47,433 bases of DNA. Source: a virus. The notes beneath the pieces were generated by a model. The model was not told the origin of the DNA, did no database searches, and was given only the letters and a program-made list of their open reading frames with translations. The DNA is taken from positions 1 to 47,433 of the IMG/VR virus record IMGVR_UViG_3300025383_000039. The stretch is one strand, 5' to 3'. Positions 1 to 47,433 of the stretch are shown piece by piece (positions within the stretch are counted from its first letter, which is position 1; every line of letters starts with the position of its first letter). The position numbers and the translations under genes were made by a program.

Positions 1-501
1 GATAGCATTTATAATATTTTAAAGAACATGCCTGATAAAGAGTGGCATACAAGAAAAGATTATCCAATTCCCGCATTTAGTAAAAATCTAGATGAAACTA
101 AAATTATTTTTAATAAATTAAAAGATGTTATTTTAGGATATGATGTTTTTTTAACAGAATCTTTTGTTAAATTAAACAAAGGTGATTTTTGGGGAGAACA
201 TTCAGATAATGCTGATTTTGAAGAAACGAGAAAAAAGTCTTTAACATTAAAAGATAACGAACCATTTGAGATTGTTGATAATACAGCTTATGGAATTGTA
301 GTTTATATTAACGATAATTACCAAGGTGGGGAAATATATTATCCTACGCAAAATATAGTCTATAAACCAAAGGCTGGGGATTTAGTAGTACACAGTGCTG
401 AAGACTTAGCAGTTCATGGCGTTCAAACAGTTATAGATGGAACTAGGTTTTCATATTCAAGTCACTTATCTACAGAATTAAAGGTACCATTAAATGGATG
501 A
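1..501 (+). CDS. 2OG-Fe(II) oxygenase, prolyl-4-hydroxylase type (5' end outside window)
   Basis: The frame is open from base 1, so the N-terminus probably lies outside the window; the first ATG is at 28. Counting from that ATG, an H58-x-D60 pair, an NYQGGE strand, H130 in VHGV and R140 form the jelly-roll iron and 2-oxoglutarate site of P4H-type dioxygenases. Such enzymes hydroxylate proline or other side chains using Fe(II), O2 and 2OG. The stop overlaps the next gene, also oxygenase-like, by 8 nt. The family is secure; the substrate is unknown, perhaps a fibre or a host protein. Confidence 0.85.
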   Translation, partial: DSIYNILKNMPDKEWHTRKDYPIPAFSKNLDETKIIFNKLKDVILGYDVFLTESFVKLNKGDFWGEHSDNADFEETRKKSLTLKDNEPFEIVDNTAYGIVVYINDNYQGGEIYYPTQNIVYKPKAGDLVVHSAEDLAVHGVQTVIDGTRFSYSSHLSTELKVPLNG

Positions 502-1039
502 TATAAAAGATTTATTTGATAAAGCAAAAGAAAAAGGTGAAGTTTTACTTTTAAAAAACTTTATGCCAGATGTTCCGACATGGGATAGTTTTATAAACAA
601 TTTGTATAACAAAGCACATTCAGAAACTCTTTCACATTTTACCCATGAAAGACACCTAAACGATATTGCAATATATAATTATTTAGATTTATTTGTTAGC
701 CATGCTGCTAATGAAAATGATTCAAATGGTATTGATAATTTGCAAAATGTTGTTAATTACTTTAAGGAAAATCTAGGGTTTGAGTTTTTTAACATCAAAT
801 CTTTAATAAATTTTGCGGGGCATGAAAATTCATACTGGGTACATACAGATGGTCATGATGTTATATCTTGGCATTGTATTGGAAATGTAGAGTGGAGAAT
901 ACATAAAGATGGGGCATTTGAATCTATAGTGTTAAATCCAGGGGATATTCTATTTTGCCCCGCAGGAGTATCGCATGAAATTATTGTGGATAAGCCTAGA
1001 GCATCCATAATTTTTGATTTTAACCCTCCAGCCCATTAA
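494..1039 (+). CDS. JmjC/cupin-like putative 2OG oxygenase
   Basis: 181 residues. The C-terminal half has an H117-T-D119 metal pair, a CIGNVEWRI strand, a LNPGD turn, H161 and R169, the order expected of a JmjC/cupin-type Fe(II) dioxygenase. It is a paralogue of the protein at 12703-13254, sharing CIG-x-VEWRI, NPGD and PRASI. It overlaps the upstream oxygenase by 8 nt (ATGGATGA) and is probably translationally coupled to it. The N-terminal half has no recognisable motif. The substrate is unknown. Confidence 0.7.
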   Translation: MDDIKDLFDKAKEKGEVLLLKNFMPDVPTWDSFINNLYNKAHSETLSHFTHERHLNDIAIYNYLDLFVSHAANENDSNGIDNLQNVVNYFKENLGFEFFNIKSLINFAGHENSYWVHTDGHDVISWHCIGNVEWRIHKDGAFESIVLNPGDILFCPAGVSHEIIVDKPRASIIFDFNPPAH

Positions 1040-1041
1040 TG

Positions 1042-1047
1042 TATAAT
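1042..1047 (+). promoter_or_regulatory. -10 hexamer TATAAT
   Basis: A perfect TATAAT ends 9 nt before the ATG at 1057, so the leader would be only about 3 nt. No convincing -35 is visible. Confidence 0.6.
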
Positions 1048-1056
1048 TAGTTTATT

Positions 1057-1494
1057 ATGACAGATGCACACAAAGAAAAGCTAAATATACACCTAATAAC
1101 ATCAATACCAGAGCATGAGCCAAGGGAAGATGATCCAAATTACCATTTGTTCAACAATGCAAAGAATAGAATTAAAAGGCAGGGACTTTGGCAGTGTATC
1201 ATTAATGATGACCTGTGTTCTGGAGAGCCAGAACTACATCATAGTTTTATAGAATTTAGCCAGATTAACGACATGGATCCAAATAAAGTGGCAGCAGCAT
1301 TTGGGCTACATTTTGAGAATGATCAAGATTTTCAAAACTTTATTGAAAGTCCAGGAAATCTAGAAGTACTATGTTCTGCTCACCATAGAACACATTTTGG
1401 TATTCATCAAATTCCCGCACCATTGTGGGAAACATTTCGTTTTCGGAAAACAGGAACTGAGCCTGCTGCTGAGGTAATTACAGGCGATAAGTGA
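1057..1494 (+). CDS. HNH-like endonuclease
   Basis: 145 residues. C47/C54 and H61-H62, then N101 in SPGNLEVLC and H109-H110/H113, match the His...Asn...His order of an HNH (beta-beta-alpha-metal) nuclease with a partial zinc knuckle. HNH proteins nick or cut DNA; in phages they are homing enzymes or packaging helpers. It has its own -10 element. Neither neighbour is a terminase, so its role cannot be read from context. Confidence 0.65.
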   Translation: MTDAHKEKLNIHLITSIPEHEPREDDPNYHLFNNAKNRIKRQGLWQCIINDDLCSGEPELHHSFIEFSQINDMDPNKVAAAFGLHFENDQDFQNFIESPGNLEVLCSAHHRTHFGIHQIPAPLWETFRFRKTGTEPAAEVITGDK

Positions 1495-1500
1495 TATAAT
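1495..1500 (+). promoter_or_regulatory. Extended -10 (TGATATAAT), leaderless start
   Basis: TGA-TATAAT followed by exactly 6 nt and the ATG at 1507, which places +1 on the start codon. It overlaps the last codon and stop of the previous gene. Confidence 0.65.
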
Positions 1501-1506
1501 TAAACC

Positions 1507-2481
1507 ATGAATATTGAAAAAGATTTTGCAGCTAATTCTGGTCGCATCAGCGGTGGCGTTGGCTGGTCTATTCAGTTTAACACTCCAGACTGTCAGCATG
1601 GATGGTCGGTGGTAAAAGAAGGCACTGGTCAATCTATTGGCTGCTATTTTAAAGAAGAAGATGCACAAGAAGCATTGGAGGCACTTGCCGTGACAGAACC
1701 AATTGTAAATAAAGCTGAAGGTGGATATAAGCCAACTGCAGGAATGAAATCTGCAGCAGCAAAAGCAATTAAATGGAAAGAAGATGGAAAAGCTAACGGT
1801 GCTGGAACAAACGTAGGCTGGACTCGTGCACATCAAATTGTAAATGGAGAATCACTTTCTCTTGATACTGTAAAGCGTATGTACTCTTTCTTTTCCCGTC
1901 ATGAAGTTGATAAGCAGGGTAAAGATTGGGATAAGCCATCACATGGAAAGGTCATGTGGTATGCGTGGGGCGGGGATGCAGGATATTCTTGGTCACGTGC
2001 TATTGTAGAAAGAGCAAATAAAGTTGAAAAAGGTGAAGCATCGTGGGATGGTGCATTTGCCCCAGTTAAACTTGAAAAAAATTATGTAAGAAAATGCATG
2101 ACTTGTGGTTGCGATGATATGGGCAATGACCATCATTATATTTCTGATGTAGAAAAGTGTATGTATTGCATGAGCAAGGGTCAGGGACCTTGTTGGGACG
2201 GATATGAATATATTGGTACTAAAGAGCAAGATGGTAAAAATGTACCAAATTGTGTTCCTAAAAAAGTTAAAAAGGATGATGCTTCTGGTCAAGTTAATCA
2301 AAATCAGCAAGAAGGTATTGGTTCTTTAAATTTTTGGAATGGTTCATTTGCTCCCGCAATGGGATTACAAAACGGAGATGCTGGCTGGAAGTCAACCTAT
2401 AATTCCCCGCCACAAAATGACGGGAAGCAAACAGTAGGTTACGGAAATCATAGTGATCCAAAAGGTAGAAGTAACCAATAG
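1507..2481 (+). CDS. Phage protein with head-protein-associated domain, zinc knuckles and two FAP motifs
   Basis: 324 residues. Residues 74-168 (PTAGM, GESLSLDTVKRM, FFSRHEVDK, AWGGDAGYSW) match a domain often found in phage portal/prohead-protease polyproteins. A cysteine/histidine cluster follows (C197, C200, C202, H209-H210, C218, C221, C229), suggesting zinc binding. The motif W-x-G-[AS]-FAP occurs twice (180-186 and 277-283) and again at the end of the protein at 6508-7350. The tail is Gln/Asn/Gly-rich. A structural or packaged role is inferred. Confidence 0.7.
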   Translation: MNIEKDFAANSGRISGGVGWSIQFNTPDCQHGWSVVKEGTGQSIGCYFKEEDAQEALEALAVTEPIVNKAEGGYKPTAGMKSAAAKAIKWKEDGKANGAGTNVGWTRAHQIVNGESLSLDTVKRMYSFFSRHEVDKQGKDWDKPSHGKVMWYAWGGDAGYSWSRAIVERANKVEKGEASWDGAFAPVKLEKNYVRKCMTCGCDDMGNDHHYISDVEKCMYCMSKGQGPCWDGYEYIGTKEQDGKNVPNCVPKKVKKDDASGQVNQNQQEGIGSLNFWNGSFAPAMGLQNGDAGWKSTYNSPPQNDGKQTVGYGNHSDPKGRSNQ

Positions 2482-2493
2482 TAAAAACTAGTG

Positions 2494-2499
2494 TATAAT
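2494..2499 (+). promoter_or_regulatory. -10 hexamer TATAAT
   Basis: Transcription would begin near 2506, so the in-frame ATG at 2502 would be excluded and translation would start at 2544. Confidence 0.55.
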
Positions 2500-2543
2500 T
2501 AATGATAGATATTGCTTTAAAGCAATTCAATTTTGGAGGAAAT

Positions 2544-2885
2544 ATGCCACATAATATTATAGTAAATGATTTAAATCAAGTTGAATGTTATGAAGAGGGA
2601 TCTAAAATCCCGCATCTTCGTCAACCACATTGGCCTGATGGAACGCATTGGGCAGATGCAGCAGAAGCCCAACAATGGGCAGACCTGTATGCAGCATCAG
2701 AGAATGATGCAAATGCACCTTTTGCTCCAGATTCCAAAGGAAAACCTGGCTTAGTAAAACATGTAAGTCCACAACAAATAATATCTTTTAATGATGGAGT
2801 AAGTTTATTAAAAAATTCTACGACCTTAGAAGAAAAGAAAAGTGCTTATCAAGCTTTTATAAAAGCTAAAAAGGGGGGAAATTAA
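2544..2885 (+). CDS. Hypothetical small phage protein
   Basis: 113 residues. The start at 2544 is chosen because GGAGGA (2535-2540) precedes it at good spacing; an upstream ATG at 2502 has no ribosome site. The sequence has a Trp-rich stretch (HWPDGTHWADAAEAQQWADLY, residues 29-49), an APFAPD segment at 58-63 resembling the FAP motif of its neighbours, and a Lys-rich C-terminal helix. It ends immediately before the beta-propeller gene, so the two are probably co-expressed. No family is recognised. Confidence 0.75.
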   Translation: MPHNIIVNDLNQVECYEEGSKIPHLRQPHWPDGTHWADAAEAQQWADLYAASENDANAPFAPDSKGKPGLVKHVSPQQIISFNDGVSLLKNSTTLEEKKSAYQAFIKAKKGGN

Positions 2886-3986
2886 ATGTCTTTAGGTAAT
2901 ACTATTTCAGGGCAAGCCACACTTTCTGGCTCAGTAATATTTCAAATATCTTCTTCGGGTGGTTCAGGTGGAAGCAGTGGTATTTATGTAGCAATAAGTG
3001 CTGGAGGTCCTACAGCTTACTCTAGCGACGGTGTCACTTGGACGCAAGGAAGCAATTTAATTATACAATCTCAGATTGATATTTATGGATACCAGTCTGT
3101 AAACTGGATATCAATAGCATACGGAAACAATAAATTTGTTGCAATAGAAAATAACGGAGTAAGTTCGGCAGGTTTTACTGGACAAGAATATGCTTATTCA
3201 TCGGACGGTATGAATTGGACAGTTGGAAATCTACCATTTGCCAGCAACTGGGACAGTGTGGCATATGGAGATGGTAAATTTGTTGCTGTTGCATCATTTG
3301 ATTTAGGTTTTAATCCTATAGGTTTAACTGCGTATTCAACTGATGGAATTAATTGGTCAACCTCAGCAATCTCAAATCCAGATAATTTATCTTTTGGAGA
3401 CATTAAATATGCAAACGGAAAATTTGTTTCTTTTGCTGGCTGTGATTCTAATTTTAATCCAACGCAAAAAGCAGCATACTCCACAGACGGAATAAGTTGG
3501 ACAAATGTTACACTACCAGTAGCAGATTATTGGTATCGATCCGAATATGGAAATGGAATTTGGTACGCTGCTGGTGTACTAGGAAATTCAATTTCTTCTA
3601 CAGATGGAATAACATGGACAGTGGCTTCTCCACTTTTAAGATGGGATGGAGTTCCTTTGTCAACATTTAATTTAGCTTATGGTGATTCAAAGTTTGAGGT
3701 TTTATCAAATCAAAGTCTGGACGGATTCGGCGGACCAACTTTTACCCTATATTCCTCGGACGGCGTTACTTGGACACAAGGAACTGGACCAGAAGCAGGT
3801 TATAGCCCTGTATTTTACGGAGCAATGATTTATGCAAATGGTAAATTTGTAGCAGTTAATCATGATTCAGGAGATGGTGGTTTGACAGATCAAGCAGCAT
3901 ACTCCACAGACGGAATAAGTTGGACAAATGTTACACTACCAGTAGCAGACAACTGGACAGCTCTAGGAACATCATTTAGTTCGTAA
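2886..3986 (+). CDS. Seven-repeat beta-propeller (BNR/sialidase-like) protein, likely tail-associated
   Basis: 366 residues. Seven S-x-DG-x-x-W Asp-box motifs (such as YSSDGVTW, YSTDGISW) alternate with YGN/D-x-KFVA strands, as in a seven-bladed BNR/sialidase-type propeller. No catalytic sialidase residues are evident, so a glycan-binding or adhesion role is more likely than hydrolysis. A Gly/Ser-rich linker lies at about residues 27-37. A 58-bp stretch is perfectly duplicated (3469-3526 and 3892-3949), showing recent blade duplication or conversion. Confidence 0.75.
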   Translation: MSLGNTISGQATLSGSVIFQISSSGGSGGSSGIYVAISAGGPTAYSSDGVTWTQGSNLIIQSQIDIYGYQSVNWISIAYGNNKFVAIENNGVSSAGFTGQEYAYSSDGMNWTVGNLPFASNWDSVAYGDGKFVAVASFDLGFNPIGLTAYSTDGINWSTSAISNPDNLSFGDIKYANGKFVSFAGCDSNFNPTQKAAYSTDGISWTNVTLPVADYWYRSEYGNGIWYAAGVLGNSISSTDGITWTVASPLLRWDGVPLSTFNLAYGDSKFEVLSNQSLDGFGGPTFTLYSSDGVTWTQGTGPEAGYSPVFYGAMIYANGKFVAVNHDSGDGGLTDQAAYSTDGISWTNVTLPVADNWTALGTSFSS

Positions 3987-4041
3987 TAGTGGTATAGTCC
4001 TGAGCATGACTGTAAAAAACTGCTCATATTTAAATATAATG

Positions 4042-4047
4042 TATAAT
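4042..4047 (+). promoter_or_regulatory. -10 TATAAT for near-leaderless gene
   Basis: TATAAT ends 7 nt before the ATG at 4055. A second TATAAT sits at 4035-4040. Confidence 0.55.
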
Positions 4048-4054
4048 TAGTTAC

Positions 4055-4372
4055 ATGAAGAAAGTCTCGTCATCTTTAGCATTTTATATACAGAAATACC
4101 CAGCAAGATTGTCTGGTTATCTTTCTGCTATGAGTCTAAATGCTATGAAATATTGGCCAACTTTTCCGACTGGATTGTTAATACCTTTTGCTATGATTTT
4201 AATAATGATTGGCGAAGGTAGCCAGAGAATTGAAGATAAGAAAACACTTCAAGCTTTGTATACAGAAAACGATCCTCATAAAAAAGATGAGGAGATTCTA
4301 GCGGAAATGATAGAACATTTAGAGACTAGTAAAAAGGAGAAGAAAAATGGCAGAGCAAAAAGATCTCGTTGA
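4055..4372 (+). CDS. Small membrane protein
   Basis: 105 residues. A hydrophobic segment (about residues 44-58, TGLLIPFAMILIMIG) may be preceded by a weaker one at about 18-30; a highly charged, Lys/Glu-rich tail follows. The charged tail and short length would suit a holin-type or accessory membrane protein, but no family motif is visible and no lysin is adjacent. Its 3' end overlaps the Dps gene by 26 nt and contains the Dps ribosome site. Confidence 0.65.
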   Translation: MKKVSSSLAFYIQKYPARLSGYLSAMSLNAMKYWPTFPTGLLIPFAMILIMIGEGSQRIEDKKTLQALYTENDPHKKDEEILAEMIEHLETSKKEKKNGRAKRSR

Positions 4373-4805
4373 TGCACTTGTGAAATTACAGTCGCTTGTA
4401 GTAAAGATGTACGGACAAGCACACGGGTATCATTGGAATGTAGAAGGTGCAGGTTTTCCACAATATCATAAGTTTCTTTTAAAGATTTATTCAGACGTAT
4501 ATGAGTCAATTGATCCAATCTCAGAGAATCTTCGCAAACTAGGAGCAAAAGCACCATTTGGCGTAAAAGAATGGAATGATAATAGCGATCTTGAAATTAA
4601 TGACTCAGAAGGACTGGGTGTTAAGCAAATGCTACAAGAACTATTGAATACAAATACAATAGTTTTGGCTATGCTAAAGCGTACATTTGACATTTCAAAT
4701 GAAGTAGATGAGCAGGGAATTTGTAATTTTATTGCTGGCAGAATTGAACAACACCAGTTTTGGGGTTGGCAGTTGACAGCAACGCTTAAGCCTACTATAA
4801 TGTAG
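4347..4805 (+). CDS. dps: Dps-like DNA-protecting ferritin
   Basis: 152 residues. H29 in YHWNV, H41, D56 and E60 reproduce the Dps intersubunit ferroxidase ligands (H-W-N...H...D-x3-E), and LG-x-KAPFG follows as in the family. Dps dodecamers oxidise Fe(II) with H2O2 and can coat DNA. AAGGAG precedes the ATG. In a phage it could protect incoming or packaged DNA from oxidative damage; that role is inferred. Confidence 0.9.
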   Translation: MAEQKDLVDALVKLQSLVVKMYGQAHGYHWNVEGAGFPQYHKFLLKIYSDVYESIDPISENLRKLGAKAPFGVKEWNDNSDLEINDSEGLGVKQMLQELLNTNTIVLAMLKRTFDISNEVDEQGICNFIAGRIEQHQFWGWQLTATLKPTIM

Positions 4806-4811
4806 TCATAA

Positions 4812-4884
4812 GCCCCTGTAGCTCAGCGGATAGAGCATATGGTTTCTACCCATCAGGTCGGGAGTTCAAATCTCTTCAGGGGTG
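4812..4884 (+). tRNA. tRNA-Arg (anticodon UCU)
   Basis: A complete cloverleaf can be drawn: acceptor GCCCCTG/CAGGGGT, D-stem GCTC/GAGC, anticodon loop TTTCTAC (anticodon TCT) and T-loop TTCAAAT. The outermost anticodon-stem pair is mismatched and the T-stem has two G-U pairs. CCA is not encoded. It decodes AGA/AGG, common in this AT-rich genome. It is the only tRNA seen in the window. Confidence 0.92.
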
Positions 4885-4887
4885 CTA

Positions 4888-4917
4888 TTGACAATCATAT
4901 ATCGCATACAATACAAT
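4888..4917 (+). promoter_or_regulatory. Sigma70-type promoter TTGACA-18-TACAAT
   Basis: TTGACA at 4888-4893 and TACAAT at 4912-4917, starting 3 nt after the tRNA. It drives the subtilase gene with a leader of about 22 nt. Confidence 0.8.
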
Positions 4918-4945
4918 ATCTATATCTACTAACAAAGGAAAAGTA

Positions 4946-5863
4946 ATGAACGCACGTAAATTTTTAACAGTAATTGCAACAATTGTGGCATTAATTGGTT
5001 TGACAATCGGCTTTATAAATAAAACATTTGCTGCAACAAACCCTACAGTTGTTATTGTTGATACAGGATATGATCCTTCCGTGACACAATTTGCTAATAA
5101 GATTGTTTATGAGCAATGTTATACTAGTTTTTTTGCTTCTTGCCCAAATGGTAAGTCAACAATGAGTGGAGCAGGATCAGCAGCACTAAGTCCCGCACAA
5201 CTTGCAGTTACTGGAACTGGTCATGGTAGTGAAATGATGGCTGGAGAAATTGCTACAAATCCAAACATTAACTTTGTATACATTCGTGCTTTTTCTATTG
5301 AAACAAAACCAGCATTAATGATTTCTCCTTATGATAGTGATTTGCCTACAATTTTAAACTGGGTTGCTGCAAATGCATCAACATACAATATTCAAGCAGT
5401 AGCAATGAGTTTTGCAAGACCAGTAACAGGTGTATGCCCAGTAAATTCAGCAATTGCAGCATCTACCGCAAAGTTAACATCACTAAACATTCCAGTATTT
5501 GCTGGTGCTGGTAATGATGGCAATGAAAATGCAATTGATTTTCCAGCATGCAATCCAGGAATTATTTCAATTGGCGGGGAGATGAATAATGTACCTGCAT
5601 ACTGGAGTAATTATAGTCCTAATATTGGATGGGATGCTTTGGGCACACTTACAGTTAATTCAGTAGGAAATAAGCCAGTAACATCTATTGGAACATCTAT
5701 TGCTACACAAATTTCAGCAGCATCATGGGTTGCGATTCGTCAAGCAAAGCCTACATTAAATTATCAACAAATCTACTCTTTAATTCGCAATACTGCAAGT
5801 GTATCAAATGCTGTATATGCTAAGAATGTACCCACTTTAAATCTGACAGCAGCATTGAAGTAG
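4946..5863 (+). CDS. Secreted subtilisin-like (S8) serine protease
   Basis: 305 residues. An N-terminal signal peptide (about residues 1-30, cleavage near TFAA) is followed by the S8 catalytic triad in order: D39 in VIVDTGYD, H93 in GTGHGSEMMAG and S251 in GTSIAT; the oxyanion Asn is N190 in AGAGNDGN. The protease should act outside the cytoplasmic membrane. It has a strong promoter of its own, and the next gene has a separate promoter, so it is a single-gene cargo unit. AAAGGAAAAGTA lies before the ATG. The target, whether surface protein, competitor factor or its own virion, is unknown. Confidence 0.88.
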   Translation: MNARKFLTVIATIVALIGLTIGFINKTFAATNPTVVIVDTGYDPSVTQFANKIVYEQCYTSFFASCPNGKSTMSGAGSAALSPAQLAVTGTGHGSEMMAGEIATNPNINFVYIRAFSIETKPALMISPYDSDLPTILNWVAANASTYNIQAVAMSFARPVTGVCPVNSAIAASTAKLTSLNIPVFAGAGNDGNENAIDFPACNPGIISIGGEMNNVPAYWSNYSPNIGWDALGTLTVNSVGNKPVTSIGTSIATQISAASWVAIRQAKPTLNYQQIYSLIRNTASVSNAVYAKNVPTLNLTAALK

Positions 5864-5865
5864 GG

Positions 5866-5871
5866 TATAAT
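5866..5871 (+). promoter_or_regulatory. -10 TATAAT, leaderless start
   Basis: Exactly 6 nt separate TATAAT from the ATG at 5878, so +1 should be the start codon. It directly follows the subtilase stop. Confidence 0.65.
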
Positions 5872-5877
5872 TAAACT

Positions 5878-6213
5878 ATGGATGAACCAGATTTTGATGA
5901 ATTCTTTGATGATATGACAGACGAGGAAACAGAGTTTGTCATTCAATATTTAGTTGATCGTGGTGCTGCCGAATGGGACGGCATGGATCAATATGGTGAG
6001 AGAATGTTTAGGTTTAATATGGATATCTTAGCTGAAGTAATGCCTGAACTTTGGCAACAAGTCATGGAAGATGTTGATCAAACGCTGTTGGAGCTTTTTG
6101 AGGCGGGATTGGCAAATGTTGAATATGATGAGAATCTTGAGGCTACAATTAGCCTTACAGAAGAGGGCGAGCAAATTCTTAAGCATTTGGGCATGGATTT
6201 TCCAGAAAACTGA
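5878..6213 (+). CDS. Acidic protein, possible winged-helix
   Basis: 111 residues, strongly acidic at the N-terminus. Residues 69-103 (LLELFEAGLANVEYD, then LTEEGEQIL) resemble the recognition helix, wing and closing helix of winged-helix regulators, and residues 20-48 have a similar pattern. No named family is recognised. If it binds DNA it is one of the few regulator candidates here. Apparent leaderless transcription. Confidence 0.65.
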   Translation: MDEPDFDEFFDDMTDEETEFVIQYLVDRGAAEWDGMDQYGERMFRFNMDILAEVMPELWQQVMEDVDQTLLELFEAGLANVEYDENLEATISLTEEGEQILKHLGMDFPEN

Positions 6214-6237
6214 CTTTCAATTTTAATGGTAATAAGG

Positions 6238-6243
6238 TATAAT
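6238..6243 (+). promoter_or_regulatory. -10 hexamer TATAAT
   Basis: Predicted +1 near 6250, so the leader is about 18 nt and contains GGTGGTGA (6253-6260) before the ATG at 6268. Confidence 0.55.
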
Positions 6244-6267
6244 AAACTTAAAGGTGGTGATTTAAAT

Positions 6268-6507
6268 ATGGATAACAATCAGCAAGGCAAGGATGGCGGA
6301 GTGCAACAACCAGCATCTGCTACTCCAGTAACAGAGCAAGCAGGACCAGACGGTGGCTCAAAGTCACCATCAGTTATAGATTTTGGTGTACACAACCCAC
6401 AGGTTGCTACAACACAAGGTGCTTTTACAGGAAAAGATGTTTCAATGACAACTGCACAATATGCAGGTGGACCAATTGCAACAACAGAACCAGGATCACA
6501 CGCATAA
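6268..6507 (+). CDS. Small low-complexity phage protein
   Basis: 79 residues, rich in Gly, Gln, Pro, Thr and Ala with little predicted structure. The start at 6268 is chosen for its GGTGGTGA ribosome site and because an upstream in-frame start at 6226 precedes the -10. It ends directly at the start codon of the next gene, so the pair is probably coupled. It may be a flexible virion-associated or scaffold partner; no family is recognised. Confidence 0.7.
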   Translation: MDNNQQGKDGGVQQPASATPVTEQAGPDGGSKSPSVIDFGVHNPQVATTQGAFTGKDVSMTTAQYAGGPIATTEPGSHA

Positions 6508-7350
6508 ATGGAACTCGTACAAAAAAGAGAGTTTACAGATGAACAGCGTGATAAGTTGGCAGCAGCAGGACATGCTATGCCAGACGGTTCTTTTCCTATT
6601 GAAAACATAACTGATTTGCACAATGCAATTCAATCTGTAGGTCGTTCTAAAAATTATGCTGCTGCTAAAAAGCACATAATTCAAAGAGCAAAGGATTTGC
6701 AGGCAACTAATGTTCTTCCAGAAGATTGGAAGATTTCTAAGTTTATTGACGATGTTAAAGATGCTTTTGAAAAAGCTATCGGAACTTCATCTTCAGTAGA
6801 TCAAGAGCGTGACGAAAGAAGCGTTGAAAATTATGTAAGACAAACTGCAAATACTAATGTAATTGCAGCACAACCTAACGACTATACGATTGGAGGAAAC
6901 ACAATGTCAGATCAAACAACAGAGCCAGATCCAAAGGGAAATATTGCTGTTCAGAAAGATTTTCCAACTGCATCAGGTACACTAGTAAACCAAGAGACAC
7001 GCCCAGAGGGTGGAGTTTCAGTTTCAGATGCACCTAACAACCCAGGAGTTGTTCCAGACCAAGCAACAATTCCAAGTGATGCTACTTCTGCACCAACACC
7101 AGAACGTGCTGGAGAGATGAATCAGCCTACAAAGATCACAAAGTCAACAACTTGTCCAGACTGCGGTGCCAATATGGTACATGAGTGCTGGGGAGATTCA
7201 ACTGATGTAAACAAGGCTGCGGGAGCAGATGAAGTTACAGAAGAAAATGACAACGATCAGCCAGTGGAAAAGGCAGTAGATGCACCAGTTGCACCACAAG
7301 CAGAAATTAAAAAGTCTATTTGGGGCGGAGCATTTGCACCACGTAAGTAA
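6508..7350 (+). CDS. Phage protein with DUF6582-like domain, zinc knuckle and terminal FAP motif
   Basis: 280 residues. Residues 8-75 (GHAMPDGSFPI, then ITDLHNAI, HIIQRAKDL and PEDW) match a small domain common in actinophage and other phage head proteins; the name DUF6582 is from memory. A linker follows, then a second part from M133, which has its own strong ribosome site. C-TTCPDCG...HEC may bind zinc, and the last ten residues contain IWGGAFAP, the motif found twice at 1507-2481. Two products, 280 and 148 residues, are plausible. A terminator follows. Confidence 0.75.
   Translation: MELVQKREFTDEQRDKLAAAGHAMPDGSFPIENITDLHNAIQSVGRSKNYAAAKKHIIQRAKDLQATNVLPEDWKISKFIDDVKDAFEKAIGTSSSVDQERDERSVENYVRQTANTNVIAAQPNDYTIGGNTMSDQTTEPDPKGNIAVQKDFPTASGTLVNQETRPEGGVSVSDAPNNPGVVPDQATIPSDATSAPTPERAGEMNQPTKITKSTTCPDCGANMVHECWGDSTDVNKAAGADEVTEENDNDQPVEKAVDAPVAPQAEIKKSIWGGAFAPRK
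6892..6906 (+). promoter_or_regulatory. Internal ribosome binding site and in-frame start
   Basis: GGAGGA (6892-6897) lies 6 nt before an in-frame ATG at 6904 (residue 133 of the surrounding gene); it is stronger than the site at the annotated start. Confidence 0.6.
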
Positions 7351-7372
7351 TTAATTATATATACGTATATAT

Positions 7373-7407
7373 ACACATAAGGACGGGAAACCGTTCTTAT
7401 GTGTTTT
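7373..7407 (+). terminator. Rho-independent terminator
   Basis: A 14-bp stem (arms 7373-7386 and 7391-7404, one G-U pair) with a GAAA tetraloop, ending in TTTT. Closes the 6268-7350 unit. Confidence 0.85.
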
Positions 7408-7420
7408 AAGAGAGGAAATC

Positions 7421-7789
7421 ATGAAAGTATTAGTTTTTGGTAGCAAAGATTGGGAAGATTATAATGATCTTATCCGTCAAGTAACTTTATTAATTGAAGA
7501 TAATAAAGTTTATTATCCACAAGATAAAGAGTTTCTTTTTGTCCACAAAGGGCTAAAAGGTGCTGAAAACATGATTACCGAATATATCGGTAAAACTGAA
7601 AGATTTCTTGCACAAAAAGGGTACAAGATCAAGGAACAACTAATTAGAGATAAATCTCCTCTTGCAGATGTTGCTATGATTGAATCCGAGCCTAGCATTG
7701 CCTTGGTTTTCGGGGAATGTGCTAGAAATAAACAGGTCATATCTTTGCTGGAAGCCTATAATATTCCTTATCGTTATTTCAAGGAATAG
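7421..7789 (+). CDS. SLOG/DUF2493-like nucleotide-binding protein
   Basis: 122 residues. The N-terminal KVLVFGSKDW and later FVHKGLKGAENM, followed by an acidic/helical C-terminal half, fit the Rossmann-like SLOG superfamily (YspA/DUF2493), whose members bind nucleotide-derived ligands. The family appears widely in phages and defence contexts. It follows the terminator and ends just before the GroES-operon promoter, so it seems to be transcribed alone; its own promoter is not obvious. Confidence 0.7.
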   Translation: MKVLVFGSKDWEDYNDLIRQVTLLIEDNKVYYPQDKEFLFVHKGLKGAENMITEYIGKTERFLAQKGYKIKEQLIRDKSPLADVAMIESEPSIALVFGECARNKQVISLLEAYNIPYRYFKE

Positions 7790-7791
7790 GC

Positions 7792-7820
7792 TTGACAGAT
7801 AATGATATCGCTGATACAAT
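7792..7820 (+). promoter_or_regulatory. Sigma70 promoter TTGACA-17-TACAAT
   Basis: TTGACA 7792-7797 and TACAAT 7815-7820 with ideal spacing. It drives the GroES-WhiB-thioredoxin operon, with a leader of about 23 nt. Confidence 0.85.
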
Positions 7821-7849
7821 ATAATGTAACTACTAGTAGAAAGAACTAA

Positions 7850-8155
7850 ATGACAAATATTGAACCGCTAGGTGGACTTGTCTTAGTAAAAGAAATCCAA
7901 GAGCAGGATACTCAAACCGCATCAGGTTTAATTATTACTGCATCTGCTATGGAATCAAAACTTTCACGAGGACAAATTATTAAAATGGGTCCAGGAGAAA
8001 GAGATCAAAATGGAGTAATTCATCCATTGCCACTAAATATTGGTGACGTTATTATTTATAACGACATGCATGCAACTGAAATAACCGACAGCTCTGGCGA
8101 AAAATATCAATTTATTAGCTGGAGAAACCTATTTGGAACGGAAAATAATGCCTAA
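7850..8155 (+). CDS. groES: GroES-like co-chaperonin
   Basis: 101 residues, the usual Cpn10 length. PLGGLVLVKE, a mobile-loop region (TASGLIITASAME), GQIIKMGPGERDQNG, GDVIIYND and a C-terminal YQFISWRNLF follow Cpn10 order. It would cap host GroEL and help fold phage proteins, as T4 gp31 does. It is the first gene of the operon and its stop overlaps the next ATG by 8 nt (ATGCCTAA). Confidence 0.9.
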   Translation: MTNIEPLGGLVLVKEIQEQDTQTASGLIITASAMESKLSRGQIIKMGPGERDQNGVIHPLPLNIGDVIIYNDMHATEITDSSGEKYQFISWRNLFGTENNA

Positions 8156-8378
8156 GATTACATTTAATTATGAGCAAGCTCATGATTTTGTAGCTAAAAA
8201 CAAGCATAATGGTTTTTATTGGGATGGCTATACCATTACACGATGGATCCCAAGTACCAAGGGCTATGCACAAACAAACGGTATGTTTAAAAATAATCAG
8301 TGGGGTGAAGTATTTCGCAATCCGCTAAACTCTAACGGAGAATGGGATATTCCAGAAGCCTATGGAAAGTTTATTTAA
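8148..8378 (+). CDS. Hypothetical phage protein
   Basis: 76 residues, starting at ATG 8148, which overlaps the GroES stop; an upstream in-frame TTG at 8133 is less likely. The sequence is rich in aromatic residues and Asn (FYWDGYTITRWIP, NNQWGEVFRNP) and looks like a small beta-rich fold. No family is recognised. It lies inside the GroES-WhiB operon and overlaps WhiB by 17 nt. Confidence 0.7.
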   Translation: MPKITFNYEQAHDFVAKNKHNGFYWDGYTITRWIPSTKGYAQTNGMFKNNQWGEVFRNPLNSNGEWDIPEAYGKFI

Positions 8379-8688
8379 ATTTATCGGTATTGATGATGAA
8401 GATATCCAATGGTATCATCTAGCATCATGTAACGGAATGACAACTAGTTATAAGTTTGATTGGTTTTATGATCTTTATGAAACAGATAAAGAAGTAGCAA
8501 AGCAAGTTGATCAAATATGTATGAACTGCCCAGTTATTAAAATCTGTCATTCAGAAGGCGTAAAAAATAAGGAGAAGGGTGTTTGGGGTGGAGTTTATAT
8601 GGATCTAGGTAGACCAGATAAGCAATACAATGATCACAAAACTCCAGAAGTTTGGAAGAGGTTAAAAAAACTTCATGCACAGAAGTAA
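8362..8688 (+). CDS. WhiB-family Fe-S transcription factor
   Basis: 108 residues. The four cluster ligands are present: C23 in ASC, then C53-x2-C56-x5-C62, followed by the diagnostic turn GVWGG (73-77) and a basic tail (residues 97-108). WhiB proteins carry a [4Fe-4S] cluster, bind sigma factor region 4 and are restricted to Actinobacteria and their phages, so this is the clearest host clue. In phages they reprogramme host transcription or block superinfection. It is a plausible partner of the unusual minus-strand promoters. Confidence 0.9.
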   Translation: MESLFKFIGIDDEDIQWYHLASCNGMTTSYKFDWFYDLYETDKEVAKQVDQICMNCPVIKICHSEGVKNKEKGVWGGVYMDLGRPDKQYNDHKTPEVWKRLKKLHAQK

Positions 8689-8950
8689 GTATACAAAAGA
8701 TATAGCAAGAAAAATACGTGAGATAAAACCTCCCGTTAGAAACTTGCTGCTAGATATTAGGGATAGACCTAATTATCTGGCGTTGACTGTATACGAAAGT
8801 AATATCATGGAGTATAATGAAACAGATAGAATGGCAATCATGAACTATCTGCTTTTAGTAAGACAACTTATTCAATCATTTGGCATAGCCTGCGAATTAG
8901 AAGGGATGAAGTATACTGATGAACAACTCAGAAGAAGAAGATCTAAGTGA
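8675..8950 (+). CDS. Hypothetical basic protein
   Basis: 91 residues, basic at both ends with a very basic C-terminus (LRRRRSK). Mostly helical, with YNETDRMAIMNYLLLVRQLIQ as the longest amphipathic stretch. It overlaps WhiB by 14 nt and the next gene by 32 nt. Nucleic-acid binding is possible from charge alone; no family is recognised. Confidence 0.7.
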   Translation: MHRSKYTKDIARKIREIKPPVRNLLLDIRDRPNYLALTVYESNIMEYNETDRMAIMNYLLLVRQLIQSFGIACELEGMKYTDEQLRRRRSK

Positions 8951-9137
8951 AGAAACTGTAACTTATGTCTATATACCTGACGAGGGAGTATATGGAACTA
9001 TTGTGTCACAGGGTGCTTGGGCATCAATGATAGAGTATTTTGATGGTGGCGTTGGATACACTATTGAAGTGCCAAATGATGAATTTATTGAAGTAAATGA
9101 AATAGGTATTGGTTATTTAAATGAAGGAGATTTTTAA
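8919..9137 (+). CDS. Small acidic beta-rich protein
   Basis: 72 residues. An acidic N-terminus is followed by alternating beta pattern (TYVYIPDEGVYGTIV, ASMIEYFDGGVGYTIEV) resembling a small barrel. The ATG lies inside the upstream gene (32-nt overlap), and the stop shares one base with the next start. No family is recognised. Confidence 0.65.
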   Translation: MNNSEEEDLSEETVTYVYIPDEGVYGTIVSQGAWASMIEYFDGGVGYTIEVPNDEFIEVNEIGIGYLNEGDF

Positions 9138-9367
9138 TGCTTTGCTTTAGTTGCAATAAATCTAAGCAACAATTAACACCAGTAAAATCAAGTCTTTTGT
9201 CAGGAATGCAGCTTTTCCTATGTCAATCTTGTCTTGATTTAAAGTACGAGCCACGCTGGGTTGTTATTTTGGCGGGTAGACAAAAAGGTCCTGAGTATGT
9301 GCGTGAACATATTGTTAAGAATCTATATGTAGGTAATAAAATATCAGCGGAGGAAATAATTGCTTAA
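9137..9367 (+). CDS. Small zinc-ribbon protein
   Basis: 76 residues with C3-x2-C6 and C29-x2-C32 knuckles, typical of a four-cysteine zinc ribbon, then a short helical tail. Its start overlaps the previous stop by one base (TAATG), and its stop overlaps the thioredoxin TTG start by 8 nt. Small zinc ribbons of this type in phages often bind proteins or nucleic acid; the partner is unknown. Confidence 0.75.
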   Translation: MLCFSCNKSKQQLTPVKSSLLSGMQLFLCQSCLDLKYEPRWVVILAGRQKGPEYVREHIVKNLYVGNKISAEEIIA

Positions 9368-9662
9368 GATAACAAATGATATAAATGAATTCAAGGCAGA
9401 AGATAAGTGTGTAGTTTATTTTACTGCTGAATGGTGTGGTCCATGCAAGCAATTGAAGCCACAATATGGTAAAGTATCGGTAACTGATCCAGATACTAAT
9501 TATTATATGCTTGATGTTGACAAAATACCTACAGATGAGTTATCATATTATAATATCCAAAGCATCCCGCAAGTTTTTGTAATGAAAAAGGGTGAGATTG
9601 CAAAGGTTATAAAGTCTAGAACTGCTGATGGCATTTTGTTAGAAAAGGATTCGGTGGAATGA
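9360..9662 (+). CDS. Thioredoxin
   Basis: 100 residues with the WCGPC active site (C26, C29), the cis-proline P70 in SIPQVF and thioredoxin strand order. The start is TTG, supported by GGAGG at 9349-9353 at ideal spacing; it overlaps the zinc-ribbon gene by 8 nt. Likely roles are reducing phage ribonucleotide reductase (33704-35638) or acting as a polymerase factor as in T7; the first is favoured because that reductase is encoded here. Confidence 0.92.
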   Translation: MLKITNDINEFKAEDKCVVYFTAEWCGPCKQLKPQYGKVSVTDPDTNYYMLDVDKIPTDELSYYNIQSIPQVFVMKKGEIAKVIKSRTADGILLEKDSVE

Positions 9663-10210
9663 CAACTATTGTTGCGGTTGCAAAAAACGGCAATGTAATT
9701 ATGGGTGCAGATTCTCAAACTACAGTAGGATCTAGACCTATCAGGCATCCAAAGATGGAAAAAATAACTAAGAATAATGGCTGGCTAATTGCTGGAAGTG
9801 GTGATGCTACTCCATGTGATTTGTTCCAACATCTTTTTGTTCCGCCAGTTCCAACAATTAAAGAGCGTCATGATTTGCACAAGTTTATGATTACTAAGTT
9901 TGTTCCAGCCATGCAAGACTTTTTGGAAGAAAATAATTATAAGCCCGATCCAAATGATAAGGATGCTGGTTTTAATATGCTTTTTGCATTTGACGGGGAA
10001 ATATTTGAAATTGGAAATGATTATACTGTAACACTTAATAGCGAGGGTATTTACGGTATTGGAAATGGTCATCAATTCGCTATTGGTGCGTTGTCCGCTG
10101 GTGCAAGTGTAGAGAAAGCTCTTGAAATTGCTGCTAACAATGATGTTTATACTTCTGGACCATTTCAGATTGTTAAGCAACAAAAGCATATGGTTCCAAG
10201 GAAACCTTAG
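9659..10210 (+). CDS. HslV / proteasome-beta-like Ntn hydrolase
   Basis: 183 residues. The start reads MTTIVAVAKNGNVIMGADSQ: removal of Met leaves Thr1, with D17 and a downstream Lys as in HslV and 20S beta subunits. IAGSGD and GALSAGASVEKALEIA, then DVYTSGP, also follow the HslV pattern. Such enzymes form rings that degrade unfolded proteins with a partner ATPase. No HslU-like gene is in view, so it may pair with a host ATPase or act alone. It overlaps thioredoxin by 4 nt and ends the operon. Confidence 0.82.
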   Translation: MTTIVAVAKNGNVIMGADSQTTVGSRPIRHPKMEKITKNNGWLIAGSGDATPCDLFQHLFVPPVPTIKERHDLHKFMITKFVPAMQDFLEENNYKPDPNDKDAGFNMLFAFDGEIFEIGNDYTVTLNSEGIYGIGNGHQFAIGALSAGASVEKALEIAANNDVYTSGPFQIVKQQKHMVPRKP

Positions 10211-10226
10211 AGTTTCCTGAGTTGCC

Positions 10227-10255
10227 TTGACATAAACAAAAACATGAGATAGAAT
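10227..10255 (+). promoter_or_regulatory. Strong sigma70 promoter TTGACA-17-TAGAAT
   Basis: TTGACA 10227-10232, TAGAAT 10250-10255, 17-bp spacer. It serves the secreted surface protein only. Confidence 0.88.
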
Positions 10256-10263
10256 AGAGTATT

Positions 10264-10295
10264 CGTGTTGCAATGACACGATTATCCTGTACAGG
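10264..10295 (+). other. Inverted repeats in 5' leader
   Basis: CGTGT...ACACG (10264-10280) and CCTGTACAGG (10286-10295) sit in the 57-nt leader of the surface protein gene. They could be mRNA-stabilising hairpins or an operator. Confidence 0.4.
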
Positions 10296-10318
10296 GATAC
10301 TAACTAGATAGGAAAATA

Positions 10319-11407
10319 ATGAACGTAACTAAGAAGATCGCTATTGCAACTGCTGCAGCTCTTGCAATCGTAGGTGTTTCAAGTGTTGCTCACGCTAACC
10401 CGTTGGCAGTAACTGTAGCATCTGTAGCAAACACAACAACATCTGCAGCACCAAAGACAGTTGCAGTTCCAGTATCAAATGTAATTGATTCATCAAATAC
10501 AGTAGCACTTGCTGCTACAGCAGATACAGGCACAGTTGTCACATATGTTGCATCAGGCGTTAAGCTTGTTTCAGCACTTAATACATCAAATGCTCCAGTT
10601 AATGTAGCATCAGGTGTATCATCAATTTCAGTAACATCAACAGGTGCAACAGTAACTGTTTATGCTTATACAACTTCTACAGCAGTAGGTTCTGTAACCA
10701 TTACAAATGGTGCTTACTCTACTATTGTTTATATTCAGGGAACAGCAGGAGTTGCTGCAAATATTGCAGTAAATCCTCCAGCATCAGCAGCAGTTAATAC
10801 TGCTCCAACAATTTCAGTTTCAGCAACTGACGTTTTTGGAAATCCAGTAGCATCTGAGGCTATTTCTGTCACTTTGATTGGTGCAACATTTTCTGATGGA
10901 ACAATTACCAAGACACTTACAACTTCTGCAGTTACTTCTGCAGCAGGAGTAACACCAGTCACAGTTATTGGTTCAGCAACAGGCACTTTGTCTGCAGTTT
11001 CAGCAGGTACAGTAACTGTAGTTGCCACAGATACTTCAATTGCAGCAACTTCTACAGGTCTTCCTGCAGCAGTCAAGACAGCAGTTGGAACGTTTGCAGT
11101 AACTGATCTTTCAGGTCAGGTTGCATCTTTGTCAGCAACAGTAGCATCACTTAACTCACAAATTGGGTCTTTGAATGCACAACTTGCTCAGGCAAATGCA
11201 GCACTAGCAACAGCAAACACAGCACTAGCAACAGAAAAGGCTGCTCATACAGCAGATAACGCAGCAGCAAAGTCGGCATCTGATGCACAGACTGCTGCTT
11301 TTGCATCAGTTCAAACTGCACTGCAAAATGCAAATGCTAAGTATGCAGCACTTGTTGCTAAGTACAACCTACAGGCTAAGAAGTATCACTTCTCAGCAAC
11401 TAAGTAA
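10319..11407 (+). CDS. Secreted Ala/Thr/Val-rich surface protein with coiled coil
   Basis: 362 residues. A clear signal peptide (residues 1-26, AHA cleavage) is followed by beta-rich, Thr/Ser/Ala/Val-rich segments with an Ig/invasin-like stretch around residues 155-245 (ISVSATDVFGNPVASEAISVTLIG) and a C-terminal coiled coil at about 263-350 (SLNSQIGSLNAQLAQANAAL). It resembles a bacterial cell-surface or S-layer-like protein more than a virion protein. It is flanked by a strong promoter and a strong terminator, the layout of a moron gene. Surface remodelling or superinfection exclusion is inferred. Confidence 0.8.
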   Translation: MNVTKKIAIATAAALAIVGVSSVAHANPLAVTVASVANTTTSAAPKTVAVPVSNVIDSSNTVALAATADTGTVVTYVASGVKLVSALNTSNAPVNVASGVSSISVTSTGATVTVYAYTTSTAVGSVTITNGAYSTIVYIQGTAGVAANIAVNPPASAAVNTAPTISVSATDVFGNPVASEAISVTLIGATFSDGTITKTLTTSAVTSAAGVTPVTVIGSATGTLSAVSAGTVTVVATDTSIAATSTGLPAAVKTAVGTFAVTDLSGQVASLSATVASLNSQIGSLNAQLAQANAALATANTALATEKAAHTADNAAAKSASDAQTAAFASVQTALQNANAKYAALVAKYNLQAKKYHFSATK

Positions 11408-11420
11408 TTAATTACAAATT

Positions 11421-11449
11421 GGGCGGGTTTTAACTAACCCGCCCTTTTT
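11421..11449 (+). terminator. Rho-independent terminator
   Basis: Perfect 9-bp stem (11421-11429 / 11436-11444, GGGCGGGTT), 6-nt loop, TTTTT. Confidence 0.92.
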
Positions 11450-11451
11450 GG

Positions 11452-11457
11452 TATAAT
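11452..11457 (+). promoter_or_regulatory. Extended -10 (TGGTATAAT)
   Basis: Directly after the terminator T-run; the ATG is 9 nt downstream at 11467. GGAGG (11458-11462) lies between but would be upstream of the predicted +1. Confidence 0.6.
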
Positions 11458-11466
11458 GGAGGTATT

Positions 11467-11667
11467 ATGGAATCAAATAAAAGAAGTATCTTAAAAACAG
11501 TATCATGGTATACATTTCATCTGATCGTTGCTACAATTATGGCTTACATTATAACTGGAAGCAAAGAAGAAGCAGGTGCTATTGCAGGGGCAGAGATGAT
11601 TTGGGAATCAGGTTTGTTCTATCTTCATGAAAGAGGATGGGCAAAATGGGGTAAGAAAATTAAATGA
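11467..11667 (+). CDS. DUF2061-like small membrane protein
   Basis: 66 residues. KRSILKTVSWYTFHLIVATIMAYIITG followed by AGAIAGAEMIWESGLFYLHERGWAKW closely follows the DUF2061 pattern (two membrane segments, HER-x-W near the end). The function of that family is unknown. Its stop overlaps the next ATG by 4 nt, forming a three-gene operon with 11664-12179. Confidence 0.82.
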   Translation: MESNKRSILKTVSWYTFHLIVATIMAYIITGSKEEAGAIAGAEMIWESGLFYLHERGWAKWGKKIK

Positions 11668-11948
11668 GTAATGAGCTTTGGTCATGGGGACTATCTATAC
11701 TTGGTGTTATTGGCATATTGCTGGTAGGTCACAAAAATTGGCGGGGCTACTTAGTAAGTATTGCCACAGAATTTGCTTGGGTAGCATATAGTATCCAAAC
11801 TAAACAATGGGGTTTTATATTTGGGTCAACAGTTTATATTTCAGCATATGGATTAAATATAAGCAAATGGCTTGATGAAGTAAGAAGAAATAAGATTAAG
11901 AATATGTTTACGTTTAATCCATTACATAATTATAGAAAGAGTAAATAA
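11664..11948 (+). CDS. Small multi-pass membrane protein (PnuC-like appearance)
   Basis: 94 residues with three likely membrane segments (about 6-22, 26-44, 49-66) then a basic cytoplasmic tail. The spacing of Trp and Gly residues resembles half of a PnuC-type vitamin transporter or the small phage proteins derived from it; this is only an impression. Overlaps its neighbours by ATGA upstream and abuts the next gene. Confidence 0.65.
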   Translation: MSNELWSWGLSILGVIGILLVGHKNWRGYLVSIATEFAWVAYSIQTKQWGFIFGSTVYISAYGLNISKWLDEVRRNKIKNMFTFNPLHNYRKSK

Positions 11949-12179
11949 ATGTCGGGTGATATTCCACTATCAGTTTCAAATTTGGAAAAGATTGTTGAAG
12001 TTGTAGCAACAGAGTTGCTAGAGCAATGGGCAATTGATGATCGTTTTGTTGAAGAAAATCTTGAAGAAGCAAAGCTTGATGCAATTGATGACACAGTATT
12101 TGTTATCAATAGTTTTATGAATTATTTTAATGAAGCAATGCTTACAGCAAAAACACAGCAGCCAGGTTTAATTATTTAA
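11949..12179 (+). CDS. Hypothetical acidic helical protein
   Basis: 76 residues, acidic and almost entirely helical (LEKIVEVVATELLEQWAIDD, then LDAIDDTVFVINSFMNYFNEAM). The ATG follows the preceding stop without a gap. No family is recognised. Third gene of the membrane-protein operon. Confidence 0.7.
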   Translation: MSGDIPLSVSNLEKIVEVVATELLEQWAIDDRFVEENLEEAKLDAIDDTVFVINSFMNYFNEAMLTAKTQQPGLII

Positions 12180-12189
12180 AAATAACTGG

Positions 12190-12195
12190 TATAAT
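12190..12195 (+). promoter_or_regulatory. Extended -10 (TGGTATAAT)
   Basis: Predicted +1 falls at about 12202, on the palindrome at 12201-12218. Confidence 0.6.
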
Positions 12196-12200
12196 ATAAA

Positions 12201-12218
12201 AGTAGTGCTAGCACTACT
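12201..12218. other. Perfect 18-bp palindrome at the transcription start
   Basis: AGTAGTGCT|AGCACTACT is fully self-complementary. It may be an operator overlapping +1 or form a 5' hairpin in the DUF1003 mRNA. Confidence 0.6.
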
Positions 12219-12232
12219 CGGGGGTATTTACC

Positions 12233-12610
12233 ATTAAAAAAGTAATTCTTAAGTCTAAGCATCAGTTCAAGCATTTTGAAAAGAGAATTGAAGAGTTCTC
12301 TGATTGGGTTGCAGAAGTTTCAGCCAGTCCTTGGTTTCTTTTGACGCATATGCTTTGGTGGGGATCTTGGATAGGTTTTAGGGTAGAAGCCTTTCCATAT
12401 GGTTTATTGACCCTTATAGTGTCCTTAGAGGCTATTATATTGTCTTGCCTACTCTTATCATCGGGAAACCGTGAAGGAGAGACAGAGAAGAAAATAGCCC
12501 GCAAAGACTTGCGTTTAAGCACAGAAACCAATATAATGGTAGAAGAGATTCATGATATGATCCGTGATTTGCAAGAAGATGTTCGTCTTCTTCAGGATGA
12601 GGGGGAATAG
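12233..12610 (+). CDS. DUF1003-like membrane protein with probable ATT start
   Basis: 125 residues from the proposed start. The frame is open from 12212, but no ATG, GTG or TTG occurs before 12332/12341, where the domain would be truncated. ATT at 12233 is preceded by GGGGG (12220-12224) at good spacing, so an ATT start is proposed. The core (ASPWFLLTHMLWWGSWI, two membrane segments, SSGNREGETEKKIARKDL, then a coiled-coil tail) follows DUF1003. Function unknown. Confidence 0.65.
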   Translation: MKKVILKSKHQFKHFEKRIEEFSDWVAEVSASPWFLLTHMLWWGSWIGFRVEAFPYGLLTLIVSLEAIILSCLLLSSGNREGETEKKIARKDLRLSTETNIMVEEIHDMIRDLQEDVRLLQDEGE

Positions 12611-12611
12611 T

Positions 12612-12698
12612 ATGCGTTGCCTGCTACTTTGGGTTGCAATGGCTGTTATAACAGCTTCATCCATGCGTTGTCACGTTAAGAAATATCATAGAAAGTGA
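12612..12698 (+). CDS. Tiny membrane peptide
   Basis: 28 residues: one hydrophobic segment (LLLWVAMAVITA) and a basic tail (HVKKYHRK). It starts one base after the DUF1003 stop and ends 4 nt before the next gene, which supports translation, but there is no strong ribosome site. Confidence 0.45.
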   Translation: MRCLLLWVAMAVITASSMRCHVKKYHRK

Positions 12699-12702
12699 TA
12701 AA

Positions 12703-13254
12703 ATGAATATAGAAGAAACTAAAGAAAAATTAAAATATGCTTTTGAAAATAGACAAGTTCTTGTTTTAGAAAAAGCATTTAGTGAAGTTCCCAATTGGGG
12801 AAATTTTGTTGATATGATTGAACATGTTGATTCAAATAATCATAATTCAACAAATACCAGAGGGGATAAATTTGGTATTCATGCATCAATGTATATTAGA
12901 ATTTCGGATGTATTTGACCCAGTAACAAAGAGAAGTGCTGGAGATAAAATCCCAGAATTTGATGCTGTATTAGATTTTTGTAACAATTTGTTTGAAAAAG
13001 AAACTACATATGCTGAAGCATATATTAATTTAAAGACACAAACTGACATTGCTGGGGCACATAATGATCCCTGGACTGCTGTTGCCTGGACATGTATTGG
13101 TGAAGTAGAATGGCGTATCTATAGAGATCAGGAGTCTAAATCTGATTTTTACAAAATTTTTACAAATCCAGGAGATCTAATTATTATTCCACAAGGGGTT
13201 ATGCATTCTGTACATCCAGTAACACCAAGAGCCAGCATATCTCTAGCGTATTGA
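12703..13254 (+). CDS. JmjC/cupin-like putative 2OG oxygenase
   Basis: 183 residues. H120-N-D122, CIGEVEWRI (131-139), NPGD, H168 and R176 line up with the protein at 494-1039, so this is its paralogue. The N-terminal half also aligns loosely (VLEKAFSEVPNWGNFV against LLKNFMPDVPTWDSFI). The iron ligands appear intact. The product is probably a hydroxylase of unknown substrate; the next promoter overlaps its stop codon. Confidence 0.72.
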   Translation: MNIEETKEKLKYAFENRQVLVLEKAFSEVPNWGNFVDMIEHVDSNNHNSTNTRGDKFGIHASMYIRISDVFDPVTKRSAGDKIPEFDAVLDFCNNLFEKETTYAEAYINLKTQTDIAGAHNDPWTAVAWTCIGEVEWRIYRDQESKSDFYKIFTNPGDLIIIPQGVMHSVHPVTPRASISLAY

Positions 13255-13280
13255 CATATTAGATACATTACTGATACAAT
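13251..13280 (+). promoter_or_regulatory. Sigma70-type promoter TTGACA-18-TACAAT
   Basis: TTGACA 13251-13256 overlaps the stop of the upstream gene; TACAAT 13275-13280 ends 7 nt before ATG 13288. It heads the 13.3-17.4 kb gene run. Confidence 0.8.
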
Positions 13281-13287
13281 ACAATTT

Positions 13288-13344
13288 ATGACAACTGAAG
13301 CATTTCCAAATGTAATGAAAGCTTGGGTAGAACATGACGTTTGA
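13288..13344 (+). CDS. Near-leaderless 18-residue upstream peptide
   Basis: The ATG lies at the predicted mRNA 5' end and the stop overlaps the next gene by 11 nt, so ribosomes that finish here could reinitiate on the 53-residue gene. Sequence MTTEAFPNVMKAWVEHDV. Real translation is uncertain. Confidence 0.35.
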   Translation: MTTEAFPNVMKAWVEHDV

Positions 13345-13495
13345 TGATTATATTAAACGAATTACAGAACAAGATGCAGAATTACTAAAGAATCTTGGAT
13401 CTGACTTTGATGAAGAAGGCATACCATATTGGGAAAAATGGGGAACAGAAGCCAAATTTGATGATGAATTCCCTATTGACAAAACACAACACTAA
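13334..13495 (+). CDS. Small acidic hypothetical protein
   Basis: 53 residues, acidic and helical (ITEQDAELLKNLGSDFDEEG), with a tryptophan pair WEKWG. It starts inside the 18-residue upstream peptide, without a good ribosome site of its own, consistent with coupled translation. No family is recognised. Confidence 0.6.
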   Translation: MTFDDYIKRITEQDAELLKNLGSDFDEEGIPYWEKWGTEAKFDDEFPIDKTQH

Positions 13496-13511
13496 CTGAT
13501 AGGATAAGGTC

Positions 13512-14000
13512 ATGCAAACATTCCTTCCATACCCCGCCATGCGGGACAGTTTAGATGCATTGGACAACAAGCGTCTTAACAAGCAAATCCTAGAAACATA
13601 CCAAATTCTAAATGTATTGTCTGGTCAGTCCAAGTCTGGTGCTTGGCGTAATCATCCCGCTGTACTTATGTGGGCGGGTGCTGAGAATGAACTATGGCGT
13701 TATGGCATGACTGCTATTGCAGTTGCTAATATACGTGGTATCAAGACTGAAAACAATCTTGCTAATATGCAATCACTTGCTAGTAAAGCTGCGATATATT
13801 GGGGTAATGATGAACCTATGTGGCGTACAGACTCTAAAACACTTAAGCGTGTGACCACTACACATAAAGCAAATCTATATCGCAAAGACCCAGAATACTA
13901 TGCAGAATATGCATCTGCAGTTAATGATCAATATAATCAACCATGTTGTGACGGCTGCCAATACTATTGGCCTACCCACCCATTAAGGAGTAAAAAATGA
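13512..14000 (+). CDS. Pyrimidine-dimer DNA glycosylase-like (Pyr_excise) protein
   Basis: 162 residues. MQTFLPYPAM, LDNKRLNKQILETYQIL, GAWRNHPAVLMWAG, and a later CCDGCQYYW are the pattern of a phage family related to T4 endonuclease V (DenV), which excises UV-induced pyrimidine dimers. The family link is recognised by pattern only. Ends with ATGA overlap into the next gene. A DNA-repair role would suit a sunlit freshwater host. Confidence 0.72.
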   Translation: MQTFLPYPAMRDSLDALDNKRLNKQILETYQILNVLSGQSKSGAWRNHPAVLMWAGAENELWRYGMTAIAVANIRGIKTENNLANMQSLASKAAIYWGNDEPMWRTDSKTLKRVTTTHKANLYRKDPEYYAEYASAVNDQYNQPCCDGCQYYWPTHPLRSKK

Positions 14001-14167
14001 CAACAGATGGGTTTATTATATTTTGGTCAATTGTGATACTGTTTTTTGTTCCACTACTAATTATTGGCCTTATTGTTGGGTGGAAAACAAGCGGAGGTAC
14101 TAATTGCGTTTACTGCGGTTTTCCACTAGAGGGCACTCACGGAGATTGCTTTAGGAAAAACAGATGA
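13997..14167 (+). CDS. Single-pass membrane protein with Cys cluster
   Basis: 56 residues. A membrane segment at about 6-29 (FIIFWSIVILFFVPLLIIGL) is followed by C37-x2-C40 and a later H-G-D-C51, a possible zinc site outside the membrane. AAGGAG precedes the ATG. Both ends overlap neighbours by ATGA. Confidence 0.7.
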   Translation: MTTDGFIIFWSIVILFFVPLLIIGLIVGWKTSGGTNCVYCGFPLEGTHGDCFRKNR

Positions 14168-14463
14168 CACACGATGAATTGTTAACAAAACTAGAGCAGC
14201 GTTACTGGAAGATGTTTAATCATAATTCCACAGACCAATCTGACTTAGGCACAGAACATCGGATATTGATACAGCAAAGTTATTTTGCCCTTCGCACAGT
14301 AGTGGAATTGCATAAGCCAGATTCAAATGGAATATGCGAAGCATGTGATGGTGAATGTTGGGGTTGTGGAGAATGGGGTTGTGAATGGCCTAAATGTGAT
14401 TGTGATTGCCATCCTTTATATCCTTGCGATACTATGCAGGCAATTGAAAAGGAGTTGGGATGA
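14164..14463 (+). CDS. Cys-rich putative zinc-binding protein
   Basis: 99 residues. A helical N-terminal half is followed by a dense cysteine block at about 67-91 (ICEACDGECWGCGEWGCEWP and CDCDCHPLYPC), enough for two or more zinc sites. Overlaps both neighbours by 4 nt. No family is recognised. Confidence 0.7.
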   Translation: MTHDELLTKLEQRYWKMFNHNSTDQSDLGTEHRILIQQSYFALRTVVELHKPDSNGICEACDGECWGCGEWGCEWPKCDCDCHPLYPCDTMQAIEKELG

Positions 14464-14597
14464 GTGATGAACTATTGGAAGGTATTAAAACAAAAGCTGG
14501 TCAAGAACTAATCACATATATGAATCAAAACTATGGTTCATCGGTATGGGGAGTAGTTAGAGATGCAGTAGAAGCCATTGAGAAGGAGTTACAGTAA
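14460..14597 (+). CDS. Small hypothetical protein
   Basis: 45 residues, helical, ending in VRDAVEAIEKELQ, which resembles the end of the preceding protein (MQAIEKELG); the shared ending suggests related helices or local duplication. ATGA overlap upstream, TAATG overlap downstream. Confidence 0.6.
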   Translation: MSDELLEGIKTKAGQELITYMNQNYGSSVWGVVRDAVEAIEKELQ

Positions 14598-14740
14598 TGG
14601 CGGGAACTTATAATAGATGCCCATATTGCGATAGCCTAAGAAAGCGTTATATGCCATTTGGTGAACTAAAGATATGCATTGATTGCTATGAAGAAATGGC
14701 TGGGGATGCTTGGATAAAGGAGCAAAAGGAATCACAGTGA
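14597..14740 (+). CDS. Small zinc-ribbon protein
   Basis: 47 residues with C8-x2-C11 and C27-x2-C30 flanking a basic turn (DSLRKRYMPFG), a compact four-cysteine zinc ribbon. One-base overlap with the upstream stop and a 4-nt overlap with the GTG start downstream. Confidence 0.65.
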   Translation: MAGTYNRCPYCDSLRKRYMPFGELKICIDCYEEMAGDAWIKEQKESQ

Positions 14741-15195
14741 CAATATCTTATGAAGAATTGATGAACAGAAAACCTACACTGATGGATAAGATTATTAACC
14801 CAATCTATCGTTTATTTAATAGTTTAAGACCTGCACGTTTGTTTAATAAGTTTATTAAATACCCATATCAAAGAATAACACGGGGATTTAGCGATCAAGA
14901 TGCATGGAGTGGGGATAGCTACCTAGCACGACAGATTGCTGGAATTTTAAGATGGCACATTAAAAACTCTCATGGTGTAGGCCATCCGTATGCTAATCTT
15001 GAAACAACAGTTGATGAAGCAGCATATTTTAGGGATTTAGATTATGAAAAATATGCCAAAATGTTTGATGAATTAAGTCGTAATGGTCTTGCTATAAATA
15101 AAAAATGGCAAAAAGATTATGGCGGGTTGACAGAAAAGCAATACAAGGATACAATGAAATGGTTCGCAAACATCTATCCAGGATTGTGGGATTAA
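14737..15195 (+). CDS. Conserved-looking phage hypothetical (RGFSDQDAW family)
   Basis: 152 residues from GTG 14737, chosen because it overlaps the previous stop (GTGA) and has AGGA upstream; the longer TTG start at 14710 is less likely. RGFSDQDAWSGD and the following helical segment resemble a hypothetical family seen in many phages near nucleotide metabolism genes. Function unknown. Confidence 0.7.
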   Translation: MTISYEELMNRKPTLMDKIINPIYRLFNSLRPARLFNKFIKYPYQRITRGFSDQDAWSGDSYLARQIAGILRWHIKNSHGVGHPYANLETTVDEAAYFRDLDYEKYAKMFDELSRNGLAINKKWQKDYGGLTEKQYKDTMKWFANIYPGLWD

Positions 15196-15450
15196 ATGAG
15201 CAAGAAATCTAAACCCTTATACCGTATTGTCGTAGAGCCAGGAGGCGGTCATGGTCAATACCCAAAGTATGAAAAGTTTTGGCATATTGAAAAATGGGAT
15301 GACAAGCATAAGCGTTACTTTAGTCATGGGAATGGTGGCTTAGCATTTACCAAATTGGGTATGTGGCGGGCTATTAGAAAAGAACTAAAAAGAATTAATG
15401 CTGGCTACACAGTACAGCATTTTACTATTAATGGGGTAAGAATTGATTAG
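15196..15450 (+). CDS. Hypothetical basic protein
   Basis: 84 residues, basic and rich in aromatics (YRIVVEPGGGHGQYPKYEKFWHIEKW). The ATG follows the preceding stop without a gap; the stop overlaps the dUTPase TTG start by 8 nt. No family is recognised. Confidence 0.65.
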   Translation: MSKKSKPLYRIVVEPGGGHGQYPKYEKFWHIEKWDDKHKRYFSHGNGGLAFTKLGMWRAIRKELKRINAGYTVQHFTINGVRID

Positions 15451-15871
15451 TGTTAATGTAAAGAGATTAAACAGTTCAGCTAAGATACCAACATATGCAC
15501 ACATCGGTGATGCTGGAGCAGATTTATATGCGTCAGAAGATGGTGTCCTATTAGCTGGTATGGGTGGTACAGTACCTACTGGCATTGCCATGGAAATCCC
15601 AGAGGGCTATGTGGGTTACATTAACCCACGATCAGGGCTGGCTACCAAAGGTATTACAGTTGTTAATGCTCCAGGAACTATTGACTCTGGCTACCGTGGC
15701 GAAATCAAAGTAATTATGATTAATCATTCTCAGCAAGATTACAAGATTTTAGCAGGAGACAAGATTGCACAGATGGTGTTTCATAAGTACCACGAGGTAT
15801 TCTTTGAGCCAGTTGATGAACTTGCATTAGGTTCTCGTGGAGATAAAGGCTTCGGAAGTAGTGGAAAATGA
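15443..15871 (+). CDS. dut: Trimeric dUTPase
   Basis: 142 residues with all five trimeric dUTPase motifs in order: DAGADLY (23-29), NPRSGLA (61-67), NAPGTIDSGYRGEI (75-88), AGDKIAQMV (104-112) and RGDKGFGSSG (132-141). It converts dUTP to dUMP, keeping uracil out of DNA and feeding dTMP synthesis; it pairs functionally with the ribonucleotide reductase. The start is TTG, overlapping the previous gene. Confidence 0.95.
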   Translation: MISVNVKRLNSSAKIPTYAHIGDAGADLYASEDGVLLAGMGGTVPTGIAMEIPEGYVGYINPRSGLATKGITVVNAPGTIDSGYRGEIKVIMINHSQQDYKILAGDKIAQMVFHKYHEVFFEPVDELALGSRGDKGFGSSGK

Positions 15872-15894
15872 ATGAGGCGAAAACAGGAGGGCAA

Positions 15895-16080
15895 ATGAGC
15901 GAAAAACAGGAAGCAACTTTAAATGATGGCGAAAATGTCATTCCTTTTAGTAAGTCGCAAATGCGACGGATAGCAAAGGAAACAAGCCATGATATTGATG
16001 AAATTACCGATGAAGACTTTCAGGTATTTCTCAATGCACTATTTGGTAAATACAAGGGACCAGGATGGAATCCAGAATGA
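15895..16080 (+). CDS. Hypothetical acidic protein
   Basis: 61 residues from ATG 15895, preferred for the strong GGAGGG site at 15886-15891; an alternative ATG at 15868 overlaps the dUTPase stop. An acidic helical centre (SHDIDEITDEDFQVFLNALFGKY) dominates. It overlaps the next gene by 4 nt. No family is recognised. Confidence 0.65.
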   Translation: MSEKQEATLNDGENVIPFSKSQMRRIAKETSHDIDEITDEDFQVFLNALFGKYKGPGWNPE

Positions 16081-16247
16081 GAAAGAATAACAAGCAAGTG
16101 GCCCAACGTGGCCTAAAGCGTGATGCTAAGAACAAGGCCAGAAAGAAGCGGGCCGAAGCTAAGTATGCCTTTAATGACATGGTATCCAAGGTAAAGACGA
16201 TGCAGCAATCACTGGAGCAAGCAGGATTATTAAAGGAGAGAAAGTGA
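16077..16247 (+). CDS. Highly basic helical protein
   Basis: 56 residues; the first 25 are strongly basic (KNNKQVAQRGLKRDAKNKARKK) and the rest forms a coiled-coil-like helix. Nucleic-acid binding is possible from charge alone. ATGA overlaps on both sides; an in-frame ATG at 16065 is an alternative start. Confidence 0.6.
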   Translation: MRKNNKQVAQRGLKRDAKNKARKKRAEAKYAFNDMVSKVKTMQQSLEQAGLLKERK

Positions 16248-16612
16248 CCATACTCTATCTATCTTATATCGGTATCTTGACAGCCATTATTCTCGGCGGT
16301 ATTTATTATTATGAGGGTAAGATTGATAATCTTAAATTAGCGATATTTGATTACAAAAGAGCATTAAATCTATCAAAGAATAATGATCACTATACATTCT
16401 TGCAGCTTCGGAATAAGCAATTAAAGAATGATATAAGAGATTTATCTTACGCAAATGATCATCTTCAGGCTGAAAATAAGAGACTTCGTAAAGATAATAA
16501 TGAACTATTAAATGGCGGGGGATTGATGCAATATGAGTCTAGCGTATGGAACAATGCTCAATGGCAATCTAATTCAGAATACATTCAAGAGGATATAGAC
16601 TTTGAGCAATAA
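16244..16612 (+). CDS. Membrane-anchored coiled-coil protein
   Basis: 122 residues from GTG 16244 (AAGGAG upstream, GTGA overlap). An N-terminal membrane segment (residues 4-22) is followed by a long coiled coil (about 27-90, LQLRNKQLKNDIRDLSYAN) and an acidic, Gln/Asn-rich tail. The layout resembles an i-spanin, but an actinobacterial host has no outer membrane, so a structural or anchoring role is more likely. Confidence 0.65.
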   Translation: MTILYLSYIGILTAIILGGIYYYEGKIDNLKLAIFDYKRALNLSKNNDHYTFLQLRNKQLKNDIRDLSYANDHLQAENKRLRKDNNELLNGGGLMQYESSVWNNAQWQSNSEYIQEDIDFEQ

Positions 16613-16694
16613 TCAAGAAGACTGCAAGCATAAATGGATGCTGGTAGCACAGGATATTAAGTGCGAATGGTGTGGCAAAATATGGCGGGCTTAG
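16602..16694 (+). CDS. Tiny zinc-finger protein (TTG start)
   Basis: 30 residues with C8, H10 and C21-x2-C24 (CEWCGKIW), a common phage micro zinc finger. TTG at 16602 overlaps the preceding stop, with AGAGGATA about 7 nt upstream; the 3' end overlaps the methyltransferase gene. Confidence 0.5.
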   Translation: MSNNQEDCKHKWMLVAQDIKCEWCGKIWRA

Positions 16695-17404
16695 GAAAAG
16701 TATACACCCTAGGTAAGCATATAGGTAATATAGAAGATACCAACCCTAGAATCAAAGATGCTATTTTAGATTGCGATGTCATATTTGCTAAGAATGATGA
16801 ACTATTCCTACAATTTTGTAAGGATTTAGGCATTGAATACAATGGCTTAGTTATCCATAATGATCCTGGTATCCTATACCCAGAGGATGAATCTAACCAT
16901 GAAAAGGCTGTAGCCTATCTTCAAGAGGGTAAAAACATAGGAATTATTACAGATGTAGGAACTCCTGTAATGGAGGATGCTGGCGGACTTATATTTAGAA
17001 CAGCAAGAGCTATAGGTATTCAGCCTATAATCATTCCTGGATTGAACTCTAATTTTATAGCTTTACAACATGCGACGGGGCTGGGATTTAGAAAATTCCA
17101 TCTAGACGCTAGACTATCCTATAATAAAGATATAAGAGTAAAAGAACTAAATGCCTATAAGGATAAAGACTATATGGCTGTACTATATATCTTTGAAGAG
17201 GATCTCTTGGATACACTATGGGATATATACCAAGTATTGCCAGAGATAGAGCATATGTATCTTTGTATGGACTTGACCAAGAGCACAGAAACGATATTTG
17301 TAAATAGTGCATATGGTCTATGGCAAGAACTTACTGCCTATCTTGAAGATAACCCGCCTAAATTTGAATATGAAAATCAAAAATGGTTTGTTCTATGCTT
17401 CTAA
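16682..17404 (+). CDS. RsmI-like SAM-dependent (tetrapyrrole-methylase fold) methyltransferase
   Basis: 240 residues from ATG 16682 (an upstream in-frame ATG exists at 16667). YTLGKHIGNIED, GKNIGIITDVGTPVMEDAGG and IIIPGLNSNFIALQHATGLG correspond to the three signature blocks of RsmI, which 2'-O-methylates C1402 of 16S rRNA. Length is slightly below bacterial RsmI. The phage copy could modify ribosomes or another RNA. It is the last gene of the plus-strand run, before the convergent junction. Confidence 0.8.
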   Translation: MAGLGKVYTLGKHIGNIEDTNPRIKDAILDCDVIFAKNDELFLQFCKDLGIEYNGLVIHNDPGILYPEDESNHEKAVAYLQEGKNIGIITDVGTPVMEDAGGLIFRTARAIGIQPIIIPGLNSNFIALQHATGLGFRKFHLDARLSYNKDIRVKELNAYKDKDYMAVLYIFEEDLLDTLWDIYQVLPEIEHMYLCMDLTKSTETIFVNSAYGLWQELTAYLEDNPPKFEYENQKWFVLCF

Positions 17405-17472
17405 AATGGAGCAAAGTGGAGCATTGTGGAGAATAAATTCAGTAATTAATATTTAAATATCTATTCATTATA

Positions 17473-17488
17473 TGTTTCACGTGAAACC
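17473..17488. promoter_or_regulatory. parS: parS-like centromere site (ParB binding)
   Basis: TGTTTCACGTGAAACC: the 14-bp core GTTTCACGTGAAAC is a perfect match to the bacterial chromosomal parS consensus, which host ParB binds and spreads from. Only the outermost base of the 16-mer departs from consensus. No parA or parB gene is in the window. Confidence 0.82.
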
Positions 17489-17564
17489 TAGGTATAGAGC
17501 ATACCATAATGCCCATCGTAATGTCAATATGGAGCAATATGATAAATATCACATATAAAAATGG

Positions 17565-17580
17565 TGTGATTTTGCTCATA
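17565..17580. promoter_or_regulatory. CRP/GlxR-like palindrome (one mismatch)
   Basis: TGTGA-N6-TCATA, in the parS junction. Confidence 0.5.
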
Positions 17581-17636
17581 TTCTAGACAATTTTGATCTA
17601 AATGTACAATATATTGCACAAATTTAATTAATATTG

Positions 17637-17652
17637 TGTGATTATGATCACA
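17637..17652. promoter_or_regulatory. CRP/GlxR-like palindrome (perfect)
   Basis: TGTGA-TTATGA-TCACA, both half-sites perfect. Confidence 0.65.
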
Positions 17653-17683
17653 TTTTATATATATTTATTTTTTTATACATTTA

Positions 17684-17699
17684 TATGATCAAATTCACA
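17684..17699. promoter_or_regulatory. CRP/GlxR-like palindrome (one mismatch)
   Basis: TATGA-N6-TCACA; third site within 135 bp. Confidence 0.45.
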
Positions 17700-17845
17700 C
17701 CAGGGTGAATTATATATCCTTCGTAATGTCTTACTATATATGGTATAGGTTGTATTTATTGGACCAGTACGAATTCCCGCCCGTTCGTAATGTCCGAAGA
17801 AATTTTGGATCGGGTCGTAATGTCTGAAAAGCTGTTTGACCCCTG

Positions 17846-17880
17846 AAAAAAAGAAAGGCCCGCTGCCGAAGCAGCGGGCT
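17846..17880 (-). terminator. Rho-independent terminator of the minus-strand block
   Basis: Read on the minus strand: 9-bp GC stem (arms 17858-17866 and 17871-17879) closed by a C(UUCG)G tetraloop, then TTTCTTTTTTT. It ends the 20.7-17.9 kb minus-strand transcripts. Confidence 0.92.
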
Positions 17881-17901
17881 AGGATGTATTATTATCCTAT
17901 C

Positions 17902-18201
17902 TCATACAGCAAGGTATTCACCCTTTGATTCAGGTTCTCTACCTACTGGCAATCCCGTCAGGCCCAACTCCTTAAGGGATTCTAACATTGTCTTGCATTG
18001 CTGTTGAACCTCAGCGAGATACAACGGCACGTGCTTTGCGGTACCCATTTGGATAATGTAGTTAACAAAGTACTGCATGAAGGATTCGTTAACATACTTA
18101 GATTCATCTGTCATATGCATTGCTAGCACTGCAGGTGAACATCGAGAATCAGCAAGTATTTGAGCAAGCTTTTTATGTGCACTCTCTTCTAATTTAGCCA
18201 T
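17902..18201 (-). CDS. Hypothetical helical protein
   Basis: 99 residues, mainly helical (KKLAQILADSRCSPAVLAM, YLAEVQQQCKTMLESLKEL). A strong AAGGAGG lies before the ATG. The last gene before the UUCG terminator; overlaps the preceding tiny zinc gene by 8 nt. No family is recognised. Confidence 0.75.
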   Translation of the reverse strand: MAKLEESAHKKLAQILADSRCSPAVLAMHMTDESKYVNESFMQYFVNYIIQMGTAKHVPLYLAEVQQQCKTMLESLKELGLTGLPVGREPESKGEYLAV

Positions 18202-18274
18202 TGTCTTCCTCCTTGCACCTATGTGTTTGCCATATATTTGTTTCTTGATAGATGTCTCCGCACCAATTACACAC
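18194..18274 (-). CDS. Tiny zinc-finger peptide (GTG start)
   Basis: 26 residues with C2-x2-C5 and H18-x-C20. GTG overlaps the preceding stop (GTGTGTAA) and the stop overlaps the next ATG by 8 nt (ATGGCTAA). The tight fit and cysteine pattern support it, but the size makes it uncertain. Confidence 0.45.
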   Translation of the reverse strand: MCNWCGDIYQETNIWQTHRCKEEDNG

Positions 18275-18569
18275 TACCTGACTCCCCGTCCCATTCTACG
18301 ATTAGGTCCTCTGCGGACAGCCAGTTTACTACATCCAACTGCTCTACGTCAAATCCGCCCCAAGTATCTCTCTCAAACTTATCCCACACTGTTTCCAGTG
18401 TGACGCCCTTGGCAGGCACCATATCATATGAGGCGGGGTCATAGGAAATCTCCTCAAACGTATCACGGATGATATCCCACATATACAACCAGGCAATACC
18501 ACCAAACTGATAATCTCTCTTTAAATTATCTAAGTAAGAGTTTGTTAAATAAAACATGCCACCAGCCAT
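18267..18569 (-). CDS. Hypothetical acidic protein
   Basis: 100 residues, acidic and aromatic-rich (YQFGGIAWLYMWDIIRDTF; WDKFERDTWGGFDVEQLDVV). Its ATG shares a base with the upstream stop (TAATG). No family is recognised. Confidence 0.7.
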   Translation of the reverse strand: MAGGMFYLTNSYLDNLKRDYQFGGIAWLYMWDIIRDTFEEISYDPASYDMVPAKGVTLETVWDKFERDTWGGFDVEQLDVVNWLSAEDLIVEWDGESGSV

Positions 18570-18694
18570 TATTCCACCTCATCCAAATATTCTACATAAA
18601 GGGTCTCTCCCTCATATACTTCTACATCTGTAAACTTCTTTAATGCATCCAACCATTTCTCATCACAGATAAAAGTGATTCTATAATTAGTCAT
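18569..18694 (-). CDS. Small acidic hypothetical protein
   Basis: 41 residues. A short beta-alpha-beta pattern (YRITFICDEKWLDALKKF, then VEVYEGETLYVEYLDE). It overlaps the upstream gene by 8 nt (ATGACTAA) and the downstream gene by one base. Confidence 0.6.
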   Translation of the reverse strand: MTNYRITFICDEKWLDALKKFTDVEVYEGETLYVEYLDEVE

Positions 18695-18956
18695 TCTTAA
18701 GTTCCCCCTTTGCAAAAGCAATGGCATATGTCAATGCATATAGTTGTGAGAGTGCTTCGTCCACACCCTCCCAGTACCGTCGTTCCATGCTATCAATGGC
18801 CTCACCTGAAGCCTCTTCGTCTTCAATGGCATTGGCAAGTTCGTTCTGTGCTTGGACCATTAGGACCTTAAGATGTCCGTGCATGATGTCTGCACCGTCC
18901 ATACCTGATTCAACCATACGCTGTAGGTATGGGTCTAACTTTGTTTCATCAGACAT
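18687..18956 (-). CDS. Hypothetical helical protein
   Basis: 89 residues from ATG 18956, preferred because AAGGAG lies 8 nt upstream; longer in-frame starts lack a site. Helical throughout (MVQAQNELANAIEDEEASGEAI; VDEALSQLYALTYAIAFAKG). It overlaps the YubB-like gene by 8 nt (ATGTCTGA). Confidence 0.7.
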   Translation of the reverse strand: MSDETKLDPYLQRMVESGMDGADIMHGHLKVLMVQAQNELANAIEDEEASGEAIDSMERRYWEGVDEALSQLYALTYAIAFAKGELKND

Positions 18957-19656
18957 TTGCATTCTCCTTATGTGTTGGGCAGTTATTGTTTTCTTCGTTT
19001 CCAAAACCACAAGCAGAGCATACCTCATTTTCGCAATCTTCGCAATACTCTAATGTGTCTGTTGAATCACAGTCTCTACACTTGGAATCATATTGACCAT
19101 GGCTAATAACTACACCACGTAAGATTTCCATTTCCCCACCCCAGCCTGTTTCTTCTTCATATGACAAAGTAAACAAAAGGTCGGGATACTGAGATGATAA
19201 TGTAATTAATGCTTGTTCTGGAATTCCCCATGCAGTATTAAAGTTATAATATACAGAAGCAGTCCATTCATCCTCAGTTTCTTCCATATATGTATCTGAA
19301 TCTAATGAATCATTAGGTACAGCAACATCCCATTTAACACCCCAGTTACGGATATTCCAGTTATACCATGAATTATCAGTCTTAGATTTTTCTTGCAAGT
19401 CCGCCCACCAAGTAGGGTCAGATATATCTTTATCTGAACTTACAGGCTGTTGCTTATATGCTTCAAGGTCGGTGGGAGCAATGATGTTTCTAAAACTAAA
19501 TACAGGATTAGAATACTTAGTTTGCTTAATGCCATATGACAAATCACCATTGGCTTCAATATAATCCACAAACGGTGTATTTAATTGGGCTTTCATTTTC
19601 TCTACAGATTCTTTTGGACCTTGTGCAGTTAATCCATTATAGACCCAGTTTGGCAT
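18949..19656 (-). CDS. YubB/Api92-like (DUF1281-type) protein with zinc tail
   Basis: 235 residues. MPNWVYNGLTAQGP, FSFRNIIAPTDLEAY, WYNWNIRNWGVKWDV and WGIPEQALITLSSQYPDL match the ferredoxin-like YubB/Api92 family found on plasmids and phages (function unknown). The last ~45 residues add a cysteine cluster (CRDC, CEDC, CSAC, then C-x-TH), probably a zinc module. It has a promoter through the small gene upstream at 19659-19856. Confidence 0.82.
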   Translation of the reverse strand: MPNWVYNGLTAQGPKESVEKMKAQLNTPFVDYIEANGDLSYGIKQTKYSNPVFSFRNIIAPTDLEAYKQQPVSSDKDISDPTWWADLQEKSKTDNSWYNWNIRNWGVKWDVAVPNDSLDSDTYMEETEDEWTASVYYNFNTAWGIPEQALITLSSQYPDLLFTLSYEEETGWGGEMEILRGVVISHGQYDSKCRDCDSTDTLEYCEDCENEVCSACGFGNEENNNCPTHKENANV

Positions 19657-19658
19657 GA

Positions 19659-19856
19659 TTACCCCTCGTTGATAGCAGGCTTGTAGTTAGAGGTTTCGAC
19701 AGTAAGTTCTGGATAAATCCAAAAGTCAGTGCCGTCATATTGCCACTGACCGACAGGATAGTCGTCAGCAATTTGATTGGCTTGCTCGATAGAGTCAGCC
19801 TTGATGAGCAGGGAATAACGGATAATTTCCTGAGCAGAAACTTCGTAGTATGGCAT
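19659..19856 (-). CDS. DpnD/PcfM-like small protein
   Basis: 65 residues. YEVSAQEIIRYSLLIKADSIEQANQIADDY has the beta-beta-alpha pattern of the DpnD/PcfM-type domain seen in several plasmid and phage proteins. GAAAGGAC lies before the ATG. First gene after the ATGTCAGTG-box promoter at 19884-19907. Confidence 0.65.
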   Translation of the reverse strand: MPYYEVSAQEIIRYSLLIKADSIEQANQIADDYPVGQWQYDGTDFWIYPELTVETSNYKPAINEG

Positions 19857-19883
19857 AATAGTCCTTTCGTTGGGTATGGCTAT

Positions 19884-19907
19884 ATTGTAGCAGGTAGCAC
19901 TGACATT
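19884..19907 (-). promoter_or_regulatory. ATGTCAGTG-box promoter
   Basis: Box at 19898-19907 and -10 TACAAT at 19884-19889, separated by 8 nt. Drives 19659-19856 and downstream genes. Confidence 0.75.
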
Positions 19908-19910
19908 GGG

Positions 19911-20087
19911 CTAATTGGCGGGAATTAGATGAAACGTATAATTTTCACCTATATTAGTACACCAATTATGAGCTTGGATCATGTTATCAAAATCTATTAT
20001 AAATTGTCCAGATTCATCATAAATCTCAAACATATTTATCCCGCCTGGTGAGACAGAATAATCAACTTCGTAAATATCTAATGTCAT
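19911..20087 (-). CDS. Small hypothetical protein, leaderless
   Basis: 58 residues. No ribosome site, but the ATG lies exactly 6 nt after a -10 TAGAAT with an 18-nt-spaced -35 (TTGACT), so leaderless translation is likely. Mixed alpha-beta (LDIYEVDYSVS, MFEIYDESGQFIIDFDN). No family is recognised. Confidence 0.6.
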   Translation of the reverse strand: MTLDIYEVDYSVSPGGINMFEIYDESGQFIIDFDNMIQAHNWCTNIGENYTFHLIPAN

Positions 20088-20093
20088 GAGGTC

Positions 20094-20123
20094 ATTCTAT
20101 CATTTCGTAAAGGAAAAAGTCAA
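20094..20123 (-). promoter_or_regulatory. Promoter TTGACT-18-TAGAAT, leaderless start
   Basis: -35 at 20118-20123, -10 at 20094-20099; +1 coincides with ATG 20087. Confidence 0.7.
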
Positions 20124-20143
20124 GCGTTCGTAAGGGTCGTAAA

Positions 20144-20159
20144 TGTGATTATTATCATA
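20144..20159. promoter_or_regulatory. CRP/GlxR-like palindrome (one mismatch)
   Basis: TGTGA-N6-TCATA, upstream of the 20094-20123 promoter; overlaps the first ATATGTCC repeat. Confidence 0.5.
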
Positions 20160-20183
20160 TGTCCAATATGTCCAATATGTCCG
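20157..20183. repeat. Three tandem 9-bp repeats ATATGTCCA
   Basis: Units start at 20157, 20166 and 20175 (the last ends in G). Similar ATGTCC words recur at 23336-23386 and, inverted, at 27306-27375. Confidence 0.7.
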
Positions 20184-20214
20184 TTTACCAGTGCAAATGC
20201 CGCACTTTGTCAAG

Positions 20215-20225
20215 TGCGACACGCA
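20215..20225. promoter_or_regulatory. GGCGACACGCC-type palindrome (TGCGACACGCA)
   Basis: Variant with compensating outer bases, so the dyad is preserved. Confidence 0.5.
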
Positions 20226-20227
20226 AT

Positions 20228-20392
20228 TTATTCTCCCCAGTAATGAATAATAGTTTGCATAGTCTGATGCAAATTACAATCACAATCTCCACCGTTCATA
20301 TTTTCCATGAACTCAAAGTGTCCTAGATTATCTTCATAGATCGCTGTCACCAACTCATCTATGGTGTATGGTTTGAAATCTGTGGAGGTCAT
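20228..20392 (-). CDS. Small hypothetical protein
   Basis: 54 residues: helical with a short cysteine/histidine run (GGDCDCNLHQ). ATGA overlap with the upstream gene supports it. No family is recognised. Confidence 0.6.
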   Translation of the reverse strand: MTSTDFKPYTIDELVTAIYEDNLGHFEFMENMNGGDCDCNLHQTMQTIIHYWGE

Positions 20393-20736
20393 ACTAAGAC
20401 CCCCACGAAATCAGTAAATGCAAATTGCATACTACCAACTGTAACCATGTGATTATTAAAGTTGATTTCTTTATACTCAAACTGCTCTTCTGCATCAACT
20501 GTGCTACTGATATAAATACCATAGCCTGTTTCACTATCCCGACCATGCTTAGTTAGCTGGTCAATGATAATGCGAACCGCATATGGTACATCACCCATAT
20601 TGATACGAGGCATAGCAGCCTTCATTGCATTTTGCATAATTGCAACAGAGTCATCACCGTCCCAGTGGGCATAAACATTTATGTTTTGCTCAGGGTTATC
20701 GGTAGTGACGATTGTGTAATTTGTTCTTGCTCCCAT
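20389..20736 (-). CDS. Hypothetical phage protein
   Basis: 115 residues. GARTNYTIVTTDNPEQNINVYAHWDGDD resembles the N-terminus of a small phage family found in actinophages (NY...Y-x-HWDG). Function unknown. It is preceded by the tiny membrane ORF at 20736-20792, whose stop shares a base with this ATG. Confidence 0.7.
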   Translation of the reverse strand: MGARTNYTIVTTDNPEQNINVYAHWDGDDSVAIMQNAMKAAMPRINMGDVPYAVRIIIDQLTKHGRDSETGYGIYISSTVDAEEQFEYKEINFNNHMVTVGSMQFAFTDFVGVLV

Positions 20737-20792
20737 TAAATACTTCCTAACAGTAGTACGACTATGATGATGATTGCTAATATGAACGCCAT
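20736..20792 (-). CDS. 18-residue hydrophobic micropeptide
   Basis: MAFILAIIIIVVLLLGSI, almost entirely membrane-compatible. GATAGGAT lies upstream, and its stop is fused to the next ATG (TAATG). Either a tiny membrane protein or a coupling leader. Confidence 0.4.
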   Translation of the reverse strand: MAFILAIIIIVVLLLGSI

Positions 20793-20812
20793 TGAGGTAT
20801 CCTATCAGATAG

Positions 20813-20839
20813 AGGGCGGGAAATCAAATCTCCCGCCCT
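20813..20839 (-). terminator. Probable terminator hairpin
   Basis: 9-bp perfect stem (AGGGCGGGA, arms 20813-20821 and 20831-20839) 13 nt after the stop of the 138-residue gene; the following T-run is weak. Confidence 0.55.
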
Positions 20840-20851
20840 ATGTTTATTAGA

Positions 20852-21268
20852 TTAGAGGTACTTAGCGATAGACTTCATTGTAGAAGCATTTACAGTTTCC
20901 TCATCTGTCATCTTTAGGATAGACAAGGCATTAGTAATTTCCTCCACCATCTCGTTGTATGAGTGGCGATGGATTTGCTCAAAGTTACGCTCAGGCTGAG
21001 CAGGGAAATCTGTTCCCTTTGTATCAACATCAAAGTCAATGTTGAGAGAGTTATTCCAACTGCGATAGTTAGTGCGGAAGTTAGTTGCCTTGTCAAAGTT
21101 TGCCAAAGCATACTCAGTTAGTTTTGTATTCCACGCCTTTAGTTCCTGCTGGAACTGTGCCTCTAGTTGGTCTTGATTTGTGTAATCATTGTTGATTTTA
21201 GTCAATTTAGCCTCTAGTGCGTTGATTACTTTAGGGGTTGCTACCTTTACTGTAATTGCTCGTGCCAT
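20852..21268 (-). CDS. Hypothetical helical phage protein
   Basis: 138 residues. Coiled-coil-like N-terminal helices (VINALEAKLTKINND, LEAQFQQELKAWNTKL) precede a mixed C-terminal half. GGAAAA lies before the ATG. No named family is recognised; similar proteins occur in actinophage early regions. A terminator-like hairpin follows. Confidence 0.75.
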   Translation of the reverse strand: MARAITVKVATPKVINALEAKLTKINNDYTNQDQLEAQFQQELKAWNTKLTEYALANFDKATNFRTNYRSWNNSLNIDFDVDTKGTDFPAQPERNFEQIHRHSYNEMVEEITNALSILKMTDEETVNASTMKSIAKYL

Positions 21269-21351
21269 TTATAGTTTTCCTTTTCTTTTGTTGGGTTGGA
21301 TTGGGGTGGTGGTTTTTACAGAACCACCAAACTGTTTCCCGAATTGGAAAG

Positions 21352-21507
21352 TTACTTGCTAACCTTCACACCATTTCGGAGTGCTGTGAGGCTGGTATTA
21401 TCTACGAACTTGCCGTTCTTGCGGAGAACGATACGCTCTGAAATACCATATCGGGTTTCCCACTTCTCTAGGTATGGGATTGTCTTTGCCTTTGTCTTTT
21501 TAGCCAT
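21352..21507 (-). CDS. Small basic protein
   Basis: 51 residues: a basic N-terminus (MAKKTKAKT) and WETRYGISERIVLRKNGKFVDNTSL, resembling a minimal DNA- or RNA-binding fold. Driven by the ATGTCAGTG-box promoter at 21546-21569. GGAAAAAAAT lies upstream of the ATG. Confidence 0.65.
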   Translation of the reverse strand: MAKKTKAKTIPYLEKWETRYGISERIVLRKNGKFVDNTSLTALRNGVKVSK

Positions 21508-21545
21508 TTGATTTTTTTCCTTTGTTCGGGTTGTTGTTATGGTTT

Positions 21546-21569
21546 ATTATAGCACCCACCACTGACATT
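21546..21569 (-). promoter_or_regulatory. ATGTCAGTG-box promoter (TGC-TATAAT)
   Basis: Box 21560-21569, -10 at 21546-21551, 8-nt gap. The box overlaps the stop of the upstream gene and sits in a CCACT-N6-AGTGG inverted repeat. Confidence 0.8.
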
Positions 21570-21789
21570 AGTGGCGAGGCTTGTCCACACGGACATTTTT
21601 TACTGTGTTCACTTCCAGGATTTTGCCCTGAAATGCCACAATAATCTTTGCTAGTTTAAGTTCATCTCCACAATTTAACTCTATCTGGAGGTTATCCTTA
21701 ACTTCATATTCTACGCCATACTGCATAGCCTTGCCCAGACCATAGCCCATTTGGGCGGGATTGGGAACTTGGATTAAAGCAACTGCCAT
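21568..21789 (-). CDS. Small beta-rich hypothetical protein
   Basis: 73 residues, beta pattern in the second half (YEVKDNLQIELNCGDELKLAKIIVAFQG). Its ATG overlaps the upstream stop. No family is recognised. Confidence 0.65.
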   Translation of the reverse strand: MAVALIQVPNPAQMGYGLGKAMQYGVEYEVKDNLQIELNCGDELKLAKIIVAFQGKILEVNTVKNVRVDKPRH

Positions 21790-22031
21790 TAGTTAGACTC
21801 CTCATCTTGACAATGTTCTTTGTCAGTATCTTCACCACATACTTGGCAATATTCTGCTAGAATATCAACATCTATGGATTCGATATCTGCCCACATAGCA
21901 TAGTCCTCATAGTAATGGGCAATTTCCTCAGCCATAGCCTCGTTATCTGCCTCTACCTCAAACTCATAGCGTACATCTACTGTAACATTATAAGTGTTTG
22001 GGTATTCTAGTGTTGGTTCAGGTTGAGCCAT
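21789..22031 (-). CDS. DpnD/PcfM-like protein with Cys cluster
   Basis: 80 residues. YNVTVDVRYEFEVEADNEAMAEEIAHYYED follows the same beta-beta-alpha layout as the protein at 19659-19856, and C-x2-C...C at the end may bind zinc. AAAGGAT lies before the ATG. Confidence 0.65.
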   Translation of the reverse strand: MAQPEPTLEYPNTYNVTVDVRYEFEVEADNEAMAEEIAHYYEDYAMWADIESIDVDILAEYCQVCGEDTDKEHCQDEESN

Positions 22032-22057
22032 TTAGTTATCCTTTCGTTAATAGTGCT

Positions 22058-22081
22058 ATTCTAGCAGAACCCACTGACATT
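22058..22081 (-). promoter_or_regulatory. ATGTCAGTG-box promoter (TGC-TAGAAT)
   Basis: Box 22072-22081, -10 at 22058-22063. A GGCG palindrome and CRP-like box lie just upstream. Confidence 0.8.
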
Positions 22082-22096
22082 ATCCACTCCAGCTTC

Positions 22097-22107
22097 GGCG
22101 TGTCGCC
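22097..22107. promoter_or_regulatory. GGCG-TGT-CGCC palindrome
   Basis: Perfect 4-bp arms; starts 21 bp from the start of the CRP-like box at 22118. Confidence 0.6.
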
Positions 22108-22117
22108 CATATATTAG

Positions 22118-22133
22118 TGTGATTAAAGACACA
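22118..22133. promoter_or_regulatory. CRP/GlxR-like palindrome (one mismatch)
   Basis: TGTGA-N6-ACACA upstream of the 22058-22081 promoter. Confidence 0.5.
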
Positions 22134-22180
22134 TCTTAAAGACTTGACAAATGTAGATTTTTGGACTGGTGGCCTGCATA

Positions 22181-22202
22181 TTTATGCACGATCATGCATA
22201 AA
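22181..22202. other. 8-bp inverted repeat TTTATGCA/TGCATAAA
   Basis: Perfect arms with a 6-nt loop, between the DUF932 terminator and the next promoter region. Possible operator or secondary hairpin. Confidence 0.5.
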
Positions 22203-22214
22203 TAAAAATAAGGT

Positions 22215-22234
22215 GGGGGAGCTTTCGCTCCCCC
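22215..22234 (-). terminator. Terminator of the DUF932 gene
   Basis: 8-bp GGGGGAGC stem with a GAAA loop on the minus strand, followed by a broken T-run; the plus-strand side also has T-rich sequence, so it may act in both directions. Confidence 0.8.
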
Positions 22235-22241
22235 TTTTATT

Positions 22242-23282
22242 TTATTTTGTTAGAGCAAGAACTTGCTTAACAATTTTATTTTTTTCTGCTGTGATAACAG
22301 GGTCAAATCCTGAAGCACCTGCCATTAGCGAATCGCCATTTCCCTTGCGGGCTGTGCGGTAATAATCAAGGCGTTCGGTGAGAGCATTTACAACGCCCCA
22401 CGCTGTGCCCTTGATATTAGCATTGGTAGGAGAGTTGTGGTACAACTCATCAAGAAGAACAACCTTGTTCTCCCACTTCTTGATTGAACCCTTCTTGTCC
22501 ACTTCTGGCTTAGGGTACATCTTGTTAATAATTTCGCTGAACTTAGCGTTATTAACTTCGATTGCGAACAACTCTTGTGCTTGCTTTTCGAATTCGTCCA
22601 TGTAGGAGAATGTAAGACCAAGAGCCTCACGAGCAGCAGCAATTTTTCCGTCCACAGTCTGAGTGTGGCGAATCTTGAAAGATTGCTTAGCCTTCTTCAT
22701 GGCGAAATTGAGAGTGTTCTGACACATAACACGAACAGGGGTAATAGCAGACTGAACCGCTACTGAACCATCGTGTGAAGTGTAGACTACGAGATAAAGA
22801 TTGGTAGTGTCATTAGCACCATTGGGGTCAAGAACCATAGTGCGGGGAATTGACATTGTGCCAAATACAACACGACCATTCTTGAGAGAGCCAGCAGATT
22901 CCCAATAAACATCGGAATTGCCGTCATGTAGATTGTCTGCGAATGAGAATAAATCTTCATTCTGAACAGTCTTATAGCGAGAGCCTACAACAGACAGCAC
23001 ATCTTTTTGTCCTGCTGTATAAGGGTTATCACGAACAACCAAATAGTTGTCTGATACAGTAGTGTAATTATCCGCTAGCAAATCTGAAACAGATTCTAGT
23101 TGGACATTCCAATTAGAGAGTTTAGCACCCTCTAGCATTTGTGCGGTAGTAACGTTCTCGTCCTTATCAAAAATCTTGTTAGCAAAACTATGCCAAGCAG
23201 GATTAGTGCGTGTTGAAACAGCAAGAGAAACCTCTCCTGATTCAACTTCTGAACGGTGAACTTGCGACATGACGTTGGTCAT
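22242..23282 (-). CDS. DUF932 phage/plasmid-like protein
   Basis: 346 residues. AWHSFANKIFDKDENVTTAQMLEGAKLSNWNV, GSRYKTVQNEDLFSFADNL, ITPVRVMCQNTLNFAMKKA and the closing NALTERLDYYRTAR follow the DUF932 (TIGR03299 phage/plasmid-like) pattern. The family is frequent on phages and plasmids beside replication genes; its biochemical role is unknown. It is the largest gene of the minus-strand block and has its own promoter and terminator. GAAGG lies before the ATG. Confidence 0.88.
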   Translation of the reverse strand: MTNVMSQVHRSEVESGEVSLAVSTRTNPAWHSFANKIFDKDENVTTAQMLEGAKLSNWNVQLESVSDLLADNYTTVSDNYLVVRDNPYTAGQKDVLSVVGSRYKTVQNEDLFSFADNLHDGNSDVYWESAGSLKNGRVVFGTMSIPRTMVLDPNGANDTTNLYLVVYTSHDGSVAVQSAITPVRVMCQNTLNFAMKKAKQSFKIRHTQTVDGKIAAAREALGLTFSYMDEFEKQAQELFAIEVNNAKFSEIINKMYPKPEVDKKGSIKKWENKVVLLDELYHNSPTNANIKGTAWGVVNALTERLDYYRTARKGNGDSLMAGASGFDPVITAEKNKIVKQVLALTK

Positions 23283-23314
23283 TTTAGCCTTCTTTCTTTT
23301 GTTGATGTATGCCT

Positions 23315-23338
23315 ATTCTAGCAGATAGGACTGACATA
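23315..23338 (-). promoter_or_regulatory. ATGTCAGTC-box promoter for the DUF932 gene (TGC-TAGAAT)
   Basis: Box 23329-23338, -10 at 23315-23320, 8-nt gap. Confidence 0.75.
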
Positions 23339-23397
23339 TGTCCACCCCGTAAAACAAGATATATATACATTTGTCCGTAAATGTCCGTTTTGCTCTA

Positions 23398-23413
23398 TGT
23401 GATTAATCTCACA
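23398..23413. promoter_or_regulatory. CRP/GlxR-like palindrome (perfect)
   Basis: TGTGA-TTAATC-TCACA, upstream of the DUF932 promoter. Confidence 0.65.
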
Positions 23414-23417
23414 GCGT

Positions 23418-23428
23418 GGCGACACGCC
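23418..23428. promoter_or_regulatory. GGCGACACGCC palindrome
   Basis: Perfect copy, 4 bp from the perfect CRP-like box; here the order relative to that box is reversed. Confidence 0.65.
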
Positions 23429-23462
23429 CGAGTGCGTGACAGGTCAAAAAATCGGGGGAATG

Positions 23463-23549
23463 TCAAGGACCTTTGCTAATCGTGTCAATAAAAAACATAA
23501 TGGCCAATATATATAAATAAATCATTATAAAGGCCATTGCTGTTTCCAT
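23463..23549 (-). CDS. 28-residue membrane peptide
   Basis: One hydrophobic segment (AMAFIMIYLYILAIMFFI) with a short polar tail. GGGGA is suitably placed upstream. It shares the AFI/AI-rich look of the 18-residue peptide at 20736-20792. Confidence 0.45.
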   Translation of the reverse strand: METAMAFIMIYLYILAIMFFIDTISKGP

Positions 23550-23569
23550 TTGATTCCCCAATCAAAAAA

Positions 23570-23785
23570 TTAATTTAGTACGGACCAATAAGCTATACCA
23601 AGCTCATCACTACAGTAACGTGCAACGTCACTGTGTGCAGTTTCATTGTAGAAATATTTTGGACGTTGGCCCTTTACGTGCACTTTAAAAAAAATATCAT
23701 CGTTGGCATCTTGCCAAACTTTGCATTGATCATCTGCAAAAACTGAGTGCCATGCTGCAGACCCTACTGGCGGATGCTTTGCCAC
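23570..23785 (-). CDS. Hypothetical protein
   Basis: 71 residues, alpha-beta (VFADDQCKVWQDANDDIFFKVHVKGQRPKYFYNE then helical). ATG overlaps the upstream stop. No family is recognised. Confidence 0.65.
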   Translation of the reverse strand: MAKHPPVGSAAWHSVFADDQCKVWQDANDDIFFKVHVKGQRPKYFYNETAHSDVARYCSDELGIAYWSVLN

Positions 23786-23994
23786 TATGCCACCACCTTA
23801 AGGATGGCATAGGTACCGTTCTGATTAATCTCATCAATACGAGACTTTAACGCAGGGGCCACTAAATCTTTTAGCATGCTTTCAAGCAGTTGGACCTGCT
23901 CTTCATGAGTTAAATTTAGCAGGCGTTGGCCAACGGGATGAGTCTCGTCAACCTCTGTGATAAACTTTAAATTGTGTTCAATTGATACGGTCAT
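23785..23994 (-). CDS. Hypothetical helical protein
   Basis: 69 residues with an amphipathic central helix (THEEQVQLLESMLKDLVAPAL). It abuts the genes on both sides. No family is recognised. Confidence 0.65.
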   Translation of the reverse strand: MTVSIEHNLKFITEVDETHPVGQRLLNLTHEEQVQLLESMLKDLVAPALKSRIDEINQNGTYAILKVVA

Positions 23995-24189
23995 TTATTT
24001 TCCCTTCGGACGATAGAAATTCTTAGTATACATTTTGCCATCAGGCATAGATAGATTATAGGTTGCGAATTCATTAGCGAATCCCCAATCGTTACAACGA
24101 GAGAATGCGTTAAACGCTTCTAATGCGTCGCTAATCTGTACAGTGTGATGGGGTGCCTTACCATCATAGGCGGTTGTTATTTTGTACAT
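23995..24189 (-). CDS. Hypothetical protein
   Basis: 64 residues from ATG 24189, whose A is shared with the upstream stop (TAATG); a longer in-frame start at 24216 would overlap the upstream small gene. ISDALEAFNAFSRCNDWGFANEFATYNL suggests a small helical fold ending in a basic tail. No family is recognised. Confidence 0.65.
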   Translation of the reverse strand: MYKITTAYDGKAPHHTVQISDALEAFNAFSRCNDWGFANEFATYNLSMPDGKMYTKNFYRPKGK

Positions 24190-24305
24190 TAGTTGCTCCA
24201 ATCTAAAGTTAAGCACTTACATTTATTTATAGTTATTGTATCAGATACCACTGACACTGTTGCCAAGGTATCGCATTCATCGCATATGAAAATTTTATCA
24301 GACAT
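24189..24305 (-). CDS. Small putative zinc protein overlapping a promoter
   Basis: 38 residues with C8-x2-C11 and C29-x-C31. It overlaps the upstream gene by 8 nt (ATGTCTGA) and the downstream ATG by one base, yet it also contains the box promoter at 24235-24258; either dual use of the sequence or a chance ORF. Confidence 0.45.
   Translation of the reverse strand: MSDKIFICDECDTLATVSVVSDTITINKCKCLTLDWSN
24235..24258 (-). promoter_or_regulatory. GTGTCAGTG-box promoter (TGA-TACAAT)
   Basis: Box 24249-24258, -10 at 24235-24240. Drives 23995-24189 and downstream genes. Confidence 0.7.
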
Positions 24306-24492
24306 AGTAAGCCATTTCTGTTAGGATATGAGCATAACCATCTTTATCTGATTTGAGAGATAACTCGCAAGGTTCACACTTCCATTCATACCGAATAGAC
24401 TTTGAGGCAATAGCCCAATGTGTCATTTTTTCTGAGCATACGGGACAATAGGCAGAAATTGTCTGCCCGAGCCCGCCAATTTTAATTGTCAT
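24298..24492 (-). CDS. Small zinc-ribbon protein
   Basis: 64 residues with CPVC (16-19) and CEPC (39-42) knuckles around a central strand-helix, a classic four-Cys zinc ribbon. ATGA overlap with the upstream gene. Partner unknown. Confidence 0.72.
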   Translation of the reverse strand: MTIKIGGLGQTISAYCPVCSEKMTHWAIASKSIRYEWKCEPCELSLKSDKDGYAHILTEMAYYV

Positions 24493-24713
24493 AGTAATTC
24501 ACTATCCAATCCAACATAAACTGTTGTCCAAAAATCTTCTGGAATAAACTTATGTCTTTCTGGATTATAAGTAGGGCGAACCTTGCAAGCATAAGCAAGA
24601 TAACCCTCGGGGGTAGAGTGGTGCATATCCTTTCGGAAATCTGCATATTGGATTATACCTTGTCCTTTTGAGGACTTTACATATTTGCCTTCTAAGGCTT
24701 CTGAGATTAGCAT
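24489..24713 (-). CDS. Hypothetical protein
   Basis: 74 residues from ATG 24713, which has AAGGTGG upstream; a GTG at 24725 is an alternative start. SSKGQGIIQYADFRKDMHHSTPEGYLAYACKVRP then a C-terminal beta strand. No family is recognised. Confidence 0.65.
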   Translation of the reverse strand: MLISEALEGKYVKSSKGQGIIQYADFRKDMHHSTPEGYLAYACKVRPTYNPERHKFIPEDFWTTVYVGLDSELL

Positions 24714-24714
24714 A

Positions 24715-24828
24715 TTAGTTGCCACCTTCCTTTTCTTTCTTTGTTGAGTTGATTATATCATTGACCACTGACATCGTGGACTGTTGGCGGGTAGCAAGGA
24801 CATACGCCTTGTATTCTTCTAGGTTCAT
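24715..24828 (-). CDS. Possible 37-residue ORF spanning a promoter
   Basis: MNLEEYKAYVLATRQQ..., with GAAGGT upstream of the ATG and a stop 2 nt before the next start. It contains the box promoter at 24752-24775, so part of its sequence is constrained by DNA binding. Low confidence as a protein. Confidence 0.35.
   Translation of the reverse strand: MNLEEYKAYVLATRQQSTMSVVNDIINSTKKEKEGGN
24752..24775 (-). promoter_or_regulatory. ATGTCAGTG-box promoter (TGA-TATAAT)
   Basis: Box 24766-24775, -10 at 24752-24757. Confidence 0.75.
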
Positions 24829-24861
24829 TTAAGACCTTCTTTCTTTCTTGTTATTAGGATT

Positions 24862-24885
24862 ATTATAGCATAGACCACTGACATT
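24862..24885 (-). promoter_or_regulatory. ATGTCAGTG-box promoter (TGC-TATAAT)
   Basis: Box 24876-24885, -10 at 24862-24867; it overlaps the stop of the upstream zinc gene. Confidence 0.8.
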
Positions 24886-25046
24886 TAGTCAGCCATGTCT
24901 GCCAAACTATTTAGATATAGGGAATATAGGGCTTCATCAGCACAATCCCAGCAGGTGGGATCAGAAGTAAATTGTGCGTCATAGACAGAAACCTGACCCA
25001 TGACTTTACCACAGCCTACGCATATTTCATTTATCATAGTGGACAT
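24885..25046 (-). CDS. Small zinc-ribbon protein
   Basis: 53 residues from ATG 25046 (AAAGGGG upstream). CVGC and CWDC knuckles frame a short beta section, then an acidic helical end. One of several similar ribbons in this block. Confidence 0.68.
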   Translation of the reverse strand: MSTMINEICVGCGKVMGQVSVYDAQFTSDPTCWDCADEALYSLYLNSLADMAD

Positions 25047-25060
25047 ATTAGCCCCTTTCT

Positions 25061-25258
25061 TTACAGACAATTTACACAGTAGCACTTAGGAGCATTACCA
25101 CCTAAGAAAACTTTAATCGCAAGCATACGCTGGCGAGTATTTAGACCATAGGTAGACTTTAGCCCACCATTGTTAAAATCGTGTACCATACGATTTTCTA
25201 ATTGAGCAGAGATACCTAGCATTTTACCTAGATTTATTTCATTTGTTAGTGTAGTCAT
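25061..25258 (-). CDS. Small basic protein with C-terminal Cys motif
   Basis: 65 residues from ATG 25258, which has AAAGGTGG upstream. Helical with basic patches (LNTRQRMLAIKVFLGG) and a terminal C-x-CVNC that could bind metal. Driven by the promoter at 25293-25321. Confidence 0.68.
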   Translation of the reverse strand: MTTLTNEINLGKMLGISAQLENRMVHDFNNGGLKSTYGLNTRQRMLAIKVFLGGNAPKCYCVNCL

Positions 25259-25292
25259 TTTGACCACCTTTCTTTATTGTTTAACTATCGTT

Positions 25293-25321
25293 AGTTTAGC
25301 AGACTTTCTGCGGAAAATCAA
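25293..25321 (-). promoter_or_regulatory. Promoter TTGATT-17-TAAACT
   Basis: -35 at 25316-25321, -10 at 25293-25298 with TGC extension; the GGCG palindrome abuts the -35. Confidence 0.75.
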
Positions 25322-25332
25322 GGCGACACGCC
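25322..25332. promoter_or_regulatory. GGCGACACGCC palindrome
   Basis: Perfect copy directly upstream of the -35; no CRP-like box is seen here. Confidence 0.6.
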
Positions 25333-25579
25333 GTTGATGAACTAACTTTTTTTTATTCTTATTTAATTTTGTATAATGGAATTATAGCAGAAAATATCGC
25401 TACTATCGAGTAACATAGGGTAAAATCTCATTATTTGGAGCGTGGGTAAGTGAACTATAGGTAAACTATAATCCACAGCCTGTGGATAAGCCTGTGGATA
25501 ACCACTGGTTCAAAAACGATCAGTTGTCAAGTTTATTTTTATGTTTTTGTTTGCGTGTATATTTTTTCTTGTTACGCAA
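25333..25579. other. AT-rich non-coding region, candidate origin
   Basis: About 250 bp without a supported gene, AT-rich on its left part (25341-25380), with DnaA boxes in the middle. A DNA-unwinding element is plausible at the T-rich stretch. Confidence 0.5.
25469..25501. promoter_or_regulatory. DnaA-box cluster (candidate oriV)
   Basis: Two perfect TGTGGATAA boxes (25481-25489, 25493-25501) in a 12-bp tandem repeat and one inverted near-consensus box (25469-25477); the first pair forms the palindrome ATCCACAG-c-CTGTGGAT. Confidence 0.65.
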
Positions 25580-25603
25580 AGGCGTAGCAGCATTACTACG
25601 CCT
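25580..25603 (-). terminator. Hairpin after minus-strand gene
   Basis: 8-bp perfect stem AGGCGTAG/CTACGCCT with an 8-nt loop, 18 nt past the stop of 25621-25803; only a short T-run follows. Confidence 0.5.
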
Positions 25604-25620
25604 AAGCTCAAGAACTTTTT

Positions 25621-25803
25621 TTATTCGAGATTTAGATTCTTGAAACATTCGTCCCAAAACCTATCGCTATCAAATCGTTCGTTATCAGCAGCAAACATTT
25701 CAATAAAATCATTAACCAAATCTTCTAGCACTTCTAATTTAATTTCGCTAGCATATGAGTTAATAATTTCGGCGGTGCTTACGTAGTCCTTGCGTGTCAT
25801 CAT
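25621..25803 (-). CDS. Small acidic helical protein
   Basis: 60 residues (a second in-frame ATG follows immediately). Acidic helices (AEIINSYASEIKLEVLEDLVNDFIEMF). AAAAGGAC lies upstream. No family is recognised. Confidence 0.68.
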   Translation of the reverse strand: MMTRKDYVSTAEIINSYASEIKLEVLEDLVNDFIEMFAADNERFDSDRFWDECFKNLNLE

Positions 25804-25836
25804 TTTATTTTTGTCCTTTTCGTTTAGGTTCTTTAG

Positions 25837-25842
25837 AGTATA
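25837..25842 (-). promoter_or_regulatory. Extended -10 TGC-TATACT
   Basis: Drives 25621-25803; unlike its neighbours this promoter lacks an ATGTCAGTG box. Confidence 0.55.
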
Positions 25843-25896
25843 GCATAATTAAAAAATGTGAGCAGTTTTAGGACTTGCTCAGGTCGCTTGGTTACC

Positions 25897-26052
25897 TTAG
25901 AACTTTACTGAGGTATAGCGGTCTTCGCCATTTACATCAAGAAGCAAGGTTGTGGTGTTAGCATTTACAGGAATAATTTCCTTGATTGTGCCAGTAACCT
26001 TTGACTGTGCTGTGGTGAATAGGTCGCCTACTTGGTATGTCTTAGCCTTCAT
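25897..26052 (-). CDS. Small beta-barrel-like hypothetical protein
   Basis: 51 residues from ATG 26052; the longer in-frame ORF upstream runs through the promoter box and is unlikely to be translated. KTYQVGDLFTTAQSKVTGTIKEIIPV then TTLLLDVNGEDRYTSVKF suggests a small SH3-like barrel. Confidence 0.65.
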   Translation of the reverse strand: MKAKTYQVGDLFTTAQSKVTGTIKEIIPVNANTTTLLLDVNGEDRYTSVKF

Positions 26053-26086
26053 TATTTTTCTCTTTTCTTTTGTTGTTGTTATTGTT

Positions 26087-26110
26087 AGTATATCATCAAC
26101 CACTGACATT
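26087..26110 (-). promoter_or_regulatory. ATGTCAGTG-box promoter (TGA-TATACT)
   Basis: Box 26101-26110, -10 at 26087-26092. Confidence 0.75.
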
Positions 26111-26124
26111 GGTCAGGGTCAAAC

Positions 26125-26280
26125 TTAGAAGGAGCGGTGTGTCCTTGTTGGTGAGTATGGTCGCCACTGTATGCTATTCTTCGGCATATGAAAGCCGTGT
26201 GTACTGTGTGTACCACGAGCACTAGCGACGGCGGGAATTAGTGTTAGTGCTAATCCTAGTACAATAATCTTAGTTTTCAT
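26125..26280 (-). CDS. Small secreted protein
   Basis: 51 residues from ATG 26280. A typical signal peptide (MKTKIIVLGLALTLIPAVASA, cleavage after residue 21) leaves a 30-residue mature peptide rich in His, Thr, Ser and Arg (two THxxH-like runs). The mature peptide could bind metal or cell-wall polymer. Its start overlaps the upstream membrane peptide. Confidence 0.65.
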   Translation of the reverse strand: MKTKIIVLGLALTLIPAVASARGTHSTHGFHMPKNSIQWRPYSPTRTHRSF

Positions 26281-26386
26281 TATTACCCCAAGTCTTGACA
26301 TCTTGATACATAGCATACATTAGCATAGACATAGGCACTATGGCAAGTAGCATAAGGGTACGAATTATATAAGTTAGAATAATCAT
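26270..26386 (-). CDS. 38-residue membrane peptide
   Basis: Hydrophobic residues 2-26 (with MLLAIVPMSMLMYAMY) and a short polar end. It overlaps the secreted protein gene by 11 nt. No strong ribosome site is seen. Confidence 0.45.
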   Translation of the reverse strand: MIILTYIIRTLMLLAIVPMSMLMYAMYQDVKTWGNNEN

Positions 26387-26393
26387 TTATTAT

Positions 26394-26462
26394 TTAGTTC
26401 CAATTCAGTAGAGCGTTAATTAGTAGGGGGACAGTAATTAGTAGGTGGATTGCTAGTAGCAT
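26394..26462 (-). CDS. 22-residue hydrophobic micropeptide
   Basis: MLLAIHLLITVPLLINALLNWN. GAGGTG lies about 6 nt upstream, and the ATG shares a base with the upstream stop (TAATG). Confidence 0.45.
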   Translation of the reverse strand: MLLAIHLLITVPLLINALLNWN

Positions 26463-26605
26463 TAGAGCACCTCATCTACATCAAAGTTAGCAACTGGAAT
26501 AAAGACAGACTCTAGGTCTTCATTATGTAGTTCATCTAGCATAGACTGATAGCCGTCTGCTAGTTCAGACCAGCGGTCTGTTTTAGTATCGAAACTATAT
26601 GACAT
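26462..26605 (-). CDS. Small acidic hypothetical protein
   Basis: 47 residues, acidic and helical (WSELADGYQSMLDELHNEDLESVF). AGAGAA lies upstream; driven by the box promoter at 26637-26665. It is coupled to the micropeptide downstream. Confidence 0.6.
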   Translation of the reverse strand: MSYSFDTKTDRWSELADGYQSMLDELHNEDLESVFIPVANFDVDEVL

Positions 26606-26636
26606 TTAATTCTCTTTTCTTTTTGTTAATATGGTT

Positions 26637-26665
26637 AGTTTAGCATAGTGGGCTGACATTATCAA
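26637..26665 (-). promoter_or_regulatory. ATGTCAGCC-box promoter with -35 (TTGATA-17-TAAACT)
   Basis: -35 at 26660-26665, box at 26651-26660, -10 at 26637-26642; the GGCG-type palindrome abuts the -35. Confidence 0.78.
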
Positions 26666-26676
26666 CACGACACGCC
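26666..26676. promoter_or_regulatory. GGCGACACGCC-like palindrome (one arm degenerate)
   Basis: CACGACACGCC, directly upstream of the -35; starts 21 bp from the CRP-like box. Confidence 0.5.
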
Positions 26677-26686
26677 GTGCCCTGAG

Positions 26687-26702
26687 TGTGACTTACGCCA
26701 CA
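26687..26702. promoter_or_regulatory. CRP/GlxR-like palindrome (one mismatch)
   Basis: TGTGA-N6-CCACA; overlaps the stop of 26693-26917. Confidence 0.5.
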
Positions 26703-26917
26703 AATAGGGAGTGATAACGTTTAGCGATTTCTAACGCCTTAGGATTAGGCTGACCCCATCGGGTGCCGTTATCTATGCTAGGATACTTAGCGACAATACG
26801 CTGAGCAATTTGGATAGGCATTAACTTAGGGCGGGGAGCAAAGCCACCAGCCTCAAGACCAAAGTCTTTAGCAATATCAGAACGGATTTCATTATAGTAT
26901 TCATTTAGTGTAGACAT
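26693..26917 (-). CDS. Hypothetical protein with FAP-like motif
   Basis: 74 residues. Contains GGFAPRPKLMPIQIAQRIVAKYPSID; the GGFAPRP segment echoes the GAFAPRK ending of 6508-7350, possibly by chance. Mostly helical. AAAGGTAG lies before the ATG. Confidence 0.68.
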   Translation of the reverse strand: MSTLNEYYNEIRSDIAKDFGLEAGGFAPRPKLMPIQIAQRIVAKYPSIDNGTRWGQPNPKALEIAKRYHSLFVA

Positions 26918-26940
26918 TTTATCTACCTTTCTTTTAATTC

Positions 26941-26957
26941 GGTTAGACTTTCTAACC
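26941..26957. other. 7-bp hairpin GGTTAGA/TCTAACC in a 5' leader
   Basis: Lies between the promoter at 27034-27062 and the ribosome site of 26693-26917; on the plus strand it is followed by TTTTT and could instead terminate antisense transcription. Confidence 0.45.
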
Positions 26958-27033
26958 TTTTTCCTTGCCTAGATTATTTGCTCTTATTAGGAGGCTCACT
27001 AGGATTTATTATTATTTAATTGTTATGACTGGA

Positions 27034-27062
27034 AGTCTAGCACACTATATCGGAAAAATCAA
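27034..27062 (-). promoter_or_regulatory. Promoter TTGATT-17-TAGACT (TGC extension)
   Basis: -35 at 27057-27062, -10 at 27034-27039. Leader of about 110 nt to 26917. Confidence 0.75.
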
Positions 27063-27073
27063 GCCGACACGCC
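27063..27073. promoter_or_regulatory. GGCGACACGCC-like palindrome
   Basis: GCCGACACGCC abutting the -35; 22 bp from the CRP-like box. Confidence 0.55.
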
Positions 27074-27084
27074 GTGTGTTTTTG

Positions 27085-27100
27085 TGTGATTTAAGCCACA
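27085..27100. promoter_or_regulatory. CRP/GlxR-like palindrome (one mismatch)
   Basis: TGTGA-N6-CCACA; overlaps the stop of the Cys-rich peptide. Confidence 0.5.
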
Positions 27101-27201
27101 CACCCACAGTAGAACATTTGTTCGTTATGCTTATCACACCAAGCACACTCAGGGTGATTTGTACCATTTAGGACAATTTGTCCACATTCACAGTAAGTCA
27201 T
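27091..27201 (-). CDS. Cys-rich zinc peptide
   Basis: 36 residues with C-x-C (4, 6), C20-x2-C23 and C-x-C (32, 34) plus histidines, most likely a small zinc finger. AGAGGTC lies upstream. First gene of the minus-strand block. Confidence 0.6.
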   Translation of the reverse strand: MTYCECGQIVLNGTNHPECAWCDKHNEQMFYCGCVA

Positions 27202-27257
27202 TTTTGACCTCTTTCTTTAAGTTAAACTAACAACCTTTGTTAATTTCTTATAGTGTA

Positions 27258-27281
27258 ACTATAACACACACCACTGACATT
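27258..27281 (-). promoter_or_regulatory. ATGTCAGTG-box promoter (TATAGT)
   Basis: Box 27272-27281, -10 at 27258-27263; TTGAAA sits 17 nt upstream of the -10. Confidence 0.75.
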
Positions 27282-27327
27282 TTCAACTCCAAAATGCTGA
27301 CAAATCGGACATTTTATAAACTATTTT

Positions 27328-27343
27328 TGTGAGTTGGGTCACA
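27328..27343. promoter_or_regulatory. CRP/GlxR-like palindrome (perfect)
   Basis: TGTGA-GTTGGG-TCACA in the divergent intergenic region between the minus block and the glycosyltransferase gene. Confidence 0.62.
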
Positions 27344-27459
27344 TTTGGTAGGACAATTCGGACATTTCGGGCGCACTATATTTTTTTTGTGTTTTGTTTT
27401 CAAATGTGAATCATGCATTTTAAAAATCCATTAACATTTTGGTGAAATTGAAAATGGGG

Positions 27460-27465
27460 TACAAT
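27460..27465 (+). promoter_or_regulatory. -10 TACAAT, leaderless start
   Basis: Exactly 6 nt before ATG 27472; no clear -35 at the proper spacing. Confidence 0.6.
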
Positions 27466-27471
27466 ATAGAG

Positions 27472-28389
27472 ATGGACGCAAACTATAGAATAGATCAGGG
27501 CGGGAATGAGCTGAATGCTCAGATTGAATATCAGTCATATGAATTTATAAAGACTGAATCTTTCCCTGGGATATATTTACCAAAAATAAATCATGCCTGT
27601 ATTTACACTGAAGAGCGTAACAAGAAATTACAAATGCATAAAGAAGGAAAATGGTTGTTAGTAAAAACTGATGACAACTATTGTCATTTGATGACTCACA
27701 TTGGTGCGTATCTTATTCTAAAAGAAGAAATTCCAGATTTACAGATAGGATTTTTGCTGGGAAGAACAAAGCACATATCAATTGTGCATCAAGACATTAT
27801 GTCATATTTTGGAATTCCTACATTTCAAGCTATGGATCCTAGAGAATGGGATATTCACTTTGAGCAAATTTATGTTTCTACTGAATGGGGAGCATCTTTT
27901 ATGCAAAAAGCTGTAAATCAAGACATTGGTGCTCAAACTTTGCAAGTTGCACAATGCTTAAATCGGGTAGTAGAAGAATTTAAGCCATTTTTGAAGAAAA
28001 CAGATGAAAAGCATAAAATTTTTTCTAGCAGAAAGCTTAATAATTTAGATCATATATCTTTAGGGACATCGCATAGAACTTATTCTGAGGGAATTGACAT
28101 AGCTTTAGAAGGTGTTTATGAAGAATCAGGTTATAAAATAATGTCTTTTCAAGATACAGGGCTTTTTTATCAACTAAATATGTTTTATAATGCTTCTCAT
28201 GTGGCGGGAGTGGCTGGAACAGGCTTAATGAACACAATGTTCTCAGATCCAGATACAGAAGTTGATGAATATTTAACAAATAGGCAGTATTGGTCACCTT
28301 TTAAGTTCTTTTCACAATATTCTGGTGCTTCAATGAACTGGAACACCATAGATTTAACAGAAAATCAAGAATTTGGTGGAAATGTCTAA
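27472..28389 (+). CDS. GT61 / DUF563-like glycosyltransferase
   Basis: 305 residues from ATG 27472, chosen because the -10 places +1 there; upstream in-frame starts precede it. The C-terminal half (IFSSRKLNN, then GYKIMSFQDTGLFYQLNMFYNASHVAGVAGTGLMNTMF) follows the GT61/DUF563 signature with its late H/G-rich acceptor loop (AGVAGTGLMN in place of HGAGLTN). Likely a glycan-transfer enzyme acting on surface polymer or phage protein; the His of the HGAG motif is replaced by Val. Overlaps the oxygenase gene by 8 nt. Confidence 0.75.
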   Translation: MDANYRIDQGGNELNAQIEYQSYEFIKTESFPGIYLPKINHACIYTEERNKKLQMHKEGKWLLVKTDDNYCHLMTHIGAYLILKEEIPDLQIGFLLGRTKHISIVHQDIMSYFGIPTFQAMDPREWDIHFEQIYVSTEWGASFMQKAVNQDIGAQTLQVAQCLNRVVEEFKPFLKKTDEKHKIFSSRKLNNLDHISLGTSHRTYSEGIDIALEGVYEESGYKIMSFQDTGLFYQLNMFYNASHVAGVAGTGLMNTMFSDPDTEVDEYLTNRQYWSPFKFFSQYSGASMNWNTIDLTENQEFGGNV

Positions 28390-28915
28390 CAAAATCAATA
28401 TTATTCATGATGTTCTAACCCAAGAAGAGCTACAATATTTGCGGGGAGTGGTAGAAAGTGCAGATTATAATGCTGTACCTATAGATCCATTAAATCCACT
28501 ACAAGGAAATATGCTCTTTGGACCATATTTAGATGATAAAGCTCAAAAAATACTTCAAGATGCATTTTATAACCATATATCTGAGGTTGAGAGTTTATAT
28601 GACCTAAAAATAGACAATAGGTACGATACATACAATCAGATTGTCGTACATAGGTATCCTGAAGGTCTATTTTTAAGAGAACATTCAGATTATACGGGAG
28701 AAGAAACTTCTGGAAAAGTTGTTACATCGCTTATCTACATAAATGATGATTTTGAAGGTGGAGAGCTATATTTTCCAAATCTTGATTACAGATACAAGTC
28801 CAGGGCGGGAGACCTGGTGCTTTTTCCAGTAGATGATATCCATACACATGGTGTAAGTATCATCAGCTCTGGAATACGCTATAGTACTCCATATTTCTAC
28901 TTTAAAGCCCTATAG
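28382..28915 (+). CDS. 2OG-Fe(II) oxygenase, prolyl-4-hydroxylase type
   Basis: 177 residues from ATG 28382 (GGTGG upstream, ATGTCTAA overlap). H101-S-D103, NDDFEGGELYFP, H156 in THGV and R166 form the complete P4H-type iron and 2OG site. Same family as the truncated gene at the left edge. Coupled to a glycosyltransferase, which suggests a pathway that hydroxylates and then glycosylates a protein; that link is inferred. Confidence 0.88.
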   Translation: MSNKINIIHDVLTQEELQYLRGVVESADYNAVPIDPLNPLQGNMLFGPYLDDKAQKILQDAFYNHISEVESLYDLKIDNRYDTYNQIVVHRYPEGLFLREHSDYTGEETSGKVVTSLIYINDDFEGGELYFPNLDYRYKSRAGDLVLFPVDDIHTHGVSIISSGIRYSTPYFYFKAL

Positions 28916-28918
28916 AGC

Positions 28919-29479
28919 CTATATAAAGTCTATATTGATAGTACATCTGGTCTTATTTAATACTGGGGATGATGATGCATGATAATGTAGGCCATCAAAT
29001 ACCATTCCTTTTCCCGCCTTCGGGCTTACACTTTTCTTAATAGTGAGATCAGATGGTGCTATGCCATTAAATTTCTGATCAAAAATTACAGTATCGCCAT
29101 CTGAATCATCCACATAATATAGAAACACCTTATGATCGCCTTCTGTGTCTACATGCGGAGAGTGAAAAGCATAATCCTTTACTTGAGGGTATAGATTCGC
29201 TTTGATCCGTATAATCTGCTTACATGTAATTTTATTCTTTATCAGGAATGAGACAAATATCTTGTGTATAAGCGGATATACCTGATCTTTTTCGTATATA
29301 GCTCCTGAAAATAGGACCCCTTCCGAAACGGCCTCACTTTTAAGGACATGCAATCCGTCTACTTCGGGGTTTGTAGAGGAATGATAGAACCAAGGAAAGT
29401 GTGCAGGCATGCCAAGGAAAGCTTTCTCAGCCTCCCTGATTGTTTGCTCGTCAAGGAAGTTATCATCTATAACAATCAA
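28919..29479 (-). CDS. 2OG-Fe(II) oxygenase
   Basis: 186 residues from a TTG start (GGGG upstream). H109-V-D111, FLYYVDDSDGDTVIFD, then HYHASS (H165/H167) and R178 form the facial triad and 2OG contact. More divergent from the P4H-type enzymes than the previous gene; similar proteins are common in cyanophages. Convergent with the previous oxygenase gene, only 3 bp apart. Confidence 0.82.
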   Translation of the reverse strand: MIVIDDNFLDEQTIREAEKAFLGMPAHFPWFYHSSTNPEVDGLHVLKSEAVSEGVLFSGAIYEKDQVYPLIHKIFVSFLIKNKITCKQIIRIKANLYPQVKDYAFHSPHVDTEGDHKVFLYYVDDSDGDTVIFDQKFNGIAPSDLTIKKSVSPKAGKGMVFDGLHYHASSSPVLNKTRCTINIDFI

Positions 29480-29481
29480 TT

Positions 29482-29646
29482 TTACCCCTTAAGGCTTTTT
29501 ATCTTCTTGATAATGCTGTGTCGTAGCAAGGTAAGCTTGCCAACTTTTACTTTGCCGTAAAGCTCTTTTTGAATACGCAACTCATTATAATGCCAGCTAT
29601 TGCGACTTCTGTTTTTATACTCTCTTGCAAAGTGATGTGGGGACAT
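29482..29646 (-). CDS. Small basic protein, leaderless
   Basis: 54 residues, highly basic (REYKNRSRNSWHYNELRIQKELYGKVKVGK). The -10 TACAAT ends exactly 6 nt before the ATG. Nucleic-acid or membrane-surface binding is possible. No family is recognised. Confidence 0.65.
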   Translation of the reverse strand: MSPHHFAREYKNRSRNSWHYNELRIQKELYGKVKVGKLTLLRHSIIKKIKSLKG

Positions 29647-29652
29647 ATCTTT

Positions 29653-29658
29653 ATTGTA
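29653..29658 (-). promoter_or_regulatory. -10 TACAAT, leaderless start
   Basis: On the minus strand, 6 nt from ATG 29646; abuts the stop of the upstream cupin gene. Confidence 0.6.
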
Positions 29659-30243
29659 TCATCCCAATTTCTTTATATCAAACTTTCCCCACTCTGACCA
29701 ACGGGTAACGTCATAAGGGGTGTCTGATTGATCTATCTTTCTGTACTGCTTGCCTTCTGCTTCTACCTTTACATGCTTCCAGCTTTGTATATCAGACCAA
29801 TATGCTATTTTTAAGGCTTCCTCTTCATTTTCCGCCCTCACTTTTTTCGTGTAGTAATCCGTCAGTGTAGCTGTAATTTCAAATAAAGGTAATCCTGTGT
29901 CATCGGACTCTTCAATTATGGGCCTATAAAAGAATCTCTCATAAAATACATTTTCCAGTCCGTCAAAGGGCTTTACGCTGTGGAGGTATCCTTGAGGAAA
30001 AAATACTGCGTCCCCTTTCTTTAAAACAAACCAGGCTTGTACATCTGAAAATACAACTTTTATTTCATCCTTAATACAAGTGATTGCTGTAATAGGAACT
30101 GCATCTTCTCTAAAATCAGAAAACACTTCCACGTCAAACTTTTGCCCCCACTTGCTTTGAACAACTTCAAGTAATGACCAATTCTCTACATCTTCCCTGT
30201 AGCACTGACTCACTGTTTCTATAATATCAATTATCGGCTGCAT
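29659..30243 (-). CDS. Degenerate JmjC/cupin-like protein fused to a DpnD/PcfM-like domain
   Basis: 194 residues from ATG 30243 (GAGGA upstream). Residues 35-100 align with the oxygenases at 494 and 12703 (CI...KKGD...PQGYLHSV), but the first iron ligand His is Phe (F41-S-D43), leaving only H88; it may be inactive or use another metal. Residues 120-170 (FEITATLTDYYTKKVRAENEEEALKIA) match the small DpnD/PcfM-like unit seen in the minus-strand block. Confidence 0.65.
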   Translation of the reverse strand: MQPIIDIIETVSQCYREDVENWSLLEVVQSKWGQKFDVEVFSDFREDAVPITAITCIKDEIKVVFSDVQAWFVLKKGDAVFFPQGYLHSVKPFDGLENVFYERFFYRPIIEESDDTGLPLFEITATLTDYYTKKVRAENEEEALKIAYWSDIQSWKHVKVEAEGKQYRKIDQSDTPYDVTRWSEWGKFDIKKLG

Positions 30244-30451
30244 TTTTATCCTCAAATACAAAAGAAGGTTCAGGAGCAAGAACTTGACCAGATCTATGAA
30301 GGTCTGTTAGTCCTAATGCATCTGCACCTAGCTTATCTGCAATAATTGACAGCATGTCATAGTTGCGTTGATTTTGAATAAAAATAGCACCAAGAAGCTC
30401 TCTCATATTATTAAATATGTCAAGCTCTAGGTCTTCCCCTAAATTACCCAT
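30227..30451 (-). CDS. Hypothetical helical protein
   Basis: 74 residues, helical (DIFNNMRELLGAIFIQNQRNYDMLSIIADKL), possibly a coiled-coil adaptor. Overlaps the upstream gene by 8 nt (ATGGGTAA) and the downstream gene by 17 nt. Confidence 0.68.
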   Translation of the reverse strand: MGNLGEDLELDIFNNMRELLGAIFIQNQRNYDMLSIIADKLGADALGLTDLHRSGQVLAPEPSFVFEDKNAADN

Positions 30452-30692
30452 CTGCCAATATCTCCTTTGTTATATGATCCCATTTATTGCCTTCCATGCT
30501 TTCTGAATTATTTATTACTAAATCCCCGTCATCATTTGTAAATGTATAAAGCCAAGGTTTAGGATTATCTAAATTAATTCTTCCAACTAAAATGTAATCG
30601 CTTCCGTCTTTAACTTCAAGTGTGATAGAAAAATTATCTACTTCCTTGTCGTGAGCCTCAATGTAAGCTCTTTCAATGTGTATCTTTGCCAT
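30444..30692 (-). CDS. Hypothetical beta-rich protein
   Basis: 82 residues. Alternating beta pattern (FSITLEVKDGSDYILVGRINL). Overlaps both neighbours. No family is recognised. Confidence 0.68.
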   Translation of the reverse strand: MAKIHIERAYIEAHDKEVDNFSITLEVKDGSDYILVGRINLDNPKPWLYTFTNDDGDLVINNSESMEGNKWDHITKEILADG

Positions 30693-31188
30693 GAGATGTT
30701 TGAGATAATAGCGGATAGTCTTCGTCCATCATATTATTAAACTCTTCGCTTCCAATCCAAAATATATTTCCCAACACTCTCCAGGCAATGTTTTTACCAT
30801 TTGCAAGAGCATCTGATATAGCCCATGATAGCACCTCTGAATCTAATTTTCTACCCGCCTCTAAAAGCATAGTATATTCTACGCCCTTAATCTTTCTTGT
30901 TGTAAATATGGCATTTGATCTAACGGGCTTAAAAGACTCTGGCATATCTGGGTTAGTTAAAAAGTCACACTTAAAAGCCATGCAAGGGTTGACTGGCCTA
31001 TTCTCATAACTACCGCAACCTTCATTTACTTTTACAAATGGGCAAGGAACAATACCAAGTTCTTCATTGATTCCCATGAAGTTGATTTCGTTGCTATTTG
31101 ATAGCTTGATATCGGCCCTTAAATGGCCCTCACAGCATTTTGTACAGCCTTCACAGGACCTACCCTCAACTATTGGCAAAAAGTCCAT
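30673..31188 (-). CDS. YkgJ-like CxxCxxCC metal-binding protein
   Basis: 171 residues. C12-x2-C15-x2-CC (residues 12-19, CEGCTKCC) at the N-terminus, then CPFV, GCGSYENRPVNPCMAFKCDF, are the YkgJ-family metal/Fe-S ligands. Such proteins often sit beside 2OG oxygenases, as here. The biochemical role is not established. Confidence 0.78.
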   Translation of the reverse strand: MDFLPIVEGRSCEGCTKCCEGHLRADIKLSNSNEINFMGINEELGIVPCPFVKVNEGCGSYENRPVNPCMAFKCDFLTNPDMPESFKPVRSNAIFTTRKIKGVEYTMLLEAGRKLDSEVLSWAISDALANGKNIAWRVLGNIFWIGSEEFNNMMDEDYPLLSQTSHGKDTH

Positions 31189-31194
31189 CAGAAG

Positions 31195-31674
31195 CTACTT
31201 TTCGGTAATTCTGGATGCTAAATCCTTTGGGGTCACAAGTGCATGGGGCTTATTAGAAAGCTTGATCCCTGCAGCTGACGAATATGTCCAAGCAACTAGT
31301 TGAGAGCAAATAACGCTTTTTTCATTTTCAGCTCTTTTTAGATTTGGAAAGAACCCCAAGAATAAGATCTTCAATGCAATATTGATAATTGACCAAACTC
31401 CATAGCCATCATTAACAAATTCCATAGCCCTGGCTCTAATGTTAAGTCTTTCTGTTTCTGTCAAAGATGTATCAATCTGGGTATTCCAAACAATTGGCTT
31501 GCCGTCATATTTTGAAAGCTCTGACAAAGTTACACCTACTGGACGGGCTTCAACAATCTGATTATTGCCAAGATATACCCCAGCATGATTCCACTTTGAT
31601 CCCGTGCCAAGCTGAATTAAACGTGCAGCCCAACCATTTGTTCTTACTACAAAATAATCGCCAACATTAGGCAT
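31195..31674 (-). CDS. YiiX/permuted NlpC-P60-like hydrolase
   Basis: 159 residues. H30 in WNHAGVYLG, E42 and C123 in VICSQLV are the catalytic residues of the circularly permuted papain-like YiiX/NlpC-P60 group. Members cleave peptidoglycan stems or lipid acyl groups. A hydrophobic segment at about 95-108 may bind membrane. Next to the lysozyme-fold gene, it probably forms a wall-lysis pair. Confidence 0.78.
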   Translation of the reverse strand: MPNVGDYFVVRTNGWAARLIQLGTGSKWNHAGVYLGNNQIVEARPVGVTLSELSKYDGKPIVWNTQIDTSLTETERLNIRARAMEFVNDGYGVWSIINIALKILFLGFFPNLKRAENEKSVICSQLVAWTYSSAAGIKLSNKPHALVTPKDLASRITEK

Positions 31675-31894
31675 CTTTAACTTTCCTTATCCGTTCTAAA
31701 ACATTTTCGTATAATTGCTGGCCTACAGTATTTTTATAGCCACACGCTAAACATTGTAGCATAACTTTGTCACCCTGCTCTTTATGAATAAGTGGGTATA
31801 CCGCTGGTTTATCTTCCTCATGCATGGGGCAGGGTAGAAAATCTACCTTGCCCTCTAATGCAAGATTGTAATATTCAGAGAATACTTTTAGCAT
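31667..31894 (-). CDS. Zinc-ribbon protein
   Basis: 75 residues from ATG 31894, which overlaps the upstream stop by 7 nt; a longer in-frame ORF starts further upstream but lies inside the lysozyme gene. CPMH and CLAC make a four-ligand ribbon of the type found in CHC2/primase-like knuckles, although no primase domain follows. Confidence 0.68.
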   Translation of the reverse strand: MLKVFSEYYNLALEGKVDFLPCPMHEEDKPAVYPLIHKEQGDKVMLQCLACGYKNTVGQQLYENVLERIRKVKDA

Positions 31895-32580
31895 GCAGAA
31901 ACCTGGATATTTGCTTTGGCCATTACAGAATCTACATATTGCCGTACAGTAGGATTTCCTGGAACTTTCAAGTTCCAAGTTCTTACATTCCCCGCCCTTG
32001 ATGGTAGTAAATGAGCAGCAATAGCTTTTTCCCAATTATGATATTTTTTATAAGATGCGGCAATCTCGCCAATCATCCTTTGATCCTGCACCCAAGACGG
32101 GGCTAGGCAAGCTGTTTTGTATCCCATGTAGTTATTCCATGATTGAGGCATATATTGATATGCTCCACATGCACTACTAGAATATGAATGTCTTGTATAA
32201 GCTCCTTCGCCACCAGTCTCTTGAGATTTAATTGCGTTTACAATTCTTGATATATAAACAGACGTTGTTTTATAATTCATTCCAATTTTAATATTTGGAG
32301 CGGGCATTTTAAATTTTTGTCCAGTGTCAAGATCAATGACAAGATAATTTGTAATCTTTAATTTCTTTTTATTATTATTATTTATTATATTATATATATT
32401 AACTATATTAATATGTTTTAATTTATTAATATATAATATATTAGAAGTATAGCGTATATTTTCTTGCATTCCTGCGTAGGCGGGAGAAAATCCTCCAAAA
32501 ATCATTGTGATAATACTCACACCTGCCATTATGAATGCGTATTTCCACTTTCTTAGCCTTGCTATGTTCTCATTATTCAT
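31888..32580 (-). CDS. Membrane-anchored lysozyme-fold (Rpf/SLT-like) muralytic enzyme
   Basis: 230 residues from ATG 32580 (AGGAGG upstream). Signal or anchor at 12-36 (AFIMAGVSIITMIFGGF), an Asn/Ile-rich spacer at about 55-75 coded almost only by A and T, then a lysozyme-like domain with the catalytic Glu E121 (SQETGGEG) and CGAYQYMPQSWNNY. Resuscitation-promoting-factor or transglycosylase activity on peptidoglycan is expected. Likely role: host wall lysis or DNA entry. Confidence 0.82.
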   Translation of the reverse strand: MNNENIARLRKWKYAFIMAGVSIITMIFGGFSPAYAGMQENIRYTSNILYINKLKHINIVNIYNIINNNNKKKLKITNYLVIDLDTGQKFKMPAPNIKIGMNYKTTSVYISRIVNAIKSQETGGEGAYTRHSYSSSACGAYQYMPQSWNNYMGYKTACLAPSWVQDQRMIGEIAASYKKYHNWEKAIAAHLLPSRAGNVRTWNLKVPGNPTVRQYVDSVMAKANIQVSAC

Positions 32581-32626
32581 TTTGAACCTCCTGGGGTAAA
32601 TAGTCGTAAAATCAATGCTATCATGA

Positions 32627-32632
32627 TATACT
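32627..32632 (+). promoter_or_regulatory. Extended -10 TGATATACT
   Basis: Divergent region between lysozyme and glycosyltransferase genes; +1 near 32639, then AAGGGA and GTG 32653. Confidence 0.6.
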
Positions 32633-32652
32633 AATAAAAACAAGGGACAAGC

Positions 32653-33666
32653 GTGAAAATATCATTTACTGGTGCTCCAGAATACATGGATAGGAATGTT
32701 GGATACGGAGAAGCATCCAATCATATATTTAATTCATTTGAAAAACTAGGTGTAGATTGTTTGGTTAAATCTAAACAAGCTAACATTGGTATTTCTTTTG
32801 TTCAACCTAACCTTTATACTTTTGCATCACATCAATATAAAATTGGTTACACACCATGGGAATCAACTGCTGTATTTGAAAATTGGATAACACCAATGAA
32901 TTTTGTTATTGATGAACTTTGGGCAACTTCTGATTGGGTTGCTGGTGTATACTCAAAGTTGACTGATAAACCTATTTTTGTATACTCTCATGGAGTTGAC
33001 GGATCTTGGATTCCAAAGAAAAAAGAAATTGATAAATCAAGACCTTTTAGATTTTTACACGTTGGAGAACCTGCATCAAGAAAAGATGCACAGTTGGTTG
33101 TTGATACTTTTATTAAATTATTTGGTGATGACCCAAACTATGAGTTAGTTTTAAAGTGTAGTCAAATTAACACTACAAGAATTTATGATCCGCAAACAGG
33201 AATGATTAGTGGTTCACCAAATACTTTTTATCCAAATATTAAAATTATAGAATCATTTTTATCTGTTGAACAAATGAATGGCTTGTATGATCTTTGCGAT
33301 GTCTTTGTATACCCATCATGGGGCGAGGGTTTTGGATTTAATCCTTTGCAAGCTATGGCAAAGGGTATACCAACAATATGCACTGCGGAATGGGCACAGT
33401 ATAAAAAATATATAACCATGCCATTGTCATCTACACCACACCCATCCCCCTGGCCTAAAACTCATCCAGGGATGATGTTAAAGCCAAGCTCTATGGAGTT
33501 AGAATTTTTTATGAGTGATGTAAAACACAATTATGAATCGTATTCTGAGCTTGCATACAAAAATGCTTTTTTGATACATAAAGAGTATAATTGGAATTCA
33601 GTTTCTAAACCAGCTGTAGAACGATTGAAAAAAATTGAAAAACAGAATTTTAGAAAATTTTTGTGA
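32653..33666 (+). CDS. GT4-type glycosyltransferase
   Basis: 337 residues, GTG start with AAGGGA (32641-32647). The C-terminal half has DVFVYPSWGEGFGFNPLQAMAKGIP, the E-x7-E nucleotide-sugar site of GT-B family 4 enzymes, and an FLHVGE strand for the donor pocket. It probably transfers a sugar to a surface glycan or phage fibre. It is followed directly by the reductase promoter region. Confidence 0.85.
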   Translation: MKISFTGAPEYMDRNVGYGEASNHIFNSFEKLGVDCLVKSKQANIGISFVQPNLYTFASHQYKIGYTPWESTAVFENWITPMNFVIDELWATSDWVAGVYSKLTDKPIFVYSHGVDGSWIPKKKEIDKSRPFRFLHVGEPASRKDAQLVVDTFIKLFGDDPNYELVLKCSQINTTRIYDPQTGMISGSPNTFYPNIKIIESFLSVEQMNGLYDLCDVFVYPSWGEGFGFNPLQAMAKGIPTICTAEWAQYKKYITMPLSSTPHPSPWPKTHPGMMLKPSSMELEFFMSDVKHNYESYSELAYKNAFLIHKEYNWNSVSKPAVERLKKIEKQNFRKFL

Positions 33667-33703
33667 TACACTTAAAATCTAAATTTAACCTCAAGGAGAA
33701 GTA

Positions 33704-35638
33704 ATGTCTAATTCAATTGAAAACCCATATGAAAACTTTATTGCGTTGTCTCGTTATGCAAGATGGCTAGAAGATGAGAATCGCAGAGAGACATGGGGTG
33801 AAACTGTAGACCGTTACTTTAACTTTATGGTTGAGCATCTTGAAAAGAATAACAATTATAAGCCAGATGCAAAGCTTGTTGCAGAATTGCGTGATGCTGT
33901 ATTTAACCGTAACGTTATGCCATCAATGCGTTCTGTTATGACTGCAGGACCAGCATTGGAAAGAGAAAATGTTGCAGGCTACAACTGTTCATTTATTCCA
34001 GTAGATAATGCTCGTTCATTTGATGAAGCAATGTATATTCTTATGTGTGGTACAGGTGTTGGATTTTCTGTTGAGTATAAGTACATCAATAAACTTCCCG
34101 CCCTTCCAGAAACTCTTGAGAAGTCAAACACAGTAGTTATTGTTGGAGACTCTAAAGAAGGTTGGGCAAAAGCATATCGTGAACTCCTAGGTCTTTTGTG
34201 GGCAGGACAGATCCCACAGATTGATGTTAGCAAAGTTCGTCCTTCAGGTGCACGTCTTAAGACAATGGGTGGAAGATCATCAGGTCCTCAACCATTAGTT
34301 AATCTTTTTGATTTTACAATTCAAGTATTTAAAGGAGCACTTGGCCGTCAACTTAAGCCAATTGAATGTCACGACATTATGTGTAAGATCGGAGAAGTTG
34401 TAGTTGTTGGCGGAGTACGTCGTTCAGCACTTATCTCTCTTTCAAATATTAATGATATTGAAATGGCAGCAGCTAAAGCTGGTAATTGGTGGGAATCAAA
34501 TGCTCAACGTGCACTAGCAAATAACTCTGTTGCATATTCACGTAAGCCAGAGATGGCACAGTTTATTTCAGAATGGAAATCTCTATATGATTCGAAGTCG
34601 GGCGAAAGAGGTATCTACAATGTGGCAGCAGCCCAAGCCCAAGCAGCAAAGTACGGAAGACGTAGTGCAGATATTCACTATGGAACTAACCCTTGCTCAG
34701 AAATTATCCTACGTCCTTATCAGTTTTGTAACCTTTCAGAAGTCGTACTTCGTGAAAAAGATACAGTTGAGGATGTTGCCAATAAAGTTCGTCTTGCAAC
34801 AATTCTTGGAACATGGCAATCAACACTTACAGACTTTAAGTACATCCGTAAGATTTGGAAAGACAACACAGAAGAAGAGCGTCTACTAGGAGTTTCACTT
34901 ACTGGACAATTTGGACATAAGTTCTTTTCTGGACAGGAAGGTTTGCCAAAACTTGGAGATGTTCTAGATAGACTTCGTGAGTATGCTCTTGCAACAAATA
35001 TTGAAGAGGCAGAGAAAATTGGGATTCCCGCCTCAGCAGCAATCACTTGCGTAAAGCCTTCGGGCACAGTGTCCCAATTGGTCGGGGTGTCTTCAGGAAT
35101 GCATGCATGGCATTCAGATTATTATATTCGTACAGTTCGTGGGGATAAGAAAGATCCTATTACCCAGTTCCTAAAGGATTCAGGTATTCCTGCAGAAGAT
35201 GATGTGATGAAGCCAAATGATACAACCGTATTCTCGTTTCCAGTAAAAGCACCAAAGCATGCAATTACTAGAGACAAGTTAACCGCTATTCAGCAGCTTG
35301 AGGTATGGCTAACATATCAACGTCATTGGTGTGAGCATAAGCCATCTATTACTGTTTCTGTGAAAGAAGATGAGTGGATGGAAGTTGGAGCATGGGTATA
35401 CAAGCACTTTGATGAGTGCTCAGGAATTTCATTCTTGCCATACTCAGAGCATACATATGTTCAGGCTCCATATCAAGAGGTTGACAAGGATGCATATGAA
35501 GATATGGTTGCAAAGATGCCAAAATCAATTAACTGGGCTGCTTTGTCAATGTATGAACTTGAAGATAGCACTACAGGAACTCAAGCACTTGCTTGCGTAT
35601 CTGGTGAGTGTGAGATTGTAGATATCGGTCAAAACTGA
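33704..35638 (+). CDS. nrdJ: B12-dependent class II ribonucleoside-triphosphate reductase
   Basis: 644 residues, slightly shorter than the 739-residue L. leichmannii enzyme. C95 (YNCSF) and C331 (NPCSEI) form the active-site disulfide/thiyl pair, with the radical fold motifs ECHDIMCKIGEVVVVGGVRR and SGTVSQLVGVSSG; the C-terminal CVSGEC (C631, C636) matches the redox pair that thioredoxin reduces. It converts NTPs to dNTPs without oxygen demand. AAGGAG lies before the ATG; a terminator follows. Requires host cobalamin. Confidence 0.95.
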   Translation: MSNSIENPYENFIALSRYARWLEDENRRETWGETVDRYFNFMVEHLEKNNNYKPDAKLVAELRDAVFNRNVMPSMRSVMTAGPALERENVAGYNCSFIPVDNARSFDEAMYILMCGTGVGFSVEYKYINKLPALPETLEKSNTVVIVGDSKEGWAKAYRELLGLLWAGQIPQIDVSKVRPSGARLKTMGGRSSGPQPLVNLFDFTIQVFKGALGRQLKPIECHDIMCKIGEVVVVGGVRRSALISLSNINDIEMAAAKAGNWWESNAQRALANNSVAYSRKPEMAQFISEWKSLYDSKSGERGIYNVAAAQAQAAKYGRRSADIHYGTNPCSEIILRPYQFCNLSEVVLREKDTVEDVANKVRLATILGTWQSTLTDFKYIRKIWKDNTEEERLLGVSLTGQFGHKFFSGQEGLPKLGDVLDRLREYALATNIEEAEKIGIPASAAITCVKPSGTVSQLVGVSSGMHAWHSDYYIRTVRGDKKDPITQFLKDSGIPAEDDVMKPNDTTVFSFPVKAPKHAITRDKLTAIQQLEVWLTYQRHWCEHKPSITVSVKEDEWMEVGAWVYKHFDECSGISFLPYSEHTYVQAPYQEVDKDAYEDMVAKMPKSINWAALSMYELEDSTTGTQALACVSGECEIVDIGQN

Positions 35639-35654
35639 TATAATCTAGTTTAAG

Positions 35655-35693
35655 AACCCCTGTTTCTACGGCGAATACGTGGCAGGGGTTTTT
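35655..35693 (+). terminator. Rho-independent terminator after nrdJ
   Basis: 8-bp stem AACCCCTG/CAGGGGTT (35655-35662, 35683-35690) with a 20-nt loop, then TTTTT. Confidence 0.85.
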
Positions 35694-35717
35694 CTATGAT
35701 TTGTTAAACATTACTGT

Positions 35718-35723
35718 TATAAT
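35718..35723 (+). promoter_or_regulatory. Extended -10 TGTTATAAT for the tail module
   Basis: Located between the nrdJ terminator and the first tail gene. Confidence 0.6.
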
Positions 35724-35753
35724 TTAGATATAAATCTGGGGTAGGTGATCAAT

Positions 35754-36077
35754 TTGTCAACTAATTTTGAAGTTACACAAGGTTCCACATGGGAGCTTGA
35801 TATAGCTTATGAATCAGAAGACGGATCACCAATTAACATTTCAAATTATACAATTGTTGCTGAAGTTCGAGATAAGCCAGGTGGTTTAGTTTGTGCTACA
35901 GCTACAAATGGCGATGGTATTGAAATGGTTGTTGACGAACACTACAATAGATTTATTATGACGTTTAGTGGTGAGAAAACTGCAAAATTTGCTTACCCTA
36001 AAGCTGCCTATCAAATTAGACTTGTTGAAATAGAAGATGAACTAATGTCAGGCTGGCTTAAGGTGGATAATCTCTAA
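35754..36077 (+). CDS. Tail baseplate/fibre-associated protein
   Basis: 107 residues from TTG 35754, which has AGGTGAT at 35743-35749; a GTG at 35745 sits too close to that site. Beta-rich (TQGSTWELDIAYESEDG, NYTIVAEVRDKP, FIMTFSGEKTAKF), resembling the small BppU/N-terminal baseplate-attachment domain of many phages. Start of the tail-fibre run. Confidence 0.72.
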   Translation: MSTNFEVTQGSTWELDIAYESEDGSPINISNYTIVAEVRDKPGGLVCATATNGDGIEMVVDEHYNRFIMTFSGEKTAKFAYPKAAYQIRLVEIEDELMSGWLKVDNL

Positions 36078-36535
36078 TGGCTAATAATGTTAATGTAACA
36101 CCACAAATCGAAAAAATAGTACAAGTTACTAAAAAAAATAAAGTTGTTGTTCGTTCTCCAGGTATCGCTGGACCAAAAGGTGATCCAGGAACACAAACAT
36201 TAACTGGACCAGGTGCTCCATCCAATTTAATTGGAAATGTCGGAGATCTTTATATTGATATAACTCAGAAAAACACCTATGGTCCAAAAACAGTTTCAGG
36301 TTGGCCTCCACTGCCTTTACTTGAAAATTTTAATAGAGATTTGCTGGGTCAAGTATTTAGTGTTGGTACTGCAGCAGAAGTGTGGACAATTCAACATAAT
36401 CTTGGATATAACCCAAATGCTACAGTTCTAGATTCTTCTGGAGCGGTTGTTGAGGGAGATATTCAGTACCCCGATGAAAATACAATAATTTTAACATTCG
36501 TTGGGGCAATTTCAGGAAAGGCATATCTTTCCTAG
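36077..36535 (+). CDS. Collagen-like tail fibre protein
   Basis: 152 residues. A short collagen-like run (GIAGPKGDPG) follows the N-terminal helix, then a C-terminal beta domain (WTIQHNLGYNPNATVLDSSG) that shares the HNLG pattern with the end of the next gene. Likely a trimeric fibre component. ATG overlaps the upstream stop by one base. Confidence 0.78.
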   Translation: MANNVNVTPQIEKIVQVTKKNKVVVRSPGIAGPKGDPGTQTLTGPGAPSNLIGNVGDLYIDITQKNTYGPKTVSGWPPLPLLENFNRDLLGQVFSVGTAAEVWTIQHNLGYNPNATVLDSSGAVVEGDIQYPDENTIILTFVGAISGKAYLS

Positions 36536-36558
36536 AAAAGAAAGGGTAGGTAAAAAAC

Positions 36559-38292
36559 ATGGCAAGAAAATTCTTAGTTAATCTAGATCTGAATACCAAC
36601 GAACTACAAAATGCAGTTATTCAGAACCTTTCTTCTGCCCCGTCAAGTGGCAATAAGGAAGGTCGTATTTACTACGATTCCGTAACCAAGGTATTACGTG
36701 TATGGCGTAATGGTGCAAATGGAATTGGTTGGTACGACATCGCAACAGGAGGAACAGCAGCTTCTGCTCTTACTCTTACAGGCGACGTAACAGGTTCTGC
36801 AAGCGTTGATCCAGAGACTGGATTAATTACTCTTAACACACATCTAAACGTAGCTGGAACAACAAACCAGATTGTCGTTCAAGATGTTTCAAACACAACT
36901 GAAATCTCTTTGGCGGATGCCATTGATATTGTTCAGGGTGTAACAATTGGTTCAACAAGCAATGATGGATATATCCACCTTGTTAATGCTTCAGCGGTAG
37001 AGTACGGAGCAATTGATCTTGATGGATCAAATCTACGTATTTCTGGAAACACTGGAGATATTGAGCTTCTTCCTGATAGCAATGTAGTAAGCATTGGCAC
37101 AGGTTTTGGTGAACTTCACCTTCAAAAGACAGAGTACTGGAGAGATGGAGCACAGCAAGGTATTATTGCTGCTCAGTCTGATGGTTCATTAAGAATCACA
37201 GGAAACAATTCAGGACTCCAACTTGAAACAAATAGCGGAGATATCAAGCTTCGTGCACAGAGTGGAACAACCTCATTTAACAATGCAATTACAATCAACT
37301 CAGAAGGTACAATTACTGCTACCCAAGGCAACCTTACTTTGGCAGCAGATTCTAATGTTGTTGATGCAACTAGCGTTGAAATTCATACCACTAAGGTTGA
37401 ATTGTGGAATGGTTCCAATCGTGGTGCAATCCTTGCTCATCCATCAGACGGCAGCTTAACTGTTGCTGCAACTGGATGGTTGCATTTAGAATCACATGAT
37501 GGCGGAATTAGCATTGATCCAGACAATGGACAAACAACGTTCAGCAATCAAATTCGCATTGATTCAAATGGTACTATTGAGACAAATAACTCAGATCTTA
37601 CATTGGCACCAGATTCTAATAATGTTGTAATCAATAACAATCTTGTTACTGATAGCATTGTTTCAAAGTCATCTGGAGCAGACACATTATATGTAAATGC
37701 AGCTGATGTAGTATTCCAGTCATCTAACGTATCAGTTGGCGGTTCTGGAATAAATGGTTCATTTAATGTTAAGGATTCAAACAGCAATAACGTTGTAACC
37801 GTAGATGCTTCTACAAACACAGCGACATTTGCTGGAGATGTTAACATTGATGGAGATTTGCATGTTCAGGGTACATTGACTGCTATTAATAAGCAGGAAA
37901 TTGATATCACTGATAATACTATTGTACTTAACAGCAACTTTACTACTGGAGCTCCATCGCAAGATGCAGCTATTCAGGTAAAGCGTGGATCTGCTAATAC
38001 AGTAGGAATTGTATGGTCAGAATCAAACACAGACTGGACATTGACAAATGATGGATCCCATTACTTTGCAGTAGCCCGCAAGTTTGTTTCATCAGTTGGT
38101 GATGGTTCTGCTACAGCATATGACGTAGTTCACAATTTGGGTACTCGTGACGTAACAGTCCAGGTCTACACAAATTCTGGATCATATGACCTAGTTGACA
38201 CAGAAGTACAAATGAAGGATAATAATACAGTAACTATTGCGTTTGCAGTTGCCCCAGCAACTAATGCTTACAGAGTAGTAATTGTAGGATAG
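36559..38292 (+). CDS. Tail fibre protein
   Basis: 577 residues. N-terminal MARKFLVNLDL attachment unit; repeated beta segments of the form GDI-x-L-x-x-DSN (several copies, residues about 160-370), then KQEIDITDNTIVLN and a C-terminal DVVHNLGTRDVTVQVY domain typical of long tail fibre tips. Probably a host-recognition fibre shaft and tip. AAAGGG lies before the ATG. Confidence 0.85.
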   Translation: MARKFLVNLDLNTNELQNAVIQNLSSAPSSGNKEGRIYYDSVTKVLRVWRNGANGIGWYDIATGGTAASALTLTGDVTGSASVDPETGLITLNTHLNVAGTTNQIVVQDVSNTTEISLADAIDIVQGVTIGSTSNDGYIHLVNASAVEYGAIDLDGSNLRISGNTGDIELLPDSNVVSIGTGFGELHLQKTEYWRDGAQQGIIAAQSDGSLRITGNNSGLQLETNSGDIKLRAQSGTTSFNNAITINSEGTITATQGNLTLAADSNVVDATSVEIHTTKVELWNGSNRGAILAHPSDGSLTVAATGWLHLESHDGGISIDPDNGQTTFSNQIRIDSNGTIETNNSDLTLAPDSNNVVINNNLVTDSIVSKSSGADTLYVNAADVVFQSSNVSVGGSGINGSFNVKDSNSNNVVTVDASTNTATFAGDVNIDGDLHVQGTLTAINKQEIDITDNTIVLNSNFTTGAPSQDAAIQVKRGSANTVGIVWSESNTDWTLTNDGSHYFAVARKFVSSVGDGSATAYDVVHNLGTRDVTVQVYTNSGSYDLVDTEVQMKDNNTVTIAFAVAPATNAYRVVIVG

Positions 38293-38311
38293 TTTAGTTT
38301 AGGAGATCTCA

Positions 38312-38743
38312 GTGGCAAGAAAGTTTTTAACACCGCTCAGACCGCCAGTACTCTCCTCTGACCCAGTAGGGTCAGAGGGTGACGTATACTACAATAGTGT
38401 TGAAAAGACATTAAAGTTATACGATGGCTGGGAGTGGGTTGCCATTGGGACTCCTACACAACAACAGAGTTTTGTAGCACCACTTGTATCTACCTATTCC
38501 CAGGGAAATCATACAAATGGTGCTATAACTTTTAATACATCTACAAATAGGCTTGCTGTATATTATGGCAGTGCCTGGAACGAATTAGCTTATGTTTCAG
38601 AAATTGGACAGGGTGGTGGAAGTTCATTCCCATCATATATTGATGGTGGCTTTGCAACCACAGTTGCCTTTGCCGATTCACTTGATGGCGGTGCCTCTGA
38701 AGAAGCACTTGGAATTCCAATTTTAAGTGGCGGAACAGCGTAA
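38312..38743 (+). CDS. Short tail fibre paralogue
   Basis: 143 residues, GTG start. MARKFLTPLRPPVLSSDPVGSEGDVYYNSVEKTLKLYDGWEWVAIG aligns with the N-terminus of the 577-residue fibre, so it shares the attachment domain but lacks the long shaft. It may be a shorter side fibre or a truncated duplicate. Confidence 0.8.
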   Translation: MARKFLTPLRPPVLSSDPVGSEGDVYYNSVEKTLKLYDGWEWVAIGTPTQQQSFVAPLVSTYSQGNHTNGAITFNTSTNRLAVYYGSAWNELAYVSEIGQGGGSSFPSYIDGGFATTVAFADSLDGGASEEALGIPILSGGTA

Positions 38744-38772
38744 GAAATAATCGCTTTAGTAACTATAAATGA

Positions 38773-38778
38773 TATAAT
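38773..38778 (+). promoter_or_regulatory. Extended -10 TGATATAAT for the giant fibre
   Basis: Followed by GGAGGA (38785-38790) and ATG 38796. Confidence 0.65.
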
Positions 38779-38795
38779 TTTCTCGGAGGAATATA

Positions 38796-41700
38796 ATGGC
38801 AACTAGAATTCAATTAAGAAGAGACACCGATGCAAATTGGTCATCAAATAATCCAGTAATGCTTTTGGGCGAAGTTGGATATAACGATGATAATGGAAAA
38901 ATTAAGATTGGTGATGGTTCTTCTGCTTGGTTAGACCTTAATTATGCCACAACACTTCCCTCCGAACTATCAGATGCAATTGCTAGTGCTATTTCAACCT
39001 CCGAATCATACACAGACTCAGCAATCAGCACAGAAGTAACAAATAGAAATTCAGCTATTGCTACCGCTAAATCACAAGCAATCAGTACGTCAGAATCTTA
39101 TGCTGATGTAAAAAAGTCTGAGGCAATTACAGCTGCAGAGTCATACGCAGATACAAAGAAATCAGAAGCTATTACTGCTTCAGAATCATATACAGACTCA
39201 AAAGTTTCTACTGAAGCTTCAGCTAGAACTTCCGCAATTAATGCAGCGGTTAACACCACAGAAGCTTATACAGACTCATCTATTTCAACTTTAAGAAGCT
39301 ACACTGATGGGCAGGTTACATCAGCAAGAACAGCAGCAGAAACATATACAGACGAAGCAATATCAAAAGAAGTAAATGATAGAAACGATGCTATTGCATC
39401 TTCTTTGTCAACATCTAAATCTTATACTGATACAGCAGTTGCGGGACTTGTTGATAGTGCCCCATCAGTACTAAACACTCTTAAGAAAATTGATGAAGCA
39501 ATTAATAACGATGCTAATTTTTCAACAACTTTGCTTGGAGACATTGCTACTGCCCAAGCAACATCTGAATCTTACACCGATAGCAAGATATCAACAGAGG
39601 TTTCTAACAGAAATGCAGCAATTGCATCAGCTAAAACTGAATCTGAAACATATACCGATATTCAAGTTGGTAACGAAAGAGATGCTAGAATTTCTTATGT
39701 TAATCAAGCAAAAGCAGATGCAATTTCAATTTCAGAAACATATGCTGATGGACATATTGCCACAGCAGTTTCAAATGGGGTAGCAGCTGCTGAAACATTT
39801 GCTACTAATGCAGCTAATTCAGCTCAAATAGCAGCTGAGGGGTATACAGATGCTGCTATATCAACAGAAGTAACAGATAGAAATGATGCAATATCTAATG
39901 CTAAATCAGAAGCAATTTCATCTGCAAATTCATATACAGATTCATCAGTTCAGACAGCTAAAACAGATCTTCATTCTGCAATAGAGACAGAAGCATCAAA
40001 TAGAGATACAGCAATTAACAATGCTTTGGCAAATGCAGAATCTTATACAGATACTCATATATCAACAGAAGTTTCAAATAGAAACAATGCTATATCAAAT
40101 GCAAAAGCTGAAGCAATTGCAACCTCAGAGTCATATACTGACTCTAAGATAGCAACGGAAGTTGCAAATAGAGATGGTGCTATACTTACAGCATCTTCAA
40201 GCACACTATCTTCTGCAGAATCTTATGCAGCAACAGCTGCTACTGATGCTTTAAATACATCTAAATCTTATACAGACTCAACAATATCTACAACAATTAC
40301 AGATTTACAAGGTTATACCGATAGTGCAGTAGCAACAGAAAGAAGCAATAGACTTTCTGGCGATACAACAAATCTTAATAATGCTAAGTCTTATGCAGAT
40401 GGCGTTGCAAATACAGCTCAAGCCAATGCTGAATCTTATACAGATTCTAAAATTTCACAAGAAGTAACAAATAGAAACTCAGAAATTGCGACTGCAAAGT
40501 CTCAAGCTGAAACATATGCGGATGGAGTTTCTGCTAGTGCTCTTACAGCAGCAGAAACATATTCTGATGAAAATACAGCACTAGCTATAGCAGCAGCAGA
40601 GGCGTATACAAATCAAAATACCCCAGTTGCTGGAACAGATTATATTGCTTTTTCTGAAAAGGGTGTAGCGGGGGGTGTAGCAGAACTTGATTCTACTGGT
40701 AAAGTTCCAGACTCTCAAATTAATTCAGATATTGCTCGTGTAGCAGATGTTAATTCAGAAATTTCTTCATCTGCCTCATCTACTCTTTCATCTGCTGAAA
40801 CATATACAGACAATCAAATTGCATCTCTTGTTAATTCAGCACCATCTACCCTCAATAAGCTTAATGAACTTGCAGCAGCTATTGGTAACGATGTAAACTT
40901 TTCAACAACAATTTTAAATGATATTTCTACTGCTAGATCAGATGCAGAGTCTTATACAGATTCAGCAATTGCTACAGAAGTTACAAATCGCAACTCAGCT
41001 ATAAATACGGCTAAATCTCAAGCAATAACAACATCAGAGTCCTATACAGATAGTGCTATATCTAGTGAAGTTTCTAATAGAAATTCAGCAATTGCAACTT
41101 CTCTTTCTACCGCCGAGTCTTATGCTGATACAAAGAAATCAGAAGCAATTTCAACTTCTGAGACGTATACAGATTCTGCAATTTCAACAGAAGTTGCTAA
41201 CCGTAATTCAGCTATAAATACAGCTAAGTCTCAAGCTATTACAACAGCAGAAGGATACACGGACACTGCTATTTCAACAGAAGTTTCAAACCGCAACGCA
41301 GCAATTGCAACTTCTTTGACAACTGCAGAAACTTATGCTGATAATGCTAAAAATTCTGCTATATCAACTGCAGAAGCATTTGCTACTGCTGCAGACTCAA
41401 CTCTTCATACAACAATTACAGGGGAAATTGCTACCGCTAAATCACAAGCAATTACAACTGCAGAAGCTTATACAGATTCAGCAATTAGCTCTGAAGTTAC
41501 AAATCGAAATAATGCAATAGCAGCCTCATTAACAACTGCTGAAAACTATGCAGATGCAGCAAAATTAACAGCTGAGGGGTATACAGATACTGCTATATCA
41601 ACAGAAGTTACTAATCGCAACTCAGCTATAACATCAGCAGTTTCTACTGAAGTTACAAATCGCAACAACGCTATATCTTCAGCTATATCTACAGAAGTAG

Positions 41701-44700
41701 CAAATCGCAACACTGCAATTTCAAATGCTACTGCTAATATGGTTCAAACAACAGATACTGGCTCTGTTACTTCCGCCATGATTTTAGATGGAACTATTGT
41801 TAATTCTGACATTTCAACTTCCGCAGCAATCCTTGCAACAAAGATTGCGGGAACTGCAGTAACACAAGCAGATACAGCAACAGTTACAAATACAATGCTT
41901 GCAGGATCTATTGCAGATACCAAGCTTAATACAATTTCAACATCTGGCAAGGTTGCAAATTCTGCAACAACTGCAACAGATGCAAATACAGCATCAACAA
42001 TAGTTGCTCGTGATGCATCTGGTAACTTTAGTGCAAACTTAATTACAATTAACCAAACACCTACATCAGCTGGACATGCTGCTTCTAAAGCATATGTTGA
42101 TAACTTAGCTGCAGGTATGAACTGGCATGGAGCTGTGCAAGCAGCAACAACAGGCGTACTCCCTGCATCAACATATACAGATGGAACAACAGACGCTAAT
42201 GGAGGTAAAGGAATTGGAGCAACTCTTGTTGCTACAGCCAATGGGGCACTTTCCATAGATGGAGTAAACGTCTCAAATGGAAACCGTGTTCTTGTTAAAA
42301 ATCAAGCAACATCTTCTCAAAATGGTATTTATACTGTTACATCAAATGGTGGAGCATCTTCAAAGTGGACATTAACACGTGCTACAGATTCTGATGATCA
42401 TATTTTAAATCAAGTTCAAGCGGGAGATGCCGTATATGTACTTTATGGTGGTACAAATGGAAACCAATCATTTGTAGAAACAACAACTGGAACAGGAACA
42501 AATGGAGTACTACTTATAGGTACAGATGCTATTACATTTACACAGTTCTCAGGAGCAGCAACATTCGTAGCAGGAAATGGTCTTACACGCACGGGTAACC
42601 AGGTAGATGTTGTTTCTTCAACACTTAATGTTACAGCAGATGCAATAGATCTACCTACAGTTTCACAGACAAACACTACAGGCGGAAACCTTGCAAATGG
42701 TATTGTCTCTGCAATTACGGTAGATTCTTATGGTCGTGTTACTGGCTATCAAACAGGTGCTCAAAACGTTGCAAGCACATCAAATAAAGGAATTGCATCA
42801 TTTGACTCAGCATCATTCACAGTAACATCTGGCAACGTAGTAATTAAAAATGCTGGTGTCTCAAATGCACAGCTTGCAAACAACTCAGTCACAATTGGTT
42901 CAACTTCAGTAGCACTTGGTTCAACTGCAGCAACTGTGGCGGGATTGACATTGACTTCTCCAGTAATTGCTCAAATCAGCAATACAGGAACACTTACATT
43001 GCCAACATCTACAGATACTCTTGTAGGACGTGCAACTAGTGATACGCTTACAAATAAGACAATTTCTGGTTCATCAAACACTATTTCTAATATTGCTAAT
43101 TCAAGTCTTACTAATTCTTCAATTAATATAAATGGTTCAGCAATTCCGCTCGGAGGATCTGTATCAGGACTTGCTACAAATGCTTCTCCTACATTTACAG
43201 GAACTGTTACGCTTCCCCTTGGAACTGCAGGATATGTAACAACAACTTCCGCTGGTGTAATTTCAAGTGTAGCAACAATTCCAAACTCAGGACTTACAAA
43301 CTCAACAATTTCAGGTGTATCACTTGGGTCTAACTTAAATGCACTTACAATTGGAACTGGTCTTTCAGGAACCTCATACAATGGCTCGGGAGCAGTAACA
43401 ATTGCTAACACTGGTGTACTTAGCGTAAATGGTTCAACAGGTGCAGTAATAGGAATTGCAACAACAGCATCACCAACATTTACAGGTACAGTCACACTTC
43501 CACTCACAACATCTGGATATGTAACAACCTCTTCATCTGGTGTAATTAGCTCAGTTGCAACAATTCCAAATGCTGGATTGACTAATTCAAGCGTAACTGT
43601 TGGTACAACAGCAATTGCTCTTGGAGCTTCATCAACTACACTTGCTGGTCTTACATCTGTAACATCAACAGGATTTACTGGTGCACTTACAGGTAACGTT
43701 ACTGGTAATGCTTCTACAGCTACCACCCTTGCAACACCTCGTGCAATTAATGGTGTAAACTTTGATGGCTCTGCAGCAATTACAATCAAGGCTGTTAATC
43801 CAAATGCTCTTACAATTGGAACGGGACTTTCAGGATCATCATTTGATGGTTCAGGTGCAGTTACAATTGCTATAGATTCAACAGTAGCTACATTAACTGG
43901 AGCACAGACTCTTACAAATAAGACTCTTACATCTCCAGTAATTGGAACTATCTCAAATACAGGTACATTAACACTTCCAACTTCAACAGACACATTGGTT
44001 GGTCGTGCAACTACCGATACTTTGACAAACAAGACATTAGATACTGCAGGTGCTGGTAACGTACTTAAGATTAACGGTACTCAGGTTTCAGCAGTAACAG
44101 GTACGGGAGCAGTAGTTCTTGCTACCAGTCCATCTGTAACTGGTCTTTCAACAGACACACTTTCAACAACTGGTAACGTAACAGTTGGCGGTAACTTGAC
44201 AGTTAACGGTACAACAACCACAATTAACTCAACAACTCTTAATACAACAGAGCAAGTTCTTGTTATCTCTAATACTGCTACACCAACAGATGTGACTGCA
44301 AACGGTGCGGGAATTACTATTAAGGGTGCTACAGATAAGACATTTAAGTGGTACTCATCAACAGGAGCACTTACATCATCTGAAAATATTGATCTCGCAT
44401 CAGGTAAGGCCTATGATATTGCAGGAACCAACGTACTAACATCTACTAAGGTACTTGGGCGTACACCAGGTGGAACAACATCTGGCGATATTGTAACAAT
44501 TGATGGTTCACAGACACTTACAAATAAAGTTATCTCTGGGTCGCAACTTACATCAGGTTCTGTTGCAAATGCAGCACTTGTCAACTCATCAGTAACGATA
44601 GGTTCAACTTCGGTAGCACTCGGTGCGACTGCCACAACAGTAACAGGACTTACCCTTACATCTCCAGTGCTTAATAGCCCTACAGTTGGAACGGGAATAA

Positions 44701-45077
44701 CTTTAAACTCAGGTGCTACAGTAACATTTGCAGATGGAACAGTTCAGTCTAGTGCTGGTGTTCCTTCTATAACAACAATTGCTGCACAAACAGCATCATA
44801 CACACTTTCTTCTCTTGCAGAAAGAGATAGAACTATAACAATGTCATCTGCTTCGCCTATGACATTTACAGTTCCAAATGACTCTACGCTGAATTTCCCA
44901 GTAGGAACATCTATTGATATAATTCAAATTGGAGCAGGTCAAGTCACATTTGCAGGCGCATCTGGTGTAACAATCAATACCTCAACTGGACTAAAGCTTA
45001 GAACCACATGGGCAGCAGCAACACTATTCAAAATTGCTGCAAATACATGGGTTGTTTATGGAGATCTATCATCTTAA
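38796..45077 (+). CDS. Giant tail fibre, 2093 residues
   Basis: Residues 1-48 (ATRIQLRRDTDANWSSNNPV, GEVGYNDDNGKIKIGDGS) match the receptor-attachment N-terminus of phage fibres such as the Mtd/hyaluronidase-1 type. A long region to about residue 985 is a heptad-like coiled coil of SESYTDSAIST/EVTNRNSAI units. The remaining half is repetitive beta-structure (TLTNKTISG, GSTSVALGS, SGYVTT-SSGVISS) ending in a compact tip domain. The protein should form a very long trimeric fibre. It is the largest gene in the window. Confidence 0.93.
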   Translation: MATRIQLRRDTDANWSSNNPVMLLGEVGYNDDNGKIKIGDGSSAWLDLNYATTLPSELSDAIASAISTSESYTDSAISTEVTNRNSAIATAKSQAISTSESYADVKKSEAITAAESYADTKKSEAITASESYTDSKVSTEASARTSAINAAVNTTEAYTDSSISTLRSYTDGQVTSARTAAETYTDEAISKEVNDRNDAIASSLSTSKSYTDTAVAGLVDSAPSVLNTLKKIDEAINNDANFSTTLLGDIATAQATSESYTDSKISTEVSNRNAAIASAKTESETYTDIQVGNERDARISYVNQAKADAISISETYADGHIATAVSNGVAAAETFATNAANSAQIAAEGYTDAAISTEVTDRNDAISNAKSEAISSANSYTDSSVQTAKTDLHSAIETEASNRDTAINNALANAESYTDTHISTEVSNRNNAISNAKAEAIATSESYTDSKIATEVANRDGAILTASSSTLSSAESYAATAATDALNTSKSYTDSTISTTITDLQGYTDSAVATERSNRLSGDTTNLNNAKSYADGVANTAQANAESYTDSKISQEVTNRNSEIATAKSQAETYADGVSASALTAAETYSDENTALAIAAAEAYTNQNTPVAGTDYIAFSEKGVAGGVAELDSTGKVPDSQINSDIARVADVNSEISSSASSTLSSAETYTDNQIASLVNSAPSTLNKLNELAAAIGNDVNFSTTILNDISTARSDAESYTDSAIATEVTNRNSAINTAKSQAITTSESYTDSAISSEVSNRNSAIATSLSTAESYADTKKSEAISTSETYTDSAISTEVANRNSAINTAKSQAITTAEGYTDTAISTEVSNRNAAIATSLTTAETYADNAKNSAISTAEAFATAADSTLHTTITGEIATAKSQAITTAEAYTDSAISSEVTNRNNAIAASLTTAENYADAAKLTAEGYTDTAISTEVTNRNSAITSAVSTEVTNRNNAISSAISTEVANRNTAISNATANMVQTTDTGSVTSAMILDGTIVNSDISTSAAILATKIAGTAVTQADTATVTNTMLAGSIADTKLNTISTSGKVANSATTATDANTASTIVARDASGNFSANLITINQTPTSAGHAASKAYVDNLAAGMNWHGAVQAATTGVLPASTYTDGTTDANGGKGIGATLVATANGALSIDGVNVSNGNRVLVKNQATSSQNGIYTVTSNGGASSKWTLTRATDSDDHILNQVQAGDAVYVLYGGTNGNQSFVETTTGTGTNGVLLIGTDAITFTQFSGAATFVAGNGLTRTGNQVDVVSSTLNVTADAIDLPTVSQTNTTGGNLANGIVSAITVDSYGRVTGYQTGAQNVASTSNKGIASFDSASFTVTSGNVVIKNAGVSNAQLANNSVTIGSTSVALGSTAATVAGLTLTSPVIAQISNTGTLTLPTSTDTLVGRATSDTLTNKTISGSSNTISNIANSSLTNSSININGSAIPLGGSVSGLATNASPTFTGTVTLPLGTAGYVTTTSAGVISSVATIPNSGLTNSTISGVSLGSNLNALTIGTGLSGTSYNGSGAVTIANTGVLSVNGSTGAVIGIATTASPTFTGTVTLPLTTSGYVTTSSSGVISSVATIPNAGLTNSSVTVGTTAIALGASSTTLAGLTSVTSTGFTGALTGNVTGNASTATTLATPRAINGVNFDGSAAITIKAVNPNALTIGTGLSGSSFDGSGAVTIAIDSTVATLTGAQTLTNKTLTSPVIGTISNTGTLTLPTSTDTLVGRATTDTLTNKTLDTAGAGNVLKINGTQVSAVTGTGAVVLATSPSVTGLSTDTLSTTGNVTVGGNLTVNGTTTTINSTTLNTTEQVLVISNTATPTDVTANGAGITIKGATDKTFKWYSSTGALTSSENIDLASGKAYDIAGTNVLTSTKVLGRTPGGTTSGDIVTIDGSQTLTNKVISGSQLTSGSVANAALVNSSVTIGSTSVALGATATTVTGLTLTSPVLNSPTVGTGITLNSGATVTFADGTVQSSAGVPSITTIAAQTASYTLSSLAERDRTITMSSASPMTFTVPNDSTLNFPVGTSIDIIQIGAGQVTFAGASGVTINTSTGLKLRTTWAAATLFKIAANTWVVYGDLSS
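38990..41740 (+). repeat. Coiled-coil coding repeats of the giant fibre
   Basis: Imperfect repeats of about 75-90 bp encoding SESYTDSAIS-TEVTNRNSAIATAK-type units; copies around 40975-41320 are the most similar. Slipped-strand changes could alter fibre length. Confidence 0.8.
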
Positions 45078-45086
45078 GGATAAAAA

Positions 45087-46541
45087 ATGGTTAAACATAT
45101 CGGAAGACACGCAGGTGAAGTTGAGGGTGAATACATCATCCCAAATACTCCAACAATTGGTACTGCTACCGATGTTGGCTTAAATAGACCATTTAATAAT
45201 GGTGCTGCAACTGTAACATTTACACCAGCAGCAACTGGAACTTCAGCTACCTATTATACTGTTACAGCATATTCAGTGGGAACTAAGACGGCAATCACGG
45301 CGACTGGTTCATCTTCTCCAATTACAATTACAGGCCTTACATCAACAGGATCTTACACATTTACTGTTTATGCATCTAATTCGTTGGGTAGCTCAAAAGA
45401 ATCTTCTCAAAGTAACTCAGTAACAATTACAACTGTCCCAGATGTCGCCTATAATCTCTCTCTTGTAAATAATGGTCAAAACTATGACTATGGAACTTGG
45501 ACAGCTCCCGCTAATAATGGTGGTAAAGCAATTAGCAATTATCACATTACTGATAACCAAGGGCATTCTTATGACACTGGAGTTACAACCGCATACAATT
45601 GGAATGAGTCGGATAACTCTGTAGTTTCATTCTCGGTATATGTTGATAATGCAAATGGAAGATCAGCAGTAAGTAACTCGTCTAATCAGGTTACCACAAC
45701 CCCATTTAGCTTTGCACCATTTGGTTTTACCCCATTCAGCTTTACACCTTTTGCCTTTACTCCATTTTCATTTACACCATTTGCGTTCACTCCGTTCTCA
45801 TTTACTCCATTCGCATTTACTCCGTTCTCTTTTACCCCATTTTCTTTTACCCCGTTCTCATTCACTCCATTCGGCTTTACCCCATTTGGCTTTACACCAT
45901 TCGGCTTTACACCATTCGGCTTTACCCCGTTTGGCTTCACCCCATTTGGTTTTACACCATTTGCATTTACGCCATTTGGCTTTACACCATTTGGATTTAC
46001 TCCGCACTTTGGATTTACGCCATTTGGATTTACTCCACATTTCAGCTTTACTCCATTTGCGTTCGGCTATGGAAATAGCTTGAGTTTGGTTTCAACGGTA
46101 AGAACTCCAGATGGTGTTGTACCAGCAATATCATTATCAGAAGAATCAGCACTACTTACTTCAAACATTGAAACTAATGCTGATATATTTGATTTGACAT
46201 CTTGGTCTGATAATAAGGCTACTGTATATGGAAATGAATTAACATATATTAAAGAAATATCTACAAGAACTTCAGATACAATTGTTATTGTAAACGGCGA
46301 GTACTTTACAAAAGAACATTTTATCTTGGTTAATAGAAGTGGTTTTGTAATGTTTGTTAACCCACAAGATCTTAATCCAGATACTGATCAAGTATGGTCA
46401 TACTCAATGCAAAATTACAAGCCTTTATCTCAACTACAAGTAATTAATGATACTTCTTATGAAGTTGTTACGGTTAAAACATTGCCAAATACCTGGTTTT
46501 ACACAGAAGATATTTTGTGCTATGATTCATATACTGCATAA
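45087..46541 (+). CDS. Tail protein: two FN3-like domains, PFxFT repeats and a Hint-like C-terminus
   Basis: 484 residues. Two FN3-type domains (about 20-113 and 117-204) lead into about 24 pentapeptide repeats PF[GSA]FT (206-327), an extreme Phe/Pro/Gly-rich array. The last 155 residues (SLVSTVRTPDGVVPA, then F-T408-K-E-H411-F, later NTWFYTEDILCYDSYTA) have the spacing of a Hint/intein-type domain with a TxxH block B, but lack the N-terminal Cys/Ser and terminal HN, so self-processing is doubtful. AAGGAT lies upstream of the ATG. Confidence 0.8.
   Translation: MVKHIGRHAGEVEGEYIIPNTPTIGTATDVGLNRPFNNGAATVTFTPAATGTSATYYTVTAYSVGTKTAITATGSSSPITITGLTSTGSYTFTVYASNSLGSSKESSQSNSVTITTVPDVAYNLSLVNNGQNYDYGTWTAPANNGGKAISNYHITDNQGHSYDTGVTTAYNWNESDNSVVSFSVYVDNANGRSAVSNSSNQVTTTPFSFAPFGFTPFSFTPFAFTPFSFTPFAFTPFSFTPFAFTPFSFTPFSFTPFSFTPFGFTPFGFTPFGFTPFGFTPFGFTPFGFTPFAFTPFGFTPFGFTPHFGFTPFGFTPHFSFTPFAFGYGNSLSLVSTVRTPDGVVPAISLSEESALLTSNIETNADIFDLTSWSDNKATVYGNELTYIKEISTRTSDTIVIVNGEYFTKEHFILVNRSGFVMFVNPQDLNPDTDQVWSYSMQNYKPLSQLQVINDTSYEVVTVKTLPNTWFYTEDILCYDSYTA
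45702..46067 (+). repeat. About 24 tandem 15-bp repeats encoding PFxFT
   Basis: Units differ mainly at the third residue codon (Gly, Ser or Ala), with two units expanded by His (PHF). The minus strand is also open here, a by-product of the repeat. Confidence 0.85.
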
Positions 46542-46567
46542 TTAAAACAATAGTAGATTAGGTTAGC

Positions 46568-47281
46568 ATGGCTAAAATAGAGTTTATTCCAAAGTTTCGC
46601 CATTTGGCGGAAGCATTCCCACATCCCGTTCCAGTTACATCAATGTTGCCTGATTGGTGGAAGAAGCAAACAACTTTTTTTAATAATGATCAAAAACCAC
46701 ACAATGGTTTGATAAATGTAACAGTAAAAAAGTGTCAAGCCATTTTTGACAGTATGACGGCGGGGTATTATTTATTGTGCCCAATGGATATTTATGTAGA
46801 TGCAACAAAATCAAAGCTTGATATTCAGCTACCAAAAGAATACATGAGTAGATATCATCAAATTATATCTACTCACTCTAAAGAGCAACTTCAAGAGTAC
46901 CCTGCACCAGATGGATACCATGCAGATTTATTTAGAATACACCCACATTGGCTAGTAAAAACTGATAAGGGGTATAGCTCTTTGTTTATGCAACCAATGC
47001 ACCTTAAAACAGACATTACAGCCGTACCTGGATTCATTGATACGGATCAATATATTTCAGATGGATATCTTTCATTTTTTGTACCAAAAGGTTTTGTGGG
47101 AACAATAAAACAGGGAACTCCAATTGTTCAAGTAATACCTATGCGTAGAGATGAGTGGACAAGTTCTATTAATGAAGATCCACATTCTGATAGATTGCTT
47201 GAAAAACAAAGCAGTGTTGTTAGATCTACATTTCAAAATGGCTATCGAATGAAGTTTTGGTCTAAAAAAAGCTACAAATAA
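46568..47281 (+). CDS. DUF6065-like phage protein
   Basis: 237 residues. PVTSMLPDWWKKQT, VKKCQAIFDSMTAGYYLLC, FRIHPHWLVKTDKGYSSLFMQP, GFIDTDQY and GTPIVQVIPMRRDEW follow a small phage family, recalled as DUF6065, seen near tail and oxygenase genes. A cupin-like fold is suspected; function unknown. Its stop shares a base with the next ATG. Confidence 0.72.
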   Translation: MAKIEFIPKFRHLAEAFPHPVPVTSMLPDWWKKQTTFFNNDQKPHNGLINVTVKKCQAIFDSMTAGYYLLCPMDIYVDATKSKLDIQLPKEYMSRYHQIISTHSKEQLQEYPAPDGYHADLFRIHPHWLVKTDKGYSSLFMQPMHLKTDITAVPGFIDTDQYISDGYLSFFVPKGFVGTIKQGTPIVQVIPMRRDEWTSSINEDPHSDRLLEKQSSVVRSTFQNGYRMKFWSKKSYK

Positions 47282-47433
47282 TGATTAACAATCCTGCCCC
47301 AGTATCTTCCCAGTCATGGCTAGATACAAAAACGCAATCTTTTGACACCATAGTTAAGGTATCTAATCTGCCTAAAAAATGGGGGGAATTTGAGTTCACT
47401 CAAAAGAAAGGGTTGTTTAGGCCAGTAAATAGG
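47281..47433 (+). CDS. Gene truncated by the right window edge
   Basis: At least 51 residues from ATG 47281, still open at the last base. Starts INNPAPVSSQSWLDTKTQSF; too short to assign. The TAATG junction indicates coupling with the preceding gene. Confidence 0.65.
   Translation, partial: MINNPAPVSSQSWLDTKTQSFDTIVKVSNLPKKWGEFEFTQKKGLFRPVNR

Follow-up and report, generated by a model that had tools for sequence, protein, structure and literature searches.

The 47-kb IMG/VR record analysed here (the window, i.e. the whole stretch of 47,433 nucleotides), a fragment of an actinophage genome, carries a 14-bp palindrome, GTTTCACGTGAAAC, identical to the core of the bacterial centromere parS. On balance we favour the reading that the phage has acquired a true parS of the chromosomal type, but neither parA nor parB, and that host ParB is recruited through it to an origin- or terminus-like region of the phage genome. 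That the palindrome is a ParB site is nearly certain, and its binding by host ParB is very likely; that the benefit would lie in positioning or segregation of the phage DNA is an even call.

In the proposed mechanism, host ParB-CTP clamps would load at the phage parS and slide across the neighbouring kilobases, and the region round the genome joint would become a host-type partition complex. Host ParA, and perhaps SMC, would position phage DNA, whether just entering the cell or replicating, on the nucleoid or in origin territory, and copies would thereby be spread inside the small host cell. Loading of ParB on the phage is to be expected, because one parS suffices in Corynebacterium glutamicum for ParB spreading of ~16 kb each way and SMC recruitment (PMC7083940), and because half-sites of the form GTTCCAC or GTTTCAC are targets of many ParBs (PMC7022226).

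The parS site and the junction around it

The 14-mer occurs only once in the window, where no other sequence comes closer than 3 mismatches. It matches the palindromic core GTTNCACGTGAAAC of chromosomal-type parS at 14 of 14 positions, and the 16-mer at 17473-17488, TGTTTCACGTGAAACC, agrees at 15 of 16 with the parS consensus TGTTTCACGTGAAACA, as quoted in PMC10197239. The original prediction had described an exact parS-core palindrome in a convergent non-coding junction; both statements are correct, the second because the site lies between the end of a plus-strand gene (17404) and that of a minus-strand gene (17902). The chance expectation of about 2 in 10,000 given there was reproduced from base composition and GC content (1.9e-4, or ~0.0002, copies in the window), and recurrence among relatives is stronger evidence than this figure. 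The features of the region are collected in Table 1.

Table 1. Features of the window discussed in the text
Feature	Position	Strand	Basis or remark
parS core GTTTCACGTGAAAC (A site), host-type	17474..17487	.	exact match, single copy in record
Convergent non-coding junction, AT-rich, 497 bp; putative counterpart of EGole terminus region	17405..17901	.	EGole comparison
TGGAG x3, 10-bp spacing	17407..17431	+	alignment of ~27 relatives; fourth copy 17530-17534
CGTAATGTC repeat	17517..17525	+	other copies 17722-17730, 17786-17794, 17816-17824, all +
TGTGATTATGATCACA palindrome, degenerate neighbours beside	17637..17652	.	within junction
Terminator-like hairpin of leftward gene block	17858..17879	-	inverted repeat I23 and T-run on - strand
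Left flanking gene, tetrapyrrole-methylase family (PF00590)	16661..17404	+	Pfam
Right flanking gene, final gene of leftward early block, unknown	17902..18201	-	ORF/profile data
DUF932 gene, query for relatives	22242..23282	-	PF06067 E 1e-56, phrog_1221
B-site counterpart, without parS in window	27405..27475	.	flanks compared by eye
WhiB-family gene, actinobacterial-host marker	8362..8688	+	PF02467 35.5 bits, cut-off 23.6

The exact 14-mer was present in 84 of 101 genomes of one Actinomycetota order (small genomes, 1-2 Mb), mostly once, and either the 14-mer or its GTTYCAY variants in 95 of the 101, with controls near zero. The earlier description of the site as host-type therefore holds, the same core and variants being found in host-like actinobacterial chromosomes. 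This order is likely the host group of the window phage. In genome G054, parS lies within the first part of rsmG; parA-parB follow downstream, and dnaA-dnaN are nearby. A second chromosomal site, at a distance of ~628 bp, takes the form GTTTCATGTGAAAC in G147, G148 and G151, a variant shared with the phages.

The window ribonucleotide reductase has 67% identity to that of Streptomyces phages of the EGole type, with which the window also shares DUF932 (~71% in DNA) and a matching gene order. The closest named family to which the phage appears related is Stanwilliamsviridae, judged from ribonucleotide reductase, DUF932 and gene order rather than from a genome-wide taxonomy. The window and 22 of 31 relatives encode WhiB, and among the control genomes the WhiB profile matched in C. 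glutamicum only. Because of WhiB and the kinship with Stanwilliamsviridae, the host is very probably an actinobacterium. Host assignment through metagenome-assembled genomes containing relatives was abandoned in favour of WhiB, as it gave Methylophilaceae, a cyanobacterium and Actinomycetota, and the binning was thus unreliable. The right arm of the window additionally contains ferritin-like (4347-4805), Cpn10 (7850-8155), dUTPase (15443-15871), pyrimidine-dimer glycosylase (13512-14000) and subtilase-family (4946-5863) genes.

In EGole, duplicated annotation reveals an 11.3-kb direct terminal repeat (1-11341 = 124313-135653). Non-coding DNA with TCGTAA repeats marks its left end, where a rightward block of genes meets a leftward one. 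The window junction is laid out alike and contains CGTAATGTC repeats. Since these repeats occur nowhere else in the window and the layout is that of EGole, the 17.4-17.9 kb segment is read, by gene order, as a putative genome-terminus region; a terminal repeat would follow from the same comparison. The original prediction had placed the site in a phage control region: a genome-terminus or origin-like region is the better reading. Within the junction, conservation across the family is highest in the TGGAG repeats (alignment of ~27 relatives), and the copies at 17407-17431 are a candidate packaging or replication signal. Single-stranded junction DNA folds better than shuffled sequences (z -3.7), probably owing to the terminator-like hairpin and the AT-rich palindromes.

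DnaA boxes (TTATCCACA) were 25-fold denser in the 500-bp junction of 25 relatives (28 in 12.5 kb) than elsewhere (43 in 473 kb), and control words in the same comparison gave 0. Clusters were noted at the junction in L127, L152, L156, L158 and L159, and EGole carries three boxes just outside its terminal repeat (L206 14220-14264), an arrangement also seen in some relatives of the window; the window junction has no TTATCCACA box. Such clusters may mark an origin of the host-initiator type at the end of the genome. The junction seems to be a place for host-protein sites in this phage family, with DnaA boxes in some members and parS in others. That parS and DnaA boxes might exclude each other there was considered and set aside, since four carriers without boxes, with about half of the other relatives having some, are too few.

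Stanwilliamsviridae (EGole and its kin) thus resemble the window in DUF932, ribonucleotide reductase, gene order and a convergent terminus with TCGTAA repeats. They differ in that EGole contains no parS at up to one mismatch, whereas the window family is AT-rich and comes from lakes and bogs.

Recurrence of the site among relatives

Relatives were collected as 80 IMG/VR loci fetched by DUF932; a search through the left flanking gene (tetrapyrrole methylase) found none. In a sample of 39 non-redundant loci, window included (684 kb), GTTTCACGTGAAAC was the commonest 14-bp palindrome, present in 8 loci compared with 3 for the runner-up and 0.0027 expected. Six of the eight occurrences are non-coding. 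The two coding ones (L136 and L137) are probably coincidence; together with L122 they were discounted, as members of the gene family share the protein motif ILFHVK/ILIHVK.

Such coding occurrences, which are probably chance, are what could be said for regarding the palindrome as a product of chance or of misassembly. The probability left to that explanation is minute: with 0.0002 copies expected in the window and 0.0027 in the 39-locus sample, and with the metagenomes being independent, the recurrence refutes it. Contamination by host chromosome was considered as a source of parS in IMG/VR and is likewise unsupported, because rsmG, parA, yidC, dnaA and dnaN were found in 0 of 197 parS-bearing viral loci among the matches listed, and ParB in one.

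The exact parS is located at the same junction (A site) in the window, L128, L142 and L145. In these four carriers, which were defined by the site, its columns are invariant at 14 of 14 positions compared with 54 of 105 flanking columns; in the other relatives the A position is AT-rich and agrees with the 14-mer at 1 to 8 of its 14 letters. Across the early block, at another intergenic boundary (B site), L133 and L148 have an exact parS, and L139 and L144 have GTTTCATGTGAAAC, with one mismatch. The four A carriers require four changes on the DUF932 tree, which points to repeated gain, loss or recombination. Where a locus spans A and B together, a site is present in 5 cases and absent in 8, and many relatives, some of them 96-120 kb long, contain no site at up to one mismatch.

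A sample drawn without using the site (ribonucleotide reductase; 80 partial loci, 1.0 Mb) contained 2 exact and 11 one-mismatch sites; all but one of the 13 are outside ORFs. Counting recurrent near-palindromes in this sample makes an unclean control, since the counts are larger for conserved coding sequence. The parS site is optional, not fixed, in the family, because many relatives are without it and only 13 of the 80 partial ribonucleotide reductase loci carry one. Absence from close relatives, by which the site was to be judged, thus gave a mixed outcome: three relatives share it at this junction and others have it elsewhere, once per genome, but many are without it.

Further carriers were obtained by a scan for the 18-mer ATGTTTCACGTGAAACCA, which returned 97 stretches and gives a set biased towards the exact site; more than 20 of the stretches are additional relatives. 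In 22 of these lake relatives, parS follows a tRNA-Ile(TAT) gene at a distance of 3-5 bp or ~126 bp (L058, L249, L285, L309, L284 and others).

The one-mismatch sites of the DUF932 and ribonucleotide reductase samples comprised 11 copies of GTTTCATGTGAAAC, 2 of GTTCCACGTGAAAC and 1 coding GATTCACGTGAAAC. As many as 42 kinds of one-mismatch site are possible, over all of which random decay would scatter. These variants bear on the idea that some other DNA-binding protein, of phage or host, uses the palindrome as its operator and that the likeness to parS is fortuitous. A position in non-coding control regions, in some cases near tRNA genes, would suit an operator, but the variants tolerated match host parS variants exactly, and one copy per genome at several unrelated places would be unusual; we regard this explanation as improbable.

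Copy number, partition genes and the role of the site

When one mismatch is allowed, a single site is found in every carrier record, both in a set of 10 and in a set of 26 (records of 115, 106, 98, 83 and about 72-78 kb among them). A ParB_N domain was found in 0 of 34 carrier records (L128, L142, L145, L148, L133, L139, L136, L137 and 26 others), a set in which L136 and L137 have a doubtful, coding site. There was likewise none in near-complete parS-less relatives (96-116 kb), and no ParA-type AAA_31 in the virus records searched. None of the 50 window ORFs scanned against Pfam encodes ParA or ParB, the window being a fragment. The lack of parA and parB noted at the outset is therefore confirmed for the window, and the search outside it, made in the relatives, also returned none. 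EGole has two short proteins annotated as 'ParB-like nuclease domain', both below the ParB_N threshold.

The proposal of a maintained phage-plasmid was not borne out. The EGole annotation contains no integrase, repressor or replication-initiator gene, and EGole encodes its own DnaB, primase and DnaE; this gene set of the annotated relative points to a virulent phage. Phage-plasmid ParABS systems (P1; extrachromosomal actinobacteriophages) have their own ParA and ParB and a private centromere. The window resembles them in carrying a centromere on a phage genome, whereas its family is without ParAB, uses the host's own sequence and has no plasmid-prophage sign. The phage site is closer to chromosomal ParABS in its identical 14-bp core, the same tolerated variants, few copies and an adjacent origin-like region, and differs in being viral and without parA or parB. 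In prophage CGP3 of C. glutamicum, AlpC/AlpA-alpS consists of a phage-encoded actin, an adaptor and many alpS repeats (PMC4446434); here too actinophage DNA is tied to positioning machinery via a DNA site, though this is not host ParB-parS.

The obvious candidate to bind a host-type parS without partition genes remains host ParB, as originally supposed, and its binding could serve the phage differently. Replicated phage copies might soak up host ParB and so stall chromosome segregation and division, to the profit of the phage. Host-like chromosomes mostly have one or two parS, a number that a few dozen phage genomes would exceed; partition genes would be unnecessary, and the position of the site would be irrelevant, as is seen. 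A decoy would, however, be expected in several copies per genome, and each carrier record holds exactly one; it also leaves unexplained the preference for intergenic spots by the origin- or terminus-like region or by tRNA genes. We consider titration unlikely, though the most serious competitor. Recruitment of host ParB is favoured over it because of the single copy per genome and the terminus- or origin-like setting.

A smaller probability still is given to a structural or regulatory role, in which ParB loading would bring in host SMC, or silence or insulate neighbouring genes, and thereby organise the phage genome rather than segregate it. ParB-parS does recruit SMC in actinobacteria, with spreading of ~16 kb on each side (PMC7083940), and the site is located at the edges of the early gene block; the gene layout, however, is the same in parS-less relatives.

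Orphan parS sites in other viral contigs

In IMG/VR viral contigs, a parS 15-mer was found at least 120 times and the more specific 18-mer in the 97 stretches mentioned above, compared with 14 for a control palindrome of the same composition (parS loci L002-L121 and L247-L323). Among the matches listed, 9 of 49 long parS-bearing contigs had any ParB_N match, and 104 of 217 sites lay outside ORFs of at least 80 aa, although ~90% of bases are inside such ORFs. Taken over these contigs as a whole, orphan parS is thus probably a more general viral feature.

Several groups of contigs were noted within this set. Two parS accompany a P22-like portal in L304 (10923-11246) and in L055, L255, L277, L279, L287, L307, L311, L312, L315 and L317, with a spacing of mostly ~293 bp (556 bp in L055 and L317). 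In L304 both fall within a 107-aa ORF (MFHVKH...VSRETF) that lies downstream of the portal gene, one at its first codons and the other at its last. A different group (L028, L073 and L084; GC ~0.5) has three to five parS within ~1 kb. Cluster 2, with many 5-kb pieces, was considered on grounds of length to represent microviruses, but L021 encodes a large terminase and these contigs are more likely tailed-phage fragments.

Phage ParABS has so far meant the self-encoded partition systems of plasmid-like prophages. We found no description of host-type orphan parS in phages in the open-access literature, most subscription papers and preprints lying outside the search. Tentatively, and with somewhat less confidence than for the window itself, orphan parS may be a widespread strategy, in which unrelated phages keep one or two host centromeres, mostly intergenic, and use host ParB-ParA-SMC; the terminus region of the present family, with parS and the DnaA boxes of relatives, would then mimic the oriC-parS region of the host.

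If true, the presence of a lone host-type centromere, one per genome, in phages whose genes look virulent would imply direct exploitation of the host segregation apparatus by viruses. This reading predicts host ParB on phage DNA, an altered position of that DNA and altered chromosome segregation in infected cells. The 14-bp marker may also link uncultivated viruses to ParB-bearing hosts, and the enrichment in IMG/VR suggests that orphan parS extends beyond the clade of the window.

Follow-up and report, generated by a model that had tools for sequence, protein, structure and literature searches.

An aromatic pentapeptide array between FN3 domains and a C-terminal Hint domain in a protein of a viral tail-fibre locus

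Introduction

Near the end of a 47.4 kb virus record, analysed over its whole length and called the window here, one open reading frame contains a run of near-identical, phenylalanine-rich pentapeptides. A preliminary description of the sequence assigned this run to a tail protein and compared it to FG-repeat or amyloid-like assembly domains. What kind of protein carries such an array, and what could the array do there? We found that the array is one part of the protein, and that a C-terminal Hint (hedgehog/intein) domain, missed in the preliminary description, is the more informative part. The reading that we moderately favour is that of an adhesin precursor from a tail-fibre locus, in which the Hint domain would cut at the end of the array and leave a disordered aromatic C-terminus.

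Results

The array gene lies in a tail-fibre locus

The open reading frame and its two neighbours are:

45087 to 46541, + strand: 484-residue open reading frame, FN3-FN3-array-Hint precursor (sequence, domain and structure matches)
38796 to 45077, + strand: upstream fibre gene of 2093 residues with Mtd_N domain (Pfam Mtd_N, E 2.3e-11; phrog_1125, tail fiber protein)
46568 to 47281, + strand: downstream gene, phrog_7084, function not known (weak DUF6065 match within its cluster)

The array frame starts 9 nt past the stop of the fibre gene, and an AAGGA ribosome-binding-like site overlaps that stop. Among the loci of the family, a gene of the tail-fibre cluster, which includes Mtd_N-type members, was located directly upstream of the array gene in 80 of 81 cases, and in L040 a T4 gp10-like connector (phrog_967) was present further upstream. 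We are highly confident that the array-Hint protein is a tail-fibre-locus protein. The earlier attribution to a tail protein had been an assumption; it is supported by synteny, from which we consider a location in the virion probable.

The ribonucleotide reductase encoded at 33704-35638 of the window is closest to those of Streptomyces phages (67% identity), a hint at an actinobacterial host.

The array peptide is under selection

45702 to 46064, + strand: PFxFT array, 24 units, residues 206-326 (sequence reading, TRF, unit counts)

The unit count agreed with the earlier figure of about 24 units varying chiefly at one G/S/A position: ten PFGFT, six PFSFT, four PFAFT, one PFSFA, PHFGFT, PHFSFT and a final PFAF, with His inserted in two units and Thr replaced by Ala in one (PFSFA). 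The start assigned earlier (45702) was correct, but the end (46067) was three bases too long. The array consists of 48 Phe, 24 Pro, 22 Thr, 11 Gly, 8 Ser, 6 Ala and 2 His (40% Phe, 20% Pro, 18% Thr); it contains no charged residue, has a Phe every two to three residues (F-F spacing 2-4), and is the longest among the complete family members (23 units were scored, against 2-20 in the others). TRF reported periods of 15, 30 and 45 with scores of 150, 262 and 243, respectively, and DNA matches of 73-79%. The 21 full 15-nt units comprise 18 distinct DNA sequences encoding four distinct peptides, ruling out a low-complexity DNA accident, and within the F, F, P and T codons all differences are at the third base except for one Thr to Ala change. 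This near-exclusively synonymous variation outside position x indicates that the array peptide is under selection and, moreover, that the frame 45087-46541 (+) is the coding one, rather than the overlapping program-made open reading frames.

Structure prediction, as suggested in the preliminary description, was run with AlphaFold2 and gave a pLDDT of about 40 for the array in the window protein, which is compatible with disorder, though the low pLDDT of a repeat is no proof. FG-repeat nucleoporins are likewise Phe-rich, uncharged and predicted to be disordered. They have polar spacers, however, whereas the window array is viral, lacks such spacers and keeps a strict five-residue period with Pro and Thr; given its F-F spacing, absence of charge and absence of spacers, membership in this class was rejected. 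Pentapeptide-repeat proteins (PF00805; A(D/N)LxX-type period) were dismissed as well, as no Pfam match was obtained; the pentapeptide-repeat fold requires a small residue where the window array has Phe. The earlier proposal of an FG-nucleoporin-like or amyloid-forming self-assembly domain, to which the Hint domain would be incidental, accords with the Phe content, the lack of charge and the low pLDDT. We nevertheless give it little credence: polar spacers are missing, Pro at every fifth residue disfavours cross-beta stacking, and relatives carry NPPVY, VGSP or PFFPPYFPP in place of FxFTP (see below).

Two FN3 domains precede the array

45135 to 45425, + strand: FN3 domain 1, residues about 17-113 (Pfam fn3, AF2, Foldseek, VIA)
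45429 to 45701, + strand: FN3-like domain 2, residues about 115-205 (AF2 model, VIA)

For the N-terminal part of the protein, Foldseek and VIA matched FN3 tandems (VIA Z about 15). FN3 domain 1 was modelled with pLDDT mostly above 90 and matched Pfam fn3 at E 2.1e-5 (score 25 at a cut-off of 25). FN3-like domain 2 had no Pfam match of its own; VIA aligned its residues 115-207 with single titin FN3 domains (Z about 14). Among relatives, the N-terminal part is FN3 in most, PASTA in others, or belongs to longer proteins. In most array proteins (e.g. L040, L064 and L074) a motif of approximately G-R-K-S-Q-x-S-N-D-F-L-E-P is conserved before the first FN3 domain, and possibly acts as a virion-anchoring peptide; the window version, GRHAGEVEGEYIIP, has diverged.

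The C-terminal part is a divergent Hint domain

46077 to 46526, + strand: Hint domain, residues 331-480 (VIA; profile of relatives against PDB)
46077 to 46079, + strand: Ser331, intein residue 1; the Asn330-Ser331 bond is the predicted cut site (Ser in all 34 members of the Ser clade; structural alignment)
46317 to 46319, + strand: His411, the His of block B, in T408-K-E-H411 (TxxH; no variation within the Ser clade)
46524 to 46526, + strand: Asp480, replacing the intein C-terminal Asn, preceded by Tyr479 where inteins have their penultimate His (residue comparison)
46527 to 46541, + strand: four-residue tail SYTA and stop (sequence)

Residues 331-480 were predicted at high confidence in the AF2 model. 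Using VIA, they were matched to Tetrahymena BIL2 (6y75; Z 18.3, 138 residues, rmsd 2.2) and to about 13 further intein/BIL entries (Z 15.9-18.1), among them the Ssp DnaB intein (Z 17.8), a C. thermocellum BIL (Z 17.6) and gp41-1 (Z 16.4-16.7). A profile of 51 relatives searched against the PDB retrieved BIL 2lwy (E 4.5e-8) and gp41-1 (E 1.6e-7), and Pfam Intein_splicing matched 16 of the 51 at E ≤ 0.1 (best 3.9e-8). We regard the Hint fold of residues 331-480 as practically certain. The window Hint sequence alone gave no Pfam match and retrieved no viral relatives, indicating that this copy is divergent. Ser331 was placed from the range ends of the 6y75 alignment (-4..147 to 326..484), read as gap-free at the ends; so read, BIL residue 1 falls on Ser331 and BIL Asn143 on Asp480.

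The combination of Cys or Ser at residue 1 with a block-B His that characterises the Hint superfamily is present (Ser331; T408xxH411). Class 1 inteins have His-Asn followed by Cys, Ser or Thr and a C-extein, whereas the window protein has Tyr479-Asp480-Ser481 and only four residues after Asp480; type A BILs have His-Asn without a +1 nucleophile, as opposed to Tyr-Asp and +1 Ser in the window. Type B BILs, marked by a decayed block G, cleave without splicing (PMC4031507). Block G of the window copy is partly decayed, and the copy may or may not belong to this type. The window copy belongs to the Hint superfamily and is BIL-like, being neither a type A BIL nor a class 1 intein. It lacks the conserved GD turn (Glu353 and Ser354 are found there instead) and the penultimate His, and Glu466 is also among its deviations; given these losses, the window Hint may be weak or dead.

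Catalytic positions are conserved among relatives

About 88 distinct array proteins, a few of them partial, were collected from viral contigs and one MAG contig. Scanning 84,980 species genomes for FxFTPFxFTP yielded 53 stretches, of which the 3.2 kb MAG contig L102 (FN3-array-Hint, with a tail-fibre-cluster neighbour) was the sole family member and is probably viral; the other 52 appear to be chance matches or short unrelated open reading frames, such as PFPFTP runs in Nostoc. In tblastn searches of 50,697 phage records, three array proteins found no match and L005 only weak matches of its Hint part in Erwinia phages, so that no full-length relative was found in these isolate phages. The remark that tail proteins offer no close precedent is in line with this lack of array matches in annotated isolate phages. 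Two array-Hint genes in one locus, with different N-terminal parts and with fibre genes between them, were noted for L005, L007, L008, L010, L022, L023 and L035.

Hint-length C-termini were present in 68 relatives, with residue 1 being Cys in 17, Ser in 51 and nothing else. Cys1 is paired with terminal Asn (16/17) and Ser1 with terminal Asp (50/51). On the tree, however, Cys/Asn and Ser/Asp are separated by one double switch (support 98/93), and since this is a single event, the covariation was ruled out as replicated evidence. More telling is the Ser clade, in which mean identity is 40% and minimum identity 15%: only four of 153 alignment columns are invariant, Ser1 and the block-B His among them, and the terminal Asp is retained in 97%. 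Such retention at such divergence is difficult to account for if the acyl shift has fallen out of use.

These data bear on the reading that the Hint domain is dead in the window lineage and works only as a cap at the C-terminus or as a binding domain, with the precursor staying uncut and the array being a long flexible FN3-Hint linker. Decay of block G (Tyr479-Asp480), loss of the GD turn and the failure to find a close viral relative of the window Hint all speak for it; we hold it to be unlikely given the clade-wide retention of Ser1, block-B His and terminal Asp, and because Hint-less relatives keep the array at the C-terminus (see below), so that the array must be more than a linker to Hint.

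The +1 position differs between subgroups. In 16 Cys-clade relatives, His-Asn is followed by Lys, Ile, Gly or Tyr, i.e. by no nucleophile. In a Ser-clade subgroup ending in His-Asp-Ser, the +1 Ser is present in 35/35 unique members, and the C-terminal tails comprise 35-98 residues (13 in L004) of related sequence. Together with the description of C-terminal-Asp inteins as class 1 in mechanism, with Asp cyclisation (PMC4031507), these features would suit splicing in this subgroup, by which Hint would be excised and the array ligated to the conserved tail, giving FN3-array-tail. We rate splicing as rather improbable, as cleavage without splicing would fit too, and as the window protein and the FD/YD members have tails of 3-8 residues, vary at +1 and lack the penultimate His. 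Inteins mutated at the terminal Asn or at +1 carry out N-terminal cleavage (PMC11842431).

Hint-less relatives end at the array

The main argument that the array would be the lasting part of the protein comes from 17 relatives without Hint. They end just past the array, with FGFSPPFR, FGFSPPNFR, FNFTPR, FVPR or GRGARIY before the stop, or with a short Cys-rich tail; Hint-bearing relatives have junctions such as FGFSPPR/CIEENT, FTFSPPK/CIDENT and FGFSPGGRA/CIEADT, the slash preceding Hint. Gene order is identical between L064 (without Hint) and L038/L040 (with Hint). Since the Hint-less relatives stop where Hint would begin, some viruses appear to encode directly what cleavage would yield elsewhere, i.e. 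a mature protein that ends with the array. The junctions differ among Hint-less relatives, and three carry Cys-rich tails instead. From sequence comparison, self-cleavage at the array end appears likely for the family, and for the window copy we give it a slightly better than even chance.

In L161 (6366-7028), L166 (686-1636) and L211 (1255-2238), a short Cys-rich tail whose last residue is Cys takes the place of Hint; L176 likewise ends in a short Cys-rich tail.

Arrays are exchangeable in front of Hint

Searching with Hint domains alone revealed relatives at this position of the locus. Wherever the contig extends far enough, a tail-fibre-cluster gene precedes them, but their arrays differ: FGA repeated about 18 times (L246), PFFPPYFPP (L234), VGSP (L251), VNP (L250), NPPVY(S/D) (L255, L256), YYNPYSNPPPYDNT (L257-259) or TTTPAPT (L243). 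As FxFTP is replaced by NPPVY, VGSP or PFFPPYFPP, the locus does not depend on the Phe pattern as such. By comparison of these sequences, the conserved feature is a segment right before Hint that has a short period, is mostly uncharged and is rich in Pro or Gly; FxFTP as such is not conserved.

This recurrence of Hint behind many different arrays, and not in a conserved enzyme site, makes it very improbable that a parasitic mini-intein has landed in a fibre gene by chance. True inteins (gp41-1, Ssp DnaB) are among the nearest folds, as a mini-intein would have it, but the domain is C-terminal, many members having hardly any C-extein or none, and a homing endonuclease would not fit into the 161-residue C-terminal segment.

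Genes for 2OG-Fe(II) oxygenases (PF13640, prolyl-hydroxylase-like superfamily) were observed directly downstream of Hint proteins with Pro-rich arrays (L255:4489-5671, L234:4584-5264, L251:2613-3221; also L243, L257 and L259), which suggests a possible prolyl hydroxylation of the array. At FxFTP-array loci an oxygenase cluster is found within eight genes in only 17/72. A GlcNAc-type glycosyltransferase match lies near array genes (L024:6639-7556; cluster c9 in 29 loci), making Thr modification of the array possible.

Array length changes by whole units

The comparison of repeat number proposed earlier revealed variation among viral-contig relatives. L005 and L007 have 10 and 9 units, respectively, at 99.3% identity outside the array and without other gaps. 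Corresponding differences were obtained for L025 and L031 (6 vs 5; 97.1%), L179 and L157 (8 vs 7; 93.2%), L054 and L055 (6 vs 5; 90.2%), and L144 and L201 (6 vs 5; 89.3%). In all five pairs the difference is of whole units and the flanks are gap-free. The copy-number change envisaged before is borne out between near-identical relatives. The units of the window array are too diverged (mean DNA identity 0.75) to be a recent slippage product; the window phage itself had no close relative for comparison of array length.

Discussion

In the precursor model that we favour, two FN3 domains would carry a disordered, uncharged, aromatic-rich array, and the C-terminal Hint would act as a single-use self-processing domain. 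Ser331, aided by the block-B His411, would attack the Asn330-Ser331 peptide bond (N-O acyl shift), and the resulting ester would be hydrolysed or taken by another nucleophile. Hint would thereby be shed, and the mature protein would end with the PFxFT array. Once exposed, the array could make contacts as a sticky or extended segment, its length drifting in whole-unit steps; we put this role forward tentatively, with somewhat less than even confidence.

The array-Hint proteins point to a widespread, apparently undescribed viral class in tail-fibre loci, combining adhesion domains, an exchangeable short-period aromatic, Pro- or Gly-rich array and a C-terminal Hint. With a natural series that runs from Cys/Asn through Ser/Asp and decayed to absent, the fate of Hint domains can be tested directly. 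The window array, for its part, is an unusually Phe-dense uncharged sequence of a kind whose length changes in whole units, at what is probably a site of host contact. If Hint works, phages would have a second route to mature fibre-type proteins by C-terminal self-removal, besides the S74 intramolecular-chaperone autopeptidase (PMC7824862). The latter resembles the array-Hint proteins in way of working only, as a self-removing C-terminal tail-fibre domain with low-complexity content, and differs from Hint in having an unrelated fold and chemistry.

Hedgehog proteins offer another comparison, in that their C-terminal Hog/Hint frees what lies N-terminal to it and is able to hand this over to a nucleophile; they differ in their sterol-recognition region, which was not identified in the array-Hint family. 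By analogy with hedgehog and cholesterol, Hint might transfer the array C-terminus as an ester to an acceptor, either a virion protein or a host-envelope molecule. We consider this quite doubtful; if true, the swappable aromatic/proline arrays would serve phage tails as sticky or linker segments put in place by a covalent bond.

BIL domains have in common with the family the Hint fold, the N-terminal nucleophile, a cleavage-type active site and a setting in surface-type proteins, and type A BILs, similarly to the Cys/His-Asn relatives, are without +1 Cys, Ser or Thr. In contrast to the Cys1/Asn of BILs, the window clade has Ser1/Asp, as well as an aromatic short-period array and a place in viral tail-fibre loci.

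In the open-licence literature, nothing was found on the FGFTPFGFTP motif or on phenylalanine-rich repeats in phages, and for Hint in connection with phage tails or fibres the only finds were inteins in genes such as those for terminase and RNR. Nor did this literature provide a paper describing the Hint-terminated structural proteins of the cultured phages Alexandravirus and NCTB (phrog_38766). These proteins similarly join a repetitive shaft-like segment and an Ig-like part to a C-terminal Hint within tail-fibre clusters; they differ in having collagen Gly-X-Y instead of FxFTP and a canonical Cys...His-Asn-Thr, and their similarity to the array-Hint family is confined to the Hint part. Alexandravirus gp111, for instance, is collagen-like, then Ig-like, followed by Cys ... 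THEH ... HN-TDIVAKAEKK, and the PHROG label of the Alexandravirus protein is "virion structural protein". Hint-terminated structural proteins in cultured jumbo phages are encoded at NC_061448.1, 74985-76427 (L224), and LT598654.1, 96419-100333 (L225), their annotations being "virion structural" or "intein domain protein".
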